Shown here piece by piece: positions 1 through 64,000 of a stretch of DNA of 64,000 nucleotides (position 1 is the stretch's first letter; every line of letters begins with the position of its first letter). This stretch comes from Onthophagus taurus (taxonomy: Eukaryota > Arthropoda > Insecta > Coleoptera > Scarabaeidae). Below the pieces are notes generated by a model that saw only the letters and a list, made by a program, of their open reading frames with translations, had not been told where the DNA came from and made no database searches. The stretch covers positions 9,245,501 to 9,309,500 of the forward strand of contig NC_091966.1 of NCBI RefSeq assembly GCF_036711975.1, written 5' to 3'. A program made the translations under genes and the position numbers.

Positions 1-232
1 CCACGGCGTCCCTTTGTTCGCGGTTGCCCCCGCGCCTTCTTTGCATTACGCGTCCGCGCTTTACGACGTCACGGGGTGCAAAAGAGTTTTTGCAACACCA
101 GCCGCAGCAGCCGCTGCTTTAAGACCTTTACCACGCCCCACGTTAACTTACACTATGAATGATCTTTTGGCGGTACCAGGACTTGATCTTCCGACGGTTT
201 ATGCGAACGTCCCCGGTGGACTTGGAATATAA
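1..232 (+). CDS. 3' end of a coding exon, probably an alternative terminal exon of Rbp6
   Basis: An open frame enters from the left edge (first full codon at 2) and ends at TAA 230-232. The product is rich in Ala, Pro and Leu, with the runs ATPAAAAAALRPLP and NDLLAVPGLDLPTVYANVP, and no known domain is visible. The composition is protein-like (GC-rich with biased third positions) and changes sharply to AT-rich DNA after the stop. An AATAAA at 296-301 would suit a poly(A) signal. It lies 2.1 kb upstream of the Rbp6 microexon on the same strand, so an alternative last exon of Rbp6 is the simplest reading. A phase-1 donor inside codon GGT near 214-217 would also allow splicing on to the 33-nt exon, but that donor is weak. 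Membership in Rbp6 is inference; I do not recognise this tail. Confidence 0.5.
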   Translation, partial: HGVPLFAVAPAPSLHYASALYDVTGCKRVFATPAAAAAALRPLPRPTLTYTMNDLLAVPGLDLPTVYANVPGGLGI

Positions 233-2392
233 AATTTAAATAAGGGGGTGTATTTTTTATCTATCTAAAAATAATAGTTTCATTAGATGTTAGCAAATAA
301 AATTGATTAGACCAAATATATTTTTAAAGGCTTTTGAATATAAATGTTTTTGTTGGCAGATTATTTAAAAATTTATTTCACCATTTTAACTATATTTTAA
401 GAAACATATTTTTGAGAATTATATGGGGAGTATTATGCGTTCAGGAATTAACTGTGATGTAACCAAATAGATCACTTAGTTGTTTTCGTAATAAAGTAGA
501 TAGATATATCGCTCAATCGGCCTAACTAACACTTTTATTGTTTAAATCAGTACAAAATTGAAAGACTGCAAGTAGAAGAATACATTAGAAGTAGTTGCGG
601 CTTAGATTTAGGTAGAATTTTTTTTTAAGAATCAAAATTACATCGGTTCGATTCGACTTCGACGTCGGCACGAACTGGAAAGGTATTTTTTTTCTTCGAA
701 TATATCGGAACCGATTTAGCTCGGTATCTATAGCTAGACGCCGCCGTTCGGTTATAGATTGCGTCCTGAGACCGCTACGGTATAAATAGCTCCGTTTTAT
801 AACACCCCGTCACGTCAAAGTCACTGCCTGATACGCGCGTTCGTTCCTTCTTTTTATTATTTACCAGCGACCCCCCTCGAGTCCCGATGGAGTTATTTAT
901 GACGACGTAACGTAACGATGTAACTCGAAAGTAATCCGTCGTCTTGGTTGTTGTGAGCGCCGGGCCGTTTGTTCGGTCCTCTTTTTTACTTTCATGAAAT
1001 TTCATCCTGTCTATACTTACTCGACTAGAGGCAATTAATGTATACACGAAGTTCGAACGGGTCCCTGCGCCTCGCGGACGCGGATTTTTTAAATTGCTTC
1101 TCGAAAGTTGCCGGAAAAGTCTAATTAAGGGGCGCGCTATCGTCCCGGACCAGCAGGAGCCCGGTCGTCCTCGCGCTCCGTATGTATAAAAAGACGAGCG
1201 GATTGTACTGCCGGGCGCTTAGGGAACGCCCTAGAACCTAGTTATGTAACTATTTAGAAGTTTCGTGTAATCCTCACGCAAGTCGGGCCAGAGCAGAGTA
1301 GTACGTCGTTTACAGGTCCTGTGAGGCTACCTAGTTGGTCCTTTTTGAGAATTCGCCCTGGCCTCGTGTACGTTCATGTCCTGTAAAAGTCGAAAGGTGA
1401 ACACTTTTGCATAGATTAGACACTTAGCTTTCGTATCTATTTGTGTAATTATTCGTTCAACGATCGTTGAAAGTACGGTACGTAATGAGGTAATATAATC
1501 AAAGAGTAAAGCTGAAACATTTTATTTGGCACGATTTAAAATACCTCAATACGACTTAACGACTTTGTAATTTCTCTTTATACTAGTTAAATAGCGTAAG
1601 TTGTATAAAAATACTTATATTATAGAACTTTTATTATTCTTAGGTATTTTTAGCCTCTAAGCGATATAATCAAAATAATAAAACTTACTAATAGATTATA
1701 CTTAGCTAGTGATATAGATAACTGGCGAGAAGCGGTGGATACCGAGGGCAGAATAGAGATCGTAAAAACTTTAGGTGGCTCCGACGCAAGGTCGTGCTGT
1801 TTCTGAAATAAGTATTCTACGAGTCTTAAATGTGTATACTTCGTTAGCGAGATGGACTAGCGGCTTAGATAACCGTAGCTTGCATACTACTTACTTTCGA
1901 GTGCTACTTTATAGCCAAACTTGAGTAAAACTAAGCCTAGTGTTGAAGGCCTTAGGGTGTCTGTGAAGGGTAGTGGAGAAATAGTCTCGGGTCGGAGTTT
2001 AAAAACGACGCGACTTTGTCGTCATTTATTTCTTTTACTTTTTTAATTTTTCTTAGATCGTAGACAGCTTAGACTAGATCAGTCGAATGTTTTATACTAA
2101 ACAAACCAATCGACAACACGCGTTTATTACTTATTATTGTTATTAGATGTTAATAAGCTGTAGATTATTAGAAATTTAGTATGAAATTTCATGAATGCTC
2201 CATATTTTCGATCTTTCGTTATATCGTTTAATATTTTGTTTTAATTTACATAGTTTCCGGTAGCGTTTAATTTATTTTCTGTGTTGTTTTCTTTTTAACG
2301 TTCAATCGGCGCACTTGCATTTCCGAAATACCGCCCGTTTATATTTTTATTTCAATATTCACTAATCGATTTGTTTTGTTTTGCTTTTATAG
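233..2392 (+). other. Probable short 3' UTR then Rbp6 intron
   Basis: AT-rich DNA with AATAAA at 296-301. A GC-richer, CpG-containing patch lies at about 640-1400. No credible coding frame was seen. The last 25 bases are a T-rich tract ending in the acceptor of the microexon. Confidence 0.5.
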
Positions 2393-2425
2393 ATTTTATG
2401 TGGTCACTAGGGGCTCTACCTGACG
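2393..2425 (+). CDS. Rbp6: Rbp6 33-nt microexon
   Basis: A strong T-rich tract and TAG precede 2393, and a consensus GTAAGT donor starts at 2426. The 33 nt between them are open in phase 1 at both ends. With a G from the previous exon they read DFMWSLGALPD, and the joint to the next exon gives DGFPAAAY. GFPAAAY is a motif shared with Musashi C-terminal regions. The exon is a multiple of three with matched phases, so skipping it would keep the frame. It was found by eye from its splice sites; transcript evidence would settle it. Confidence 0.7.
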
Positions 2426-5248
2426 GTAAGTATTTTTGCATTTTTTCGTACATCACCATTTATTAAGATTAAAAACATTTCCATACGCGATTTACATATT
2501 TTTCCTCAGCGAGACGAGTTAGGGTTCTTATTATGTATGTATTTCAAGTAGCATCATATATCTTTTTAAAATACACTGTAATTTATCTACTAAGTTAAAA
2601 GTGCATAAAAAAGGAACATTTTTATAGTTTTTATAGTATAACAATTTTTTTAATGACTTAGTTTTTTAAACTAAAATTAATTTAAGTTAAGCGATACAAT
2701 TTTAGATTTCATTTTATGCAGGCGCCAAGAAATGACATTCCGAGAATTAAGTCTGGCTACTTATTATCAAAAAAAATCAGATATGAATGTTATCAAAAGA
2801 GAAATAAACATAGTTAAACAATGAAACTAAATAGTGTTACTTGAAGTCTTCGCGTACTTTTTAAAACATTTTTTCCACACAGGACTCAAGTTTTGCTTTA
2901 AATAGAAATTTCTTTTAATATGAGTTTGATGTTCACAACTATCAGTATCTTCTTTTACAAGCACTGATTACATTTTGATTTATTTCCTGAATGAATCAGT
3001 GACATGATCTTATCATGTGATCTTTCATCAGTAAGAGATGAAGTCATACTTTTATATCTCACTACTCATTGAATATCTAAAAGATGGATGAATTGTTCTT
3101 AGGCAATTTTTCCAAAGTTTTAGCAGTTACAAGCAATTTTTGTTGTATACACCATTTATGAACCGCATTTTCTAAACATTTCTGGCTGCTCATCCCATTG
3201 CTGAACCTTCATTCGCAGAGGGTTTTTCCGCTCTTATTAGTCCTGACCTTATCTTCCATTGACATTGGATATCGAAATCATGCACAGGGTTGCTTAGCCT
3301 TCCGTGGTTCCCCAGCTTGGAGGTAAGACTCGGATGAGTAAGAAATATGCGATTTAGAATGAATGTGTTCTAAGAGATTTCGCAAAGTATACTCTCAAAA
3401 TTACAAACATTCACAGATATGTCTGCTGACGTACAGTAGTGTTCTGCTGATGTACAGTATGAAGGTTCTCATACACCCAATAGGGATGGTTGTAGTGATT
3501 GTAACTTCCTTGTTGATTGGAATGCGCTTTATTAATAAACTTCATAGAAAAAGTCAGCATTGTGGTAAATATCTAGTAATAACCCTGTGCAAAAATTTAC
3601 TAGCATAAGATCATCTTCGGAATGCCGCATTTGAAAATGCTGTAGAGGATTGAGTGTGACGCTTATATCTTGATAATAAACTATGTATACCAAAAACTGG
3701 CAAAATCATGAAGTAATGAACTAAATACTGAAGATATTTAGATCAGGAAATGATACTGACATTTAGTTTATCCATTAATGAACGAATTTTGTATGTTTTG
3801 TCGTTTTGAACCAAACATTTTTGAGAAGAGTATAATATATGATCCCATTTAAGAGATCCAGATATTTATCAAAATCATTCCATCTGCACAGACTGTCGTC
3901 CATGTCATCTCTCAATGTTATTCCTCACTTTCATTGATATCGTCGGTAACATATCTCATTATCGTCCATAATATTTTTTCTTATGGTCATCTATTGATCA
4001 GTTATATATATTGAAGCACATAATTTCTAACAACTTCATTCTTAACCACCCTTAACATCGTGTCTGGTTTCCTGGCAACATTTCTTAAATTCTATAATAA
4101 TTATACTTAATATTTTTCAAAATTCGTTATTAACTACCATCAATGTTATCCCTAGCGTCTCAACATCATCTTCTTATCTTACTCGACATCATCCATGACA
4201 TTTTGCAACATCTAAAGATCGTGTTTACCATCTCTATCTTCGTCCCTATCATTACCTAATGATGCAACATAGTAGTATAAGATATGTTGCATCGCTTTTG
4301 ACAACTCCTTTCTGACCATTTCTGACATCTCTAAGTGCACAATTCTGTCCTCTTTAACATTTCGTATCTAACAACAATACATATTTAACAACAGCATTTG
4401 TCTCTAACATCCCTCATAATCATTCTTACTATTTCTCACAGCTGTCTCTGTCATTTGATAATATTGTATTGTCATTCATATATTGTTTTATTAAAATCAT
4501 TCATCCCACTGCAAATCGTGGCTGTCCTCCTACAATATTTCCCTACTTTTCTTTAACATCGTTCCTAAAAGCTATCATATAGTAGTTAACTGTTCTAATC
4601 ATTATCACTATTTCCACAGTATGACGTTACTGATGTGTATTAGTATCGCATCTAACTTTCCTTAAAATTGTCTCCATGTATTCTCAATTACACATCTCTC
4701 ATTAATACAAGGAACCAGTGGTATTGAACAGTAATAAGTCAGGACCATAAGCAGATTTTCAATGATATAGATATTAAAATTATTTATTATTCTTATTCAA
4801 GAAGCGTTTCCTATCAAAACCTTAGAGTTACACAAAGATTAGGTACTAGACTTAAATTACATCAATTAATGTCAGTATGGGGGAAGCTTCAAATAGGTGA
4901 GTTGATTATTTGTTTTAAGGAAAAGTGCACAATTGTAGAAACAAACATATTATAATAAAAACCACTTGTATCGAAATTACTAAGAACATAAGTTTTCGAT
5001 GTGTGATGATTGTAAAATTATGCCTAATAAAAACAACGAAGCATTTTGATCACTGATGATGTACATTCTAGAAAATAATATAGTATTTACTCTTCAAGTA
5101 TCGGAACGTTATTTCTAGACACCTGTATGTAAGTTGAAAACACTTTTTGGGGTTTCAGTTTCAGGAAGTGTTACTTTGTTCGTAAAGTTTTAATTTTTTA
5201 TAGTTCCTAAGTAAGTTTTTACATTGAACGATCTTTTTTCTGTTACAG
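2426..5248 (+). other. Rbp6 intron
   Basis: An intron between two phase-1 exons. It is AT-rich without a credible gene. About 3200-3660 has a somewhat more complex composition and may be an old transposon scrap, but no family could be named. The distal part holds the pyrimidine-rich repeat listed separately. Confidence 0.6.
3890..4690 (+). repeat. Diverged ACATC/TCTAACAT-type low-complexity tract
   Basis: The + strand is C/T-rich and keeps returning to words such as AACATC, CATCATC, TCTAACA and CATTTC at irregular spacing, broken by unrelated bases. It looks like a heavily diverged minisatellite. It lies inside the Rbp6 intron. Confidence 0.45.
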
Positions 5249-5332
5249 GTTTCCCCGCAGCAGCTTATGCTGCTTACGCGGCTGGAAGAGGTTACTCGGG
5301 CTACCCTAGTTTCGGACTCCCCTATCCCACAG
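5249..5332 (+). CDS. Rbp6: Rbp6 84-nt exon encoding the GFPAAAYAAYAAGRGY segment
   Basis: The exon follows TTTTTTCTGTTACAG and ends before donor GTAATG at 5333. In phase 1 it reads GFPAAAYAAYAAGRG, then YSGYPSFGLPYPT. GFPAAAYxxxAA matches the Ala/Tyr-rich region after the RRMs in Musashi proteins. The Musashi family binds UAG-containing RNA and controls translation of target mRNAs; this part is low-complexity tail rather than RNA-binding domain. Both ends are phase 1 and the length is a multiple of three. If the donor is not used, the frame continues to 5442. Confidence 0.88.
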
Positions 5333-5442
5333 GTAATGCATTGGCCAGTTTGCACCATCACCACCCGCTACCGTTACTCCCTTACCCACTCGAACACTTG
5401 GGGGTGTATGGGGGTTCGGGCCTACATGCCATGCCCCTGTGA
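5333..5442 (+). CDS. Rbp6: Read-through extension of the 84-nt exon (possible alternative Rbp6 C-terminus)
   Basis: When the donor at 5333 is ignored, the frame stays open for 36 codons to TGA at 5440-5442. The product is His-, Leu-, Pro- and Gly-rich (ASLHHHHPLPLLPYPLEHLG) and ends HAMPL. The DNA stays GC-rich up to the stop and beyond it to about 5700. This fits an intron-retained or alternative last exon, but could be chance in a GC-rich stretch. Confidence 0.45.
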
Positions 5443-8400
5443 ACGCAAACCGAAGTTAAGCTCAAATCTCCGCTTAAAGTTCGCGTCTCGGCTGGTAAAA
5501 CGACCCGTTTTGTCACCTTTTTCCGGTTTTATCCGAATGAAGATCGACAAACCGGCGTCGTCGTCGTTGGTCGAAATCCACGCGTCCGTCTTTTTTCTCC
5601 GTCTATTCCTCCCCGATTTTCCGCGATCCCGAGAAGCGTACATTAGGAACAAAGTAATTTCTGTAATTGTATTGCCATAATGAAATGACACCAGTAGCGA
5701 ACACACGCAAACAACAGTATATCAAAAACGAATCGATGCGCTCGCTCCGTCTCTCCGATTCTATCTCTCTTTCTCTTTTAAACTAGATAGGGTAACTAAA
5801 ACTAAACTAAACTAACTGTGTAGGCCATGATTAATCGCTAGGTGTAGTTTTGCTAGAGCGTAGGGTTATTGTTAGGACATAGGGTAACTTTATGAGGAGT
5901 TTAGTGGATGCCCTCTCTCTCTCTTCCCCCTTCCTGGACGTGTAAAGCCACTTAAGGTCTCCTATGGTACAAGTTCTTGGTGACCGAATTTGTTCTAGTA
6001 CTTATGAGAATTGAATGAATTCGGTTTACAATATACATTTTGTACCTTTATAATTCTGGACTCCCATCCTGTTTGTCTAAGTATCGCAATTTAATCCCCT
6101 CGTAATCATAAAACCGACACTTTTGAGTTGAAATGCGCACGCCTCATCTCCTTTTAGTCTCGATTTCAAAAGATAAATACATAATAATAATAAACGAAAA
6201 TGAATATTCCGAGTACAAAATGCATTGTCCATCCAAAACAAAGTTTCGATTAACCAAAGCGAAATAAATAAAAGTGAATTCAAGGGACGAATTTCTCGAG
6301 AGATTTCTCAAAATAAAAGGAAATTTTAAGCAATTATCGCTCATCAATTATCGAGAACGTTTTTCGTTCTCGGCGCTAAAATAATTAATTAAATGAAAAA
6401 AAGGGAAAAGATATTGTTATTGTTATAATTCGTTATTTTTCTATTGCCACAAAGGGATTGTACCTTATACGGTTTGTTAATAATACGATACGCTTGTTCC
6501 AAAATGTATAATTTTTCACATCAGCACCTCGATGCCTCTCAACGAAACGGGCGATGGCCGTCCCAGTTTCCATCCAGAACGCACACCGTCGCGGTTGGAC
6601 GCGAAAAGAAAAGATCCGGTAACGAGCAGAAAATCCGGAAGGCCTATCGTTCACAGGCGCATGGTCGTGGGATGATAGGTGATTTAGTGTGTTCTTGACG
6701 TCCGAACTAGGAATAGACCCAAACGCGAGGTGTTCCCTCTAAACACTCTGTTGTTGCGTCTTTCTCTAAACTCTCTACCCGTTACTATTTTGTATGGCGG
6801 CGGTACACAAGTAGTGGGCAGACGACTACAAAACATGAAAACTAACAAAAAAATCGAAGTAGTTGCAAAGATTTTTGTAGTCGCCTTCCTTCACGAAAAC
6901 ATTCCACTGTTGCCCAACTCTGCACCTGCAAATATTCGACTGTTGTCACTTTGAGCATATGAATAAAGGATTTCGCAGTTCTATTATTCTTCACACACAC
7001 AGTATCCTTTATTGATTTGCTTATCTCAACGAAAAGTCTCTATCAATTAATTAATTATCTATAATTGTGTGAATGAAATAATCAAATCGACTAAACATTC
7101 ACATGAGATAAAGATAAAAAAGTACTATAAAAACGCTATTTCGTAAGAGTTCTTTTTTGTATGTGAGAGTGAATGATTGTATAAGCATATCCGTCACTAA
7201 GCATAAGTGCGCTCGATGTTATACATATATTTTAAAACTTGAGACTGTTGCTTGTTGCGAGACTCCGCGAAAACTCGAAGACTACGATTTATGCGACGAT
7301 TAAGCGAATAAGCAATGTGTAAAAAGAAAATAAAAAAATGTACACAAAGAGAACCCCGCTGAAGTTTTTCTATTCAAACAAAAAAGGGTTACAAAAACAA
7401 TTTTTTAGCTAGATTACCACTATTGTTATCTATTTAGACATTCACGAACTTACGTCTGATGTTATAAACCACATATTTCTTATTTTAAAGCACATTTAAG
7501 CACGTAATCGGACGATTTACTCGAATTTGGGGCCAAAAGGCGGTTCCAGTAATGAATCGGTGGCGTAATTAAAATAGCCAACGACACGAAATGAATCGTC
7601 TCAATTAGTACCGGGATAGAAGGGCCGAATGCTTCGGCCCGAAACTAATAGGGCGGCGTACGTGTACGTTCCGGGAAATAATTGCTCCATTAATTGGGTC
7701 GCGACGAAGAATTTCTAATAGAAACGTCATGTGCCGGTTGAAATCTGCCTCAAATTAAGGTTAAAGTTTCGATAATTCAAAGATCTTTTGTCAGACATGG
7801 GTTCGTTTAATGTCCACAAATCGATTCTCTGGTAGTGTAAAAAAAAGTTTAGGAAAACGTTGTGTGTATCAAGTGTCGAAACTGTACCAGACAAGTGGAT
7901 CCGCGCCTGGACCGTCTCTTCAATTGTTGAGGGGCGAGTAATTATTAGAACAATACCTATTTTTACTATTCATAGAAGTCGTGTGATCAGATATTTTTTA
8001 TATTAGGTTGTAATAACAGATTTGATGTTTTAACATAGATTGTAGTCAAAACTAACCAAATAGATAACAAATAATCATTATTCTGTAGGGGTAGAATATA
8101 ATTTGTGTGTATCTTGTACGATTATCCCCATCTAATCAACAGTTTAGTTTCCGATTACTGCGTTCCATTATGAGAATTCGTTGAATTGATATATCGGCAA
8201 TCGAAAGCAATGAAGTTAATGAGACGTTGGTTCGGTCGGCGATATCAAAGAGAAATAAACTCATTCGTGTACCGAAATACTTCATTAGTTATGCAAATTA
8301 TCCGCAACTATAAATTCTAATACCGCTTTAGATCAATACTACCAATCATAACTGTAAATACCAATAACCCGCGTATTACAACCCCGCTGAGTTACATGTC

Positions 8401-9305
8401 GGCCAATGCGCAAATTCTTTCCCCAGATCAATTGTTTGACTATTACGGGAATGTTTATGCAGCATCGCGGTATCAATGGTATATTCAATTTAGCGCCCGA
8501 AATTTGATTAATTGGGATAATTTGTACAATATAAATTATAAGAATAATATGTGTGTAAAATAGAAACGTCATAGTCGAAAAAGAAAAATATGTAATAAGG
8601 CGAAATTATAGTTTTATTAGATTTTAGATAAAAGTGTAAGTTATCAAAGTTTTTTTTTGATTTACTTTAATAACTCACACTCGTAGTGACGCAAACAATA
8701 TTTTTGACTAGCAGTAGTGATGATTTTTACTTTTATATTATTAATCGAAATGTTCGGACACGAAAAAAATTTTCTTTTCTTTTTAATTTTAACTTTAGCA
8801 TAGAACTCGGAAAAATTCTTTTCGTCGATTTTTATTTCTGTGTGCGAGTTAGACTAGAGGTCAGTGTGTAGTGTGGTCTTAGTTAGATCGACTAATGACA
8901 TTAGTCACGCCTATATAGTAACCGTGTGTGTTTAGTGGAACGTCGACATACACCACATACGCACACTAACACACAACAGACATACAAAGACAATAATTCC
9001 ATACAATTTCGTAGATCGTTCCATATTTTTTACTATTTCCATAAAAGACACCGCAATCGATCGAATTGAAAATTTGATCTCTCCATGATGGATGGACATC
9101 GCGTTCTATACTCATCCATCATGCGATACGATCATCTTTTAACGCACACCCATCGATCGAGGAAATTCCGGAAAGAAAACGACGACGCGCGGTGTCTTGG
9201 AACGGTCAAAATTACGATACACACCACACCAGAACAACACGACCGTAGCATGTAGTAATATGTACCAATCCTCCCCAATTAATCTAGAATGTTCTGTGTT
9301 TCCAG
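5443..9305 (+). other. Rbp6 intron, or 3' UTR of the read-through isoform
   Basis: Long non-coding stretch. 5443-5950 is GC-richer, with AATAAA-type signals near 6182 and 6261 that could end a read-through transcript. 7500-7900 is another GC-richer patch and contains an 8-bp stem, GGGCCGAA with TTCGGCCC, at 7622-7640. A CA-rich tract lies at about 8920-8995 and an 11-bp inverted repeat at 9084-9123. No credible protein was seen. Confidence 0.5.
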
Positions 9306-9371
9306 TGGACCTAACCAACGGCCAGCTCACGCCTAACAATAACACACCCCTGTTGACTCAAGCCCTGTCAG
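9306..9371 (+). CDS. Rbp6: Rbp6 66-nt exon (VDLTNGQLTPNNNTPLLTQALS)
   Basis: The acceptor is TTCTGTGTTTCCAG and the donor GTAATT starts at 9372. The exon is 66 nt and phase 1 at both ends. With the G supplied by the 84-nt exon it begins VDLTNGQLTPNNN and ends LLTQALS. Joining to 10493 gives SVMNNY. It has no domain; it is a polar Asn/Thr/Leu-rich linker. Because it is symmetric, the 84-nt exon can also join directly to 10493 in frame, so this is a candidate cassette exon. Confidence 0.78.
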
Positions 9372-10402
9372 GTAATTACATATATTGTTTTGCATGTACC
9401 GACGTAATTGCTCTCTGTAGTAGACCTTTGATGACTTGATACTGACCGTTAAGCCCCAACGGACCATTTACCTTGTAATTTACACTTAAAACGCGCCAGA
9501 AGAGGTATCGAGCTATTATTGTAAGGAAAAGTATCTGTTTGTCCTCAACGACTGAGAGAATGAATGATCTTTGTTTTATTTCCATCATTTCAACTTTTTT
9601 AATCGAATATTTTTATTTCTTATTTAAAAAAATAAAACTATTCGAAATATTAAGAATGATTATTGTGAATGTTTAGTTGTTATTTTAATGTTACTGGACA
9701 TAAAAACTTAATTGAATTTCGAACTATCACTACTATCATACAGAGGGCGTTGTCCATATTTTTGTTAATGAAGACAAAACTATAGTTACTATGGGGAATA
9801 ATGTTGTTGTTACCGAGTTCGTCATTGTTGGTGTTGTAACTCGTACAATGGCGTGTTTAAACTAGAAGCAAGTTGTAGAGACAGGGTGGTGGGGAAGGAT
9901 TCGTTAGGTTTTGACGGACTTGAGGTAAATATTCAGGACGGGTATTGCATTAACTGAATACGTAAGTGCATTAAGCGAAATCAAGTTCGCGTCAGGACGC
10001 CGTCGGCGTCGTTAAACTGTTTCCCCCCCTTTTCAACCCGCACCAAGCTCGATCTTTCCCCTTCGCATCTTCACTCGTTCCCATGTCTTGTTTCCTCAAC
10101 TCCGTCCATGTACGTGTGTGTACACGTCGAAGTCTTACCTCTTACACTTATTGCCGGGCAATTCCGATTTCGCTTTACCCTGTAGTAACGTCGTCGTAAA
10201 CACGAGGTCGACGGAAATGTTTACCCAACCAAAAGTAAAGGGGGGTAACTTTAAGGAATTTGTATCGCGGTGCCGTTTGCATGGTAATTTTGAGGGGGTT
10301 CAAACGGAGGGTAAGATGGGGGGCGTTCCGGAATAAAATAAGGGGCTCGTGATTACGATTTGCTTGGCCTCGGTCGGCTCCAGGATTGTTTGTTGTCGAC
10401 AG
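9372..10402 (+). other. Rbp6 intron
   Basis: AT-rich to about 9870, then GC-richer up to the next exon. No separate gene is supported; open frames at 10,088-10,336 and on the opposite strand follow base composition. Confidence 0.55.
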
Positions 10403-10492
10403 GATCGTCGTCCACGACTTGGAGCCAACCGTCTGGGGCCGAACAATCGGCGCCCGCTGCACCTCAACACCACTTCTCCGTTTCCTTTGCAG
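10403..10492 (+). CDS. Rbp6: Possible 90-nt 5' extension of the 236-nt Rbp6 exon
   Basis: TTGTTTGTTGTCGACAG ends at 10402 and would act as an alternative acceptor. The next 90 nt are open in the same phase-1 frame as the downstream exon. They encode a Ser/Gln/Ala/Pro-rich stretch, GSSSTTWSQPSGAEQ followed by SAPAAPQHHFSVSFA, and then run into VMNNY. Matching phase, exact multiple-of-three length and low-complexity composition like the rest of the tail support an alternative 3' splice site. No transcript is available to confirm it. Confidence 0.4.
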
Positions 10493-10728
10493 TGATGAAC
10501 AACTACCAGGCGGCGGCTGCTGCGGCACAGGGTTTTGGGCCACCAGCATCGCCCCATGCAGCTAACACGAGAGCCGGAGGATTTCCTGCTGCTAATTCTC
10601 CAGGTCCCACCATGGACATGTACAACAGCAGCGCGGCGGATAGCGTTGGTTATGTGCAGGCTGCGAGTCCACAACCTTCAAGCTTTCCAGCCATTGCGGT
10701 CAGTCGTGCCCCACTCAACTATAGCCCG
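10493..10728 (+). CDS. Rbp6: Rbp6 236-nt exon, Musashi-type C-terminal region
   Basis: The acceptor is TTTCCTTTGCAG and the donor GTAAGT starts at 10729. It enters in phase 1 and leaves in phase 0. The product begins MNNYQAAAAAAQGFGPPASP and continues with GGFPAANSPGPTMDMYN and VGYVQAASPQPSSF. The blocks GGFPxANSPGP, ASPxP and YxxAASPQPxxF are the conserved tail of Musashi proteins, which is what identifies the gene. If the donor is skipped, the frame runs to TGA at 10813-10815 with the tail VSRTFLPPSSLLIKMDELWY and nine further residues. Confidence 0.93.
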
Positions 10729-11317
10729 GTAAGTAGAACATTTTTACCACCTTCCAGTTTATTAATAAAAATGGATGAATTGTGGTATCAATGTCTCAAT
10801 AATATCAATTATTGACTGGATGTTGATTAAATAATCTGAACAGTATTTTGATTCCAGTACAATACCTGGAATGGATACGCTAATTGGTAAAGATGTTTTT
10901 GATTGGCTCATCTGCAATCAAAATACTGCTCATATTATTCCAGTTGAAATCTATTCATGGATTGGATCGCTGAACTAGGATATACTACAATAATATGAAC
11001 TGTTTTACATTGATGCAGGCAAGTGCCTGACGTATAAACTATATAAAACGTTAGATGTAAACCTAAATTAACAAAAATATGTATCAATTAAAACTCCTTA
11101 ATATATCAAAAATATCTTTAGTTCTTTACTATTGGTATTTCTTGTAATACAAACTAAATGAATATCTTATATAATGCAGGTGGTGCATCAGCCAAAAGAC
11201 ACTTTTTTCAACAGGAACTAGCATCATTTTTTTCAGATATTGCAATCGACTGAAAGCAATCTTAATGCTATAACGAGTAATATAGTCTTGCGATACAGTC
11301 TCTGTTATATCTTAAGT

Positions 11318-11560
11318 CGATGTCGCTTGTGGCCGAGGCGGTACAATTGATATAATATCTATAAAACACATAGTGTGTACACACTCCTCCTCCTATGCTA
11401 AGCTGAGGTTACTTGCGGCCGAGACGCTACAATAGATATTGTCTAATCCTACATCGAAGTGGTAGAAATTGTTGCACCTCGGCGAAAGCAATACACTTCA
11501 ATAAGTTATATTGAGGTTGCTTGCAGTCGAAGCGCTATATTTTTTGTTGTTCAACATTAC
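11318..11560. repeat. Three diverged copies of a GCTTGxGGCCGAGxCG unit
   Basis: Similar words appear near 11,325 (CGCTTGTGGCCGAGGCGGTA), 11,410 (ACTTGCGGCCGAGACGCTA) and 11,520 (GCTTGCAGTCGAAGCGCTA), each followed by an AT-rich stretch. Spacing is about 85-110 bp. The family is unknown. Confidence 0.4.
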
Positions 11561-13309
11561 ATCGACCTGATATCATTTGTAATTTCTATATATTTTCATG
11601 CAATCTCCCAAATCATCCAACATAATACTATAGACTTTATATGAGAACTCCTAATTTTGCTCCCCATTAGTGTGTTAAATAATAAAGATAGTCTTGTGTA
11701 AGCATGCAGATGATTATGATAATCCAATATAATCCAATGTTGTTACGAAGGCGGAATGATACAAGGAGAACCAAGAAAAACATTATCATTAATATCGAAA
11801 TGAGCCGCACCACACGATAAACAAAATCTTCCGCTCATTAAACGTGTGGTTTATAATTATCGAGATAATGAACCATCCTATCTGTAACCGAGCGAACGAT
11901 ACGTAACTACACTAAATAAATCTATGCAAACTCTTCGCAATTAACGAGGTGTCTGTGGTAGTTAAAACGTGGTCAAGATAGAGCCTCATCCAGAAGTGAA
12001 CTCGGTAGACATCCTTCCTAAATTACAATACAATTATATGCCAAGGCAGCACAGATATATTGTCGTTGATTGCAAACTTTATCTTGCTCTAAATTGCCAC
12101 AACTCAATCAAGTGATGTTACTTACCTGTGCTGAAATGATTATCAGAGTGTAATATCTAAATTATTGTATCTCCCGCAAAGACCTATCTAAACTTTTCGA
12201 TCTCATACCAGGAATTATTCTGCTCTGGTTGTGACATTTTTTGTCGCAATAGAAACTCATCGACGTCAATATTAATGGAGGGGATATTCTTATCGATTTG
12301 GGAAATAATTTCCTCGCGTTTTAGATCCCTGGTTTGCTCAGAAGCGGAGGATTTGTAATGGTTGTTAAATACGTTATTGATAAATAGATTGTGCCCTAGA
12401 TCATTTCTGGAATTGATATAGTAACTTACAATTAATAAAAACTATAAGTGATTAATCTACTGTAGAAACTGACTAAATTCAGAAATTCACTGAAAATAAA
12501 AGTCTGCCAGAACTGTTCGTGTTACGGGTTGTACATTTTTATAACAAATCCGTCCACCACTTTATAAGGATTTTGTATGTTTTGAATACTTTGTATTTAT
12601 AAGAGAATAAAAAATACAATGTTAATAGCAACAATTAGCAAATATTAGAAGGTGATTTTATATGATTCCTGAAGATGATTAATAAATCTTTTATTTTTAC
12701 ATAAACTCAATAACCTACAATAACTCAACAAAGAAGTTTAATACTAAATTCGTGCTAAATGAAGAAAATATTGAAATACATTAAATTTTAATATTAAGGG
12801 ATTGGGTGCGATTAGATTGCGGACTATAAAATAGCATAAAATTGAATAGAAAATACATTACATCGATTTGTAAACGTTCATAAATAGAACACGCAACAAA
12901 TTGATCGAATAACTTAAATATAAAACTGTAGCAATAACTTTGAAATGACATGATTTAGATTATTACCATAATAAACTTCGTTAATGGAAGTGTTGCACAA
13001 ATATGTGGATTTTTCTCTATATGTAGAAATACATTTTATTATTCAAAACACTTTCAATATTGATTTACCACATTTGCGAGTACTTAGTGATATAAGTTTT
13101 ATTGATGAATGTATCCAAATCTGAAAACTTGTGTGGTTTTTAATGGTCTATCCAGATTGAAGTTTTGAAATGCCTAATATAAAAAAACTTGATCTAAATT
13201 CGTTTTGAATAGGTTCCTGAATAAGTTTGAAGGTCGCTAAATAACTTACGCTCAATTTGTTATGAAAACAACTAAAAAAATCTATTTAGTTCAACACACC
13301 ACCATGCTT

Positions 13310-13920
13310 TATAGATTTATCCAAATCATTCGACAGAGTATGATTAGAAGACGTACTGATCCTGCTGCCAACTTACAGGATGACCTTCAAAGACAATTAA
13401 ACAGTTTCTATCAAGTGAGCTAAGCCCTGAACATAGTTGTCGGTACTTCAAAAAGTAAATGTATAGTGGTAGCAGGTTGCCAACAAGATTTAAGCTCACG
13501 ATATCGTAAATGACCTGAAAGTACAGATCAACGAAGGGTCCGCAATTTCAAGCTCCCTATGAGATACTGTTTAATCGAACAAATTCATGCGTATGGATAG
13601 CAACGTGCAAGTAACGTGTAAATTCGCCCAATAATCGCTTACGGCATTGAAATACGCGAAGACATAAACAAAACCAATGCATGTTAATAGTAGCTGAAAT
13701 GAAGATAGTGAATCCAATTTCAAGAAGAACCAGATGCAACAGAAATAAGAACTTCGACATCAGGACATTGTAAGATTTTGGCACTACCACGTCCGTAGAA
13801 TGCCAGATAAGAGATAATCTAAAAGTTATGCTTACAAACAACCAGCCCAGAACCATATCACCAGGCAGACCACCAAAAAGATGGAGAGACAGCAGTTAAC
13901 TTCTCAGGAGATAATTCAGA
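13310..13920 (+). pseudogene. Non-LTR retrotransposon RT 3' fragment, decayed
   Basis: Stop-broken frames on + give pieces of the region after the RT catalytic core: DPAANLQDDLQRQLN, TSKSKCIVVA, PIIAYGIEIREDINKT and finally PGRPPKRWRDS at 13861-13893. The last is a common ending of insect non-LTR ORF2 proteins. No endonuclease or intact RT remains. It lies inside the Rbp6 last intron in sense orientation. Confidence 0.7.
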
Positions 13921-15257
13921 GGCAAATCTTATCCGGAACAACAGACCTAGCAAATTAGAAAGAGAGGTCTTAAATATGGATTTTACTCGTCCAATTTATT
14001 CTTATGTAATACACAAAAGATTCAAGAATAAGTTAGATCATGCCCTTGTGCAATTCTGTGTGAGGATCCACATGCATCATTAATAAAGCTCTAAATTCAA
14101 TCACAACATTTTGGATATCTTTCATGTTTCCAATTCCTTCGAAACACTTTACAGTTTTTTGAACAACATTGAATAAGTTTTCCACTTCATCATAAAATCT
14201 TGACCTATTTCAGAAATTTGTTGTTTTTCATTAGGAACCATCTTAGAGAAATGATGTATTTTGCAGAACTCTTCAAAACTCGTCAAATTACGGACAGTTG
14301 TAATTAACGATGTATTCATGTCAAAATCAGAGCATGTTAGAATTAGTTACTTCATATCTAATTTGTAGTGTGTGTTTCTAAATATTTAGACATACAACGC
14401 ATTAGACCCATTTAGACGTACATCGCATCTCAAGTAAATAATGAAATAATACTCAATATCAGAAAAAAACGGCTAATTTTACAACATTGCGAATTTCATG
14501 TCTAAAAATCTCCATCTCCCAGAATGTCTCAAATTTTGTACGACTCTGTTAATCTTATTTTCGAGATATTTAAGAGTTTTAATTGGTACACGTTAAACTG
14601 TATATTTCTTGAGTTCTGAAAGAATGATTATAACTATTTATGGCTATCACAAATTAAATCAGCTTAAACATAATTCATTGTAAAAATATTCTGATTTAAG
14701 TCATTAAACTTTTAGTACTTTTCATACTTATTGATTTGATATATTGCTTTTAATCCCAAAATATTTATCAAATAAAACATGAAACTATTTTATAGTAAAT
14801 GATTAAAGTTTCCTACACATAATCGCGTTCATTGGGACCCGTGACCCACTAAATCCATTACGGGCCGTTAAAATCGATACAATATCCGTTTTAATGCCGT
14901 ATTTATACACTTTGCCGGGCGTGATTTATTGTACCTATTGATTTCGGCGCGCATTTGTCGAATGTGACGGTCGCGCTGGTTGACGTATAATCGAAGATCC
15001 TGCCTCGGCGCGGTTGGTGATCTGTTTGTCGTTTCGGCAAACTACCGAATCCAGACATTTTGTTGTTCCTGACAGCACCAATTCGCTGTGTTCAATTTCC
15101 GCTATGCAATGTCGACCCAAAACAATGAAAATTGAAAAGATTAATCGACGAGTACATACGACTAGTACCAGCTTACACAATTCTAAAGAACTCGATTGAA
15201 AAATAATTTTCTAATAGTTAATCTATTTGTTTATTTTTGTTTATTTATTTGTTTTAG

Positions 15258-15299
15258 GGTCCACTGATCCCAGCAGCGTTCACCAATGGCTATCACTGA
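15258..15299 (+). CDS. Rbp6: Rbp6 terminal coding exon
   Basis: The T-rich tract TTTATTTGTTTTAG ends at 15257. The exon reads GPLIPAAFTNGYH and then TGA (15297-15299), in phase 0 with the exon ending at 10728. Vertebrate Musashi proteins end in nearly the same residues, GPLIATAFTNGYH (known from the family). Together with the upstream exons this gives 153 residues of C-terminal tail from the microexon onward. Confidence 0.95.
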   Translation, partial: GPLIPAAFTNGYH

Positions 15300-18200
15300 G
15301 CTCTTGGACTTGTTTCTAGTGTTGTGTGACTCGATTAGGCAGCTAATGTGATGTCAACACCTGCACTGTACATTCACTTGTATGTGTATAATATTAAGTA
15401 TGATAAAAAAAATAGCCGCCGATTAGGTGTGGCCCACTTGTTGTTGTAATGTTTGGTGTTACCGTGGGAGGTCGGTCCGCCCCAGGCGATCGCCGATCGT
15501 CGACGCGACACGTAACAACTTACCGCAAATTAATTATTATGATTAATTATTAAATTGAATATTATAGAGAAAGTTGGCTAAAGTTGTGTAAAATAAGGCG
15601 AAATTTCGTTTATTAATCGCGGTCGACGGTCACCTCCGGAGGCCGCCCCATCAAACACAGGCACTCATTGGTTATAAGTCTTGCGTTTTATTACATATGA
15701 TATATTACAGGGTATCTGATGGGATACATTATCCTCACATATTATTATTATAAGGACCAAGGAGGCAATGAGGAAAATAAAAAAAAATAAAACAAAAAAA
15801 GAGATAAAAAGACGTTACGGTGCATTGCCGGTGGTGTGTAAATTAATTTTTAAACTTTTAAAAAGAGCGTTTTATCTATATTGTCCCCTTTTTGTTTTTT
15901 TGGTTACGTTTAGATAGTTATGTTCCTTTCGATAGTTAACTTATGATAGATTTTTCGTAACGCGAAGAACAAAAATACCATTAATTCATGTTGTCCAGTG
16001 TGTTATTGAAATACCGTATAAATATATATAAATTAATGTATACAACAATTACTGGATATTTTAAGAGATTTGTATATAATTGTTGTTTGAACGGAGGTGG
16101 GACGGAAAAAATTATTAATCCTCTAGAAAATCGCGGATTTATTTTCTTTTATTCGACCTCCACTTTGTGTAGCTTATAGTAAACATCCTGAACGTATATT
16201 CCTGACGTATTATCCCCCTATTAGATCTGTCTGTTAGCACGAAACGGATCTATTATAAGAAAGGTATATATATTATATAAATGTTTCCTGTTAATGATAA
16301 AAAAGAATATTTCTATATACGTGAATATAACAGCGTTTTTTCCTTTCGTTGCTACTGGAATATTGGAAAAACTATTTAGAAAAAAAAATTACTTAACGGA
16401 AAAGGTGCTTTCTTAGTACTCCAGTACGAAGTAACACTCGATACCTTTACGTGAGTTAGAACTTTTTTGATGTACTTCGCCATTTGGACTTTTTAGAGAT
16501 TACCAAAAAAAACGAAAAAAAAAAATTAAATACAGATGTATATTATTTATCTCTTTTAGTACAAAGTAACACCACGATATAATAATAAAGGTGAAATTAA
16601 CAAGTAACAACAACTCGTCGTCGATAAACACTGAAACTGATGAAACCAACCCAATCAGATTTTTACGATATCTTTAATTTGTTTCGAATTTCAGCAGTTT
16701 CAGTGCGAACGCTTGTGCAACGATCGATGATAAAGAATAGTTAAAAAGCTAGTTAGGCCTGGTTTCTGTGAAATCCAGCGCAAATATTTATTGTTTTTTT
16801 CGGTAGCGCCGAAAAATAAAAATGTCAATATCGATGTCAATACACCAATGACTGTGTTTTCTGTTCGGTTTTCCGTGGGTACTGTTCGAAAGGGTATTTA
16901 AAAAAATGTCAATCCAGAGCAATACGGTAAGAGTAGGTAGTTTAATGAGAAAACAAACAAAAAAAAATTAAACAAAAAACATAAAACGATGATGATTCAT
17001 TTTTCAGTGATTTATATTTTGATATATCGAACTGTGTTATTGCATTAAACGGTTTTTAAGGATTATAACGATAGCTTAGCCAATGACCCAATTGGGTGCG
17101 TCGCTTTAAAAGACATTGTGCAATTTTGAAATCTTTCAAAACGGCGCACCTTTTTATGGTCGCTATAGAAAAAGAAATTAAATACAAGTCGCGTCAAAAT
17201 GTAGGTATTCTCTTCGTTTTTCATATCGATACCTTTAAGTGGTTAATCCTTCGGTTATTTAATCCCGTTCCTCCACTTCCCGACCTATCTCGTCTTTAGA
17301 CTTGATTCGCGATGGTACCTGCTTAAATAATATGATTAATATACGAGAAAAGAATTTAAGAATAAACTTTCAATTAACATTCCATCTTTAGTACCAGCTA
17401 ACAACATATCAAAAAATAATGATATTAAAACTCGTCAAAGCAGGATCATCATGTTGGCCAAAAACTCCTGTATATTAGTACCTAAAATACACCGGAACGA
17501 TCCATTCGAAGGCTGGAAATCAAGCTTTTTTCATTCGTTTACGTGCCTTATTACATTTTTCTACTTTCTCTATTTTTTCACTTCCGTATTTGTACTTTAT
17601 AATATATACGTATATATAAATTAGATATTGAAATGATCAAATATTGCTGGATATTTGATTTTTTGGCTATAATTATTAATATATTTTTTGTTATATTTTA
17701 ACATTAACACTGTAAATAAATTTGCTACTAAATCAAAATTAACCACATAATTAATTAGTTCAAAAAGATTTTGGAATGCAATACGTAAAAATCATATCAA
17801 AATTCAATTTACGCTTTTTTCGTTTAATATTAAAAAAAAAAAAATAAGGAACGAAAAATGATAAGTGTGATTGTTAAAATATAACATTGAGTCGCCATCA
17901 AAAAGAGAAATTGGTAATAGCCGACCTCTCCAGATAGCGATCTGTTCCAGAATAACGCTCACAAACAGTCAATTAAAGCCCAAAATCTCTCAGGAAATCG
18001 AAAATTAGTTTTCGTTTCGTTCCGAATTAGTCGTTGCATTGGTACCTGAAATTTTAGGATTTAGGTCGACTAGCTTGTTGAATAACTACCTTGTTTACAG
18101 CCTGGTATAATTTACTATAATCGATATCTATCTACGAAATGTACGCGCGGTGCGTTTAATTATGGAACAGATTCGCTTGGTGGACGAGTACGTCGGAATT

Positions 18201-19406
18201 GTTCAGTTTGTTCGGGATAATTTCGGTTTGAAAATAAAGAGAGACGAACGATGCTTCCGTAGGGTGTAAAAAAAAAGAAAAAAAAGAGAAACTAGTGGCG
18301 AAATACGAATTCGCCCGTGGCCAGATAGTTAGTTGTCGGTCGGATATTTTTTTATGGACAAAATAGTGGAAAGTGAGACGACGTAGCAATTTCGTTTAGC
18401 ATTCGCGCGCACGTGTATTTTAGGTAATAATTAGCTGCAAAATGAAAATAAAAATTAAATAAAAAAAAAACGTATAAATTATTATTGATGACAAAAAAAA
18501 GTATCTCTCGACAATATAAAAATTTACTCGCGACACGACGATGGTTTGTTGTAAAATGAACTCCGAGATTGAAATCGTGGAACTCTTGTTACAATTTTTC
18601 TTTTCGTCGTCACGCGAGTTTTGTGTATAATTCAATGAAAAAAAAAACTATATCGTGGGCCTTATATACACTAAAAATTAAATACGTGCTGTCCAAATTT
18701 TATCACGTTTTGTTTTGTCTACCTAGATTCTTTTCTTCTTCATCTCCTTCTTCTTAAACGTAATTTTTACCAAAACCATTTATACCGTTGTTTTTATTAT
18801 ATTTTGTTGCTTAAGTTTATAGTAATTATTATTCTATTGATATTTTTAATTATTATGTTAAGTCTATATATATAACCCCGCGTAAAGAAATTGTAACATC
18901 GCAGAGCGAACCGAATTGTGAGGGGTTTATTATTATTAATTATTAAATTAGTTAACATAATTTGTATACTTAAACTTGTCCATAACTAACTTGTTTTTGT
19001 TTCTTTTCTTCCTTTTTTTGTTTCTTCGTCGATACGTACGTTAAAATTTACGTTATTATTATTATTATTACGATAACTGAGTGTTGTATACAAGCTGTAT
19101 ATATTATATGGATATAATATACATACTCTGCGTTAGTAAGTGGTCCCGTTCCACTCATATACATATATAAATATAAATATTATAAGGCATCCGCCCTTAT
19201 ACCCATGTTTTCAAGAACCCTAACCCTATCGTCCTCGCGTTACCGCTGGAATCGGTCCGGCGCCCCCAATTAGCTAGCTGATTCTAGGGAATTTTGAGAA
19301 AACGTGTTTTCATTAAAACAGCGGGCGTCTACCGGCGTCGCGGCGCCGCGAGAACCCATACGTAATTCATTGTATTTAATGGCCAAAAAAGGCTTCTTGC
19401 AATAAA
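15300..19406 (+). other. Probable long 3' UTR of Rbp6
   Basis: No gene is visible for 4 kb after the stop codon. The DNA is very AT-rich with poly(A)/poly(T) runs and repeated GTTTTT and TATATA words. An AATAAA at 19401-19406, followed about 25 bases on by TTCTGTGGACG, is a plausible distal cleavage site, and earlier AATAAA copies exist (for example near 15,773). Long 3' UTRs are usual for insect neuronal RNA-binding protein genes. The 3' end is inferred only. Confidence 0.4.
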
Positions 19407-20060
19407 AGAGCAATAACCGTATTCCTTCTGTGGACGCTTGACTTTTACATTATGAATAAATATAATAATATTACTATTATAAATATAATAAACAATTGTA
19501 ACTGTAAGTACGTACTTTAAACGATCAAGATTTTACACTATATAATAACGATAATAATTGAGGGCGATCGGCGTATTGCTAAAAAAAATATGAGAAAAAA
19601 AACTTTAGGACGACTGTACAGATAGAGTTTGTAACATAATTAACGAGTTATGTTGTTCGAGCACGGTGGCTGTGGCCGCTCTAACGCTACTGTGGGCCCC
19701 CTCAATGGTCCGTCGATCGGGGGCCCTTCATGTATATCTACACGACGTTCTATACAATGTACATATATTAATTACAATGATAAGACAAGGTTCACAACGT
19801 GCCGTGTGTATGTGGGAAAAATATAATAATATGGACATTGTTCAAATAATCTTGTGTTTCATTTCTTTCATTAAAACCCTTAATACATTATGATATGAAA
19901 AAAAAGGTAAGTGGAATTTTAAATATTTTTATATTGCACGTAATAATACCTAATAGTATTAAATATAACATAAAAGTCAGAGAAAGAGAAGGCAAAACAT
20001 TACTGAACAACCTGAAGTCTAAGGTTATTACACCTTAAAAAAGTTTATAAGATACTTCGC
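19407..20060. other. AT-rich intergenic DNA
   Basis: Nothing coding is seen. A perfect 8-bp GC stem, GGGCCCCC with GGGGGCCC, lies at 19694-19726 with a 17-nt loop. Confidence 0.5.
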
Positions 20061-21244
20061 GAGGTCCCAGGTGAAAAATCGATTTGTTGATTATGAATAT
20101 CATCTTGAAACTTTTCTCAGTTATTAATAAAAGCATTTTCTTTTCAATGATAATGTCCGTTTTGAAATAACTCGTTTCGTTTTTGAGATATACGTTTTTG
20201 AAGACAATCCAAATTTCTTATAACTATTATGGCTTGCAAGACTAACATTAAAAATTCGTGAAAATCGATTGGCTGGCATATGATCATGAAACTTTTCTCA
20301 ATGGTTAATAAAAGCTACTTCTTTTCAATGATAAGGTTTTGAAATAACTCGTTTTGCCTTGAAGATATACATTTTTGAACACAACCGTAATTTGTGATAA
20401 TTTCATATACCTATTGCAGGATTAACTTTATAAATTCCTGAAAAATCGATTTTTTACCATATCATCATGAAACTTTTCTCTGTTATTAATGAAAACATAT
20501 TCTTTTCAATAATAATGTTCGTTTTGAAATAATTCGTTTTTCCTTTCAGAAATAAATTTTTGAACATAATCGTAATGTGTGATAAGTTCATATTTTGCAG
20601 GATTAACTTTGAAAATTCCTGAAAAATCGATTTATTGAAATATCATCGTGAAACTGTGCTCAGTTGTTAATAAAAGCATCTTCTTTTCAATGATAACGGC
20701 AGTTTTGAAATAGCTCATTTTGTCTTTCAGATATAAATAATTAAACACAATCGTAATTTATGATAAATTTATATATTGAAGAATTAACTTGAAAAATTCC
20801 TGAAAAATAGATTTGTTGGAATATCATCATCGTTTATCAGTTATTAATAAAAGCATCTTTTTTTCAATGATAATGTCCGTTTTGAAATAACTCGTGTTGC
20901 CTTTCAGATATAAATTATTGAACACAATCGTAATTTGCAAGGATTATAAGTTTATGGTAAGTTTATGTTTTGCAGGATTAACTTTAAAATTTCCTGAAAA
21001 ATCGATTTATTGAAATATGATAATGAATCTTTAGTCAGTTATCAACAAAAACATCTATTTTTCAATGATTATATCAGTTTTAAGACAACTCTTTTAATTT
21101 TTGAGACATATTTGAACACAGTTGAAATTTCTAATAATTTCTATATTATACAGGATCAACTTTAAAAACTCGTAACAAATTGATTTGTTGGAATATCATC
21201 ACGATAATTTTATCACTAATCAATAAAAACATGTATTTTATAAT
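20060..21244 (+). repeat. Satellite-like tandem array, about 180-190 bp units
   Basis: The phrase CCTGAAAAATCGATTTxTTG recurs near 20,073, 20,262, 20,447, 20,623, 20,805, 20,995 and, weakly, 21,175. Each copy is followed by GAAACTTTTCTCAGTTATTA, AATAAAAGCATCTTCTTTTC, AATGATAATGTCCGTTTTGA and GCAGGATTAACTTT. That is about 6.5 diverged copies of one monomer. The array resumes at 24,131 after the inserted element. Confidence 0.8.
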
Positions 21245-21253
21245 GATGATGTG
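21245..21253. repeat. 9-bp target site duplication, left copy
   Basis: GATGATGTG directly precedes the left inverted arm and matches the right copy at 24122-24130 exactly. The bases outside differ (T on the left, C on the right). It replaces the satellite word GATAATGTC. Confidence 0.85.
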
Positions 21254-22252
21254 AGCTCTGTGAACCTGGAACCCGAGTTTACGATATTTTGGTTTTATCA
21301 GTACCATTCGATAGAGAATCATTTGTACTCGTTTGTACCACCTTTAATAACGTTTGTACCTTAGAACCTAAAGAGATAACAAAAATTTGAAAAATTGCCG
21401 GAACCCCACTTTTTGATATTCTAATTTTATTAATACCCTTCGGTAGAGAATCGTTTGTACCCGTTTGTACCACTTTCGATTTCGTTTGTATCTCAACCGG
21501 TTCCAAAATACGGCGATTTTTTGATTTTTCAGAATACCGCTGAAAGTGTGTATCTCCGTTATTAATAGAGATATCGCAAAACGGTCGATGGAATTCGATA
21601 GAGAATCGTTTGTACTACTTTTGTTTTCGCTTGTACCTCAACCGATTCCAAAATATAACGATTTTTTGATTTTTCAGAATACCGCTGAAAGTGTGTATCT
21701 CCATTATTAATAGAAATATCACAAAACGGTCGATGGAATTCGATAGAGAATCGTTTGTACCCGTTTGTACCACTTTCTATTTCGTTTGTATCTCAACCGG
21801 TTCCAAAATACGGCGATTTTTTGATTTTTCAGAATACCGCTGAAAGTGTGTATCTCCGTTATTAATAGAGATATCGCAAAACGGTCGATGGAATTCGATA
21901 GAGAATCGTTTGTACCACGTTTGTTTTCGCTTGTACCTCAACCGATTCCAAAATACAGCGATTTTTTGATTTTTCAGCATACAGCTGAAAGTGTGTATCT
22001 CCGTTATTAATAGAGATATCGCAAAACGGTCGATGGAATTCGATAGAGAATCGTTTGTACCCCTTTGTACCACTTTTGTTTTCGTTTGTACCTCAACCGA
22101 TTCCAAAATACAGTGATTTTCTGATTTTTCAGCATACAGCTGAAAGTGTGTATCTTCGTTAGTAATAGAGATGTCGCAAAACGGTCGATGGAATTCGATA
22201 GAGAATCGTTTGTACCCGTTTGTACCACTTTTGTTTTCGTTTGTACCTCAAC
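21254..22252. repeat. Left arm: alternating 145/155-bp tandem repeats
   Basis: The word TGAAAGTGTGTATCTCCG starts at 21541, 21686, 21841, 21986 and (as TATCTTCG) 22141. Spacings are 145, 155, 145 and 155, an exact 300-bp higher-order period. The difference is an extra CCCGTTTGTAC segment in alternate units. The arm breaks off after ACCTCAACC at 22,252. Confidence 0.88.
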
Positions 22253-22689
22253 CTCTGGACACCAATATGGATTAGGTCGATCGCCGATCAATTTACAATC
22301 ACATTCTACATTTTTCAAAAATGTACTTAAACTCCCTGATGTTGCAAATTCAGACTTTTCTAAGTCAATTTATAATATATTCACCTCCAATATTTTTTAC
22401 GTCCACATTTATTTCGCTTTGTATTGTAATATTAACATCTACTTGGTATATGCTTTTCGAACTCCGATTTAATCCCCTGAATTAATCGTTTGTGGGCCCC
22501 ATAATAACCTTCATTTAGATTTACATCTTCAGTTTCTGAAAACGCTACAGTTAAGATATCACGTAACAGGGATTCAAATACTTTGAAGGTAGTACATTTT
22601 GCAAGAAGTCCAATACGCCGGAGAAAGAAATGTTTGACACGTGTAGAAGTATTACAGAACTTCCTTACATTTCCAGTGAGTGACAAGGA

Positions 22690-23620
22690 AATAAGAATTG
22701 GAAGAGACGAGGAAAAAAGCTAATAAAATATGTAGAAGAAAGAAACGACAATATTTGAATCATCAAGTAGAAGAGATGGAAAGGAATTTTAAAGATAATA
22801 ACCCTACAAATGCATACAAGTACATAAAACAACTGAAAGGGGGTTTTAAACCCCATACCACATCGATGAGAGACAAAACTCGACATATAATCGCAGATCT
22901 GGCAACAAGAACAAGAGCAACAACAACCAGAACAAAAGCAACAACAGACGAACCGTCCTCTGATAGAACCACCTACATTACAGGAAGTCGAGCTAGCTCT
23001 GCCAGCCCAAAAGAACAACAAATCGTCTGGATGTGATGGAAAAGCTATGGGCCTATATAATACGGCCTGGGAACAAGAACAACTGTATACTTCAATAGTT
23101 AACATATGGAAGGAAGAAAAGATCCCCAGGACTGAAAAAGGAGCATTATCATATCATCACATCATTGGTGATTATCAAGCAGGTTTCTGGCCAGGCAGAT
23201 CCACTATTTAACTAACTATTGAACCACTGACCAGCTATTTAACGTTACAGGGGAATTCGACATTGATGTAGACTAGATTGTCGTAGACTTTCGGCAAGCC
23301 TATAACTCCATAAAAAGAGATAGGATATATGACATTATGAACGAATTCGGATTTTATTCCCATAAAATTAACCAGATCAGTGAAAACTATAATGACGGAT
23401 ACCACAGCATATTTAAAAACATAGAATCAGATGGCCAACCCATTTGAAATAACACAAGGATTGAAACGAGGTGATGTTTCGTTCTCTTCAATATCGCATT
23501 GGAATATGTCATAAGAAAATGTCGATCAATTCTTCAAACATCTTAAATAATAAGTATGCTGACGACATCAACATAATGGAAAGAGCAACAACGACAGTGA
23601 AGGAAATATTTATCGTATGC
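22690..23620 (+). pseudogene. Decayed non-LTR reverse transcriptase inside the Foldback element
   Basis: Frames broken by stops encode, in order, RKKANKICRRKKRQYLNHQV and NNPTNAYKYIKQLKGGFKPH (the linker before the RT), then DYQAGFWPGRSTI, DFRQAYNSIKRDRIYDIMNE and YADDINIM (the RT catalytic loop, about 23,550). The order matches non-LTR ORF2 proteins, with large internal losses. It is unrelated to the mobility of the host element and may be a captured or inserted passenger. Confidence 0.75.
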
Positions 23621-23645
23621 TCGAAAAGTGGGTGTATCAATCATC

Positions 23646-24121
23646 GGGGATACTAACTTGGAAACAGTGATATTTCAGCGATATTCTGAAGAATCAAAAA
23701 ATCGCTGTATTTTGGAATCGGTTGAAGTACAAATAAAAACAAAAGTGGTACAATCGGGTACAAACGATTCTCTATCAAATTCCATCGACCGTTTTGCAAT
23801 ATCTGTATTAATAACGGAGATACACACTTTCAGCGGTATTATGAAAAATCAAAAAATCGCCGTATTTTGGAACCGGTTGAGATACAAACGAAATCGAAAG
23901 TGGTACAAATGGTTCTCTATCAAATTCCATCGACCGTATTGCGATATCTGTATTAATAACGGAGATACACACTTTCAGCGGTATAATGAAAAATCAAAAA
24001 ATCGTTGTTTTTGGAATCGCTTGAGGTACAAACGAATACAAAAGTGGTACAAACAATTCTCTATCGAATGGTACTAATAAAACCAAAATATCGTAAACTA
24101 GGGTTCCAGGTTCACAGAGCT
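23646..24121. repeat. Right arm: inverted tandem repeats of the Foldback element
   Basis: Reverse-complement copies of the left-arm unit. The word CACTTTCA ends at 23832 and 23977 (145 apart), and a diverged TATTTCAGCG copy ends 155 bp earlier. The same 145/155 alternation as in the left arm is therefore kept with about 2.5 units. Confidence 0.85.
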
Positions 24122-24130
24122 GATGATGTG
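24122..24130. repeat. 9-bp target site duplication, right copy
   Basis: GATGATGTG, identical to 21245-21253. The following CGTTTCGGCACAACTC continues the satellite monomer (consensus CGTTTTGAAATAACTC). Confidence 0.85.
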
Positions 24131-24790
24131 CGTTTCGGCACAACTCTTTCAGTTTTTGAGATACCTATACACTATTGAACACCATCGAAGTTAATAAATA
24201 CTGAAATTTTTTTGTAGCACTCCAAAAAAGCTGTATATATTAATTGAATTACAATTTTAAGTACATTTCGTGAAGTAACTTCTGCAAAAAAATGGTTAAT
24301 TAATAGTTTTGCGACAATGTTCTCAATGTAAACATTACGAATTCAGAAAAATTAATGATATTTTCATTGTGTGTCCCATAATAATCACGCCATTAAGTAA
24401 ACTAATATTTTGAGTATATACTGGAAGTATTTAACGTAACAATTACTGATAATTCATAAATATAACAGCAACCGTTCTCAAGGTGTATCATAACATCTAT
24501 TATTCCAACTAAATTATAATTATGTGTACATTTCTGAATTCCTTGAAGTATTTTACGAAGAAACGTGTTCTTAATTAAAAATTGCAACACTAGCCGTTCC
24601 CACCGTGTGAAAGATCTTTTGGTAAAAACACAAAATTTGAGAACATCATTGTTCTGCACCTCGTAACATCTACTACACAAACAAAATTATACTTATGTGT
24701 AAATTTTTGAATTCTTCGAAATATTTTACGTGAAAAAGTACTTTTAATGAAAGGTTGTATCACAAGACAAGTTTTCACGCCGCTACAATT
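24131..24790. repeat. End of the satellite array and a second tandem repeat
   Basis: 24,131-24,215 completes the interrupted satellite monomer (TTTTTGAGATACCTATACAC, TTGAACACCATCGAAG). After it, a different unit appears at least twice: TTATGTGTACATTTCTGAAT near 24,513 and TTATGTGTAAATTTTTGAAT near 24,692, each followed by GAAxTATTTTACG. The spacing is about 180 bp. Confidence 0.55.
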
Positions 24791-25955
24791 CAGGTAGTTG
24801 TTAATTTTCTAGGCCAAATAACTCTGCCTCTAAGCGAAACAAGAAGAATTATTGATTTTGATCATTTTACATCCGTATGTCGCAGTCAAATGTGACATTA
24901 TTCGTTACATTTCTCCGCTTTTGAATTACAAGAGTTTAAATACGAGACACGTTGAAAGAACTAAATTCGAAGCACTATCTCGATATGAAAAATTAAATTG
25001 TACCACGTCATTTTCGTAAATTGGCTTTATTCGAGTCGAGAGGATTACTCAGGTTTTAAAATAGGGTTTTGAAATAGAGTTCCGAAATAGGGTTTTGAAA
25101 AGGGATTGAAATATTCAAACTTGGATTTCGATACTAAACATTCTTTATTACTTCCTTGCAAGTCTCGTCTGATAGAAGTGATCGTTGAAGATGCTCATCG
25201 TAAATTTTTACATTCAGGTTATACTACGCTTTATGCACTTCTATTGCAATTGTTCTGGATTTTATTTGCTTGTTACGCGATATAAGCTGTCCTATGAAAA
25301 TTCATACGTTGTTTTAGAACAAAACCTGAATCATATACTCGTATTATGGCAAATATACCTATGTTCCGTGGGTTGAAATTAAAATCATTTTATATGAACA
25401 AAGTATATAAAGCTGTACTATAATCACTTAAAGAAATTAACATCTTCGGTTGTGAAGCCGAATCGTACAAGTCAACTTTATCAACTATTTTAGTAAGATC
25501 AAGAAGAATCGGAATTATCAGTGCAATGCTGGCTTTAGGTCGAAGGCCAAGGTTTGAAGAGTTTACCCTAATAGTATCATTATCGTAGTCATTATCGTTT
25601 AATCATTCATATGGTTCTAAAGCCATCACCAATTTATTCCGATTCACGCAAATATCGATTTTGATTCACAACGGTACTGATGATGTAGCAAAATTCAACA
25701 ATACACCACAATGCAATAGCAAAAAAGTTTATTTATAATAAAATACACAGGTGGCTAATGGGAAGTGATTGAAAAATTAACCGTTGAAGGGTTAAACGTT
25801 GCGGAAGTTTCTTGTCCCTCCTAGACACAGGAAGATGAATTAACATTTATTCTTTTAAATATCGTGGTTTTTTTGATTTCTTAATAATAACTGATTTCAT
25901 AATGTAATCTCCTGAAACATGGCTACAGAAAAGAATCGTTATGCAATTGTTACCA
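24791..25955. other. AT-rich intergenic DNA
   Basis: No gene or recognisable transposon was seen. A short series of AGGGTTTTGAAATAG-like words occurs at 25,055-25,110. Confidence 0.5.
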
Positions 25956-25959
25956 CAGA

Positions 25960-26900
25960 GATGTGAATTATGAATTGTCTCTGCTATACAAAGAGACACA
26001 CTATTGCACTACAGTCCATTCTGAGTCTTGGTCTCTTCTACAATGGATACGTGCCATTTTCTCGATTTTGGGCTAAATTGCTCAAGTTCTGCACCTGCAA
26101 AGCACTCAAATCCTCCCTGTCATTGTCCATCTCTTTGCCAGCATTCTCCACACGTGTCCCAATAACCTCAGTTTCTTGGCTTTGGTTCTGATTCTTCCTG
26201 TAATTCTCTTACCTCACAGTTCACTAATTCTCTCCATCCTTCCAGGTTTGTATCATAATTTGGGTCACATATTCTGCGTAAGATCTTTCTTTCAAATCTG
26301 TTTAACAACTCTTAGTAAAGATTATTGAGTGTTCATGTTTCAGATCCGTAGTACAGTCTTTCTTTACAGTTTCTTCTTAAAAGTTTGGAACGTAATAGTT
26401 TGCCCAGTGCATTATGATGAACCTAGATATTTAAACTCATTCACCATTCCAAGGTTGTTACTTCCAACCTGGATATTTACTTCTTCCTATTGAGGTAATC
26501 TACGGCCTTTTACCTTACATTTGCTTTTCTCTTCAGTTATTTGCAGATCTAGGAATTTTTCAACATTGTTCAAACACTCTGCTATACTTTTTCTAATTGA
26601 GTATCCATTTATTATTATGGTTCTTATTATAACTCCATTCATGATATATGATCTAGCAACATCCCTTACTCTTTCTCTATTTCATAAACAAATCAAAAAG
26701 TCTACTTTTGTAGCTAAAGGTATAATTTTTCTTTTTATTTCTTCTAATTCAACACCATAGAATAACCATCCAAGTGCTTTTACTTCACATAATATGGAAT
26801 AGATTTCGTCATAACCCTCTTCTGTCTCGATCCAGATATTTTCTCAACTCTTTTTTGACTCTACCAAAGACTATCAAGCTGGCAAAAACTATGTCCCCTG
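25960..26900 (-). pseudogene. Non-LTR retrotransposon ORF2 3' fragment, decayed
   Basis: On the minus strand the frames give LRSKLLRRNCKERLYYGSET, then RFERKILRRICDPNYDTNLE and GWRELVNCEVRELQ (about 26,196-26,300). Further on lie pieces like WDTCGECWQRDGQ and SIVEETKTQN. This is the region after the RT domain of non-LTR elements (the ETWT and RRFERKILRRI block). Several frameshifts and stops are present. Confidence 0.7.
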
Positions 26901-29900
26901 ATTGGAAACGTAAGTCGAATATCCTGCAAGCTATTTACTAAATATAGTCAATAATACAGCGCATCCAAAAATTGAGATAGTATAACATTTACTATGTTTA
27001 GCCTGTAAATCAACACAGGTAAGAATGTAAAAGTTTATTTGCTGAGCATAGAAAGTGTCATAAATATCATCCAAATCCTAAAAATCACATAAATATCACT
27101 TAAGCCTAGCTAGGTTATTTTCAACATTTAAGAAAAATTTATAACGTATAAAAGTAGAAACATGTTAAGAAATTACCATGTAAAACGAAAGATAGATGTA
27201 CAAAAAGATGGAAAATACACATAATTTATATTTTAAAATATCCATTCATATAGATATTTTGTACCATCCAGAACAATTCTGTTCACCAGTCAACTTACGC
27301 CAACTACCACATCTCACCAAAGCACTCATACGTGTAAATCCGCCTCCGGCGCTTCACATCCACATAGTGCCATCTCCATACGGAAAGATTCATTGGGGAG
27401 TGAGAGAGAGAGGGAGTGAAAGAGCGAGTGGAGAGTGTACTTTCCGTTGAAGGTGGAAGCGAGGGGTTCGGGAACGGTCTCTATCCCATCTCGACCGTTC
27501 CTGCCCGTTTCTGCCTGTCTAGAGCGGCAGTAGCAGCAGCAGCAGCAGGAATGGGGGTGAAGTCAACCGGAAGTGCAGATTACCACACTAACGCGAATAA
27601 ATTGCTTAGACCGGCTGTATTTATCAGGACGGGCAAGTCCTCTCCGGGCCTCTCTGACGGCCGATTACTAAAGCGCGCCCTGACGGTTTCCCCGTGGTCC
27701 ACCTCCCTTCTGGCCCCCGCGACGTTTGAAGTGGGTAAAGCCCACTCTCTCGACTGATATACCACTCACCGTCGAGAATAAGAATAAAACGAACGAGAAT
27801 TGTCGATATATTGTCTAATGGGATTTACCGCATGTTTTCCCCCTCGCTTTCATATATTGACAGTTTCGATATGTTTTTCCACAAAATTGATTTCTGTTAT
27901 AAATCATCCCAGTTCACTAAAACGATGTAAAAAAGCGATACGAAAAAAAAATCATTACACGTTATGCTAAATTCGTTCGCTAAACGATCAATTAAATTTC
28001 GTAACAAAATTGAACGTACGCCTCGTTGAAATCGGGAAAATTAAACGTACCCAAATACGAAATAATGTTATTAATTTTATAATTACCACATCCCGCAATT
28101 ACGCCACGTAAAATTGACTCGGTGTTCGAATCGACGTATGTGTGGCTGCGCGGTGCTGCGAGATGATGATGAAACCAATTAAATAACCGGTTGGTAGTTT
28201 AATAAATCGAGTCATTTACAAACGTTACACAAAGATACAGTTTGAAAATGAAACGAAAATACGCGGTAAACAAGAGGCGACATCGGCGTCGAATCGATGT
28301 AAGCTAATTTACGTAATTCGGGCGACCGTCCTATTATCACGAAAGCTTCGATTAACAGAGCACAAAACCCTAAATACACAAACTAACAAACCGAACTCGT
28401 ACATCCGCAGGTAGATACACACACGAGCACACACATACACCTCGGTCGTGCGAAAAACAAATTGGCCGCAAAAAACCGCTAGGCAAACGGACCACTTCAT
28501 TTTATCCCGCGCCCTTCGCAGGATGCAAAAGATAAAAAATAACGAGCCATCGTGCTGCGGCGTTATTAAACATTCGCCACTTCGTTTCGGCGCGATTAGA
28601 CCCGGAATAATCGCTTGCGAAAATATCGGGGACGTTATTGCGACGTCCCCACGGCTAATATTGTTGATTTTCAGCGTTCTTCGCACCGTAACTTCCCAAC
28701 CTTTTCCTTTGTCGGTTTAATATACCAGCGCGGGAACGTCCCAATTTGCATAATACGCGATCAAATTATATCTGGCCGAATCTACAATGATAATCAGACC
28801 CGCGGGATACCTACGACCCTCAAGGGATATCCCATTTCCGACCTCTGTGTTCTCCTAATAAGAATGGAAAAGTACCCCAAAACGAATCAAAAGAGTTCTT
28901 AAATTTAAATATATTTGCTTAGAAATGTTAATTTCCTTTTTAATGAAATAAATATTCTAGCAAAAATGTTTGATAGTAAATATTAAAAAAAAATCTTAAT
29001 CCAGCAATTAGTAAATGGACCCCTTTCTTGTAACCCCATCCTGTATAACTCGAGCACTAATTCACTCCCCCCATTGAAACGTTCCCCAACCGCCTCATTC
29101 TCCATCCGGAAACACTTGCATACTCCGCAATACGTCATCCGGCGAATACCTCTCAGCTAGTCGCATAAGTGGCCCTCGGAATCCGTTCGCGATAACGTTA
29201 AATGCAAATCGCGACGCGAACGTTTTTAACGGGCCCACTCGAACGACGCTGTTGACGTCGTCGCCACCGTTGTCGTAGTCGTAGCAGTCGTCCGCTATTT
29301 AATATGCAAATGCTCACGTTAATAATTTAAGATCGGCCGCCCCGTGGACAAATAAAAGCGGGGCGTGTTCAGACAAAGGGCCCCGCAATCCGCTTTACAA
29401 GTGCCGGTGAAGAGGCCGGCTCAGCATCTCCTGGCCTTGCACTTGTCGAGTGCAGGGACGTGAAGAAGTCCCGAACGCGCCCCGACGGCGGTATTACGGC
29501 CCCGGCATTGTCCCGTAGTCGCGACGACTGCCGGCGTCTGCGTCGCCCCTTGTCAAAAAGGGGGGTCGTAGAGAGTCGGCTTTAGTTAGAGATCTTTTGC
29601 ACGGCCGCTCCGCTTTATGCCTGGGGACACTTTCCTTTTTCTCCTTTTTTCAACCCCTTCGCCTGTTTGATGTTTCAAAACGACGCTTAACTTTAGTTTC
29701 GGTAAACTGAATTTTTACCAAGATTACTTTTAAGTTAATATAGTTATAATTAATTTTCATGTTGATATAGTAGTGAATTCGAAAAAAAAAAGTTCAACTA
29801 TGTATATGTAATAAACGTAATATTTAACGTAATCGTTATCGTTCCACTTTCATTTTTATAGGTGTGTATCGATTTTGACAATTATAAAATTTGATATATC

Positions 29901-30340
29901 AAGATTGGATATCTTATTGAAAAAGTAAGGTATTGATGTAAGATAATAAAAAATAGTTTCATTTTTTTTGCATGAATAAGTTTCGTAATCAAGAATTTAT
30001 TACTTCATTTATTAAATATCTGTATCAATGGTTCCCAAAGTTTCTTAAACGCTTAAAACATTCAATTAAATAAAACGTATTTATCTTCATTATTTATTTT
30101 TGTACATTATTAACATTAATTCCAACTTGAGTTAGACACCGATGTTCTTGATGTTTAACCTTGTCGTCATACAATTTACATTGAAGTGTGTACAAACTTT
30201 TAGTAGGTATACTAACAAGCTCTGGATGCCCATTTTTGTATCCTGGCGCTTCTACCAACTTATACTACTAACATGTTTCCACTCAGCAACAGAAGTCTGT
30301 GTACAGAGCTAAGTAACTATGTTTATACTAGTCACGTAGT
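26901..30340. other. Gene-free region with GC-richer islands
   Basis: 27,290-27,760 and 28,080-28,880 are GC-richer and rich in CpG and TAAT/ATTA words, and 29,030-29,640 is strongly so. Open frames there (for example 27,416-27,757) lack recognisable domains and have low-complexity runs, so I do not call genes. An exon or a conserved regulatory element cannot be excluded. The remainder is AT-rich. Confidence 0.45.
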
Positions 30341-30447
30341 AGTGTAACCTATATACATAGTATATAGGTTATGTACGCTTTTCGGTTTTAATAACAAAAC
30401 AGTTGATTTCAATTGCATTAGTACATAATTGGAATATAGAAGTTAGA

Positions 30448-31322
30448 ATGGATACCAAAGGAAAAGAAATAGAAGTAGAAGAAAGAAAAATTCTTGTAAA
30501 GCTATGGAAAGAGAAAAAACTCTTCGAAAAATAGGAGAAATTGTAGGCATACTGGAAACTTGCTACTTCTAACATACCGAGATGAGCGAAGCATTGTGCA
30601 GCAGGTACGAAAAGAACCTAGGCTGACAGCAACATAAATGGCAGAAAATGTACAACAGCAGTTTCATAAGACTATAAGCAAAGATACGGTGAGAAGAATG
30701 TTATCAAAGGCATCAAAAAACCATTTGTATCAGACAGAAGCGGATCGCCTTTGCCAAAAAACACCTAAATAAGCCTATAGAGTTCTGGGAGAAGGTTCTT
30801 TTTATAAATGAGAGTAAATTTTGCATCTTCGGCATTAAAAGCAAACAACTTGTGTGGAAAAAACCCGATACAGCCCTTGATCCTCAAAACTTATAAGCTA
30901 CCGCAAAACATGGAGATGGTGGAGTGATGGTTTGGGGTGTATGTGCGCCAAAATAGTAGAAAAATTGGCATTTATAACATCCACAATAGACCATAAACTA
31001 TATATAGACATTTTAAAGGAAAATTTGAACCTAAGCACCGACAATTTGGGTTTGGGGTCCCAATTCATTTTCCAACAAGACAACGACCCTAAAAATTGTG
31101 CTCACAATACCAAACTTTGGCTGCTACATAACACCCCAAAACAATTGAACAATTGAATGATAACACCCCCACAGTCACCTGACATAAATCCCATTGAACA
31201 CTTGTGGGATTTATTAGAACGCAGGAGTAGTATTATCATCATCCCTACTGTAGTTAAATCCTTGTTCATCGCTTCTCTCCCATAAAATGCACGATATTTG
31301 TCGTGAAATCCAGCCATTTTGA
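30448..31322 (+). pseudogene. Tc1-like transposase relic
   Basis: It starts at an ATG giving MDTKGKEIEVEERKILVKLW with a helix-turn-helix-like LRKIGEIVG. After frameshifts it continues KEPRLTATKMAENVQ, ISKDTVRRML, then LNKPIEFWEKVLFINESKF, GDGGVMVWGV, IFQQDNDPKNCAHN and SPDINPIEHLWDLLE. The three catalytic blocks of a Tc1 DD34E transposase are all visible in order. The first Asp (usually SDES) is Asn here (INES), which with the stops makes it dead. A palindrome, AACCTATATACATAGTATAT and following, lies just upstream at 30,345-30,370. No clear terminal inverted repeats were found. Confidence 0.85.
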
Positions 31323-31499
31323 ATCACTCTGACCTGGTGAGTCTACAGTATTATGCAGATAGAGTAATTGTTGCTGTTCGTGTAATCCAGTATTACAAAT
31401 TACAAAATATGTAGTCACAACGATAAGAATATTACAAGAAATACTTAGATGAGTTAGTTTAGTTAACTACAAATTCCCGATAGTAAAGATATTATTATA

Positions 31500-32400
31500 A
31501 AAAACATTATAGTGGAGTTAAATACGGACAATTGGACCCAAATACAAGTGGAAGGTAGAAAGACACGAAGAATACCTATGCAGGAAGGAATAAGACAAGG
31601 CTATAGCTTAAGCTCCACCCTTTTCAATCTGATCATGGACGAACTAATAACTGAAGTAAAGAACGTTGGAAAGAGATACACATTGGAGAACAAAGAACTA
31701 AAGATAATCTGCTACGCAGACGATCCCGTGTTGATCTCGGCGGACGAAGACAACCTGCAGAAAATGCTCTTTCAATTTGAAAAAACAGCTACCAAGTACC
31801 ACATGACAATATAGGTAGCAAAGTCTAAAGCACTATCCATATCGCAAGAGCCGAGAAGACCTGGCGTTATATAATAAACCATGAGATCATGAGTTTTAAA
31901 TATTTTGGCGTTAGCATTACAAATAGCAGAGACCTCCGCGAGGAAGTCAAGGTTCAGACAACTAAAGCAGAGGGATATTTGCGAGATATAATATGGCGAA
32001 ACAAACAGATAACCATACAAAATAAAATCCGCATATACAAGACCTGTTATAACTTACGCTGTGGAAAAAAGGACTGAAAACTCTACAACAAAAAGAATCA
32101 TTCGAATAGCAGAGATGAGGACCATATGATCCATAGCAGACTACACCCTGAGGGACCATAAGAGAAGCGAAGACGTCAGAGAACTCTGTCGGTGTCCAAG
32201 ATATAGTCCGATGGTTCCGAACTAGACGTGGTGCATGGAGGGACCAGGTTGAGGGGGTGGATGACAACAGGTTGCCGAAAATTGCAAAGGATGGTGTCAC
32301 AAGATCAAACAGACCGGTCCACATGGTGGTATAAAAGCTGGAATTCATCAACCCAGCCACGTCTCTAGATTATAGAGTACAAGGCAAAGGCCTTAAAAAG
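31500..32400 (+). pseudogene. Non-LTR reverse transcriptase fragment
   Basis: One clean frame (31,512-31,814) reads through the RT core: VEGRKTRRIPMQEGIRQGYS, STLFNLIMDELI, ICYADDPVLIS and NLQKMLFQFEKTA. The catalytic YADD is intact; the upstream box is RQGYSLSSTLFN where RQGDSLSPLLFN is usual. After a stop at 31,812 the downstream part continues in pieces: SKALSIS, FGVSITNSRDLREEVKVQTT, DIIWRNKQITIQNKIRIYKT, REDVRELC-like and a weak RPxxRW end. It follows the Tc1 relic by about 180 bp in the same orientation. Confidence 0.85.
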
Positions 32401-33860
32401 AGGAAAAACTACAAATTCTTTAGAGTTGCTGATGAGCATTAATAATTAACATCTTATATCTACTAGTAAAAGCTCCTCAAAAACAAACCATATAATACTT
32501 AAAACAAACCTACTTATGTGTCTCACTTTATTTCTTAATTAGTTAGGAATTATTAAGCTTACTAATATTCTGCTGATATAGGTAATACCTTTGTATTGTG
32601 TTTTGAATTCCTGTAGAAAGATAATGAACAAAGGGATAGGTTTGATAGTCAATTTTTCCATGTCATAGGTTGACCTTTGTTTTCTGTCGACAACAAACGG
32701 AACAGAGTATAGGCTGCGATAATTACGGCACAGAAAAGCGGATTAAAGTGTAACACGCAGACGGGTAGGCGCGGGACGCAATTAAAAACGGAGGCGTTGA
32801 CGACGACGACGTAACGAGCGGGCACCCGACTGGTATCGGAATAATAGTATTTTATCGTCGAAAATTAATCAACCACTCGAACAAAACGTGACCGGGAAGG
32901 AGTTTCGCGCCGATGCAAAAATTAAAACGAAAATGTCCAATTAAATATGCGCGCCTGACTGCGCCTAATTGACGCGTTCCTATTGTTTTGCCAGCGATTT
33001 TCTACCAATGGTTTTTTTTCAGGGTTCAGAATCCAGAAAAATTAACGAAAAAAACGTACGAAAAAATGTACGCATAAAAGAAGAAAAATAATTAAACAAA
33101 AAATAAGAAAAATAAACAAAAAGTAAGGGAAATTAATGAAACCAAAAATAAGACAAATTATGTAACCAAAAATAAGTTAAGAAAATAGATAGATATGAGA
33201 GAGAAGTTTCGGTTATCATCGTATTCCCAGGCCGCGTTACATCGCCATAAAGCGACCCTATATATTCGAATTGCAACCGGGTAATGCATAATGCATTTGG
33301 AAATAATTTAGAAATCCGACTGACCACTTACATTATATATGCGGTGTCAGGGCGTAATGGCATGTATAAATTTTCTACCCCGACCCTTTCCTTTTACAAT
33401 ACGAATTCCTGGTGGACTAACAATTCCTCGGCGTTCCACCGCTTTCCCCTATCTCGTCTAGAGTTTTCAAAAGACTAAACTTTTCTCAATTCCGAAAACG
33501 TTTATGCTAATCAACAAAATGTTCAAACAATTTAATCCTCGGTGATACTTTTTGAAAACTTTTTTTTGTCATTATCTAATAGAATTTATATACGAATTTA
33601 GGGTCAAAAACCGATTTAATATCAAAGTTATCCAAACTTCGCACTTGTTAGATGTTTAAATACGAAAGTTTGATATTGATTGTTAAAAGTAGCATATTTA
33701 CTTATTTATAATTATAATTAGATACAAATCAGGATTTTTGTATTAAGAAAAAAATCGTTTTGAGTAAATGTAAAGGTTAAAGTGAACGACGTTACGTCTT
33801 TTTTTTTCTAATTTGAATGTTGAAAGTTAACATTGATAGTTTTGGGAAACAAATAAAATG
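32401..33860. other. Gene-free DNA with a GC-richer island
   Basis: 32,690-33,000 is GC-richer (CGACGACGACG run, TAATTA words). 33,040-33,180 is purine-rich, with repeated ATAAGAAAAATAA and CCAAAAATAAG words. No protein was recognised. Confidence 0.5.
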
Positions 33861-33863
33861 TAT

Positions 33864-34200
33864 TTAGATTAAAATATCTTCAACTTTACAGGTTACTACT
33901 AGTATTCCGTACATTGGCCTCACTGGCGTTGTCAGATGAGGAAATATAAAAGTATAGCAGCTGATAGGCACAACATGAATTCTTCTGCCAGTTTCCATCA
34001 CATGTGGACACCAAGTTAGAGCAAAATGCAAAACAACACTAAGGGTCTTGATAGTGTGAGAAAATGAAATTTGAATACCATTCACTACAACAACATTATA
34101 GTGCAATACAGATAATTTGCTCAGAAAGGATCTGGAACCAAGGACAATAAACTACTTTACATCGAGATTTTTTGATCAGATGAAGTTCTATCCATTGCCA
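33864..34200 (-). pseudogene. Jockey-like non-LTR RT fragment
   Basis: The minus-strand frame reads VVVNGIQISFSHTIKTLSVV, then LTWCPHVMETGRRIH and CYTFIFPHLTTPVRP. This follows the post-RT pattern NGxxIxxSxxVKxLGVxxDxxLTWxxHI of Jockey/CR1-type elements. It is short and isolated. Confidence 0.55.
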
Positions 34201-34599
34201 TTAATGCAGTCGTTATTGTAGTATTATCCATATAGATCTGAAGATAGATGGCGTATAAGTTATATTTACAGGTGAGTAAATGTGTTAGTAAATGTTTTTA
34301 CTAGGTGTGCTATAGTTAATGGATTCCATACTGATTAAAAAGTTCTTATGACAAATTCCTCATGGATAACGTACTCAAGAGTGTTTGAAACATTTAATAA
34401 TTAAGTCAATCTAAATTTCAGTATGTTGATGTGGTTAGATGTACAATATTCCACTGCAGCGAAGATAGAAGTCTCAACCGAATAGTTAAGTATGAGTCAA
34501 TAAGGATGCACAATTCCCAAACCATCGGATTCAGCATATTTACAGCGAATGTGTCATGTTTCTAACTATATTTGATACATAAAGTTAACAGTCAACATA

Positions 34600-34720
34600 A
34601 GATCATAAGAATAGAGCTGAGGTTCATGATAGAAGATGTAGATGGATTGGCGTGATTCTGTGTTGATTACCGACAGCTTAACGACATAATATAGAATGAA
34701 AGCTGATAAGAGTTTGCTAA
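34600..34720 (+). pseudogene. Ty3/gypsy-type RT scrap
   Basis: The frame at 34,639 gives VDGLA, a stop, and then FCVDYRQLNDII. The block WRFCVDYRxLN is typical of RT in Ty3/gypsy LTR retrotransposons. Nothing else of the element is recognisable around it. Confidence 0.45.
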
Positions 34721-37700
34721 TAGTAGTTTGAAATTCAGAAAAGAAACTTGTTAGGTTTATAGAAGAAAGTACAAGGTTATACCAAATTTAAACGTTTCTG
34801 TACTTCTTAGAGTAGAAGACTAGAAGTAGTTCTATTCTTAACTAGTTCCCACGACAGCTATTCAGATTGATGTGAGAGTTCAATATATAACAACAGGAGC
34901 TGTTGAGTGAACTGAGCATTTTAACAGCGCAGTTAAGGAACGTTGCAATTTCTCAAAAAGATCTTTCTGAATTTTCAACCGTAATTTTGTACCTTACGGG
35001 GATATTTTTCATTTTGGCTTTTTCGAATGTATTTCTACTGAAGCACCAAAACATTAGTGTATTTATTATTTGTTTTATCACTAACTCGAGAGAGTAACCG
35101 TAGAAGCCTTCTAATGACACTTATGAAATTGGCCCTAGTGATTGTGTGAGATGAGGACAACGACAATGTTGTGTATAAATGATCACTCCGCTTTACACTA
35201 AATACAGGCCTATTGTGATTTTACCTATAGGAAGCTACATTGTTACGTATAATACAATCACAGGTCCTTTCATCGTGCCCCAACCTTGAAAACAATTCTC
35301 TGGGATTTTGTCTTTTTGCAAATGTGTAGAAAAGAGACAAGCGGTGACCGCGTGAAGTTTTATAAGCGTCGGTATTATCGTGCCGGGACTTTATACGATA
35401 GAACGGCGAGGTTTTAATGCTCTCGCAGTAACACGTTAATGGCCGGATAGTTTAACGCGGTTGATAAGCTGCTACGACCTGGAGCGCCGCCCCTGGCGGC
35501 ATCGTGTTGCCCACATACCGCTTCGTTAGGCCGCGTTGTTGTTAGTCGTATTCGAAAACGGTTAGTCCCGCCCCCACTTTTGAACGGCCACCGATGTTGT
35601 CCTGTCCAAAAATAACGAGACCGCCACAGTATACTAACTATCGACCGTTACTGCCAAAACGGTAGTTAACATTTACGTGTGTATATACATACGTATATGG
35701 GGACGGGGACATTAAAAGCTCATCGTCCAACATTGAACTAACATTTGTTGCTTATCGAGACCACATCAGCTTTATTTGGATGTATAGTTTAGATAATGGT
35801 ATTACTAAATTTGTTGTCTGATTATGTTATAGTATATTATGACTAAAATAAATATAACGTTGAATTTTTCGTGAAAGATTTCTAAAAGATACCCCCGGCT
35901 AATTAAAGTATTTAATTAGAGTTAAACAATTGAAGAGAGGAGAAGGATTGAAAGCCGTTAAAAGTTGCCGCGTCGATGAGTTCAAAACATATTCGCAATA
36001 AAAGTTGGGGTCTGGGAGCAGTGCCGGTTAATTATCTTATCACTACATAAGATAATTGAGTTTCTTTCAAACTTAAATTGGTTTATTCGCATTTGGTAAC
36101 TTCTGCGGCGAACCCTATTTAATTTCAACTAAAGTGCCATTGAGAGGGCAGACTATCTCGAAACAAAGGGCCGCTTTCGTCGAACTCCCGCACCGCACAA
36201 CATTTATACTCCAATTTTGGAGAAAGGAAAGTCGATAGACGTTTCTAGTGTGAGTTAAATCCATGAATTAAACTACCTTATTTTAACTTTATGAAATATT
36301 TTTATTAAAATACGTAAATAAACCTTAATAAGCGTTTAATGTGCTTATAACACTAACTCTTTACGTTCAAGAACGGTACTTCTCTATTAAAAAATCGCAA
36401 GAATCTACTAATTAACAAAGTTAAACTTAAATTGCGAATGCTGGCCTTTTTTGTACGGAGGAAATTGAAATTTTTCGCTTCATGAATTGTTCGGGAGAAA
36501 GAAAACGGTCCTCCTGACGGAACAAGAATGCTTGTAACAGAAAACAATTATTTAATTCTACGCCCACCCTGACGTAACTTTCATAATTACTTCGGAACGT
36601 TAAAAATCATAAAAGTGATTTATGTTTAATTAAGAAAATAAGCTCAACGAAGATTTAATTTCAGGGATGAAAAGCAGTTTAAAAAGTTGGCGTTCGTCGT
36701 TCGTGTTTTTAAATGATAAAAGAGGTATTTTCATTAAAAAACGAAATTAGGTAAAGCTACTAATGTTTCAAATTTTTTTTATGGAATTTTCTAATCATTC
36801 TCATATTGAGCCAATAATCCACGATAGTCAAATCAAAATTTTCAAGAACTATAACTGATATAAATAATTATGTATGAAAACAGCTATCTCCTAAAAATTC
36901 AGCTTATTGGAAATTGTATTACGTTAAACCACACATTCATTGTACGACGCTTGTCGAACGAAGAAAATGAAGAAATAATGTAGGCTCTAATTCCGAGCAT
37001 AAACTATAAAGAAACTCCGACAAAATCTGGAAGATAAAGTGACTCCATCTAATATTACTAATGAAACTACAATTTCTTCATGATACCATATGATTCATTA
37101 TGATTTTATGGTAATTTTACAGCGGCTTCAGAATTTATGAGGAGCCTGCATAAATTTATTAAGTTCCTCAAAAATAAAGCTTTTAAAAGAATAGTGGTAA
37201 GGATGAAAGCTACTGGCAAAGCTTATGCAAACTTACAATGGTATAGATTCTCTACTAATCGCCTTTTTTAACCCGTTTGATGAAAAATCTTAGGGATACT
37301 AGATCACGATACTTACTTTTACATTAAGGAAATGTGCAGCTTCATCAGCCTGTATATTCCACAAGATTAAAAACTTCAATTATCTTCATCATCTAGAAAG
37401 GTGCTTATTTATCCAACCGTGCGAATTATCACTCCATCTCATTGCTGCTCAACACCAGGTTTTTTCCTTTTCGTATAGGCACCACGCCATTTTGCGATGA
37501 TCTACCCTATGCGAGTAGTTTTCGAGGTCTGTTATGAGCGTTCGCGTTTAATTGCGTTATTTATACTTGGTAGAAACTTATGATTATACTTGAAAATCTA
37601 GGGACCATGTTGCATTAATAACACTAGAACACTAGAACATATGAACACTATGAACATATAATAACACATGAACACTAGAACATGTTCATGAAAGAGTTAA

Positions 37701-40700
37701 ATAGAAAAACAGGCAGTTATTCATAAATCAGAGAAGGAATCATCATATCATATCAATCAGAGACAAAAGTAGTTCAAGCCGCCCAATGAAGCTGATGTCT
37801 GTATACTACAAAAATCGACCTTACCTAAAAATATATTATATTACTATCGACTTTTGCTTTGTTTGGTCAGCTATATAACGCATCAAATTTAGAACGTTAC
37901 CAACTGAAATTAATGAACCAAGTGAAATAATAAAGTTAGGGTGGGTTGTGTTGGAATCAGGTTAAATTGGGTTGGATTCGTGTTTGGTTGGGTTATATTC
38001 CATCATCAGTGCAATGGCATTAGTCGTTTATCCAGAACGTAAGGAAATTCTATGTTATAATATCCTAATATTTCCAAAATCCTGTTCTTCTATTCCTCCC
38101 TATTCGTTATTTCATCACACTTCTTTTCCAAAATAAGCAAATCTTCGAGATACTTTAATTTTTTTTGGTGTGTCATTTATGCTGAAATAAAATTTAAACT
38201 CTTTCATTCACTGTCATGTAGAGACCATCACCTATCTAGTTAGTGGGCCACACCACGCATATAACTCACCACGATATGAGTTATATGAGATGAAAAGTAT
38301 CAACAGCTATTTTGTAAAGTCCTTGCAGGTTTTCAAACTTCATTATTTAGCAGTTTTATATAATTGAAAATATATAGTTTAAAATCAACATCTCATTTTG
38401 ATTTTCATAGATGTTCTTTTCTGCCAAAGAATTTTTTCGTCAGTATTAATATCCATTCCTGTAACGTGTAAGAATTCAAACCTTAATTGTATTCTGTCCA
38501 TCACTTTAGATACGTAGTTAGCATGACTTAATCTCCTAACTCCCCTACTTTGGATAGTCTTGCTATAAGTACTTGACTCATACATCATCGATGCTCGGCT
38601 CTGTCTTCTCTTACTGTCGTAGCCAAGGCGATAGTATTTTACAGTTGATCTTGATTCTGTTCATGTAGAGTGATGTTAATCAGGAACATACGATAAATAG
38701 TTCTTTTATTTGCCATCGCGGCCCATTTTGAGCACGTCGGCCCATTAAAATGGTAATACACAGTGCGTTTGTGAAAAGTTTGTTCCTGTGATGTACGGCT
38801 GATATAATACCACACCATGGCACTGCATATGGAAACGTGGGAAATAGAATTGAAAAGTTTGCTAAATTCTATACAGATCACATTATAAGATGGTGGGGGT
38901 TTCGGCAAATCACTTCGTATCGACTAATGGGCGAGGGAATATACATCCTCATGGTCCTAAGACTACTAGGTAGGTACTTCTTGTACGATAAAAGATTTCA
39001 GCGTAGAATGTTGTGGTGTTCAGGACTATAACAACTCTTTAATGATAGGAGGTGAGACGTTTAAGCTTTTAGCACATATATTTGTCAACGAAACAATGTC
39101 AGGTGGCCAAAGTGCGCGAGAAGACATCCTTTTTGGTTATGTTGCAAATTAAAAGATTTAAAAGATTTTTGAGTTGAAGAGATTAATTGCTAACCTGAGA
39201 TAATCTTTGAATGTGTAGACAAAGGAAGCAAACCCCAATCCAATTCCTTGACGACACTGTTCATTAAGATAAAGACATCGTACCTCCAGTTTACTTTTAA
39301 ACTTTGTCGTCTTAAATACTACTGCCATCACAACTTTAGAACTTTGGAAATTTTGCTGTATTGCGCAAAGATTAAACATAAGCAGTTTTTTACGTTCTAT
39401 GTAAATTTGCTTACACTGATCATGATTTGTAACATTTCCGGTGAAATCATCTCGTATCTTTCCTAACCAAACGGGTGTCAATTCAAGTCGTTTGATATAT
39501 CATAAATTTACCCATTGTTTTAATTTTATATAACTTTAATGCACTTGTTCAACTTTCGATCTCCTTTAGGTCATCTTCCTTAATCAATATGTCAGTATTT
39601 TTATATATTCATTCGATATTTAAAACTAATGTAGTAATATTCAATTATTTGTAATCCTCCAATAATATAAATTTAATTAAAATTAAATTTACATTTTTAT
39701 TTAGTTGCCATGTGTAACTGAATTCTTATAAGCGAATGCACTTTTATTGAAATAACATTCAGCGCGCCGTTCCAAAAATGAAACGTATTAAGGTAAAATC
39801 AATACGTGGCGTGCTCCGGCACGTTAAATATAGAACGGGGCGAAATGTAGTAGCCCCGTATGAGACACATTTCTAACTTTATATTTGTCCTAATGTGATT
39901 TGCATACAAACTTACGTAAGCGTTTAAAATAAAAATCCTTTATTAGATAATAATGGTGAAAATGAAATACTATCGGATTATACTCGAAATATTTTGATTT
40001 AAAGAAATTTATAATTGATGTTGAGATAATTTCAACGGATTGTTGGTTTAACCGTGTTTAAAGTTTGGAGTAATGTGATGCTGCATCTCTTCATCACGAG
40101 GCATAGCAATAAATTAATTTGGGGTCGGGGTGGCGTCGCGACGCTGGTAGCGAAGAATTACAATGAATGCAAGTTGGCGTTAATTCACGCAATTAGTGGG
40201 GCTTAACTCTTTCGAACAAACTCCGAGGGAAGTTTTAATGCTGGTTATTAAAGGAAATTTACGCGGGCCCGCGAACTGAAGAATTATTCCGTTTTCAATT
40301 TCGTTAATGTTCGCCGGACAAGCGCCCCATACTAATTGTGTCTCCGATTTCGGGCCGCATTTTTCGGCCGCGACCCAAAATGAAGATTGCGGAAGTTTTC
40401 CTAAGTTATGGTTGAGATTTCGTTCCGTCGGTCGTTCTCCTCAGCACTTTCAATGACTGCTTAGTTGAGATCAACTCCAACTCGGGTTAAGTTTTAACTC
40501 GCCTCAACCAACAACATTAGAATCAAATATATTTTTAGTTTATAAAGAAGACGTAAAATCTGTCGCTACTAAATCAACTGTTTCGTAAAGAAACCCGATT
40601 TATACTTTTGTCGTCGTTGTTCTCGCGCCATTTGTTCGCCGATTTGATACCTTTACTGCATCGAAAGTGCTTTATTAGGAGAAGTGCCTTCGAAGGACGG

Positions 40701-41945
40701 GGAAAAAGTTTTCACAAATTCGAGGTCGAACCGAAACGTTCCTCGATAAATTCAAAAACTCAAAGATAAACAACCGCGGGAGTAGAAGAGAGGAACCGTT
40801 AATCCGGTTCCAGTAACGGTAAACAAAGTTTTCGTGAGACGCAGAAACGATTCCGATATAATTGCAAATGCTTATTGCGACGGCTTATACGGCCGGAACG
40901 GACCGCGCGCGCGGCTCAAAAGCAGATTAGAAACTTCTGACTGCGACAAATGAGCTTACGGGAACCTTTTTAGCTAGAAACTTCGCCACTGGCGCCCGAA
41001 ACTTTTTATTCGCCCGCAAACAGGACGAGAGCAAATAAAAATGTTTGATGTATGACTTTTCGGTGGCTTTCATCTCTCTTTTCGGTGACTTATAAAACAA
41101 ATTGAAATCAAGAAATATTGACTTTATTAAATTTATAACTTTTTGAGATGTTGTAATGATTTCAATATAACGGGTATGCATATAGATAGCAGAAATTTGC
41201 ATATTCTGACATTTATAATCAGCAGGAACAATACGTAATCATTAGATAGGGACGACGTCAGTTTAACGGAAACAATGGTGACGGAAGCGGATCGTAAATT
41301 ATAAAATCATAGGGCGCGTCGATATCGGTCAGGTGCTCGACGTCACTTCCCGCAAAAGGGGTGGGTAAGGCGAAAAGAGGGGTCGGTGCGACTATCGAAG
41401 TCGCCCGGTGGTTATATGTTAAGATCAAGTTGGCATTAAGGTGTTCTGACATGGATGATGTACGGCCCGACCCGGTAATAACGTCACGTAAACTATAAGA
41501 CAAGCTGTGCTTCGAACATCGACAAACGAATAACGGGGTCGCCGCAAAACGAGCGACGACCGAAGACAAAAAAACAGGGAAAAAACGACGCCCGACCTAG
41601 ACTGTGTTGTCGATATCTTCGGTATTCTGACGTCGCAGAACATTGTGCATTATATATAAGTGTGTTTTGGGGCTCGCACGTTGCCTGATCGTGTGGGTTA
41701 TTTTCGGGACGCCGATGAAGGATGACAGTTTGGACGTTTTTAGGACACCGTAGCGTGTCACTTTAAACCAAAAAATTTTCAACAAAAACGCGAAACTTTA
41801 ATATTTTACTAAATGAGTAGATTTAAATTATTAGATCTCTTTACTGTGAGCATCAAAAAGTAAACAGTTGTTACAGTTATAAAGAAGAATATATTTTGTT
41901 GAATATTTTATTATTTATTTTAATTTTTTATTTTTAATTATAAAT
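34721..41945. other. Long gene-free region with GC-richer islands
   Basis: 35,390-35,720, 40,080-40,930 and 41,230-41,640 are GC-richer with CpG and TAATT words; no protein was recognised in them. 37,615-37,700 carries short repeats of GAACACTA and GAACATAT. 37,935-38,000 has a degenerate GGTTGGGTT run. 38,385-39,480 has some open frames of mixed composition, possibly old transposon scraps of unknown family. The rest is AT-rich. Confidence 0.45.
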
Positions 41946-41949
41946 AATA

Positions 41950-42790
41950 TATGACATGGAGATTTTCGAAATTTGATTTTATATATTTTCAAGAATTTGT
42001 AGTAATTCAAGTAGTAAGTAAGTAATTCAGCATCCAAATTAAGAAGTCTCTTTCGTGACTTATTTTGCAGTGATGAAACATATTGCTCACACAGATTTAT
42101 GGTTAGAAATTGCATATGATAATTCATTCCAAACATAAACCCACAAATTGGACAGGTTTTTGTCTTTAAATGCGATTTGAAGTTCTTTATTGGAAGCTAA
42201 GTCAAAAAAGTCTTCCTTGTCCTCCCAATACATACGTATTTTTATAATGAACAGATTTCGAGTCTATGTTTTACTTTTGTCAGACACCTTTCCTGATAAG
42301 TATTTTCTGAAATTGGTCTGAATATTTTGGAAATCACCGCACTAATTACCTAACTAATCACCGACTTATGATTAGTTGAGCTTCTTTCTTTGAAAGTGTA
42401 TTTTGAAATGATTTCACGTTTCCACTTTTGAATTGATTCTCCCATAATTTCAGATTCAAAATAGTTGCTTTAATTTGATCTTCAACCTGGAAACAATTTT
42501 AATTTGCTCCTTGTAATTTTATATTCAAATCATTGAGGTAATTATAGATATCGGAGGTACGACACTTTGATAAGGAATATTAAATAGCTTAAAGTTTTTG
42601 CAAAAACTTTTTCTGAGCGGTGAGGGTCCTGAAATTTATTCTTTATTATTGCTTCGTTGCTTTCAATTTAAGTACTCTTTTAATTCCGTAGGAATTCTTT
42701 TGATAACCAATCCTTCAAATCCTCAAAACGTGTAGATTCGTCAAAATCGCCAGGTCGAACTTTTACACGATTACAATACTTTTTATTTTA
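41950..42790 (-). pseudogene. hAT-family transposase relic (ZBED5/SCAND3-like C-terminal part)
   Basis: Reading the minus strand from 42,560 downward, broken frames give YLNDLNIKLQGANQNCFQVE, DQIKATILNLKLWENQ, then DKEDFFDLASNKELQIAFKD, NLSNLWVYVWNELSYAISN and LTINLCEQYVSSLQNKSRKR. These correspond in order to the LNxLNxxLQGxxxxxxxxxDKI helix region, the spacer and the C-terminal dimerisation block (xxYLCExxFSxLxxIKxKxRxRL) of hAT transposases. Several stops and frameshifts are present. No zinc-finger BED part or terminal repeats were seen. Confidence 0.75.
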
Positions 42791-42879
42791 TACACTTTGG
42801 GTATGCCAGAACGTAAAAATTCCGGGCTTATATTATGCTATATTGTTACAAAAACTTCTGATGAAAAAAAAATACATTG

Positions 42880-43170
42880 ACTAACTCTTCTTCTTCTTCG
42901 ATAGCTCCATAGATCGCTATCTATCCCTGGCCTATCTCAATACTTGCCTTTAAGCCTCTCTGTGCTTGGCCTTCCTCCTCCAGTTTCTGGACTCAAACAT
43001 ATCAATGGCGTCTTCGTCCGTCTCGTTCTCTCTTCGTGCAGCCGACCTTCCCCTAGGTCTCGCTCAATCCGTTTTTCTGTTAAGGCATTGCTTCAGCATC
43101 CTTCCCTCTTTCATCCTGACCACATGTTCTATCCATTGCACTCTCTTGAAGAATAGTTCCTTGTAGTACC
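42880..43170 (-). pseudogene. Non-LTR retrotransposon 3'-end fragment
   Basis: The minus strand reads VQWIEHVVRMKEGRMLKQCL and then an Arg-rich RPRGRSAARRERDGRRR stretch. This fits the HVxRMxxxRxPKxxL ... GRPRKRW end of non-LTR ORF2 proteins. Pieces are in different frames. Confidence 0.6.
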
Positions 43171-43266
43171 TATAGAATTAATCACTTCGTTTATTTCGCT
43201 TTCTTTTCATACGTTAAAAAAGCTATACAAAATGGATGCAAAAAGTAAATAAGGGCATGGAGAGCG

Positions 43267-44289
43267 TACACAGTAAAAAATAATTACATGGTCCAGTACT
43301 AGTAATTTATTGCCATGGATATTCATGTAAAAAGTTACACGTATGTAATAGCAAAATAAATGCATATCTAAACAAGTGCATTTTCCATTTCTCTGTTTGT
43401 ACTTTTCGTTTGTAATTGATGTAATTTTACTTCTTAACCCAGGTAATGTACACGTATTAACACGTAAAAATGACTATATTTATATGTAAAATTACTTGTG
43501 CTATGAATATTGTAGTTCGTCTGCTATGTAATAATTCATTATTCAGCCCTGTACATTTACATAATTTTAAGCTTAAATAAATGTAAAAATTCGAATGTCA
43601 TTATGGAAGTTCTACATATCCAAATTCGTTTTTTGTCCAAATTATGAAAGTCAATAGTTTTTCCACCATTGTTATAATGTTTTACAGTACAAAAGCATTA
43701 AAAAAATAGTGGAAAAAGTGTAAACTTTTACAATTTTAACAGACGGCAAACTTGGAACACAAAAACTTTGTGTACAACCTGTATACGTACTAAAGGGCAC
43801 CAAACACTAAATGGACAGATTAAAGTGGTTTATTTTTATTATTATAAAAGAGCGCGTATAACGTTCCACGATTCATACGTTATTAGACTGTACTCACTGT
43901 ACTTGGCACAATGATGTCAACGCGTTGTGCGTAGTTGCAACGCTATTCGGCCGACTGAACGCAGAAAGTGGTGGTGGGGCCATCCCGTTTTTTACATGTT
44001 CGTAATAGTAATTTTTAACAATATTACATGATTTCCCAATTTATTAAATACATTTACATTGTTTTACTTGATTTTCCATTTATTTACAGGTTTTTCCTAT
44101 AGTTTACATTGCTTTGTGTAATTCATATTAAAAAAATGTAATATTTTGTAAATTTACTAATTTCCTGTAATTTTACTTGGTATTAACTGGATTTCGAAAA
44201 TTACGTTGTTAATTCATGTATTGTTTCATAAGTCAATCTTGTAGTTTATTGTAGTATAATGTATTTTTACATCCATTTTTTACCGTGTA
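43267..44289. mobile_element. Unclassified element with short inverted ends
   Basis: The left end TACACAGTAAAAAA and the right end TTTTTTACCGTGTA are inverted copies with one mismatch. The 1-kb interior is AT-rich and full of GTAAAATTAC/ATGTAAAA words in both orientations, so it looks able to fold. It lies between transposon relics. No target duplication was found and no protein is encoded, so the borders are tentative. Confidence 0.4.
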
Positions 44290-44299
44290 GAACCAGCAT

Positions 44300-44630
44300 A
44301 GAAGTTTTGTTTGTCAGCGTTGTTTGTCTTACTGAAACCTGGTTACATTATGCTATGCATTCAGTGGCGCTTTTCCGGCTCGATTAATGTTTTTGCTGTA
44401 GTTCTGATTGATTTTCTGGTGTAGAAGCTCTAAGCGATAAATATATTTCAGGGTTGTGTGTTCTTCGCTACTTGTACTTTTTATTATTTATCTCTTTTGC
44501 CAATTTTCTTTGATTGTTACAATCTATAGAATCTATAGAGATCCTGGTTATATCTAGTTCTCCATATATTATTCTCATATATTGGCAAGCATACAATCCA
44601 TCTCAGGATCTTGCTCTCAAAGGTATCTGC
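44300..44630 (-). pseudogene. Non-LTR RT C-terminal fragment
   Basis: On the minus strand, ADTFESKILRWIVC is followed by PIYENNIWRTRYNQDLYRFY. This matches the FExKILRxI ... NGxWRxRxNxELYxLY block after the RT domain of insect non-LTR elements. It abuts the Tc1 relic next to it on the same strand. Confidence 0.6.
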
Positions 44631-44960
44631 GATGTTTGCCAGCCGTGAGTTAGCAGCCACTCCTTTATAATTTTGGCCGTATGTTTTGGATCGTTGTTCC
44701 CTTGAAGCATCAAGTCACTCATTAGAATCGTTAAAGAATCTATTTTGTTCATTGTTGGGGCAATAAACATCAGATTGGCGACACCTGATGTCGTTATAAA
44801 ACCTCAGACCATAATCGAGCCTTTACAGTATTTGATAGAGTTAATAACAAACTTCTCATTGAAGGACTCTTATTCTACTTACCCTTACTCATCTTCAACA
44901 TACCGATGCCTGCCTGATATTTCTGATATTTCGATTGCGATTTGAACTTCACTTGAATGA
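44630..44960 (-). pseudogene. Second Tc1-like transposase relic
   Basis: The minus strand reads GSIMV, a stop, GFITTSGVANLMFIA, then LQGNNDPKHTAKIIKEWL. It matches the middle of Tc1 transposases, where GSVMVWG and the catalytic block QQDNDPKHTA are usual; here the Asp is Asn. The DD34E third block (SPDLNPIE) is missing, because the sequence passes into a non-LTR fragment. It is a different family member from the relic at 30.4 kb. Confidence 0.75.
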
Positions 44961-45754
44961 AATGATTTTAGCATAGTTGTAAGGGAGTTTGTTTATCTTT
45001 TTTACGAATGTGAATTTCATGGTTTTATTTCGAAACTTATAGTATAAGAAATAATTTATTGAGTAAAATTTTAGTGGATGCAGTCCTTATTTCAGTGCGA
45101 TAAAAATGTTTATGCGGTAGGCTGAATTTCTTCCTCTCTGAAAAGCAGTGAATTCGAGACCTTTTTTGTAAACGGGCGCTAACGCGGCGCCTAATTCGTT
45201 ATCCACAGTCGAATTCGTCGCCATTAAAATATTCCGCCCGCATAATTCGTTTTGCGGTGCGATTCGGCCGCGACGTCATTATTAAATGCATAAATTTCCG
45301 GCGAATTAACAAATAAACTCGGTTAGTATTTTAATTGGTGTTTAATTGTATAAATCTAGAGCGAGCGGCGGACAAAGCGTCGGCGGCGTCGCTCGCCGCG
45401 CCTCCATTTCCATACCGGCCGAATTTAAAATTTAAAAACACGCCCAATTGAAAAGTAACTCAAGAGGAGAGACGAGCGCGCCGTCGACATTCATATTTAA
45501 TTGGATAATTTCGTTTGGAATTTTTATCCTAGCCAACCCTTCTGCTGGAAAGGCAGTTTTTTCAAATATTTATAAAATGTAAATATCGCCGGAACAGAAA
45601 TATCCTTTAAGCCTCTCCAAACAAAAAAAAAAAAGAAAAGAAAGAATACGATATGTAGGGGACTTTCCGTATTACGTCATATTTTGTTCTTAAATTTAGG
45701 CCGACTAAAATTAAACATTGCGCAAATTATACAATTCTTTATGTAATCACAATC
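44961..45754. other. Intergenic DNA upstream of the cuticle gene cluster
   Basis: 45,160-45,480 is a GC-richer island (GCGGCGTCGCTCGCCGCG and TAATTA words). No protein was recognised. An A-rich run lies at 45,625-45,650. Confidence 0.5.
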
Positions 45755-45789
45755 TAACCTAGACCCCTAGGTAAAAAAAGAAAAAGTGA
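45755..45789 (+). promoter_or_regulatory. Shared upstream block of the cuticle genes (gene 1)
   Basis: TAACCTAGACCCCTAGG is followed by an A-rich GTAAAAAAAGAAAAAG. The same block occurs upstream of genes 4, 5, 6 and 7 at a similar distance from the TATA box. Function is inferred from this conservation. Confidence 0.6.
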
Positions 45790-45829
45790 AATTGTAACAT
45801 TGCCAGGGCGTGTACTTGCTGAATTTCAA

Positions 45830-45837
45830 TATATAAA
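45830..45837 (+). promoter_or_regulatory. TATA box of cuticle gene 1
   Basis: TATATAAA lies 79 bp before the ATG. It is preceded by GGCGTGTACTTGCTGAATTT, a block nearly identical in genes 2, 3 and 4 and recognisable in gene 6. Confidence 0.75.
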
Positions 45838-45908
45838 GCCAAATCTTTTCAGATAAATCATACCAAAATCAACACTCACAAGAACAACATCTACCAACTA
45901 ATACTAAA

Positions 45909-46487
45909 ATGGCTTTCAAGGTAATGAATAAAAGTAAACGATAAATTAAAATAATAATTATAAATTGTTCTTAGTTCACCATCTTAGCTGCTTTAATCGC
46001 AGTTTCTTCCGCTGGAGTTCTTCCTGCTCCATACCCAGCTCATTATGCCGCCCCAGTATACGCAGCCCCCATAGCTAAAGTAGCAGCTCCAGTATATGCT
46101 AAAGCCGTAGCTCCAGAACCATACGATGCTCATCCACAATACAACTTTAATTACGATGTTCATGACGATCATACTGGAGACGTGAAAAGCCAACAAGAAG
46201 TTCGTGATGGAGATGTAGTTAAAGGAGCTTACTCTTTCATCGAATCTGATGGATCTAGACGTATTGTTGAATACACTTCCGACCCAGAACACGGATTCAA
46301 CGCTGTTGTTCAAAGACAAGAAGGTGCCGCTCATCCAACTGGCCCAGCTGCCGCTCCAGCTTACGCTAAAGTAGCCGCTCCAATTTATTCGGCACCAATT
46401 GCTAAAGTTGCTGCGCCAGTTTATGCTGCACCTGTAGCTAAAGTAGCTGCTTATCCCGGTTATGCATCCCATGGATATTACCATTAA
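45909..46487 (+). CDS. RR-2 cuticle protein 1
   Basis: Two coding exons, 45909-45920 (MAFK) and 45975-46487, with a GT-AG intron of 54 bp; 174 residues. The signal peptide is [17 protein letters not shown], cut before GVLP, and the intron splits it after codon 4. Residues 19-50 are [19 protein letters not shown]-type repeats. Residues about 58-118 form the RR-2 chitin-binding domain, with [41 protein letters not shown] and HGFNAVV. More AAPxY/AKVAAP repeats and the end GYYH follow. The protein should be secreted by epidermal cells and bind chitin in the cuticle. AATAAA lies at 46547-46552. It is the first of seven paralogues; the exact subfamily name is not known. Confidence 0.95.
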
Positions 46488-46552
46488 TAGGAAGTTATAG
46501 CATAGCATTTGAAATTATGAATGTGTTATTTATTTATTTAATTAGAAATAAA

Positions 46553-48060
46553 AGTAAATCAATTGCATTACATTTTATTGGTTTTTTTATCAATTTCATT
46601 CAGAGAAATTTGTCATTTTTGTATACACAAAGCATATAAAGAAAAAGTATTGTAATCGAGCAAACATGCTTAACTTTTATCGACAATCTTATAAAACCTC
46701 ACAATCAGTGGTTAATGGGAATTACATAAGAATAGTATCTCAAGCAGTTTCTTTCTGTCACCCCAAGAAGTCGAAAATGATTCTTTTACAAATACGTACA
46801 ATTCTACTGCGAAAATCGGTTTATTTGTGCATATCGTCGATTATCTGCCTAATACTTCAGTGGCAAAAGTGACAATAAGGGTGTTCTGGCTACATATAAG
46901 TCGGTAGATTCGCCTAAAGAACAATTTTAAGCTGTGCTCGCCGGTGCCAATAATGGTTGCTTCCAAAGCTTCGTTGAAATGCCCTGAAGATAACTTCAAG
47001 CCTTACTGAGCTCTACGTTAACCATCTCTATAACTTGAGACTTGTTAACAACTCGATCATACCAACAAAATGACGAGACAGTAATTTCTATTTTAATGGT
47101 AGTAAGTTTCAATGACAGTAATTTTCCAAATCCCTTTGGAAAATCCTTACCCCGCTTGATGTAGCCAGAATGTAATCAAAGCGGGATATACAAGAGGCCT
47201 AAATGATGATAAATGGAATGTATATGTCCTAGATGTCAATTACAAATAATTAAAATTGAATTTTATCAAAAATCAATTTTCTGTTGAAATTCGTAATTAT
47301 TAAATTTGTTAACTTTACGCTTATTATTGTTGGAAGGGTTTGTCATTAAAGTTGATTTGATTACGAATACAAGAACGCATGAAACTACACATTTAGCAAA
47401 TTAATAAAAAACTTTATAAACCTTTTTGATGTCCATTACAATCAGTAAGTTAAAAAAGTGAATCATTTTACTTTTGTAATTATAAGCTTTATTAAAATTA
47501 CTACAGATTAACTATGTAGACTAATTGTTTACACAGAGAAGATCATAAAATATTTAATCTTGTTTTAATGCTACGAGAACAAATTTTTAATTTCCTTTAA
47601 TCTGACTACATTTTTTTATACCTTAAGCTTAAACATCAATTGTTAGTAGTTGGTATCAGAAAGCACAAAACAGTATTTTAAAAAATCAATAATAATTGAG
47701 TAATAAAATATCGTAATAAGAAGTATTTTAAAATAATTTAATGGAATTCGACGCATTCAAAGTTTACAATAAAACTTTAAAGAGATCGTATCTCAAGAAC
47801 TAATGGAGATATAGTGTACTGAATAGCATTTTAAAGCTAATTTAATGCAGTTTTAATACATCAAATATAAATATTAGATTTTAATCTGGTTACCATAAAT
47901 TACTGCTTTATAAATTTACATATAGAAATATGCTTATTGTTGTATTTTCAGTTTTAATGATTAAATTAAATAATATCATTAAGTTTTTTATTGATATTAA
48001 TCAATGATATAATTACACAATTCATTACGAAAGTACAACCTAAAATAAATTTAGAGCGTA
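46553..48060. repeat. Intergenic copy A of a tandem duplication
   Basis: Non-coding. It matches 48,842-50,560 over most of its length, for example CGCCGGTGCCAATAATGGTT near 46,940 against 49,390, and TATACAAGAGGCCTAAATGA near 47,187 against 49,690. No independent gene is present. Confidence 0.8.
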
Positions 48061-48100
48061 AAATGTTGCATCACTAAGGCGTGTACTCGCTGAATTTGAA

Positions 48101-48108
48101 TATATAAA
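48101..48108 (+). promoter_or_regulatory. TATA box of cuticle gene 2
   Basis: TATATAAA follows GGCGTGTACTCGCTGAATTT, 79 bp before the ATG. The CCTAGACC block is not recognisable upstream of this gene. Confidence 0.75.
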
Positions 48109-48179
48109 CCCAATCCTTCCCAACTACAACATACACAAACCGACACTCACCCGAACAACATCAACGAACATATCATAAA

Positions 48180-48776
48180 ATGGCTTTTAAGGTAATAACT
48201 TAAAATACAAATGAACAAATTAGAACATATTCATTTCAAAAATCAAAACAATTCTATTCGCAGTTCACCATTTTAGCTGCTTTAATCGCAGTCTCTTCGG
48301 CTGGAGTTCTTCCTGCTGCGTACCCAGCTCATTATGGTGCTCCAGTTTACGCCGCCCCAATAGCTAAAGTAGCAGCACCAGTATACGCTAAAGCTGTAGC
48401 TCCAGAACCATACGATGCTCATCCACAATACAATTTCAACTATGATGTTCATGATGCCCACACTGGAGATGTTAAAAGCCAACAAGAAGTTCGCGATGGT
48501 GATGTAGTTAAAGGAGCTTATTCTTTCATCGAATCTGATGGATCTAGACGTGTTGTTGAATATACTTCCGATCCAGAACACGGATTCAACGCTGTTGTTC
48601 AGAGACAAGAAGGGGCTGCCCATCCAACTGGTCCAGCTGCTGCTCCAGCTTATGCTAAAGTAGCCGCTCCAATTTATTCTGCACCAATTGCTAAAGTTGC
48701 TGCCCCAGTTTATGCTGCACCTGTAGCTAAAGTAGCTGCTTATCCCGGTTATGCATCCCACGGATACTACCATTAA
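48180..48776 (+). CDS. RR-2 cuticle protein 2
   Basis: Exons 48180-48191 (MAFK) and 48264-48776, with a 72-bp intron; 174 residues. The layout matches gene 1: signal peptide, AAPVY repeats, RR-2 domain and AKVAAP repeats ending ASHGYYH. Its first two-thirds (promoter, intron, [18 protein letters not shown]) match gene 3. Its last third ([25 protein letters not shown], the stop and the 3' UTR AGGAAGTTATAG) matches gene 1 almost base for base, so it is a mosaic. AATAAA lies at 48836-48841. Predicted role: secreted chitin-binding structural cuticle protein. Confidence 0.94.
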
Positions 48777-48841
48777 TAGGAAGTTATAGTATAGCATTTG
48801 AAATTATGAATTTGTTATTTATTTATTTAATTAGAAATAAA

Positions 48842-50560
48842 AATAAATCAATTGCATTATATTTTATTGGTTTTTTATCAATTCCATTCACATAAACTCA
48901 TGTGGGATAGATGTGTATTTTTATATGGCACGTATACATTAATATTATTGTTTAACTTATAGTTCCATTTTATAAATGATAAAAAATGATTCTTTTCATA
49001 CAAATGCATACAATTCTACTATGAAAAATGGATTATTTGTACATAAGATTTAACTTAAAATAAAGCCACCTTATTCGCTCAAAAGCCACAAATACAGACG
49101 ATAACAACAATCTCTGCTGATTGGTCCAGCATTTCCAACACAGCCAATCGGGCTAATTAGTAGCTATTAAATTTGTCGTGAGTCTTATTAATTAATTGTG
49201 ATAAACAGGGTAAGAGTTTAGCATAAAATAGAGCAATGATCAGCCTAGAGTTAGCTGATCATTGATTATCGATTTACATTTGATGAGATAGATACATATA
49301 ATCATGTAATACTTTAGTGGAAAAAGTAACAATGAGGAATCATATAAGTTGACAGGATCGTTACAAGAACAGTCTTAAGCCCTGGTCGCCGGTGCCAATA
49401 ATGGTTGCTTCAAAAGCTTCGTTAAAATACCCTGGAGATAATAATAAGACTCATTACTAGACTCTATGACAACCACCTCTATAACATGAGACTTGTTAAC
49501 AACTCTATAACATCAAGAAAGTTGAGAGATAGTAATTCCTATTTCAATGTCCTGCTCTATATAACTTAAGATTTACGTACATCAGAGATAAATGGCCGAA
49601 CATTAATTGAACCTGGGGTACGTTTCTGAGTTGCCCTTTGGAAAATCCTTATCCTGCTTAATATAACCGGAATTTAATCAAACCGCGATATACAAGAGGC
49701 CTAAATGATGATAAATACAACGTCCGCAACCTAGATGTCAATTACGAATAATTAAAACTGAATTTTATCAAAAATCAATTTTCTATTGAGATCAGTAATT
49801 ATTAAATTTGCCAACTTTACGCTTGTTATTGTTGGACAGAGATGTCATTAAAGCTGATTTTTATTACGAATACAAGAACGCATAAAACTACACATCTAAA
49901 TTAATAAAAAAAATTTATAAACCTTTTTGATGTCCATTACAATCAGTATGTGAAAAAGAGAACCATTTTACTTTTGTAATTAAAAGCTTTATTGATTACT
50001 ACAAATTAACTATGTAGATTAATTGCTTGCACAGAGAAGATAATAAAATATTTAATCTTGTTTTAATGCCACGAGAACAAATTTTTAATTTCCTCTAAGT
50101 TGACCACATTTTTCGTATAACTTAAGCTTAAACATGAATAATTAGTATCAGAAAGGACAAAACAATATTTTAAAAAACAAATAATAATTGAGTAATAAAA
50201 TATCGCAATAAGAAGTATTTCAAAACAATATAATGGATATGTACAGTTTTATAATAAAACTTTAAAAAGATCGTATCTCAAGAACTAATGGAGATATAGT
50301 ACTATATATCATTTTAAAGGTAATTTAATGTAGTTTTAATTCATGAAATATAAATATTAGATTTTGATCTGGTTACCATAAATTACTACTTTATAAATTT
50401 ACAAATAGAAATATGCTTATTAGTTTATTTTCAAATCTATTAATTAAATTAAATAACAATCTCATTAAATTTTTTAATGATATTAATCAATGATATAATT
50501 ACACAATTCATTACGAAAGTACAACCTTAAATAAATTTAGAGCGTAAACTGTTGCATCAC
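48842..50560. repeat. Intergenic copy B of the tandem duplication
   Basis: Second copy of the 46,553-48,060 intergenic DNA with small insertions and deletions. It reaches the promoter of gene 3, which differs from that of gene 2 by only a few bases (CTGAATTTGAATATATAAAC in both). Confidence 0.8.
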
Positions 50561-50586
50561 CAAGGCGTGTGCTCGCTGAATTTGAA

Positions 50587-50594
50587 TATATAAA
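50587..50594 (+). promoter_or_regulatory. TATA box of cuticle gene 3
   Basis: TATATAAA, preceded by GGCGTGTGCTCGCTGAATTT, 79 bp before the ATG. Confidence 0.75.
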
Positions 50595-50665
50595 CCCAAT
50601 CCTTCCCAACTACATCATACACAAACCGACACTCACCCGAACAACAGCAACGAACATTTCATAAA

Positions 50666-51248
50666 ATGGCTTTTAAGGTAATAACTTAATACACATCAGC
50701 AAATGATAACATATTTATTTCAAAAATCAAAACAATTCTATTTGCAGTTCACCATTTTAGCTGCTTTAATCGCAGTGTCTTCCGCCGGAGTTCTTCCTGG
50801 TGCGTACCCAGCTCATTATGCTGCCCCAGTTTACGCCGCCCCAATAGCTAAAGTAGCAGCACCAGTATACGCTAAAGCTGTAGCTCCAGAACCATACGAT
50901 GCTCATCCACAATACAATTTCAACTATGATGTTCATGATGCCCACACTGGAGATGTTAAAAGCCAACAAGAAGTTCGCGATGGTGATGTAGTTAAAGGAG
51001 CTTACTCTTTCATCGAGTCTGACGGATCTAGACGTGTTGTTGAATACACTTCTGACCCACACAACGGATTCAACGCTGTTGTCCGTAGAGAAGAAGGTGC
51101 TGCCCATCCTACTGGTCCAGCTGCCGCTCCAGCTTATGCTAAAGTAGCAGCACCAGTTTATGCTAAAGTTGCTGCTCCAGTCTATGCTGCCCCCATTGCT
51201 AAAGTTGCTGCTTACCCCGGTTATGCATCCCATGGATATTACCATTAA
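50666..51248 (+). CDS. RR-2 cuticle protein 3
   Basis: Exons 50666-50677 (MAFK) and 50748-51248, with a 70-bp intron; 170 residues. The intron is open in frame, so a naive reading adds a false N-terminus [11 protein letters not shown]; the MAFK exon with its GT-AG junctions is preferred because all seven genes share it. The RR-2 domain keeps the more typical [16 protein letters not shown], where the other genes have PEHGFNAVV. The C-terminal repeats are [26 protein letters not shown] lies at 51297-51302. Predicted role: secreted chitin-binding cuticle protein. Confidence 0.95.
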
Positions 51249-51302
51249 TAAGATCGTAGTATAGAATTTGATATTGTGAATTATTATTATTTATTTAATA
51301 AA

Positions 51303-52770
51303 TATTAAAAATAAATTTATTGCGTTATAAATTACCAATACAAGCCCAGCAAAAGATTATTCTCAAAAGTTCATCTAGTTCAATTGCTATCGGGATGCAA
51401 TGATTTTATAGAAAATTTAATAATTTTCAGTTTGATATTTCGGCACAATTTCATTTGCTCACTTGAAATCAAATCACGTAATTGGTACCAATTTCATCTA
51501 TCAGTGCATATTACTTTACTAATTTAAGGATTTCCTTGGATTTCTGGTGCTGCGTATAAGCGAATGAATTATTCCCACTGGAGTTGGGATGGAAAAGCAT
51601 TGAAAAGTTCGTAAACAGGCGAAATTCAAAGTATTTAGTTATTTCAAATTCTTTATGAATGCAATATATTATCACCATGGCGTCACAGTCTTTATATTCA
51701 AATGATATTTGATATCTACAACGATGTTTCTATGTCAGATGTAATACATAAAGGTCTCGGTGATTTTTGGAGTTGCATTCAACCTGCTGAATGTTTGTCC
51801 AATAAACAACATTATTTAGCATCAGCTATTACTATAAGTGTTGAAAAATAAATCTCTTCGCTTCAGATTACCTCATGGTTTGGATGAGGTCAAAAGCTCA
51901 TCAGAGCATTTCACGTGAAAGACTGAAACGAATGAACGGACAGATTGAGTTCGGGAATCAGTCGCACTTAACTTTGGGGGTCCCTCAAGTAGCCTATTAC
52001 CCGATTCCTAACCAACCATGAACGATTCACAAAATGTGTTTACATTATTGGAACAGCTGATAGCACAGGGCGACAGTACACCAAAATACCTTCTTTTTCT
52101 ACTGAAAAAGATTACGATAGGCGAGACTTTAACTGCTTACGGGACTCGAGCCCATAGAATGGGCATGAAACCCTAGTTGTCGTCAGAATGTTCATTGTTA
52201 AGAAAATTTTAAAATGAAATCTACACATGAAATGGAATCGATGGCGAACTTCAACGGAAATGTTTCAAAAGTATATAGAGCTTCCTTTAGTTTCATAAGA
52301 TCGTGGACTTGCGAATGTCCATTATGTCCATAATTATTGGAAGAAGAAATGGTGTCTACACTTTTTACTGTTCATTCAGACAGAAAATATGTCAATCTGA
52401 ATACGAAGTAAATATCAGCACTAAAAAAAATTATCGACTTAACACTGTTCGAATCGTTTTAATTATTTAATAGTTTATTTCAATGTAGTTTCATTATAGT
52501 GATATAAATTTAAAATATTTCATTTAATTTAAAAGCATTCAAAATTTAAAAAATCAATAGGTATAATAATATTTTAGCGAGAAATGTTTAGTCGAACTGA
52601 TATTCGTTGCTAAACTATTTATTTGATAACTATCGATTTTAATAAAATTTCTTAGTATATCATTTCAAGTTAGATATTATTTTAGGTATTGAAAATACCA
52701 ACATAACGTTATATTTTTTGTTACCCAATTTTGAAACAATCACACAATTTTTTATGTAAGTATACATTCT
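51303..52770. other. Intergenic DNA between cuticle genes 3 and 4
   Basis: AT-rich. It is not similar to the duplicated intergenic DNA on its left. 51,840-52,200 has a more complex composition but no recognisable protein. Confidence 0.5.
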
Positions 52771-52803
52771 AGCCTAGACCCCTTAAATAAAGAAAGAAAA
52801 AGT
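52771..52803 (+). promoter_or_regulatory. Shared upstream block (gene 4)
   Basis: AGCCTAGACCCCTTAAATAA, then AGAAAGAAAAAGT. It is the same motif as upstream of gene 1, here 54 bp before the TATA box. Confidence 0.6.
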
Positions 52804-52857
52804 AAGATTAGAGTGTCTACCTTGGGAGGAGAGGGGCGTGTACTCGCCGAATTTGGA

Positions 52858-52865
52858 TATATAAT
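52858..52865 (+). promoter_or_regulatory. TATA box of cuticle gene 4
   Basis: TATATAAT, preceded by GGCGTGTACTCGCCGAATTT, 79 bp before the ATG. Confidence 0.7.
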
Positions 52866-52936
52866 CCCAAACCTTCACAGTTAAATCATTCTCAAACCAA
52901 CAACCACGAGAACAACATCAATCACCTTCCAATAAA

Positions 52937-53505
52937 ATGGCTTTCAAGGTAACAAATTGAAATTTCAACGAATCATGTATTTACCAAACATATTATATTT
53001 TCAGTTCACCATATTAGCTGCTTTAATTGCAGTCTCTTCCGCCGGAGTTCTCCCAGCTGCATACCCAGCTCATTATGCCGCCCCAGTTTACGCAGCCCCC
53101 ATAGCCAAAGTAGCAGCACCAGTATATGCTAAAGCCGTAGCTCCAGAACCATACGATGCTCATCCACAATACAACTTCAATTACGATGTTCATGACGATC
53201 ATACTGGAGATGTGAAAAGCCAACAAGAAGTTCGTGATGGAGATGTTGTTAAAGGATCTTACTCTTTCATCGAATCTGATGGTGCTAGACGTGTTGTTGA
53301 GTACACTTCTGACCCCGAACACGGATTCAACGCTGTAGTCCACAGGGAAGAAGGAGCTGCTCACCCAACTGGACCCGCAGCCGCTCCAGCTTATGGTAAA
53401 GTAGCAGCACCAGTTTATGCTAAAGTTGCTGCTCCAGTCTATGCTGCTCCCGTAGCTAAAGTTGCTGCTTATCCCGGATATTCATCTCATGGTTATTATC
53501 ATTAA
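52937..53505 (+). CDS. RR-2 cuticle protein 4
   Basis: Exons 52937-52948 (MAFK) and 53005-53505, with a 56-bp intron; 170 residues. As in gene 3, the intron is open and would falsely extend the frame upstream. Signal peptide to [23 protein letters not shown] repeats; RR-2 domain with [39 protein letters not shown] and [13 protein letters not shown]-terminal [20 protein letters not shown] and the end SSHGYYH. AATAAA lies at 53560-53565. It is the last + strand gene of the cluster; the next genes face it tail to tail. Confidence 0.95.
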
Positions 53506-53759
53506 TAAGATTGTAGTCTAAAATTTGAATTCGTAAATGTGTTATTTATTTATTTAATTAATAAAAATAAATTTGTTGCATTATATTTCGGTCGTTTCAA
53601 TTCTATTCAAGTTAAGATAATATAATATCATTGAAGAAATACATAATCGTCTTCAAATGATGAAAATAAAAGTATTAAAGTGCTAATAAATAGTTTCATG
53701 AACGAAGAAGTAGTGTTCTAAGAAATATCTGTATTGGTGAAGTAGCGAAATTACGACTT

Positions 53760-54660
53760 ACGCTTCAAAGCACGTATTGACAAAATGGATGAGGAATAGT
53801 ACACCAGATCCAGCAGTACCCTGTTTGCTGAGAAAGATCTGAATGAGGTTACGCCTAAGATTGTGCTAACAAGTGTGTTGGAAAACAAAGAAACCTTACT
53901 TTTAATCAATGCTTCAATATCTTTCATACTCTTGGAAACTCTCAGTCGTGTTACTGATAGAAAAGTCGAGGATCGATCTGGATCTTAGACAGAAATAGTT
54001 GAGAAGAGACTGATTAATGAAGGCTTTTTTAGCAAAGGCAAATTGACCATGGCCAAAGGCATGGAGAAAAGTGCAAGGCGTTGTAGAAAAAATTACAGAA
54101 GTAATACTTATATAGCCAAGAATGATGACTGAATGTATACTTAAATATTGAGAACGCGTTTAACTCTGCTTCGTGAGAGGTGATTATTCTAGAGTTGGGA
54201 AAAGTGAGGGTGATTTGCTATATCCCATGCTGAGATACCTGGGCGTCTATCTCAATAATGGTACGAAAATCACGTCATATGTTAGAGATACAACCGAAAC
54301 AGCAACTAAAATGACCAACAATCTCCTTAGAGTAAGATGCTAATGCGGTCCTTATATAAGCGGAAGTAATCTTCTGGCATTTCAATCTAATCAACGATAA
54401 AATAATCGCTTTCTAGAAATACGCTTAGTTTCCTCAAAAGTAAACTTGTTGTAAGCGTCACATCAGCACACTTTAGAATATTAAGGAATACTGTTAAGAC
54501 AATTACTGGCAATGAAGGGAAAAAAGAAGGAGATTAACGAGTGTTTATAGGAAGGTGGCAAATGAGATGAAATGAATCGACAGGATAGACAAAGTTTCTT
54601 ATACCAAACGTGAATTACTTCACAACGCAAGGTTTGAGTGGTAATGTAAGGTAAATTCAG
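53760..54660 (+). pseudogene. R1-like non-LTR RT relic
   Basis: The frame at 54,144 reads IENAFNSAS and a stop (R1-clade RT motif NAFNSA). 54,209 onward reads DLLYPMLRYLGVYLNNGTKI, then TSYVRDTTETATKMTNNLLR, matching the YLGVxLDxxxxFxxHV region after the RT core. The upstream part (53,760-54,120) is too decayed to place. It sits between the two oppositely oriented arms of the cuticle cluster. Confidence 0.6.
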
Positions 54661-55121
54661 TGTGTTTTTCATTTAAACTTTGCGATTATCATCAAAGATT
54701 TATTATTAATATTGAAGTCAATTGCTTATTTAATCGTTTTATATTGAATAATTATTATTTTATATTTAACGTTGAAAATGTCAGTGTTAAGTTACCTTTG
54801 TAATAATTAAAATTGTTAAACAACTAGTGTAACACGTTAAAATTGATGTATTCAATAAAATATTTAATAAATATTTTCAATGTTAATACAGAAAATACTG
54901 TATTTTGTTAGTTTAAACTGATAATCGAATATAAAATACCTTGAAAGAGAATTTATAAAAACTATTTTATAAAAACGATTTTTTTGATTTTGGATAGGTT
55001 ATAATACTTTCAAGAAATGTTTATAAAAAAAATAAATGAATGCAATTAATTTTATTCATAAAATAATCAAATAAATAATACTCAAAACATACTAAATAAG
55101 AAATATAAAATATTCAGGTAA
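54661..55121. other. AT-rich intergenic DNA
   Basis: No feature was seen apart from AATAAA-like words that could serve the 3' end of gene 5 on the minus strand. Confidence 0.5.
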
Positions 55122-55827
55122 TTAATGATAATATCCTCTAGATGTGTAACTTGGATATGCAGCTACTTTAGCAACTGGAACTGGTGCGGCTTTAGCTGCA
55201 TAGACAGGGGCAGCAACTTTGGCGATTGGAGCTGCATAGACTGGAGCACTAATTTTGGCAACCGGAGCACCATAAACTGGAGCTGCAACTTTGGCAATTG
55301 GAGCAGCATAAACCGGAGCTGCAACTTTGGCAAATGGAGCAGCTACTTTAGCATAAGCTGGAGCAGCAGCAGGGCCAGTTGGATGAGCAGCACCTTCTTC
55401 TCTGCGGACAACAGCGTTAAATCCGTGTTCCGGGTCAGAGGTATATTCAACAACACGTCTTGCTCCATCAGATTCGATGAAAGAATAGAATCCTTTTACT
55501 ACGTCCCCATCGCGTTCCTCCTGTTGGCTTTTAACGTCCCCGGTGTGTTCGTCGTGAATGTCATAATTGAAACTGTAATGAGGATGAGGATCGTATGGTT
55601 CTGGAGCAACAGTTTTAGAATAAACAGGTGCTACTACTTTGGCTACAGGTGCAGAATATACCGGTGCGGGATAAGGACTATGATAAGGGGCGGGATATGC
55701 AACTGGAACATTTCCAGCGGCACAGACGGCGATGAAAACAGCCAAAATTACGATCTAGAAAAAATTTATATATAATTCAATTAATTAGAGATATATTTAA
55801 AATATAGTTTAATACCTTAATAGCCAT
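55122..55827 (-). CDS. RR-2 cuticle protein 5 (longest member)
   Basis: Minus-strand exons 55816-55827 (MAIK) and 55122-55754, with a 61-bp intron; 214 residues. The signal peptide [17 protein letters not shown] differs from the MAFKFTILAAL form of genes 1-4 and 6. The N-terminal repeat region is [20 protein letters not shown]. The RR-2 domain (about 62-122) has [30 protein letters not shown] and [12 protein letters not shown]. The C-terminus is expanded by about 40 residues, with [20 protein letters not shown] and [11 protein letters not shown], and ends SRGYYH. It is the most diverged gene of the set. Predicted role: secreted chitin-binding cuticle protein. Confidence 0.95.
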
Positions 55828-55915
55828 GTTTAATTGTTGTTATGAATTTGAACTGTAAAGATGTTGTTCGTTAAAACTTAGCGAATTGACTATGAATTGC
55901 ATTCGGCGATTTCGG

Positions 55916-55923
55916 TTTATATA
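55916..55923 (-). promoter_or_regulatory. TATA box of cuticle gene 5
   Basis: TATATAAA on the minus strand, about 89 bp before the ATG. The GTGTACTCGC block is not recognisable here. Confidence 0.7.
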
Positions 55924-55980
55924 TCATTTCTACCTCCCTATTAATTATCGTTGGACAATGTTAATAATTTGCGTAATACC

Positions 55981-56011
55981 TTTCTTTTTCACCTAAGGGT
56001 CTAGGTTAGGC
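55981..56011 (-). promoter_or_regulatory. Shared upstream block (gene 5)
   Basis: The minus strand reads GCCTAACCTAGACCCTTAGG, then TGAAAAAGAAA. Its distance to the TATA box is 57 bp. Confidence 0.6.
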
Positions 56012-56469
56012 TCTTACATGAAGTATCTATTGTGCAAGTACGTTACTCTACGCGGTGTTCTAAATATTGTTGAATTACGCAACTGTAATTCCACATTTCT
56101 CTATGGCTATGTCATTCAAATTCTATAAAAAAAATCGTTAATAATAACCGGGTAATCAAATGAGTTCCGTTCAATAAAAGATATTGACAGTTATCTTAAT
56201 TAACACATTATCTCATAATTGTAGATCTTATTAGGTGGTTACAAAATATTTTTAATTTTGTTATAAAAGAATTTCGAAACTAAAATTTTATTACAAGAAG
56301 CATTGATATAAAAAGGTGCCTTATTTATTATTAAACTTCGTAAAGTAATTACGATAATTAAAACATTTTAGCACAACAATTAAATAATTTTATAATAAAA
56401 TTAGTAAAAGAGTAAAAAACAGATTTAGTAATAAATCTTGCAATGCTTATTCACTAATGAATATTTGCG
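56012..56469. other. AT-rich intergenic DNA
   Basis: Nothing recognisable. Confidence 0.5.
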
Positions 56470-57830
56470 ATCACATTTTCCATTTCTTCTTTATTCCTCG
56501 TAGTCGTCATTATCGTACATTTCGGAGCCAGGACATCTTATTCCTCAATTATTAATTGGAGATAATTGTATTTGTCATGTAGCAGAACATGTCCCAAACA
56601 TGCAGTTTTTCTCTTTTTAATTGTGATAAATAGTTTGCGTTCTTTGTTTATTCGAGTTAGTATTTTTTCATTTGTTACTTTGGCACTCCAAGGGATTTTT
56701 ATTATTATGAAGTATGTCCCCATTTTGAATCCTTCCACTTTATTTAAATACGTTATATTTACGTAATATTTCATACACCTCAATTTGAAGTTTATGTTGT
56801 CTCTCTCAAGAATTTTTGAAATGCCTGCTTAACTTCTTCTATCCGGATTAATTTCGTTGTCCAATGTCCAATTTTTAGACAGATGTCTCCAGGTATTTCA
56901 ATTTGTCTACCCTTTCTATGTCACTGACTGTTAGTTCGGCATTTTCGAATGCTCCTTGGAAGGTTCCTTGTTATTATCATGAATTTAGTCTTCTTATTGT
57001 TCATATTCATGCCCATTCATCTGTTGCCAGCAATCAAGAACGTATCATCGGCGTATCGGATGTTGTTAATCCAAACACCATTAACTTTAATACCAATCTC
57101 AGCATCATCAAGTGCTTCTCGAAATACTACCTCTGTGTAGAGATTAAACAAGACAGAACGTATTTGTGGCATACTACCCTTCTGATCGGAATGCTGTTAG
57201 AAAGATTATTGTCGAATTACAGTCTGACACAGTCCTTCTCGTCTATGTTTAAGTTCTTGACAATCTGCATGAGTTTGCCATGTTATACTTGGTCAAATGC
57301 GTTTTCCTAGTACAGGAAGCAGAAGCTAATGTCTTTTGAACCAACACGTTAACGGCCTTATCGCTTTTCTTATGCCTATTCTCTGTATGAAGCCAAACTG
57401 GGAATCACCATGTTCCTTCCACATTTTTTATATATACGTTGATGAATTATTTTAAGGAAGATTTTTAGGGTATGATTCATAAGGTTAATAATTTGATATT
57501 GTTCACAAGTTCAGGCCCTGTTTACATTAGGTAGTATGATAAAGATAGATTCTAACAATTATTAGTAACCAATATCATAAATTATGTTACATATTTGACA
57601 TAAAGTGACAATTCTACTTTCATCTACAAGTTTCAAAATTTCTCATGAAATTTCATCCGAGCTTGATGTTTTATGATTTTTCGAGTTTTAGATTGCTTGT
57701 TTTATCTTCTCCCTAGACATAGCATGACATATCATGCATTCGTTGTTTTCAAACCTCCTTGTGAGCTTGTTTCCGAATAGTTTTTCAATGCATTTTTCCC
57801 AAACTTTGATTTTCTGTTGAGTATCAAAAA
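56470..57830 (-). pseudogene. Non-LTR reverse transcriptase relic
   Basis: On the minus strand the frames give LFNLYTEVVFREALDDAEIG, IKVNGVWINNIRYADDT (about 57,045-57,075, catalytic YADD), then GRQIEIPGDICLKIG, IPWSAKVTNEKILTRINKER and TIKKRKTACLGHVLLHDKYN. The order RT core, thumb, then GHVLRHDKY matches a common insect non-LTR ORF2. Stops and frameshifts break it. The 57,310-57,830 part is weak. Confidence 0.8.
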
Positions 57831-58288
57831 CTTCCAAGATAATTAAGAGAAACGAAACGGATGCGAATATTAAAAAATATACATATCTGTTTTCATATTG
57901 CCTGTTAGGCTTTCACTGAACTTGGTATTCAAATCAAAAAAGATTTTTGAAAAGAACTGTTTTAGGTTCAGGTATTTATATAGAAAAAGAAATAAATAAA
58001 TAAAAGGTAAATATATAAAATATAATGATAATAGAGTCTATAATCACAAAAGAATTACATTTATAGTCCAAAAGTTAAAAAAAAAATACAAATGCATCTT
58101 CTGTGTCGTCATTGTTGATGCAGACAACAATGAAATTATAACATCTTAATTACTCAAGAGTAAGTTATTATCTCTTATTATTAGAAGAAAAATGTTTAAA
58201 AGAAAAACAAAAATATAATGCAATACATTCTTTTATTTCAAAATAAATAAATAACATTCACAATTTCAAATTCTACACTATAATTTTA
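57831..58288. other. AT-rich intergenic DNA and 3' UTR of gene 6
   Basis: A minus-strand AATAAA-type signal lies around 58,240-58,250, just past the stop codon of gene 6. Nothing else was seen. Confidence 0.5.
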
Positions 58289-58864
58289 TTAATGGTAATA
58301 TCCATGGGATGCATAACCGGGATAAGCAGCTACTTTAGCTACAGGTGCAGCATAAACTGGAGCAGCAACTTTAGCAATTGGAGCAGCATAAACTGGAGCG
58401 GCTACTTTAGCATAAGCTGGAGCAGCAGCGGGACCAGTTGGATGAGCAGCGCCTTCTTGTCTTTGAACAACAGCGTTGAATCCGTGTTCTGGGTCGGAAG
58501 TGTACTCAACAACACGTCTAGCACCATCAGATTCAATGAAAGAATAAGCTCCTTTTACTACATCTCCATCACGAACTTCTTGTTGGCTTTTCACGTCTCC
58601 AGTATGATCGTCATGAACATCGTAATTAAAGTTGTATTGTGGGTGAGCATCGTATGGTTCGGGAGCTACGGCTTTAGCATATACTGGAGCTGCTACTTTG
58701 GCTATGGGGGCTGCGTAAACTGGGGCTGCATAATGAGCTGGATATGCAGCAGGAACAACTCCAGCGGAAGAAACTGCGATTAAAGCAGCTAAGATGGTGA
58801 ACTAAAAGTAATTTATAATTATTTCTTAGTTTAGTTTATTTTTATTTGTTACCTTGAAAGCCAT
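58289..58864 (-). CDS. RR-2 cuticle protein 6
   Basis: Minus-strand exons 58853-58864 (MAFK) and 58289-58801, with a 51-bp intron; 174 residues. Signal peptide [17 protein letters not shown] then [10 protein letters not shown]. The RR-2 domain has [39 protein letters not shown] and [12 protein letters not shown]. The C-terminal repeats end [13 protein letters not shown]. It is closest to genes 1 and 4 although it lies on the opposite strand, so the two arms of the cluster share recent ancestry or exchange sequence. Predicted role: secreted chitin-binding cuticle protein. Confidence 0.95.
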
Positions 58865-58946
58865 TTTAACTTTAATTTGTTGATAATGTCTTGATGTTGT
58901 TCTTGTAAGTGTTGGTTTGAGTATACTTCATCTTCGGCGGTTCGAG

Positions 58947-58954
58947 TTTATATA
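58947..58954 (-). promoter_or_regulatory. TATA box of cuticle gene 6
   Basis: TATATAAA on the minus strand, preceded by GGTGTGTACTCGCCAAATTT as in genes 1-4. Confidence 0.75.
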
Positions 58955-59010
58955 TGCAAATTTGGCGAGTACACACCCTGGTGAAACAAGATAGACAACG
59001 CTCTAATTTC

Positions 59011-59045
59011 ACTTTTTCTTTCATTACTTAGAGGTCTAGGTTAGG
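59011..59045 (-). promoter_or_regulatory. Shared upstream block (gene 6)
   Basis: The minus strand reads CCTAACCTAGACCTCTAAGT, then AATGAAAGAAAAAGT, 56 bp before the TATA box. Confidence 0.6.
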
Positions 59046-60664
59046 TAGTGTATATGTACATAAATAATTACGTAAGTTTACTTCTAAAAATGTGGACGTA
59101 ATCGAAAGTATTCGAAAAAGTAAAATTATGAACAAGTGATTTTTCAACATTTTTTTAAAATTAAAAAAAAAAACATACAAACCTTCAACAGCTGAAGTTA
59201 TTCTAAGAATTATTTATCGAATAGATTTTGAATTATCTTCAAACAAGCTGCCTTTCATTTGATCGTCCTTTGACTTTGATCGTATACATACATTTAGCGA
59301 ATAGGACAATACATAGACATGCAATCATAAATAAAAGATCAAAATCGATTTAGTAGTTCGATTAAACATTTCGTGGAAAACGTTTTGCGCTCATCATTGT
59401 TTGTTAAATTTATATTATTGGGGTTTTAAAAGTGATATCTTATCTTAACAACTTATTGAGATGTCAGGATGATTTAAAACCATTCTGTAGTAAATTTAAT
59501 CCAGTTTCAACACACCAAACATATTTCGTCCGTTCCAATAAATCCCGATCGTACGATATTTTAAATTCAATTCTGTAACTTTAGAGGTTACAAATGCAAT
59601 TTACAGCATCGTATCTGAAGAACGAATTATGATATCATCAAGAAGTAATAATCATAAAGAAAATATATCGAATATGTAATTAGTTAAATATAGTTTTTTA
59701 TTTCTACAAATTTCGACATTATGATTTATTTTAGTTAATTTTTATAAGTTAAATTTATAAATATCTATTTTGAAAAAACCATATCTCATAAGTTATTAAG
59801 TTGTCAAAATTCTACTGATTGTGAGTGATTTTTAAGGTTAAATGATACAAATGCAATTTGTTACATTGTCCATTAAAAAGAAAATTTAAATAATGGTAGA
59901 ATCATATTATCATGTTAATCAATGTTAAGAATCATATCTCTATTTCTGTAAGTTTGGACGTTAAGACTTTTTAATTCATCTTTTTATACACACAGTATTG
60001 AAAGCCGGGTATTTCCTCAGGAAATAAGTAAGCCACGTCTTTTTAAAGTTTATCAATTATATTGTCAAGCAACTTCAAAAGAACTTCCAATTCTCACACC
60101 TTAATTTTAAAAATTTTTACCGAGCAATTGGTATCATTTTGTTGATTCAAACGCCCCACTGCATTAAAATACAAGAATTAGCAATTCCTTATTCCTACTT
60201 TGCTATCTTTAGAAAGAATATTTTTGGATCCTGAAATAATATAGATCAAACTAATTTCAAAAATGTTTTTCTTTAAATAATCTTCGAAACTAAGATTCCT
60301 AATTGTAAAGATTTGTCTCATTTTGTGGAAATAACTGATGTCAATCCTCAACCACCAGCAAAAATAATCTAGAATCTTTAGGAGTCACAGTACAAGAATC
60401 ACATACTTTTCAATCACACTTTAAGAGACTGAATTGTTTTTGATAAAGATTCGTTCCATAGTTACGAAACTAGTGGACAACAGGAAAATAATTTGATAAT
60501 AATGGAGAAGTAAAATCAAACTTCAAGTGCAAGTCAAACCAATAATATCATTAAACTGTAAATCCCTCAAATAAAACAAGAAAATATAATGCAATTGATA
60601 TATATTTCTAATTAAATAAATAAATAACACATTAACAATTTGATATTCCATACAACAATCTCAT
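59046..60664. other. Intergenic DNA between cuticle genes 6 and 7
   Basis: AT-rich with no recognised gene. A minus-strand poly(A) signal region for gene 7 lies near 60,600-60,625. Confidence 0.5.
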
Positions 60665-61230
60665 TTAGTGATAATATCCATTTGACGAATAACTAGGATA
60701 AGCAGCTACTTTAGCAACGGGTGCAGCATAAACTGGAGCAGCAACTTTAGCATAAACTGGAGCGGCTACTTTAGCATAAGCTGGAGCGGCAGCAGGGCCA
60801 GTTGGATGAGCGGCACCTTCTTCTCTGTGAACTACAGCGTTGAATCCGTGTTCTGGATCGGAAGTGTATTCAACAACACGTCTTGCTCCATCAGATTCGA
60901 TAAAAGAATAAGCTCCTGTAACTACATCTCCATCGCGAACTTCTTGTTGGCTTTTAACGTCCCCGGTGTGTTGGTCGTGGATATCGTAGTTGAAGTTGTA
61001 TTGTGGATGGGGATCGTATGGTTCTGGAGCTACAACAGATTTGGCATAAACCGGGGCTGCTACTTTAGCAATAGGGGCGGAATAAACTGGGGCGGCATAT
61101 GGAGCATGGTATGGAGCTGGAAGGATTCCAGCCGATGAAACAGCGATTAAAGCGGCGAGAATAATAACCTAAAAAGAAAATGTGATAAGTATTTATTAAT
61201 TTAAGTATATGAAATTACCTTGAAGGCCAT
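60665..61230 (-). CDS. RR-2 cuticle protein 7
   Basis: Minus-strand exons 61219-61230 (MAFK) and 60665-61168, with a 50-bp intron; 171 residues. The signal peptide is [17 protein letters not shown], cut before GILP. N-terminal region [18 protein letters not shown]. The RR-2 domain has [30 protein letters not shown], then [14 protein letters not shown] and [12 protein letters not shown]. The Lys of VVKG is Thr here, unlike the other six. It ends SSNGYYH. No single long open frame covers it from an ATG, so frame-based calls miss it. It is the last gene of the cluster in this window. Confidence 0.94.
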
Positions 61231-61310
61231 ATTTAATTTCTTCTATTGTGTTTTTGTGATTGTTGATGTTGGTGGTGTTGGTTTGAATAAATAACGTTTT
61301 GAGATTTCGG

Positions 61311-61318
61311 TTTATATA
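61311..61318 (-). promoter_or_regulatory. TATA box of cuticle gene 7
   Basis: TATATAAA on the minus strand, preceded by GGGCGTGTACACTGCC, a shorter match to the block of genes 1-4. Confidence 0.7.
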
Positions 61319-61360
61319 GGAGATTTTTGGCAGTGTACACGCCCTCTTCATTCATTTTAA

Positions 61361-61388
61361 CTTTCTTTTTACCTACGGGTCTAGGTTA
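61361..61388 (-). promoter_or_regulatory. Shared upstream block (gene 7)
   Basis: The minus strand reads TAACCTAGACCCGTAGGT, then AAAAAGAAAG, 42 bp before the TATA box. Confidence 0.6.
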
Positions 61389-62236
61389 TGCGTTCACATG
61401 AACTATTGTGTAATTTTGCATTATTGGCTGCGATGTCCTAAATATTCTCGGTTTAGTTACGTAATGATAGTTTAATTTCGGATCTATTGCTTTGTCATTG
61501 TATTACATTTCAAAGATATGACATGCTAGATATTAACTTACTATTATAGGTCTTTGATTTCTTTTATAGTTGAAATAAATTAGTTTAAACATTGGTTTTG
61601 AATTAATTTATTTTGGTACAATTTTTTTTAAATAAGCATCATTTTGTGTTTGACCTAATTTTAAGTATCCTGTTTAAGAGATCGGATTGGTTCTGCTGAC
61701 ACAGTTTTATCTGGGTTTTGATTTACGCCATCGCAGCACCCACGCGGACACGTAAAAAAGGAGCGAGCGAGGCAATTAATAAAACGAGGAACTGGTGGCT
61801 CGAGCCGACATTATTTATACGCAACATTAACCGCCGCCATGACCGCCCAAAAAAAGACGCGATTTGTAGCGTGCAGATTGTCTGGAGTACGACAAAAAAG
61901 GTAAAAAAGAAAAAAAGAACGCAATGACAACGAGGGTGTTATTTATGGAACTATTTTCATCGCAGTATCAGTTTATTTCCGAGGCGTGGAACTGCAAGAC
62001 GGGCCGACAGCGGCGACGTAATTTCCAATTTTCGTAAAATGTGAAATGCTGCGCCACTCAAAATTATTATCTATGCGGGAACGACACAGCTCCGCTACAG
62101 CTTTTAAATGGAAACCTGGTATAAAACGGATTGTACTCGCAATCAGTAAAATTTCTAATAAAAATAGTAAAAATTCAAAACCTCGATAAAACGGACCACA
62201 TTAGAACGGATTTTGGATATACGGTAGTGTTAGTTC
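61389..62236. other. Intergenic DNA with a GC-richer island
   Basis: 61,720-62,110 is GC-richer than its surroundings. A short frame at 61,718-61,927 has no domain and ends in a Lys-rich run, so it is not called. The words TAATTTCCAATTTTCGTAAA and GTGAAATGC near 62,020 recur near 62,865. Confidence 0.45.
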
Positions 62237-62745
62237 TACTTTTCATTCAATAAAAATATACCACAATCTAACGCTGAGTAACAATAAAAACTAGAACTAA
62301 CACTAGACCTAGAACTAGAAACTAGTGATAGTGCTACTGCAAAACTAGTTTTATTAGTTAGATCTAGTTTTAGTTGATATTCAGCGTTAGATTTTTCTAT
62401 ATTTTTCAATGAACTAAAACTAGAAGGTTTAGCCGTACGTCCCTTAACACGGCTAAACCCGAATGTTTCTAGTTCTAGGTCTAGTGTTAGTTATAATGCT
62501 AGTGTTAGTTCTAGTTTTAATTGTTATTCAACGCAAGATTGCTGTATATTTTCATCGAACGAAAAGCAGAACTAATACTAGACGTAGAACTAGAAATATT
62601 CGGGTTTAGCCAGCTTAACAGACGAACGGCTAAACCCAAAGGCTTCTAGTTCTAGGCCTAGTGTTAGTTCTAATACTAGTGTTAGTTGCTATTTAGCGCT
62701 AGATTGTTGTATATTTTTATTGAACTAAAACTAGAACTAACTAAT
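62237..62745. repeat. CTAG-rich repeat cluster with two hairpins
   Basis: A unit with CTAGTTCTAGGTCTAGTG, TTAGTTCTAG, GTTATTCAGCGTTAGATT and TATATTTTTATTGAACTAAA occurs three times on + (about 62,340, 62,463 and 62,638) and once inverted (62,237-62,325). The copies are separated by perfect stems: GGTTTAGCCGT with ACGGCTAAACC (62426-62459, 12-nt loop) and GGGTTTAGCC with GGCTAAACCC (62602-62637, 16-nt loop). No protein is encoded. Family unknown. Confidence 0.8.
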
Positions 62746-64000
62746 ACAGAACGCAACGGTGTTTTGTTTAACTTTAAATCTAGGTAAAAAGATAAATTAG
62801 AAGACGAAAAAAAAAGAGAAATATTGACTGTCGAGAAATCGTTGCACAACACCAAGTCGAACATAATTTCCAATTTTCGTAAAACGTGAAATGCGGCGGC
62901 ACTCGAAATTGTTATCTAAGGAGGCCGCGTCAGCGAAAAGGGGGTCGAAACCAAAGGGAGGAGATGAAGGTGGTGGCGGCCCAAGAAAAGAGGGTTTTGG
63001 GCAAAGGGAAGAAGGGAACTAGGGGACGACGGACGCAAGCCCGCATGATGAAATGTTATTAAATATACCCGCGAGCGACTGAACTGTCTGGAAAGTGGGT
63101 GGCAACATCTGTTTATAAAGGGAAATGTTCGATAAAGAGTGCGACAAATACTTGTCAAAAGGAGCTGTTATTCGGTTCGCGTTTCAAGAAATTCAAAGAA
63201 ATATCAGGGACACGTCCGCGCCTCGCGACGACGACGACGACGTTGACGCCGTCTTCGCGGCGGCGTTTCCATTTAAAGTTTCCCTCTGCCTCTTGGAAAG
63301 GAAGACGTCGTTCCACCCGACAATTTTATCTGCGCCGCTGCATGGATATTCTTTTTAATTAAACGAGCCGGAGAAATGTCGTCGGAAAGTGAAGTTTTAG
63401 GAAATCATTTCAGATCTTGTTAGTAAAGTGTTCCTTTCAAGTTGTTCTTATAAAAACCGAGGTTTTCCTGAAAGTTCTTTTTTAGTTTAAAGCTTCAATA
63501 AGGTGGTGAACACAAAAAAAATGTTAATAAAGCTATAGAAACAGATACTATCCTTGTTAATAAATTAGTCCAACCGTCTACAAGAACAAACGTTAAGCCC
63601 AAAGTTTCGGGCAAGAGGGCTTTGCAATGAATTAGCCCGTACCGTGCAGAGGGCGCGACGGAGACATAACTTAGAATTATTAAGAAGTGGTTGCCAAGTG
63701 TACGTTAAACGGCGAACCGACCTCCGTTCTCTGGAACACTCGAGATCCGCGGTTTGATATAAACATTACAACGGAAGGAGTATTTCTGAATTTGTACCGG
63801 AACATACACTATAAAACTTGTAGCATTCCGTGCCAGCTTATACTTGTGCAGTATCGTCAAGAACGTCGTCGCTGGAAAAGAAGAAACACCGTCGCGTTGC
63901 TGGACAGAGTTGAATTTTCATGAACACATTTTTATTTTTGCACAAACGCTTCTATCGATCGCATTAGCGACAATGGTCGCCAGTTCGTTTAGAGGGACAT
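62746..64000. other. GC-richer non-coding DNA at the right edge
   Basis: 62,860-63,360 is rich in CpG, with a CGACGACGACGACGACG run near 63,228. Short frames there follow the composition and lack domains. No gene is called; an exon continuing beyond the edge cannot be excluded. Confidence 0.4.

Follow-up and report, generated by a model that had tools for sequence, protein, structure and literature searches.

A non-autonomous Foldback-type DNA transposon with tandem-repeat arms inserted in a satellite-like array of Onthophagus taurus

In the window, the 64,000-nucleotide stretch of Onthophagus taurus DNA analysed here, a satellite-like array is interrupted by a sequence with inverted, internally repeated ends. 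The locus raises the questions of whether this sequence is a transposon of the Foldback type, as an earlier note had claimed, to which superfamily it belongs, and which enzyme moves it. The interval 21254-24121 is a genuine non-autonomous Foldback-type DNA transposon. On the evidence of its ends, of 9-bp duplications at many unrelated sites, of a restored empty site, of variable arms and of transposase-like pieces in related copies, we read it, with a probability of roughly 0.86, as a member of a non-autonomous Foldback-type family that would receive its transposase in trans and insert at staggered 9-bp cuts. The family, with its long internally repeated inverted arms, is a new one of a kind already known. 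No description of it was found in a literature search judged by titles and the beginnings of abstracts; by title, none of the papers listed for foldback transposons in beetles concerns a beetle Foldback family, and a search for non-autonomous Mutator TIR elements with tandem repeats in Coleoptera found nothing.

Structure of the element and its insertion site

The Foldback-type element is 2868 bp long (21254-24121) and is flanked by identical copies of GATGATGTG at 21245-21253 and 24122-24130, an exact match, as had been reported for these borders. The outer inverted repeat measures 75 nt with 95% complementarity (21254-21328 / 24047-24121), in agreement with the claim of inverted ends of at least 70 bp with few differences. 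Longer inverted matches, the longest of 340 nt at 90%, continue across the tandem arms, which in element coordinates occupy positions 1-1000 on the left and 2420-2868 on the right. The inverted tandem repeats noted inward of the ends were recovered as units of 145/155 bp in inverted orientation, five on the left and two on the right (core-motif scan of the window copy). In the same scan the spacing of the left-arm units alternates between 145 and 155 bp, and Tandem Repeats Finder gave periods of 145, 155 and 300 for the window copy. The element had also been called complete, which holds for its ends and not for its core, where a transposase remnant and reverse-transcriptase-like cargo are found. 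The features of the locus are listed below.

20097..21253, no strand assigned: satellite-like array with a 181-bp period and about 6 copies, target and left flank (Tandem Repeats Finder; monomer alignment)
21245..21253, + strand: left target-site duplication GATGATGTG (exact match to 24122-24130)
21254..21361, + strand: left terminal domain, starting with AGCTCTGTGAACCTGGAACC, an FB4-like end (75-nt inverted repeat with the right end; FB4 comparison)
Element positions 68, 78 and 99: GTTTGTACC triplet of the left terminal domain, the first with two mismatches
21400..22253, + strand: left arm, with another terminal-like block, at 80% to the first, and five 145/155-bp units; higher-order period of 300 bp
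22254..22687, - strand: remnant of the family transposase gene, antisense (90% identity to L025 5325-5758)
22690..23650, + strand: presumed reverse-transcriptase-like fragment, broken (common to L011 and L033; dispersed in the genome)
23673..24121, - strand: right arm, with two tandem units and the right terminal domain, whose end is GGTTCCAGGTTCACAGAGCT
24122..24130, + strand: right target-site duplication GATGATGTG (exact match to the left copy)
24131..24187, no strand assigned: interrupted monomer resumes (joined-flank alignment gap-free at the junction)

The flanking array has a period of 181 bp, with 6.2 copies and 75% matches over 20097-21232 (Tandem Repeats Finder). The two flanks were joined with the 9 bp counted once and were then aligned to the 181-bp array. 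The joined flanks aligned without a gap at the junction and with a score of 145; the left flank by itself scored 122, and 200 control joins with a shuffled right flank reached 131 at best. A satellite monomer is thus split by the element and resumes beyond it, as had been proposed. Past the right duplication about 57 bases align to the satellite, so that the array ends soon afterwards and the insertion lies near the array end.

Elsewhere in the window (46365-60791) several tandem repeats of 24 and 36 bp were recorded by Tandem Repeats Finder; judged by eye, their units resemble cuticular proteins rich in alanine, proline, valine and tyrosine. These repeats and the FB-like ends fit, by eye, an insect host. 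The telomere pattern TCAGG x6 gave 0 matches, a result of no weight since simple repeats are skipped in that kind of DNA search.

Copies of the family elsewhere in the genome

The genome searched comprises 291 Mb in 33 contigs. The first 207 bases of the element gave at least 93 matches (40 of 113 first-look candidates scored) and a 300-bp stretch of the arm at least 147 (40 of 88 candidates scored). When the positions of both searches were grouped at 9 kb, terminal or arm sequence was present at no fewer than 42 separate places. Forty loci of 6-10 kb each were selected among the hits of the terminal search and of a protein search. Both family ends were located by BLAST in 21 of them, which together with the window copy gives 22 two-ended copies; the 19 loci with one end or none within 6-10 kb were left out of the duplication count.

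A perfect 9-bp duplication flanks 15 of the 22 two-ended copies, and agreement reaches at least 8 of 9 positions in 19, with L003, L010, L015 and L016 at 8/9. The three other copies have poor duplications (L034, 7/9; L006, 5/9; L027, 3/9). Mismatched pairings of left and right flanks never reached 8 of 9 (0/462; maximum 6), and the duplicated sequence varies between copies. In the window copy all positions match at a length of 9 bp (9/9), against 0-3 matches at 7, 8, 10 and 11 bp. The occurrence of the same terminus with mostly 9-bp duplications in other genomic copies, which the earlier note had proposed as a check, was thereby confirmed. Duplications of 7, 8, 10 or 11 bp were rejected, with at most 6 matches in every copy at those lengths, and a chance inverted repeat was rejected by the duplication table of the 22 copies.

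The number of tandem units per strand ranges from 0 to 15, and the two strands of one copy are often unequal (21 copies, core-motif scan); the scan tolerates 6 mismatches in a 26-base core, decayed units may escape it, and the count for L002 includes an inner block. Unequal exchange between units, or slippage, would change the length of the arms, and unequal unit counts between strands are expected from either. Homogenised arms within an element were not supported: the mean identity of the outer 200 bp was 0.843 within a copy and 0.838 between copies (21 copies, 840 comparisons), although the loss of terminal segments confounds this comparison.

The consensus of 84 units (144-165 bp, from 21 copies; only units of 140-168 bp were accepted by the script) contains three copies of GTTTGTACC at spacings of 10 and 21 bp. 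This layout recurs in the terminal domain at positions 68, 78 and 99, with two mismatches in the first. Exact GTTTGTACC occurs 15 times in the element and 0 times elsewhere in the window. Its conservation is slightly higher than that of the rest of the unit (0.965 vs 0.941), and because of this small margin a role in binding is a prediction. In Galileo, the available part of PMC3688188 places one binding site some 70 bp inward of the end and a further two in the repetitive arms. On this layout the same use is proposed for the GTTTGTACC triplets, which by analogy are predicted to be multiple transposase-binding sites.

The end consensus of the family, from 44 ends, is AGCTCTGTGAACCTGGAACC. It agrees with the Drosophila melanogaster FB4 terminus, as printed in the available part of PMC9682801, at 13 of 20 positions (AGCTC...GAA.CTGG...C; shuffle P 0.00025), and 16 of the 127,960 20-mers of the window do equally well. 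The match is found in register only, with a mean of 12.4 at offset 0 and at most 5.8 at offsets 1-6 in either direction. The Foldback signature that had been recognised in the long tandem-repeat arms and 9-bp duplications is borne out by the copies and strengthened by this terminal match.

Two family copies, L025 (G000:C11:16454) and L031 (C11:3961214), share an identical left flank. In L025 a 401-bp inverted repeat (99.5%) encloses the element, one repeat arm on each side, and no right arm of the element itself was found within 12.8 kb; the flank of L031 matches the same 401-bp inverted repeat. With this repeat common to both, it seems that another inverted-repeat structure acquired a piece of the family and duplicated it. 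Within L001, a family copy of 7.9 kb, nested at 4897-5902 and 2828-3526, are mariner-like transposase pieces recognised by eye and a GIY-YIG match, the latter below the cut-off (E 0.0014); the one mariner-like piece scanned gave no Pfam match.

Composite core and transposase pieces

The left part of the core, a 434-bp antisense piece at 22254-22687, is 90% identical to the inside of L025 and gives a short tblastn match (40%, E 6.5e-6) to residues 374-418 of the transposase-like protein P0001. The right part, 22690-23650, we take to be reverse-transcriptase-like by motifs read by eye, e.g. YADD. The core fragments of the window and the pieces of L011 gave no significant match to Pfam. The whole window core is present in L011 at 93-95%, together with a nested 1.1-kb insert, and most of it in L033 at 85-92%. 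The junction between the transposase piece and the reverse-transcriptase-like piece is common to the window copy, L011 and L033 (95% and 92% over the spanning stretch), and is documented at three sites whose duplications all differ (GATGATGTG, TATTAATTG and ACTGTTAGT, respectively). One junction with three different duplications indicates that the composite core was most likely formed once and later carried along by the ends. The cargo would accordingly have been gained a single time, by an ancestral copy that later reached three sites or more. The nested insert of L011 (about 1873-2975), which is missing from the window copy, has ACACAGGAAAAAA/TTTTTTCCTGTGT as its ends and is bordered by a short duplication.

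As to how the cargo entered the core, insertion of an ordinary LINE in a family copy, with trimming afterwards, is somewhat more probable than capture by gap repair. The reverse-transcriptase-like sequence is dispersed through the genome, with 49 matches, some of them within or adjoining family arms, although neither a retrotransposon end nor a separate duplication was noticed at its edges on incidental inspection.

Sister copies hold larger transposase pieces than the window copy, and these pieces are broken. An open reading frame common to L001 and L002 gave 23 genome matches, among them P0001, a 917-aa open frame at L021:513-3266 (-) (G000:C7:19738500-19745000). L021 has no family end within its 6.5 kb and is a relative, its 917-aa frame being related to the family transposase. 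P0001 aligns in pieces with L025 over residues 18-664 (28-37%) and with L005, a two-ended copy with a 9/9 duplication, over residues 18-184 (31%) and 200-361 (42%), and it also aligns with pieces of L006, L002, L001 and L023. Transposase pieces lie inside the two-ended copies L005, L001, L002, L003, L006 and L023. No intact transposase was seen within the family, and the gene of L025, its most complete copy, is interrupted by stops and a frameshift. The search for a full-length copy encoding a Mutator transposase, suggested earlier, therefore returned transposase pieces in sister copies, none of them intact and none of those scanned matching the MULE model.

In an alignment of four catalytic pieces, D46, D116 and D162-x2-H165 are invariant, and one E is aligned between L021 and L025. 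Mutator enzymes have a DDE triad with a C/D-x2-H motif. The L005 piece as query gave 44 genome matches, four of which are family pieces at 88-100% identity. Several further matches, at 27-45%, fall in open frames of 917-1436 aa, and those of lower identity had E values of 1e-8 to 1e-4. Judged from these diverged relatives in long open frames, a wider superfamily of transposase relatives probably exists in this genome. A PDB sequence search with the catalytic alignment and the C-terminal tail gave nothing significant, and of 4 pattern matches in IMG/VR, 0 were confirmed as related to the 917-aa protein.

The end of the 917-aa frame of L021 contains a Cys box (TCAFDSLAQ) and a His box (GHYTAY...W..YDD), which we take to resemble those of ubiquitin-specific proteases. 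Both boxes are also present in a 257-aa open frame of L017, a locus with a family arm. The Pfam UCH match was weak in L021 (E 0.069), and L017 and L022 gave no match to that model.

Superfamily, mobilization and comparison with known systems

A duplication within 8-10 bp and long inverted repeats, the structural marks of Mutator elements, are both found in the family. The Pfam MULE model (PF10551) gave no match in the family transposase pieces scanned or in the relative L021; since the family gene is broken and diverged, the missing match is weak evidence. A comparison by hhalign with one canonical MULE of the same genome gave a probability of 0.1%, from a shallow alignment (Neff 1.2) that carries little weight. 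FLYWCH (Phantom) was not matched in the N-terminal pieces, themselves incomplete, nor was THAP (P superfamily / Galileo) in the pieces scanned. With no Mutator domain recognised, the Mutator type assigned in the earlier note rests on the 9-bp duplication, the long arms and the D/D/D-x2-H motif, and in view of the missing MULE match it is likely rather than proven. A diverged, NOF-like DDE transposase of the Mutator superfamily is the most likely enzyme.

Elsewhere in the genome PF10551 gave 16 matches, a few of them with open frames of 390-660 aa. The genome thus seems to contain ordinary Mutator elements beside the Foldback family. One of their canonical MULE transposases, and not an NOF-like enzyme of the family's own, might move the family element. 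The long open frames of a few matches, the broken state of the family's own gene in the copies read and the position of the nearest matches, one some 12 kb from L024 and the other some 18 kb from L002, are in line with this proposal. We nevertheless regard it as unlikely, since family copies hold pieces of one transposase inside their arms, a usual sign that an element encodes its own enzyme, and 0 of the PF10551 matches fall in the examined family loci.

It is just as improbable that the likeness to Foldback is one of convergence alone, with the family placed in another cut-and-paste superfamily, either P/Galileo-like or a lineage of its own. The duplications of Galileo are shorter than the 9 bp found here, about 7 bp; THAP gave no match in the scanned pieces; the terminus agrees with FB4 in register; and the D-x2-H that follows the second D is in keeping with the Mutator pattern. 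Convergence would be consistent with the lack of MULE matches in the pieces and with the combination of FB-like arms and a P-type transposase that the available part of PMC3688188 describes for Galileo. An inverted duplication or satellite rearrangement with flanking repeats by chance, suggested by tandem-repeat arms inside a satellite array, has a negligible probability, refuted as it already is by the same ends at 22 two-ended sites, 19 with site-specific 9-bp duplications of at least 8/9, and by the empty site restored on joining the flanks.

Under the preferred reading of a non-autonomous family member served in trans, transposase from fuller copies would recognise the element ends, excise the element and join it to a staggered 9-bp cut, and repair of the 9-bp gaps would then leave the target duplication. 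A more specific proposal, that the family is an insect counterpart of FB4 with a resident DDE transposase too diverged for the MULE model and with a ubiquitin-protease-like tail in a relative, is tentative and on balance doubtful. If it were true, the enzymes behind Foldback movement would form a distinct lineage that combines transposase and protease, and their binding target would be a helically phased GTTTGTACC triplet, present in amplified form in the arms. The family offers a good handle on the question of what moves Foldback elements, and a multi-copy family with clean 9-bp duplications, unequal arms, a predicted phased triplet and internal transposase pieces would be a testable system.

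The arm units of FB4 are short, about 10-31 bp, and those of the family measure about 145/155 bp; because of this difference in unit size the family is not filed as FB4 itself. FB4/NOF of D. melanogaster has long inverted repeats and a 9-10-bp duplication (PMC8277862, available part), and the likeness to it lies in the long inverted repeats, the 9-bp duplication and the terminus, the NOF protein standing outside the comparison. Galileo of Drosophila is alike in its FB-like arms and differs in its P-type THAP transposase (PMC3688188, available part). Muta1 and Muta5, MULEs of Aedes aegypti, are alike in 8-9-bp duplications, in subterminal tandem repeats and in many derivative copies with foreign core sequence, and differ in arms of 145-151 bp, units of 12-15 bp and predicted transposases of 504-554 aa, in the portion of PMC5225508 consulted. 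Tm1 of root-knot nematodes is alike in composite arms, mostly 9-bp duplications and several kinds of core, and differs in units of 13-15 bp and a Phantom-type enzyme with FLYWCH, which had no match in the family (PMC3169594, as far as its available text goes). The available sections of PMC8277862 report no Pack-MULE in 100 animal reference genomes, and the cargo found here, which looks repeat-derived, is therefore no counter-example under the Pack-MULE definition given there. Tetris of D. virilis shares foldback arms of long units, its TIR-220 units having a 37-bp stretch in common with the terminal domain, and has 8-10-bp duplications; no coding copy is described in the available part of PMC4079207, and the present family differs from it in the transposase pieces inside its copies. 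In the case of FB4, the similar end, the architecture and the 9-bp duplication together may be taken as a sign of common descent, that is, of relatedness and not of identity.
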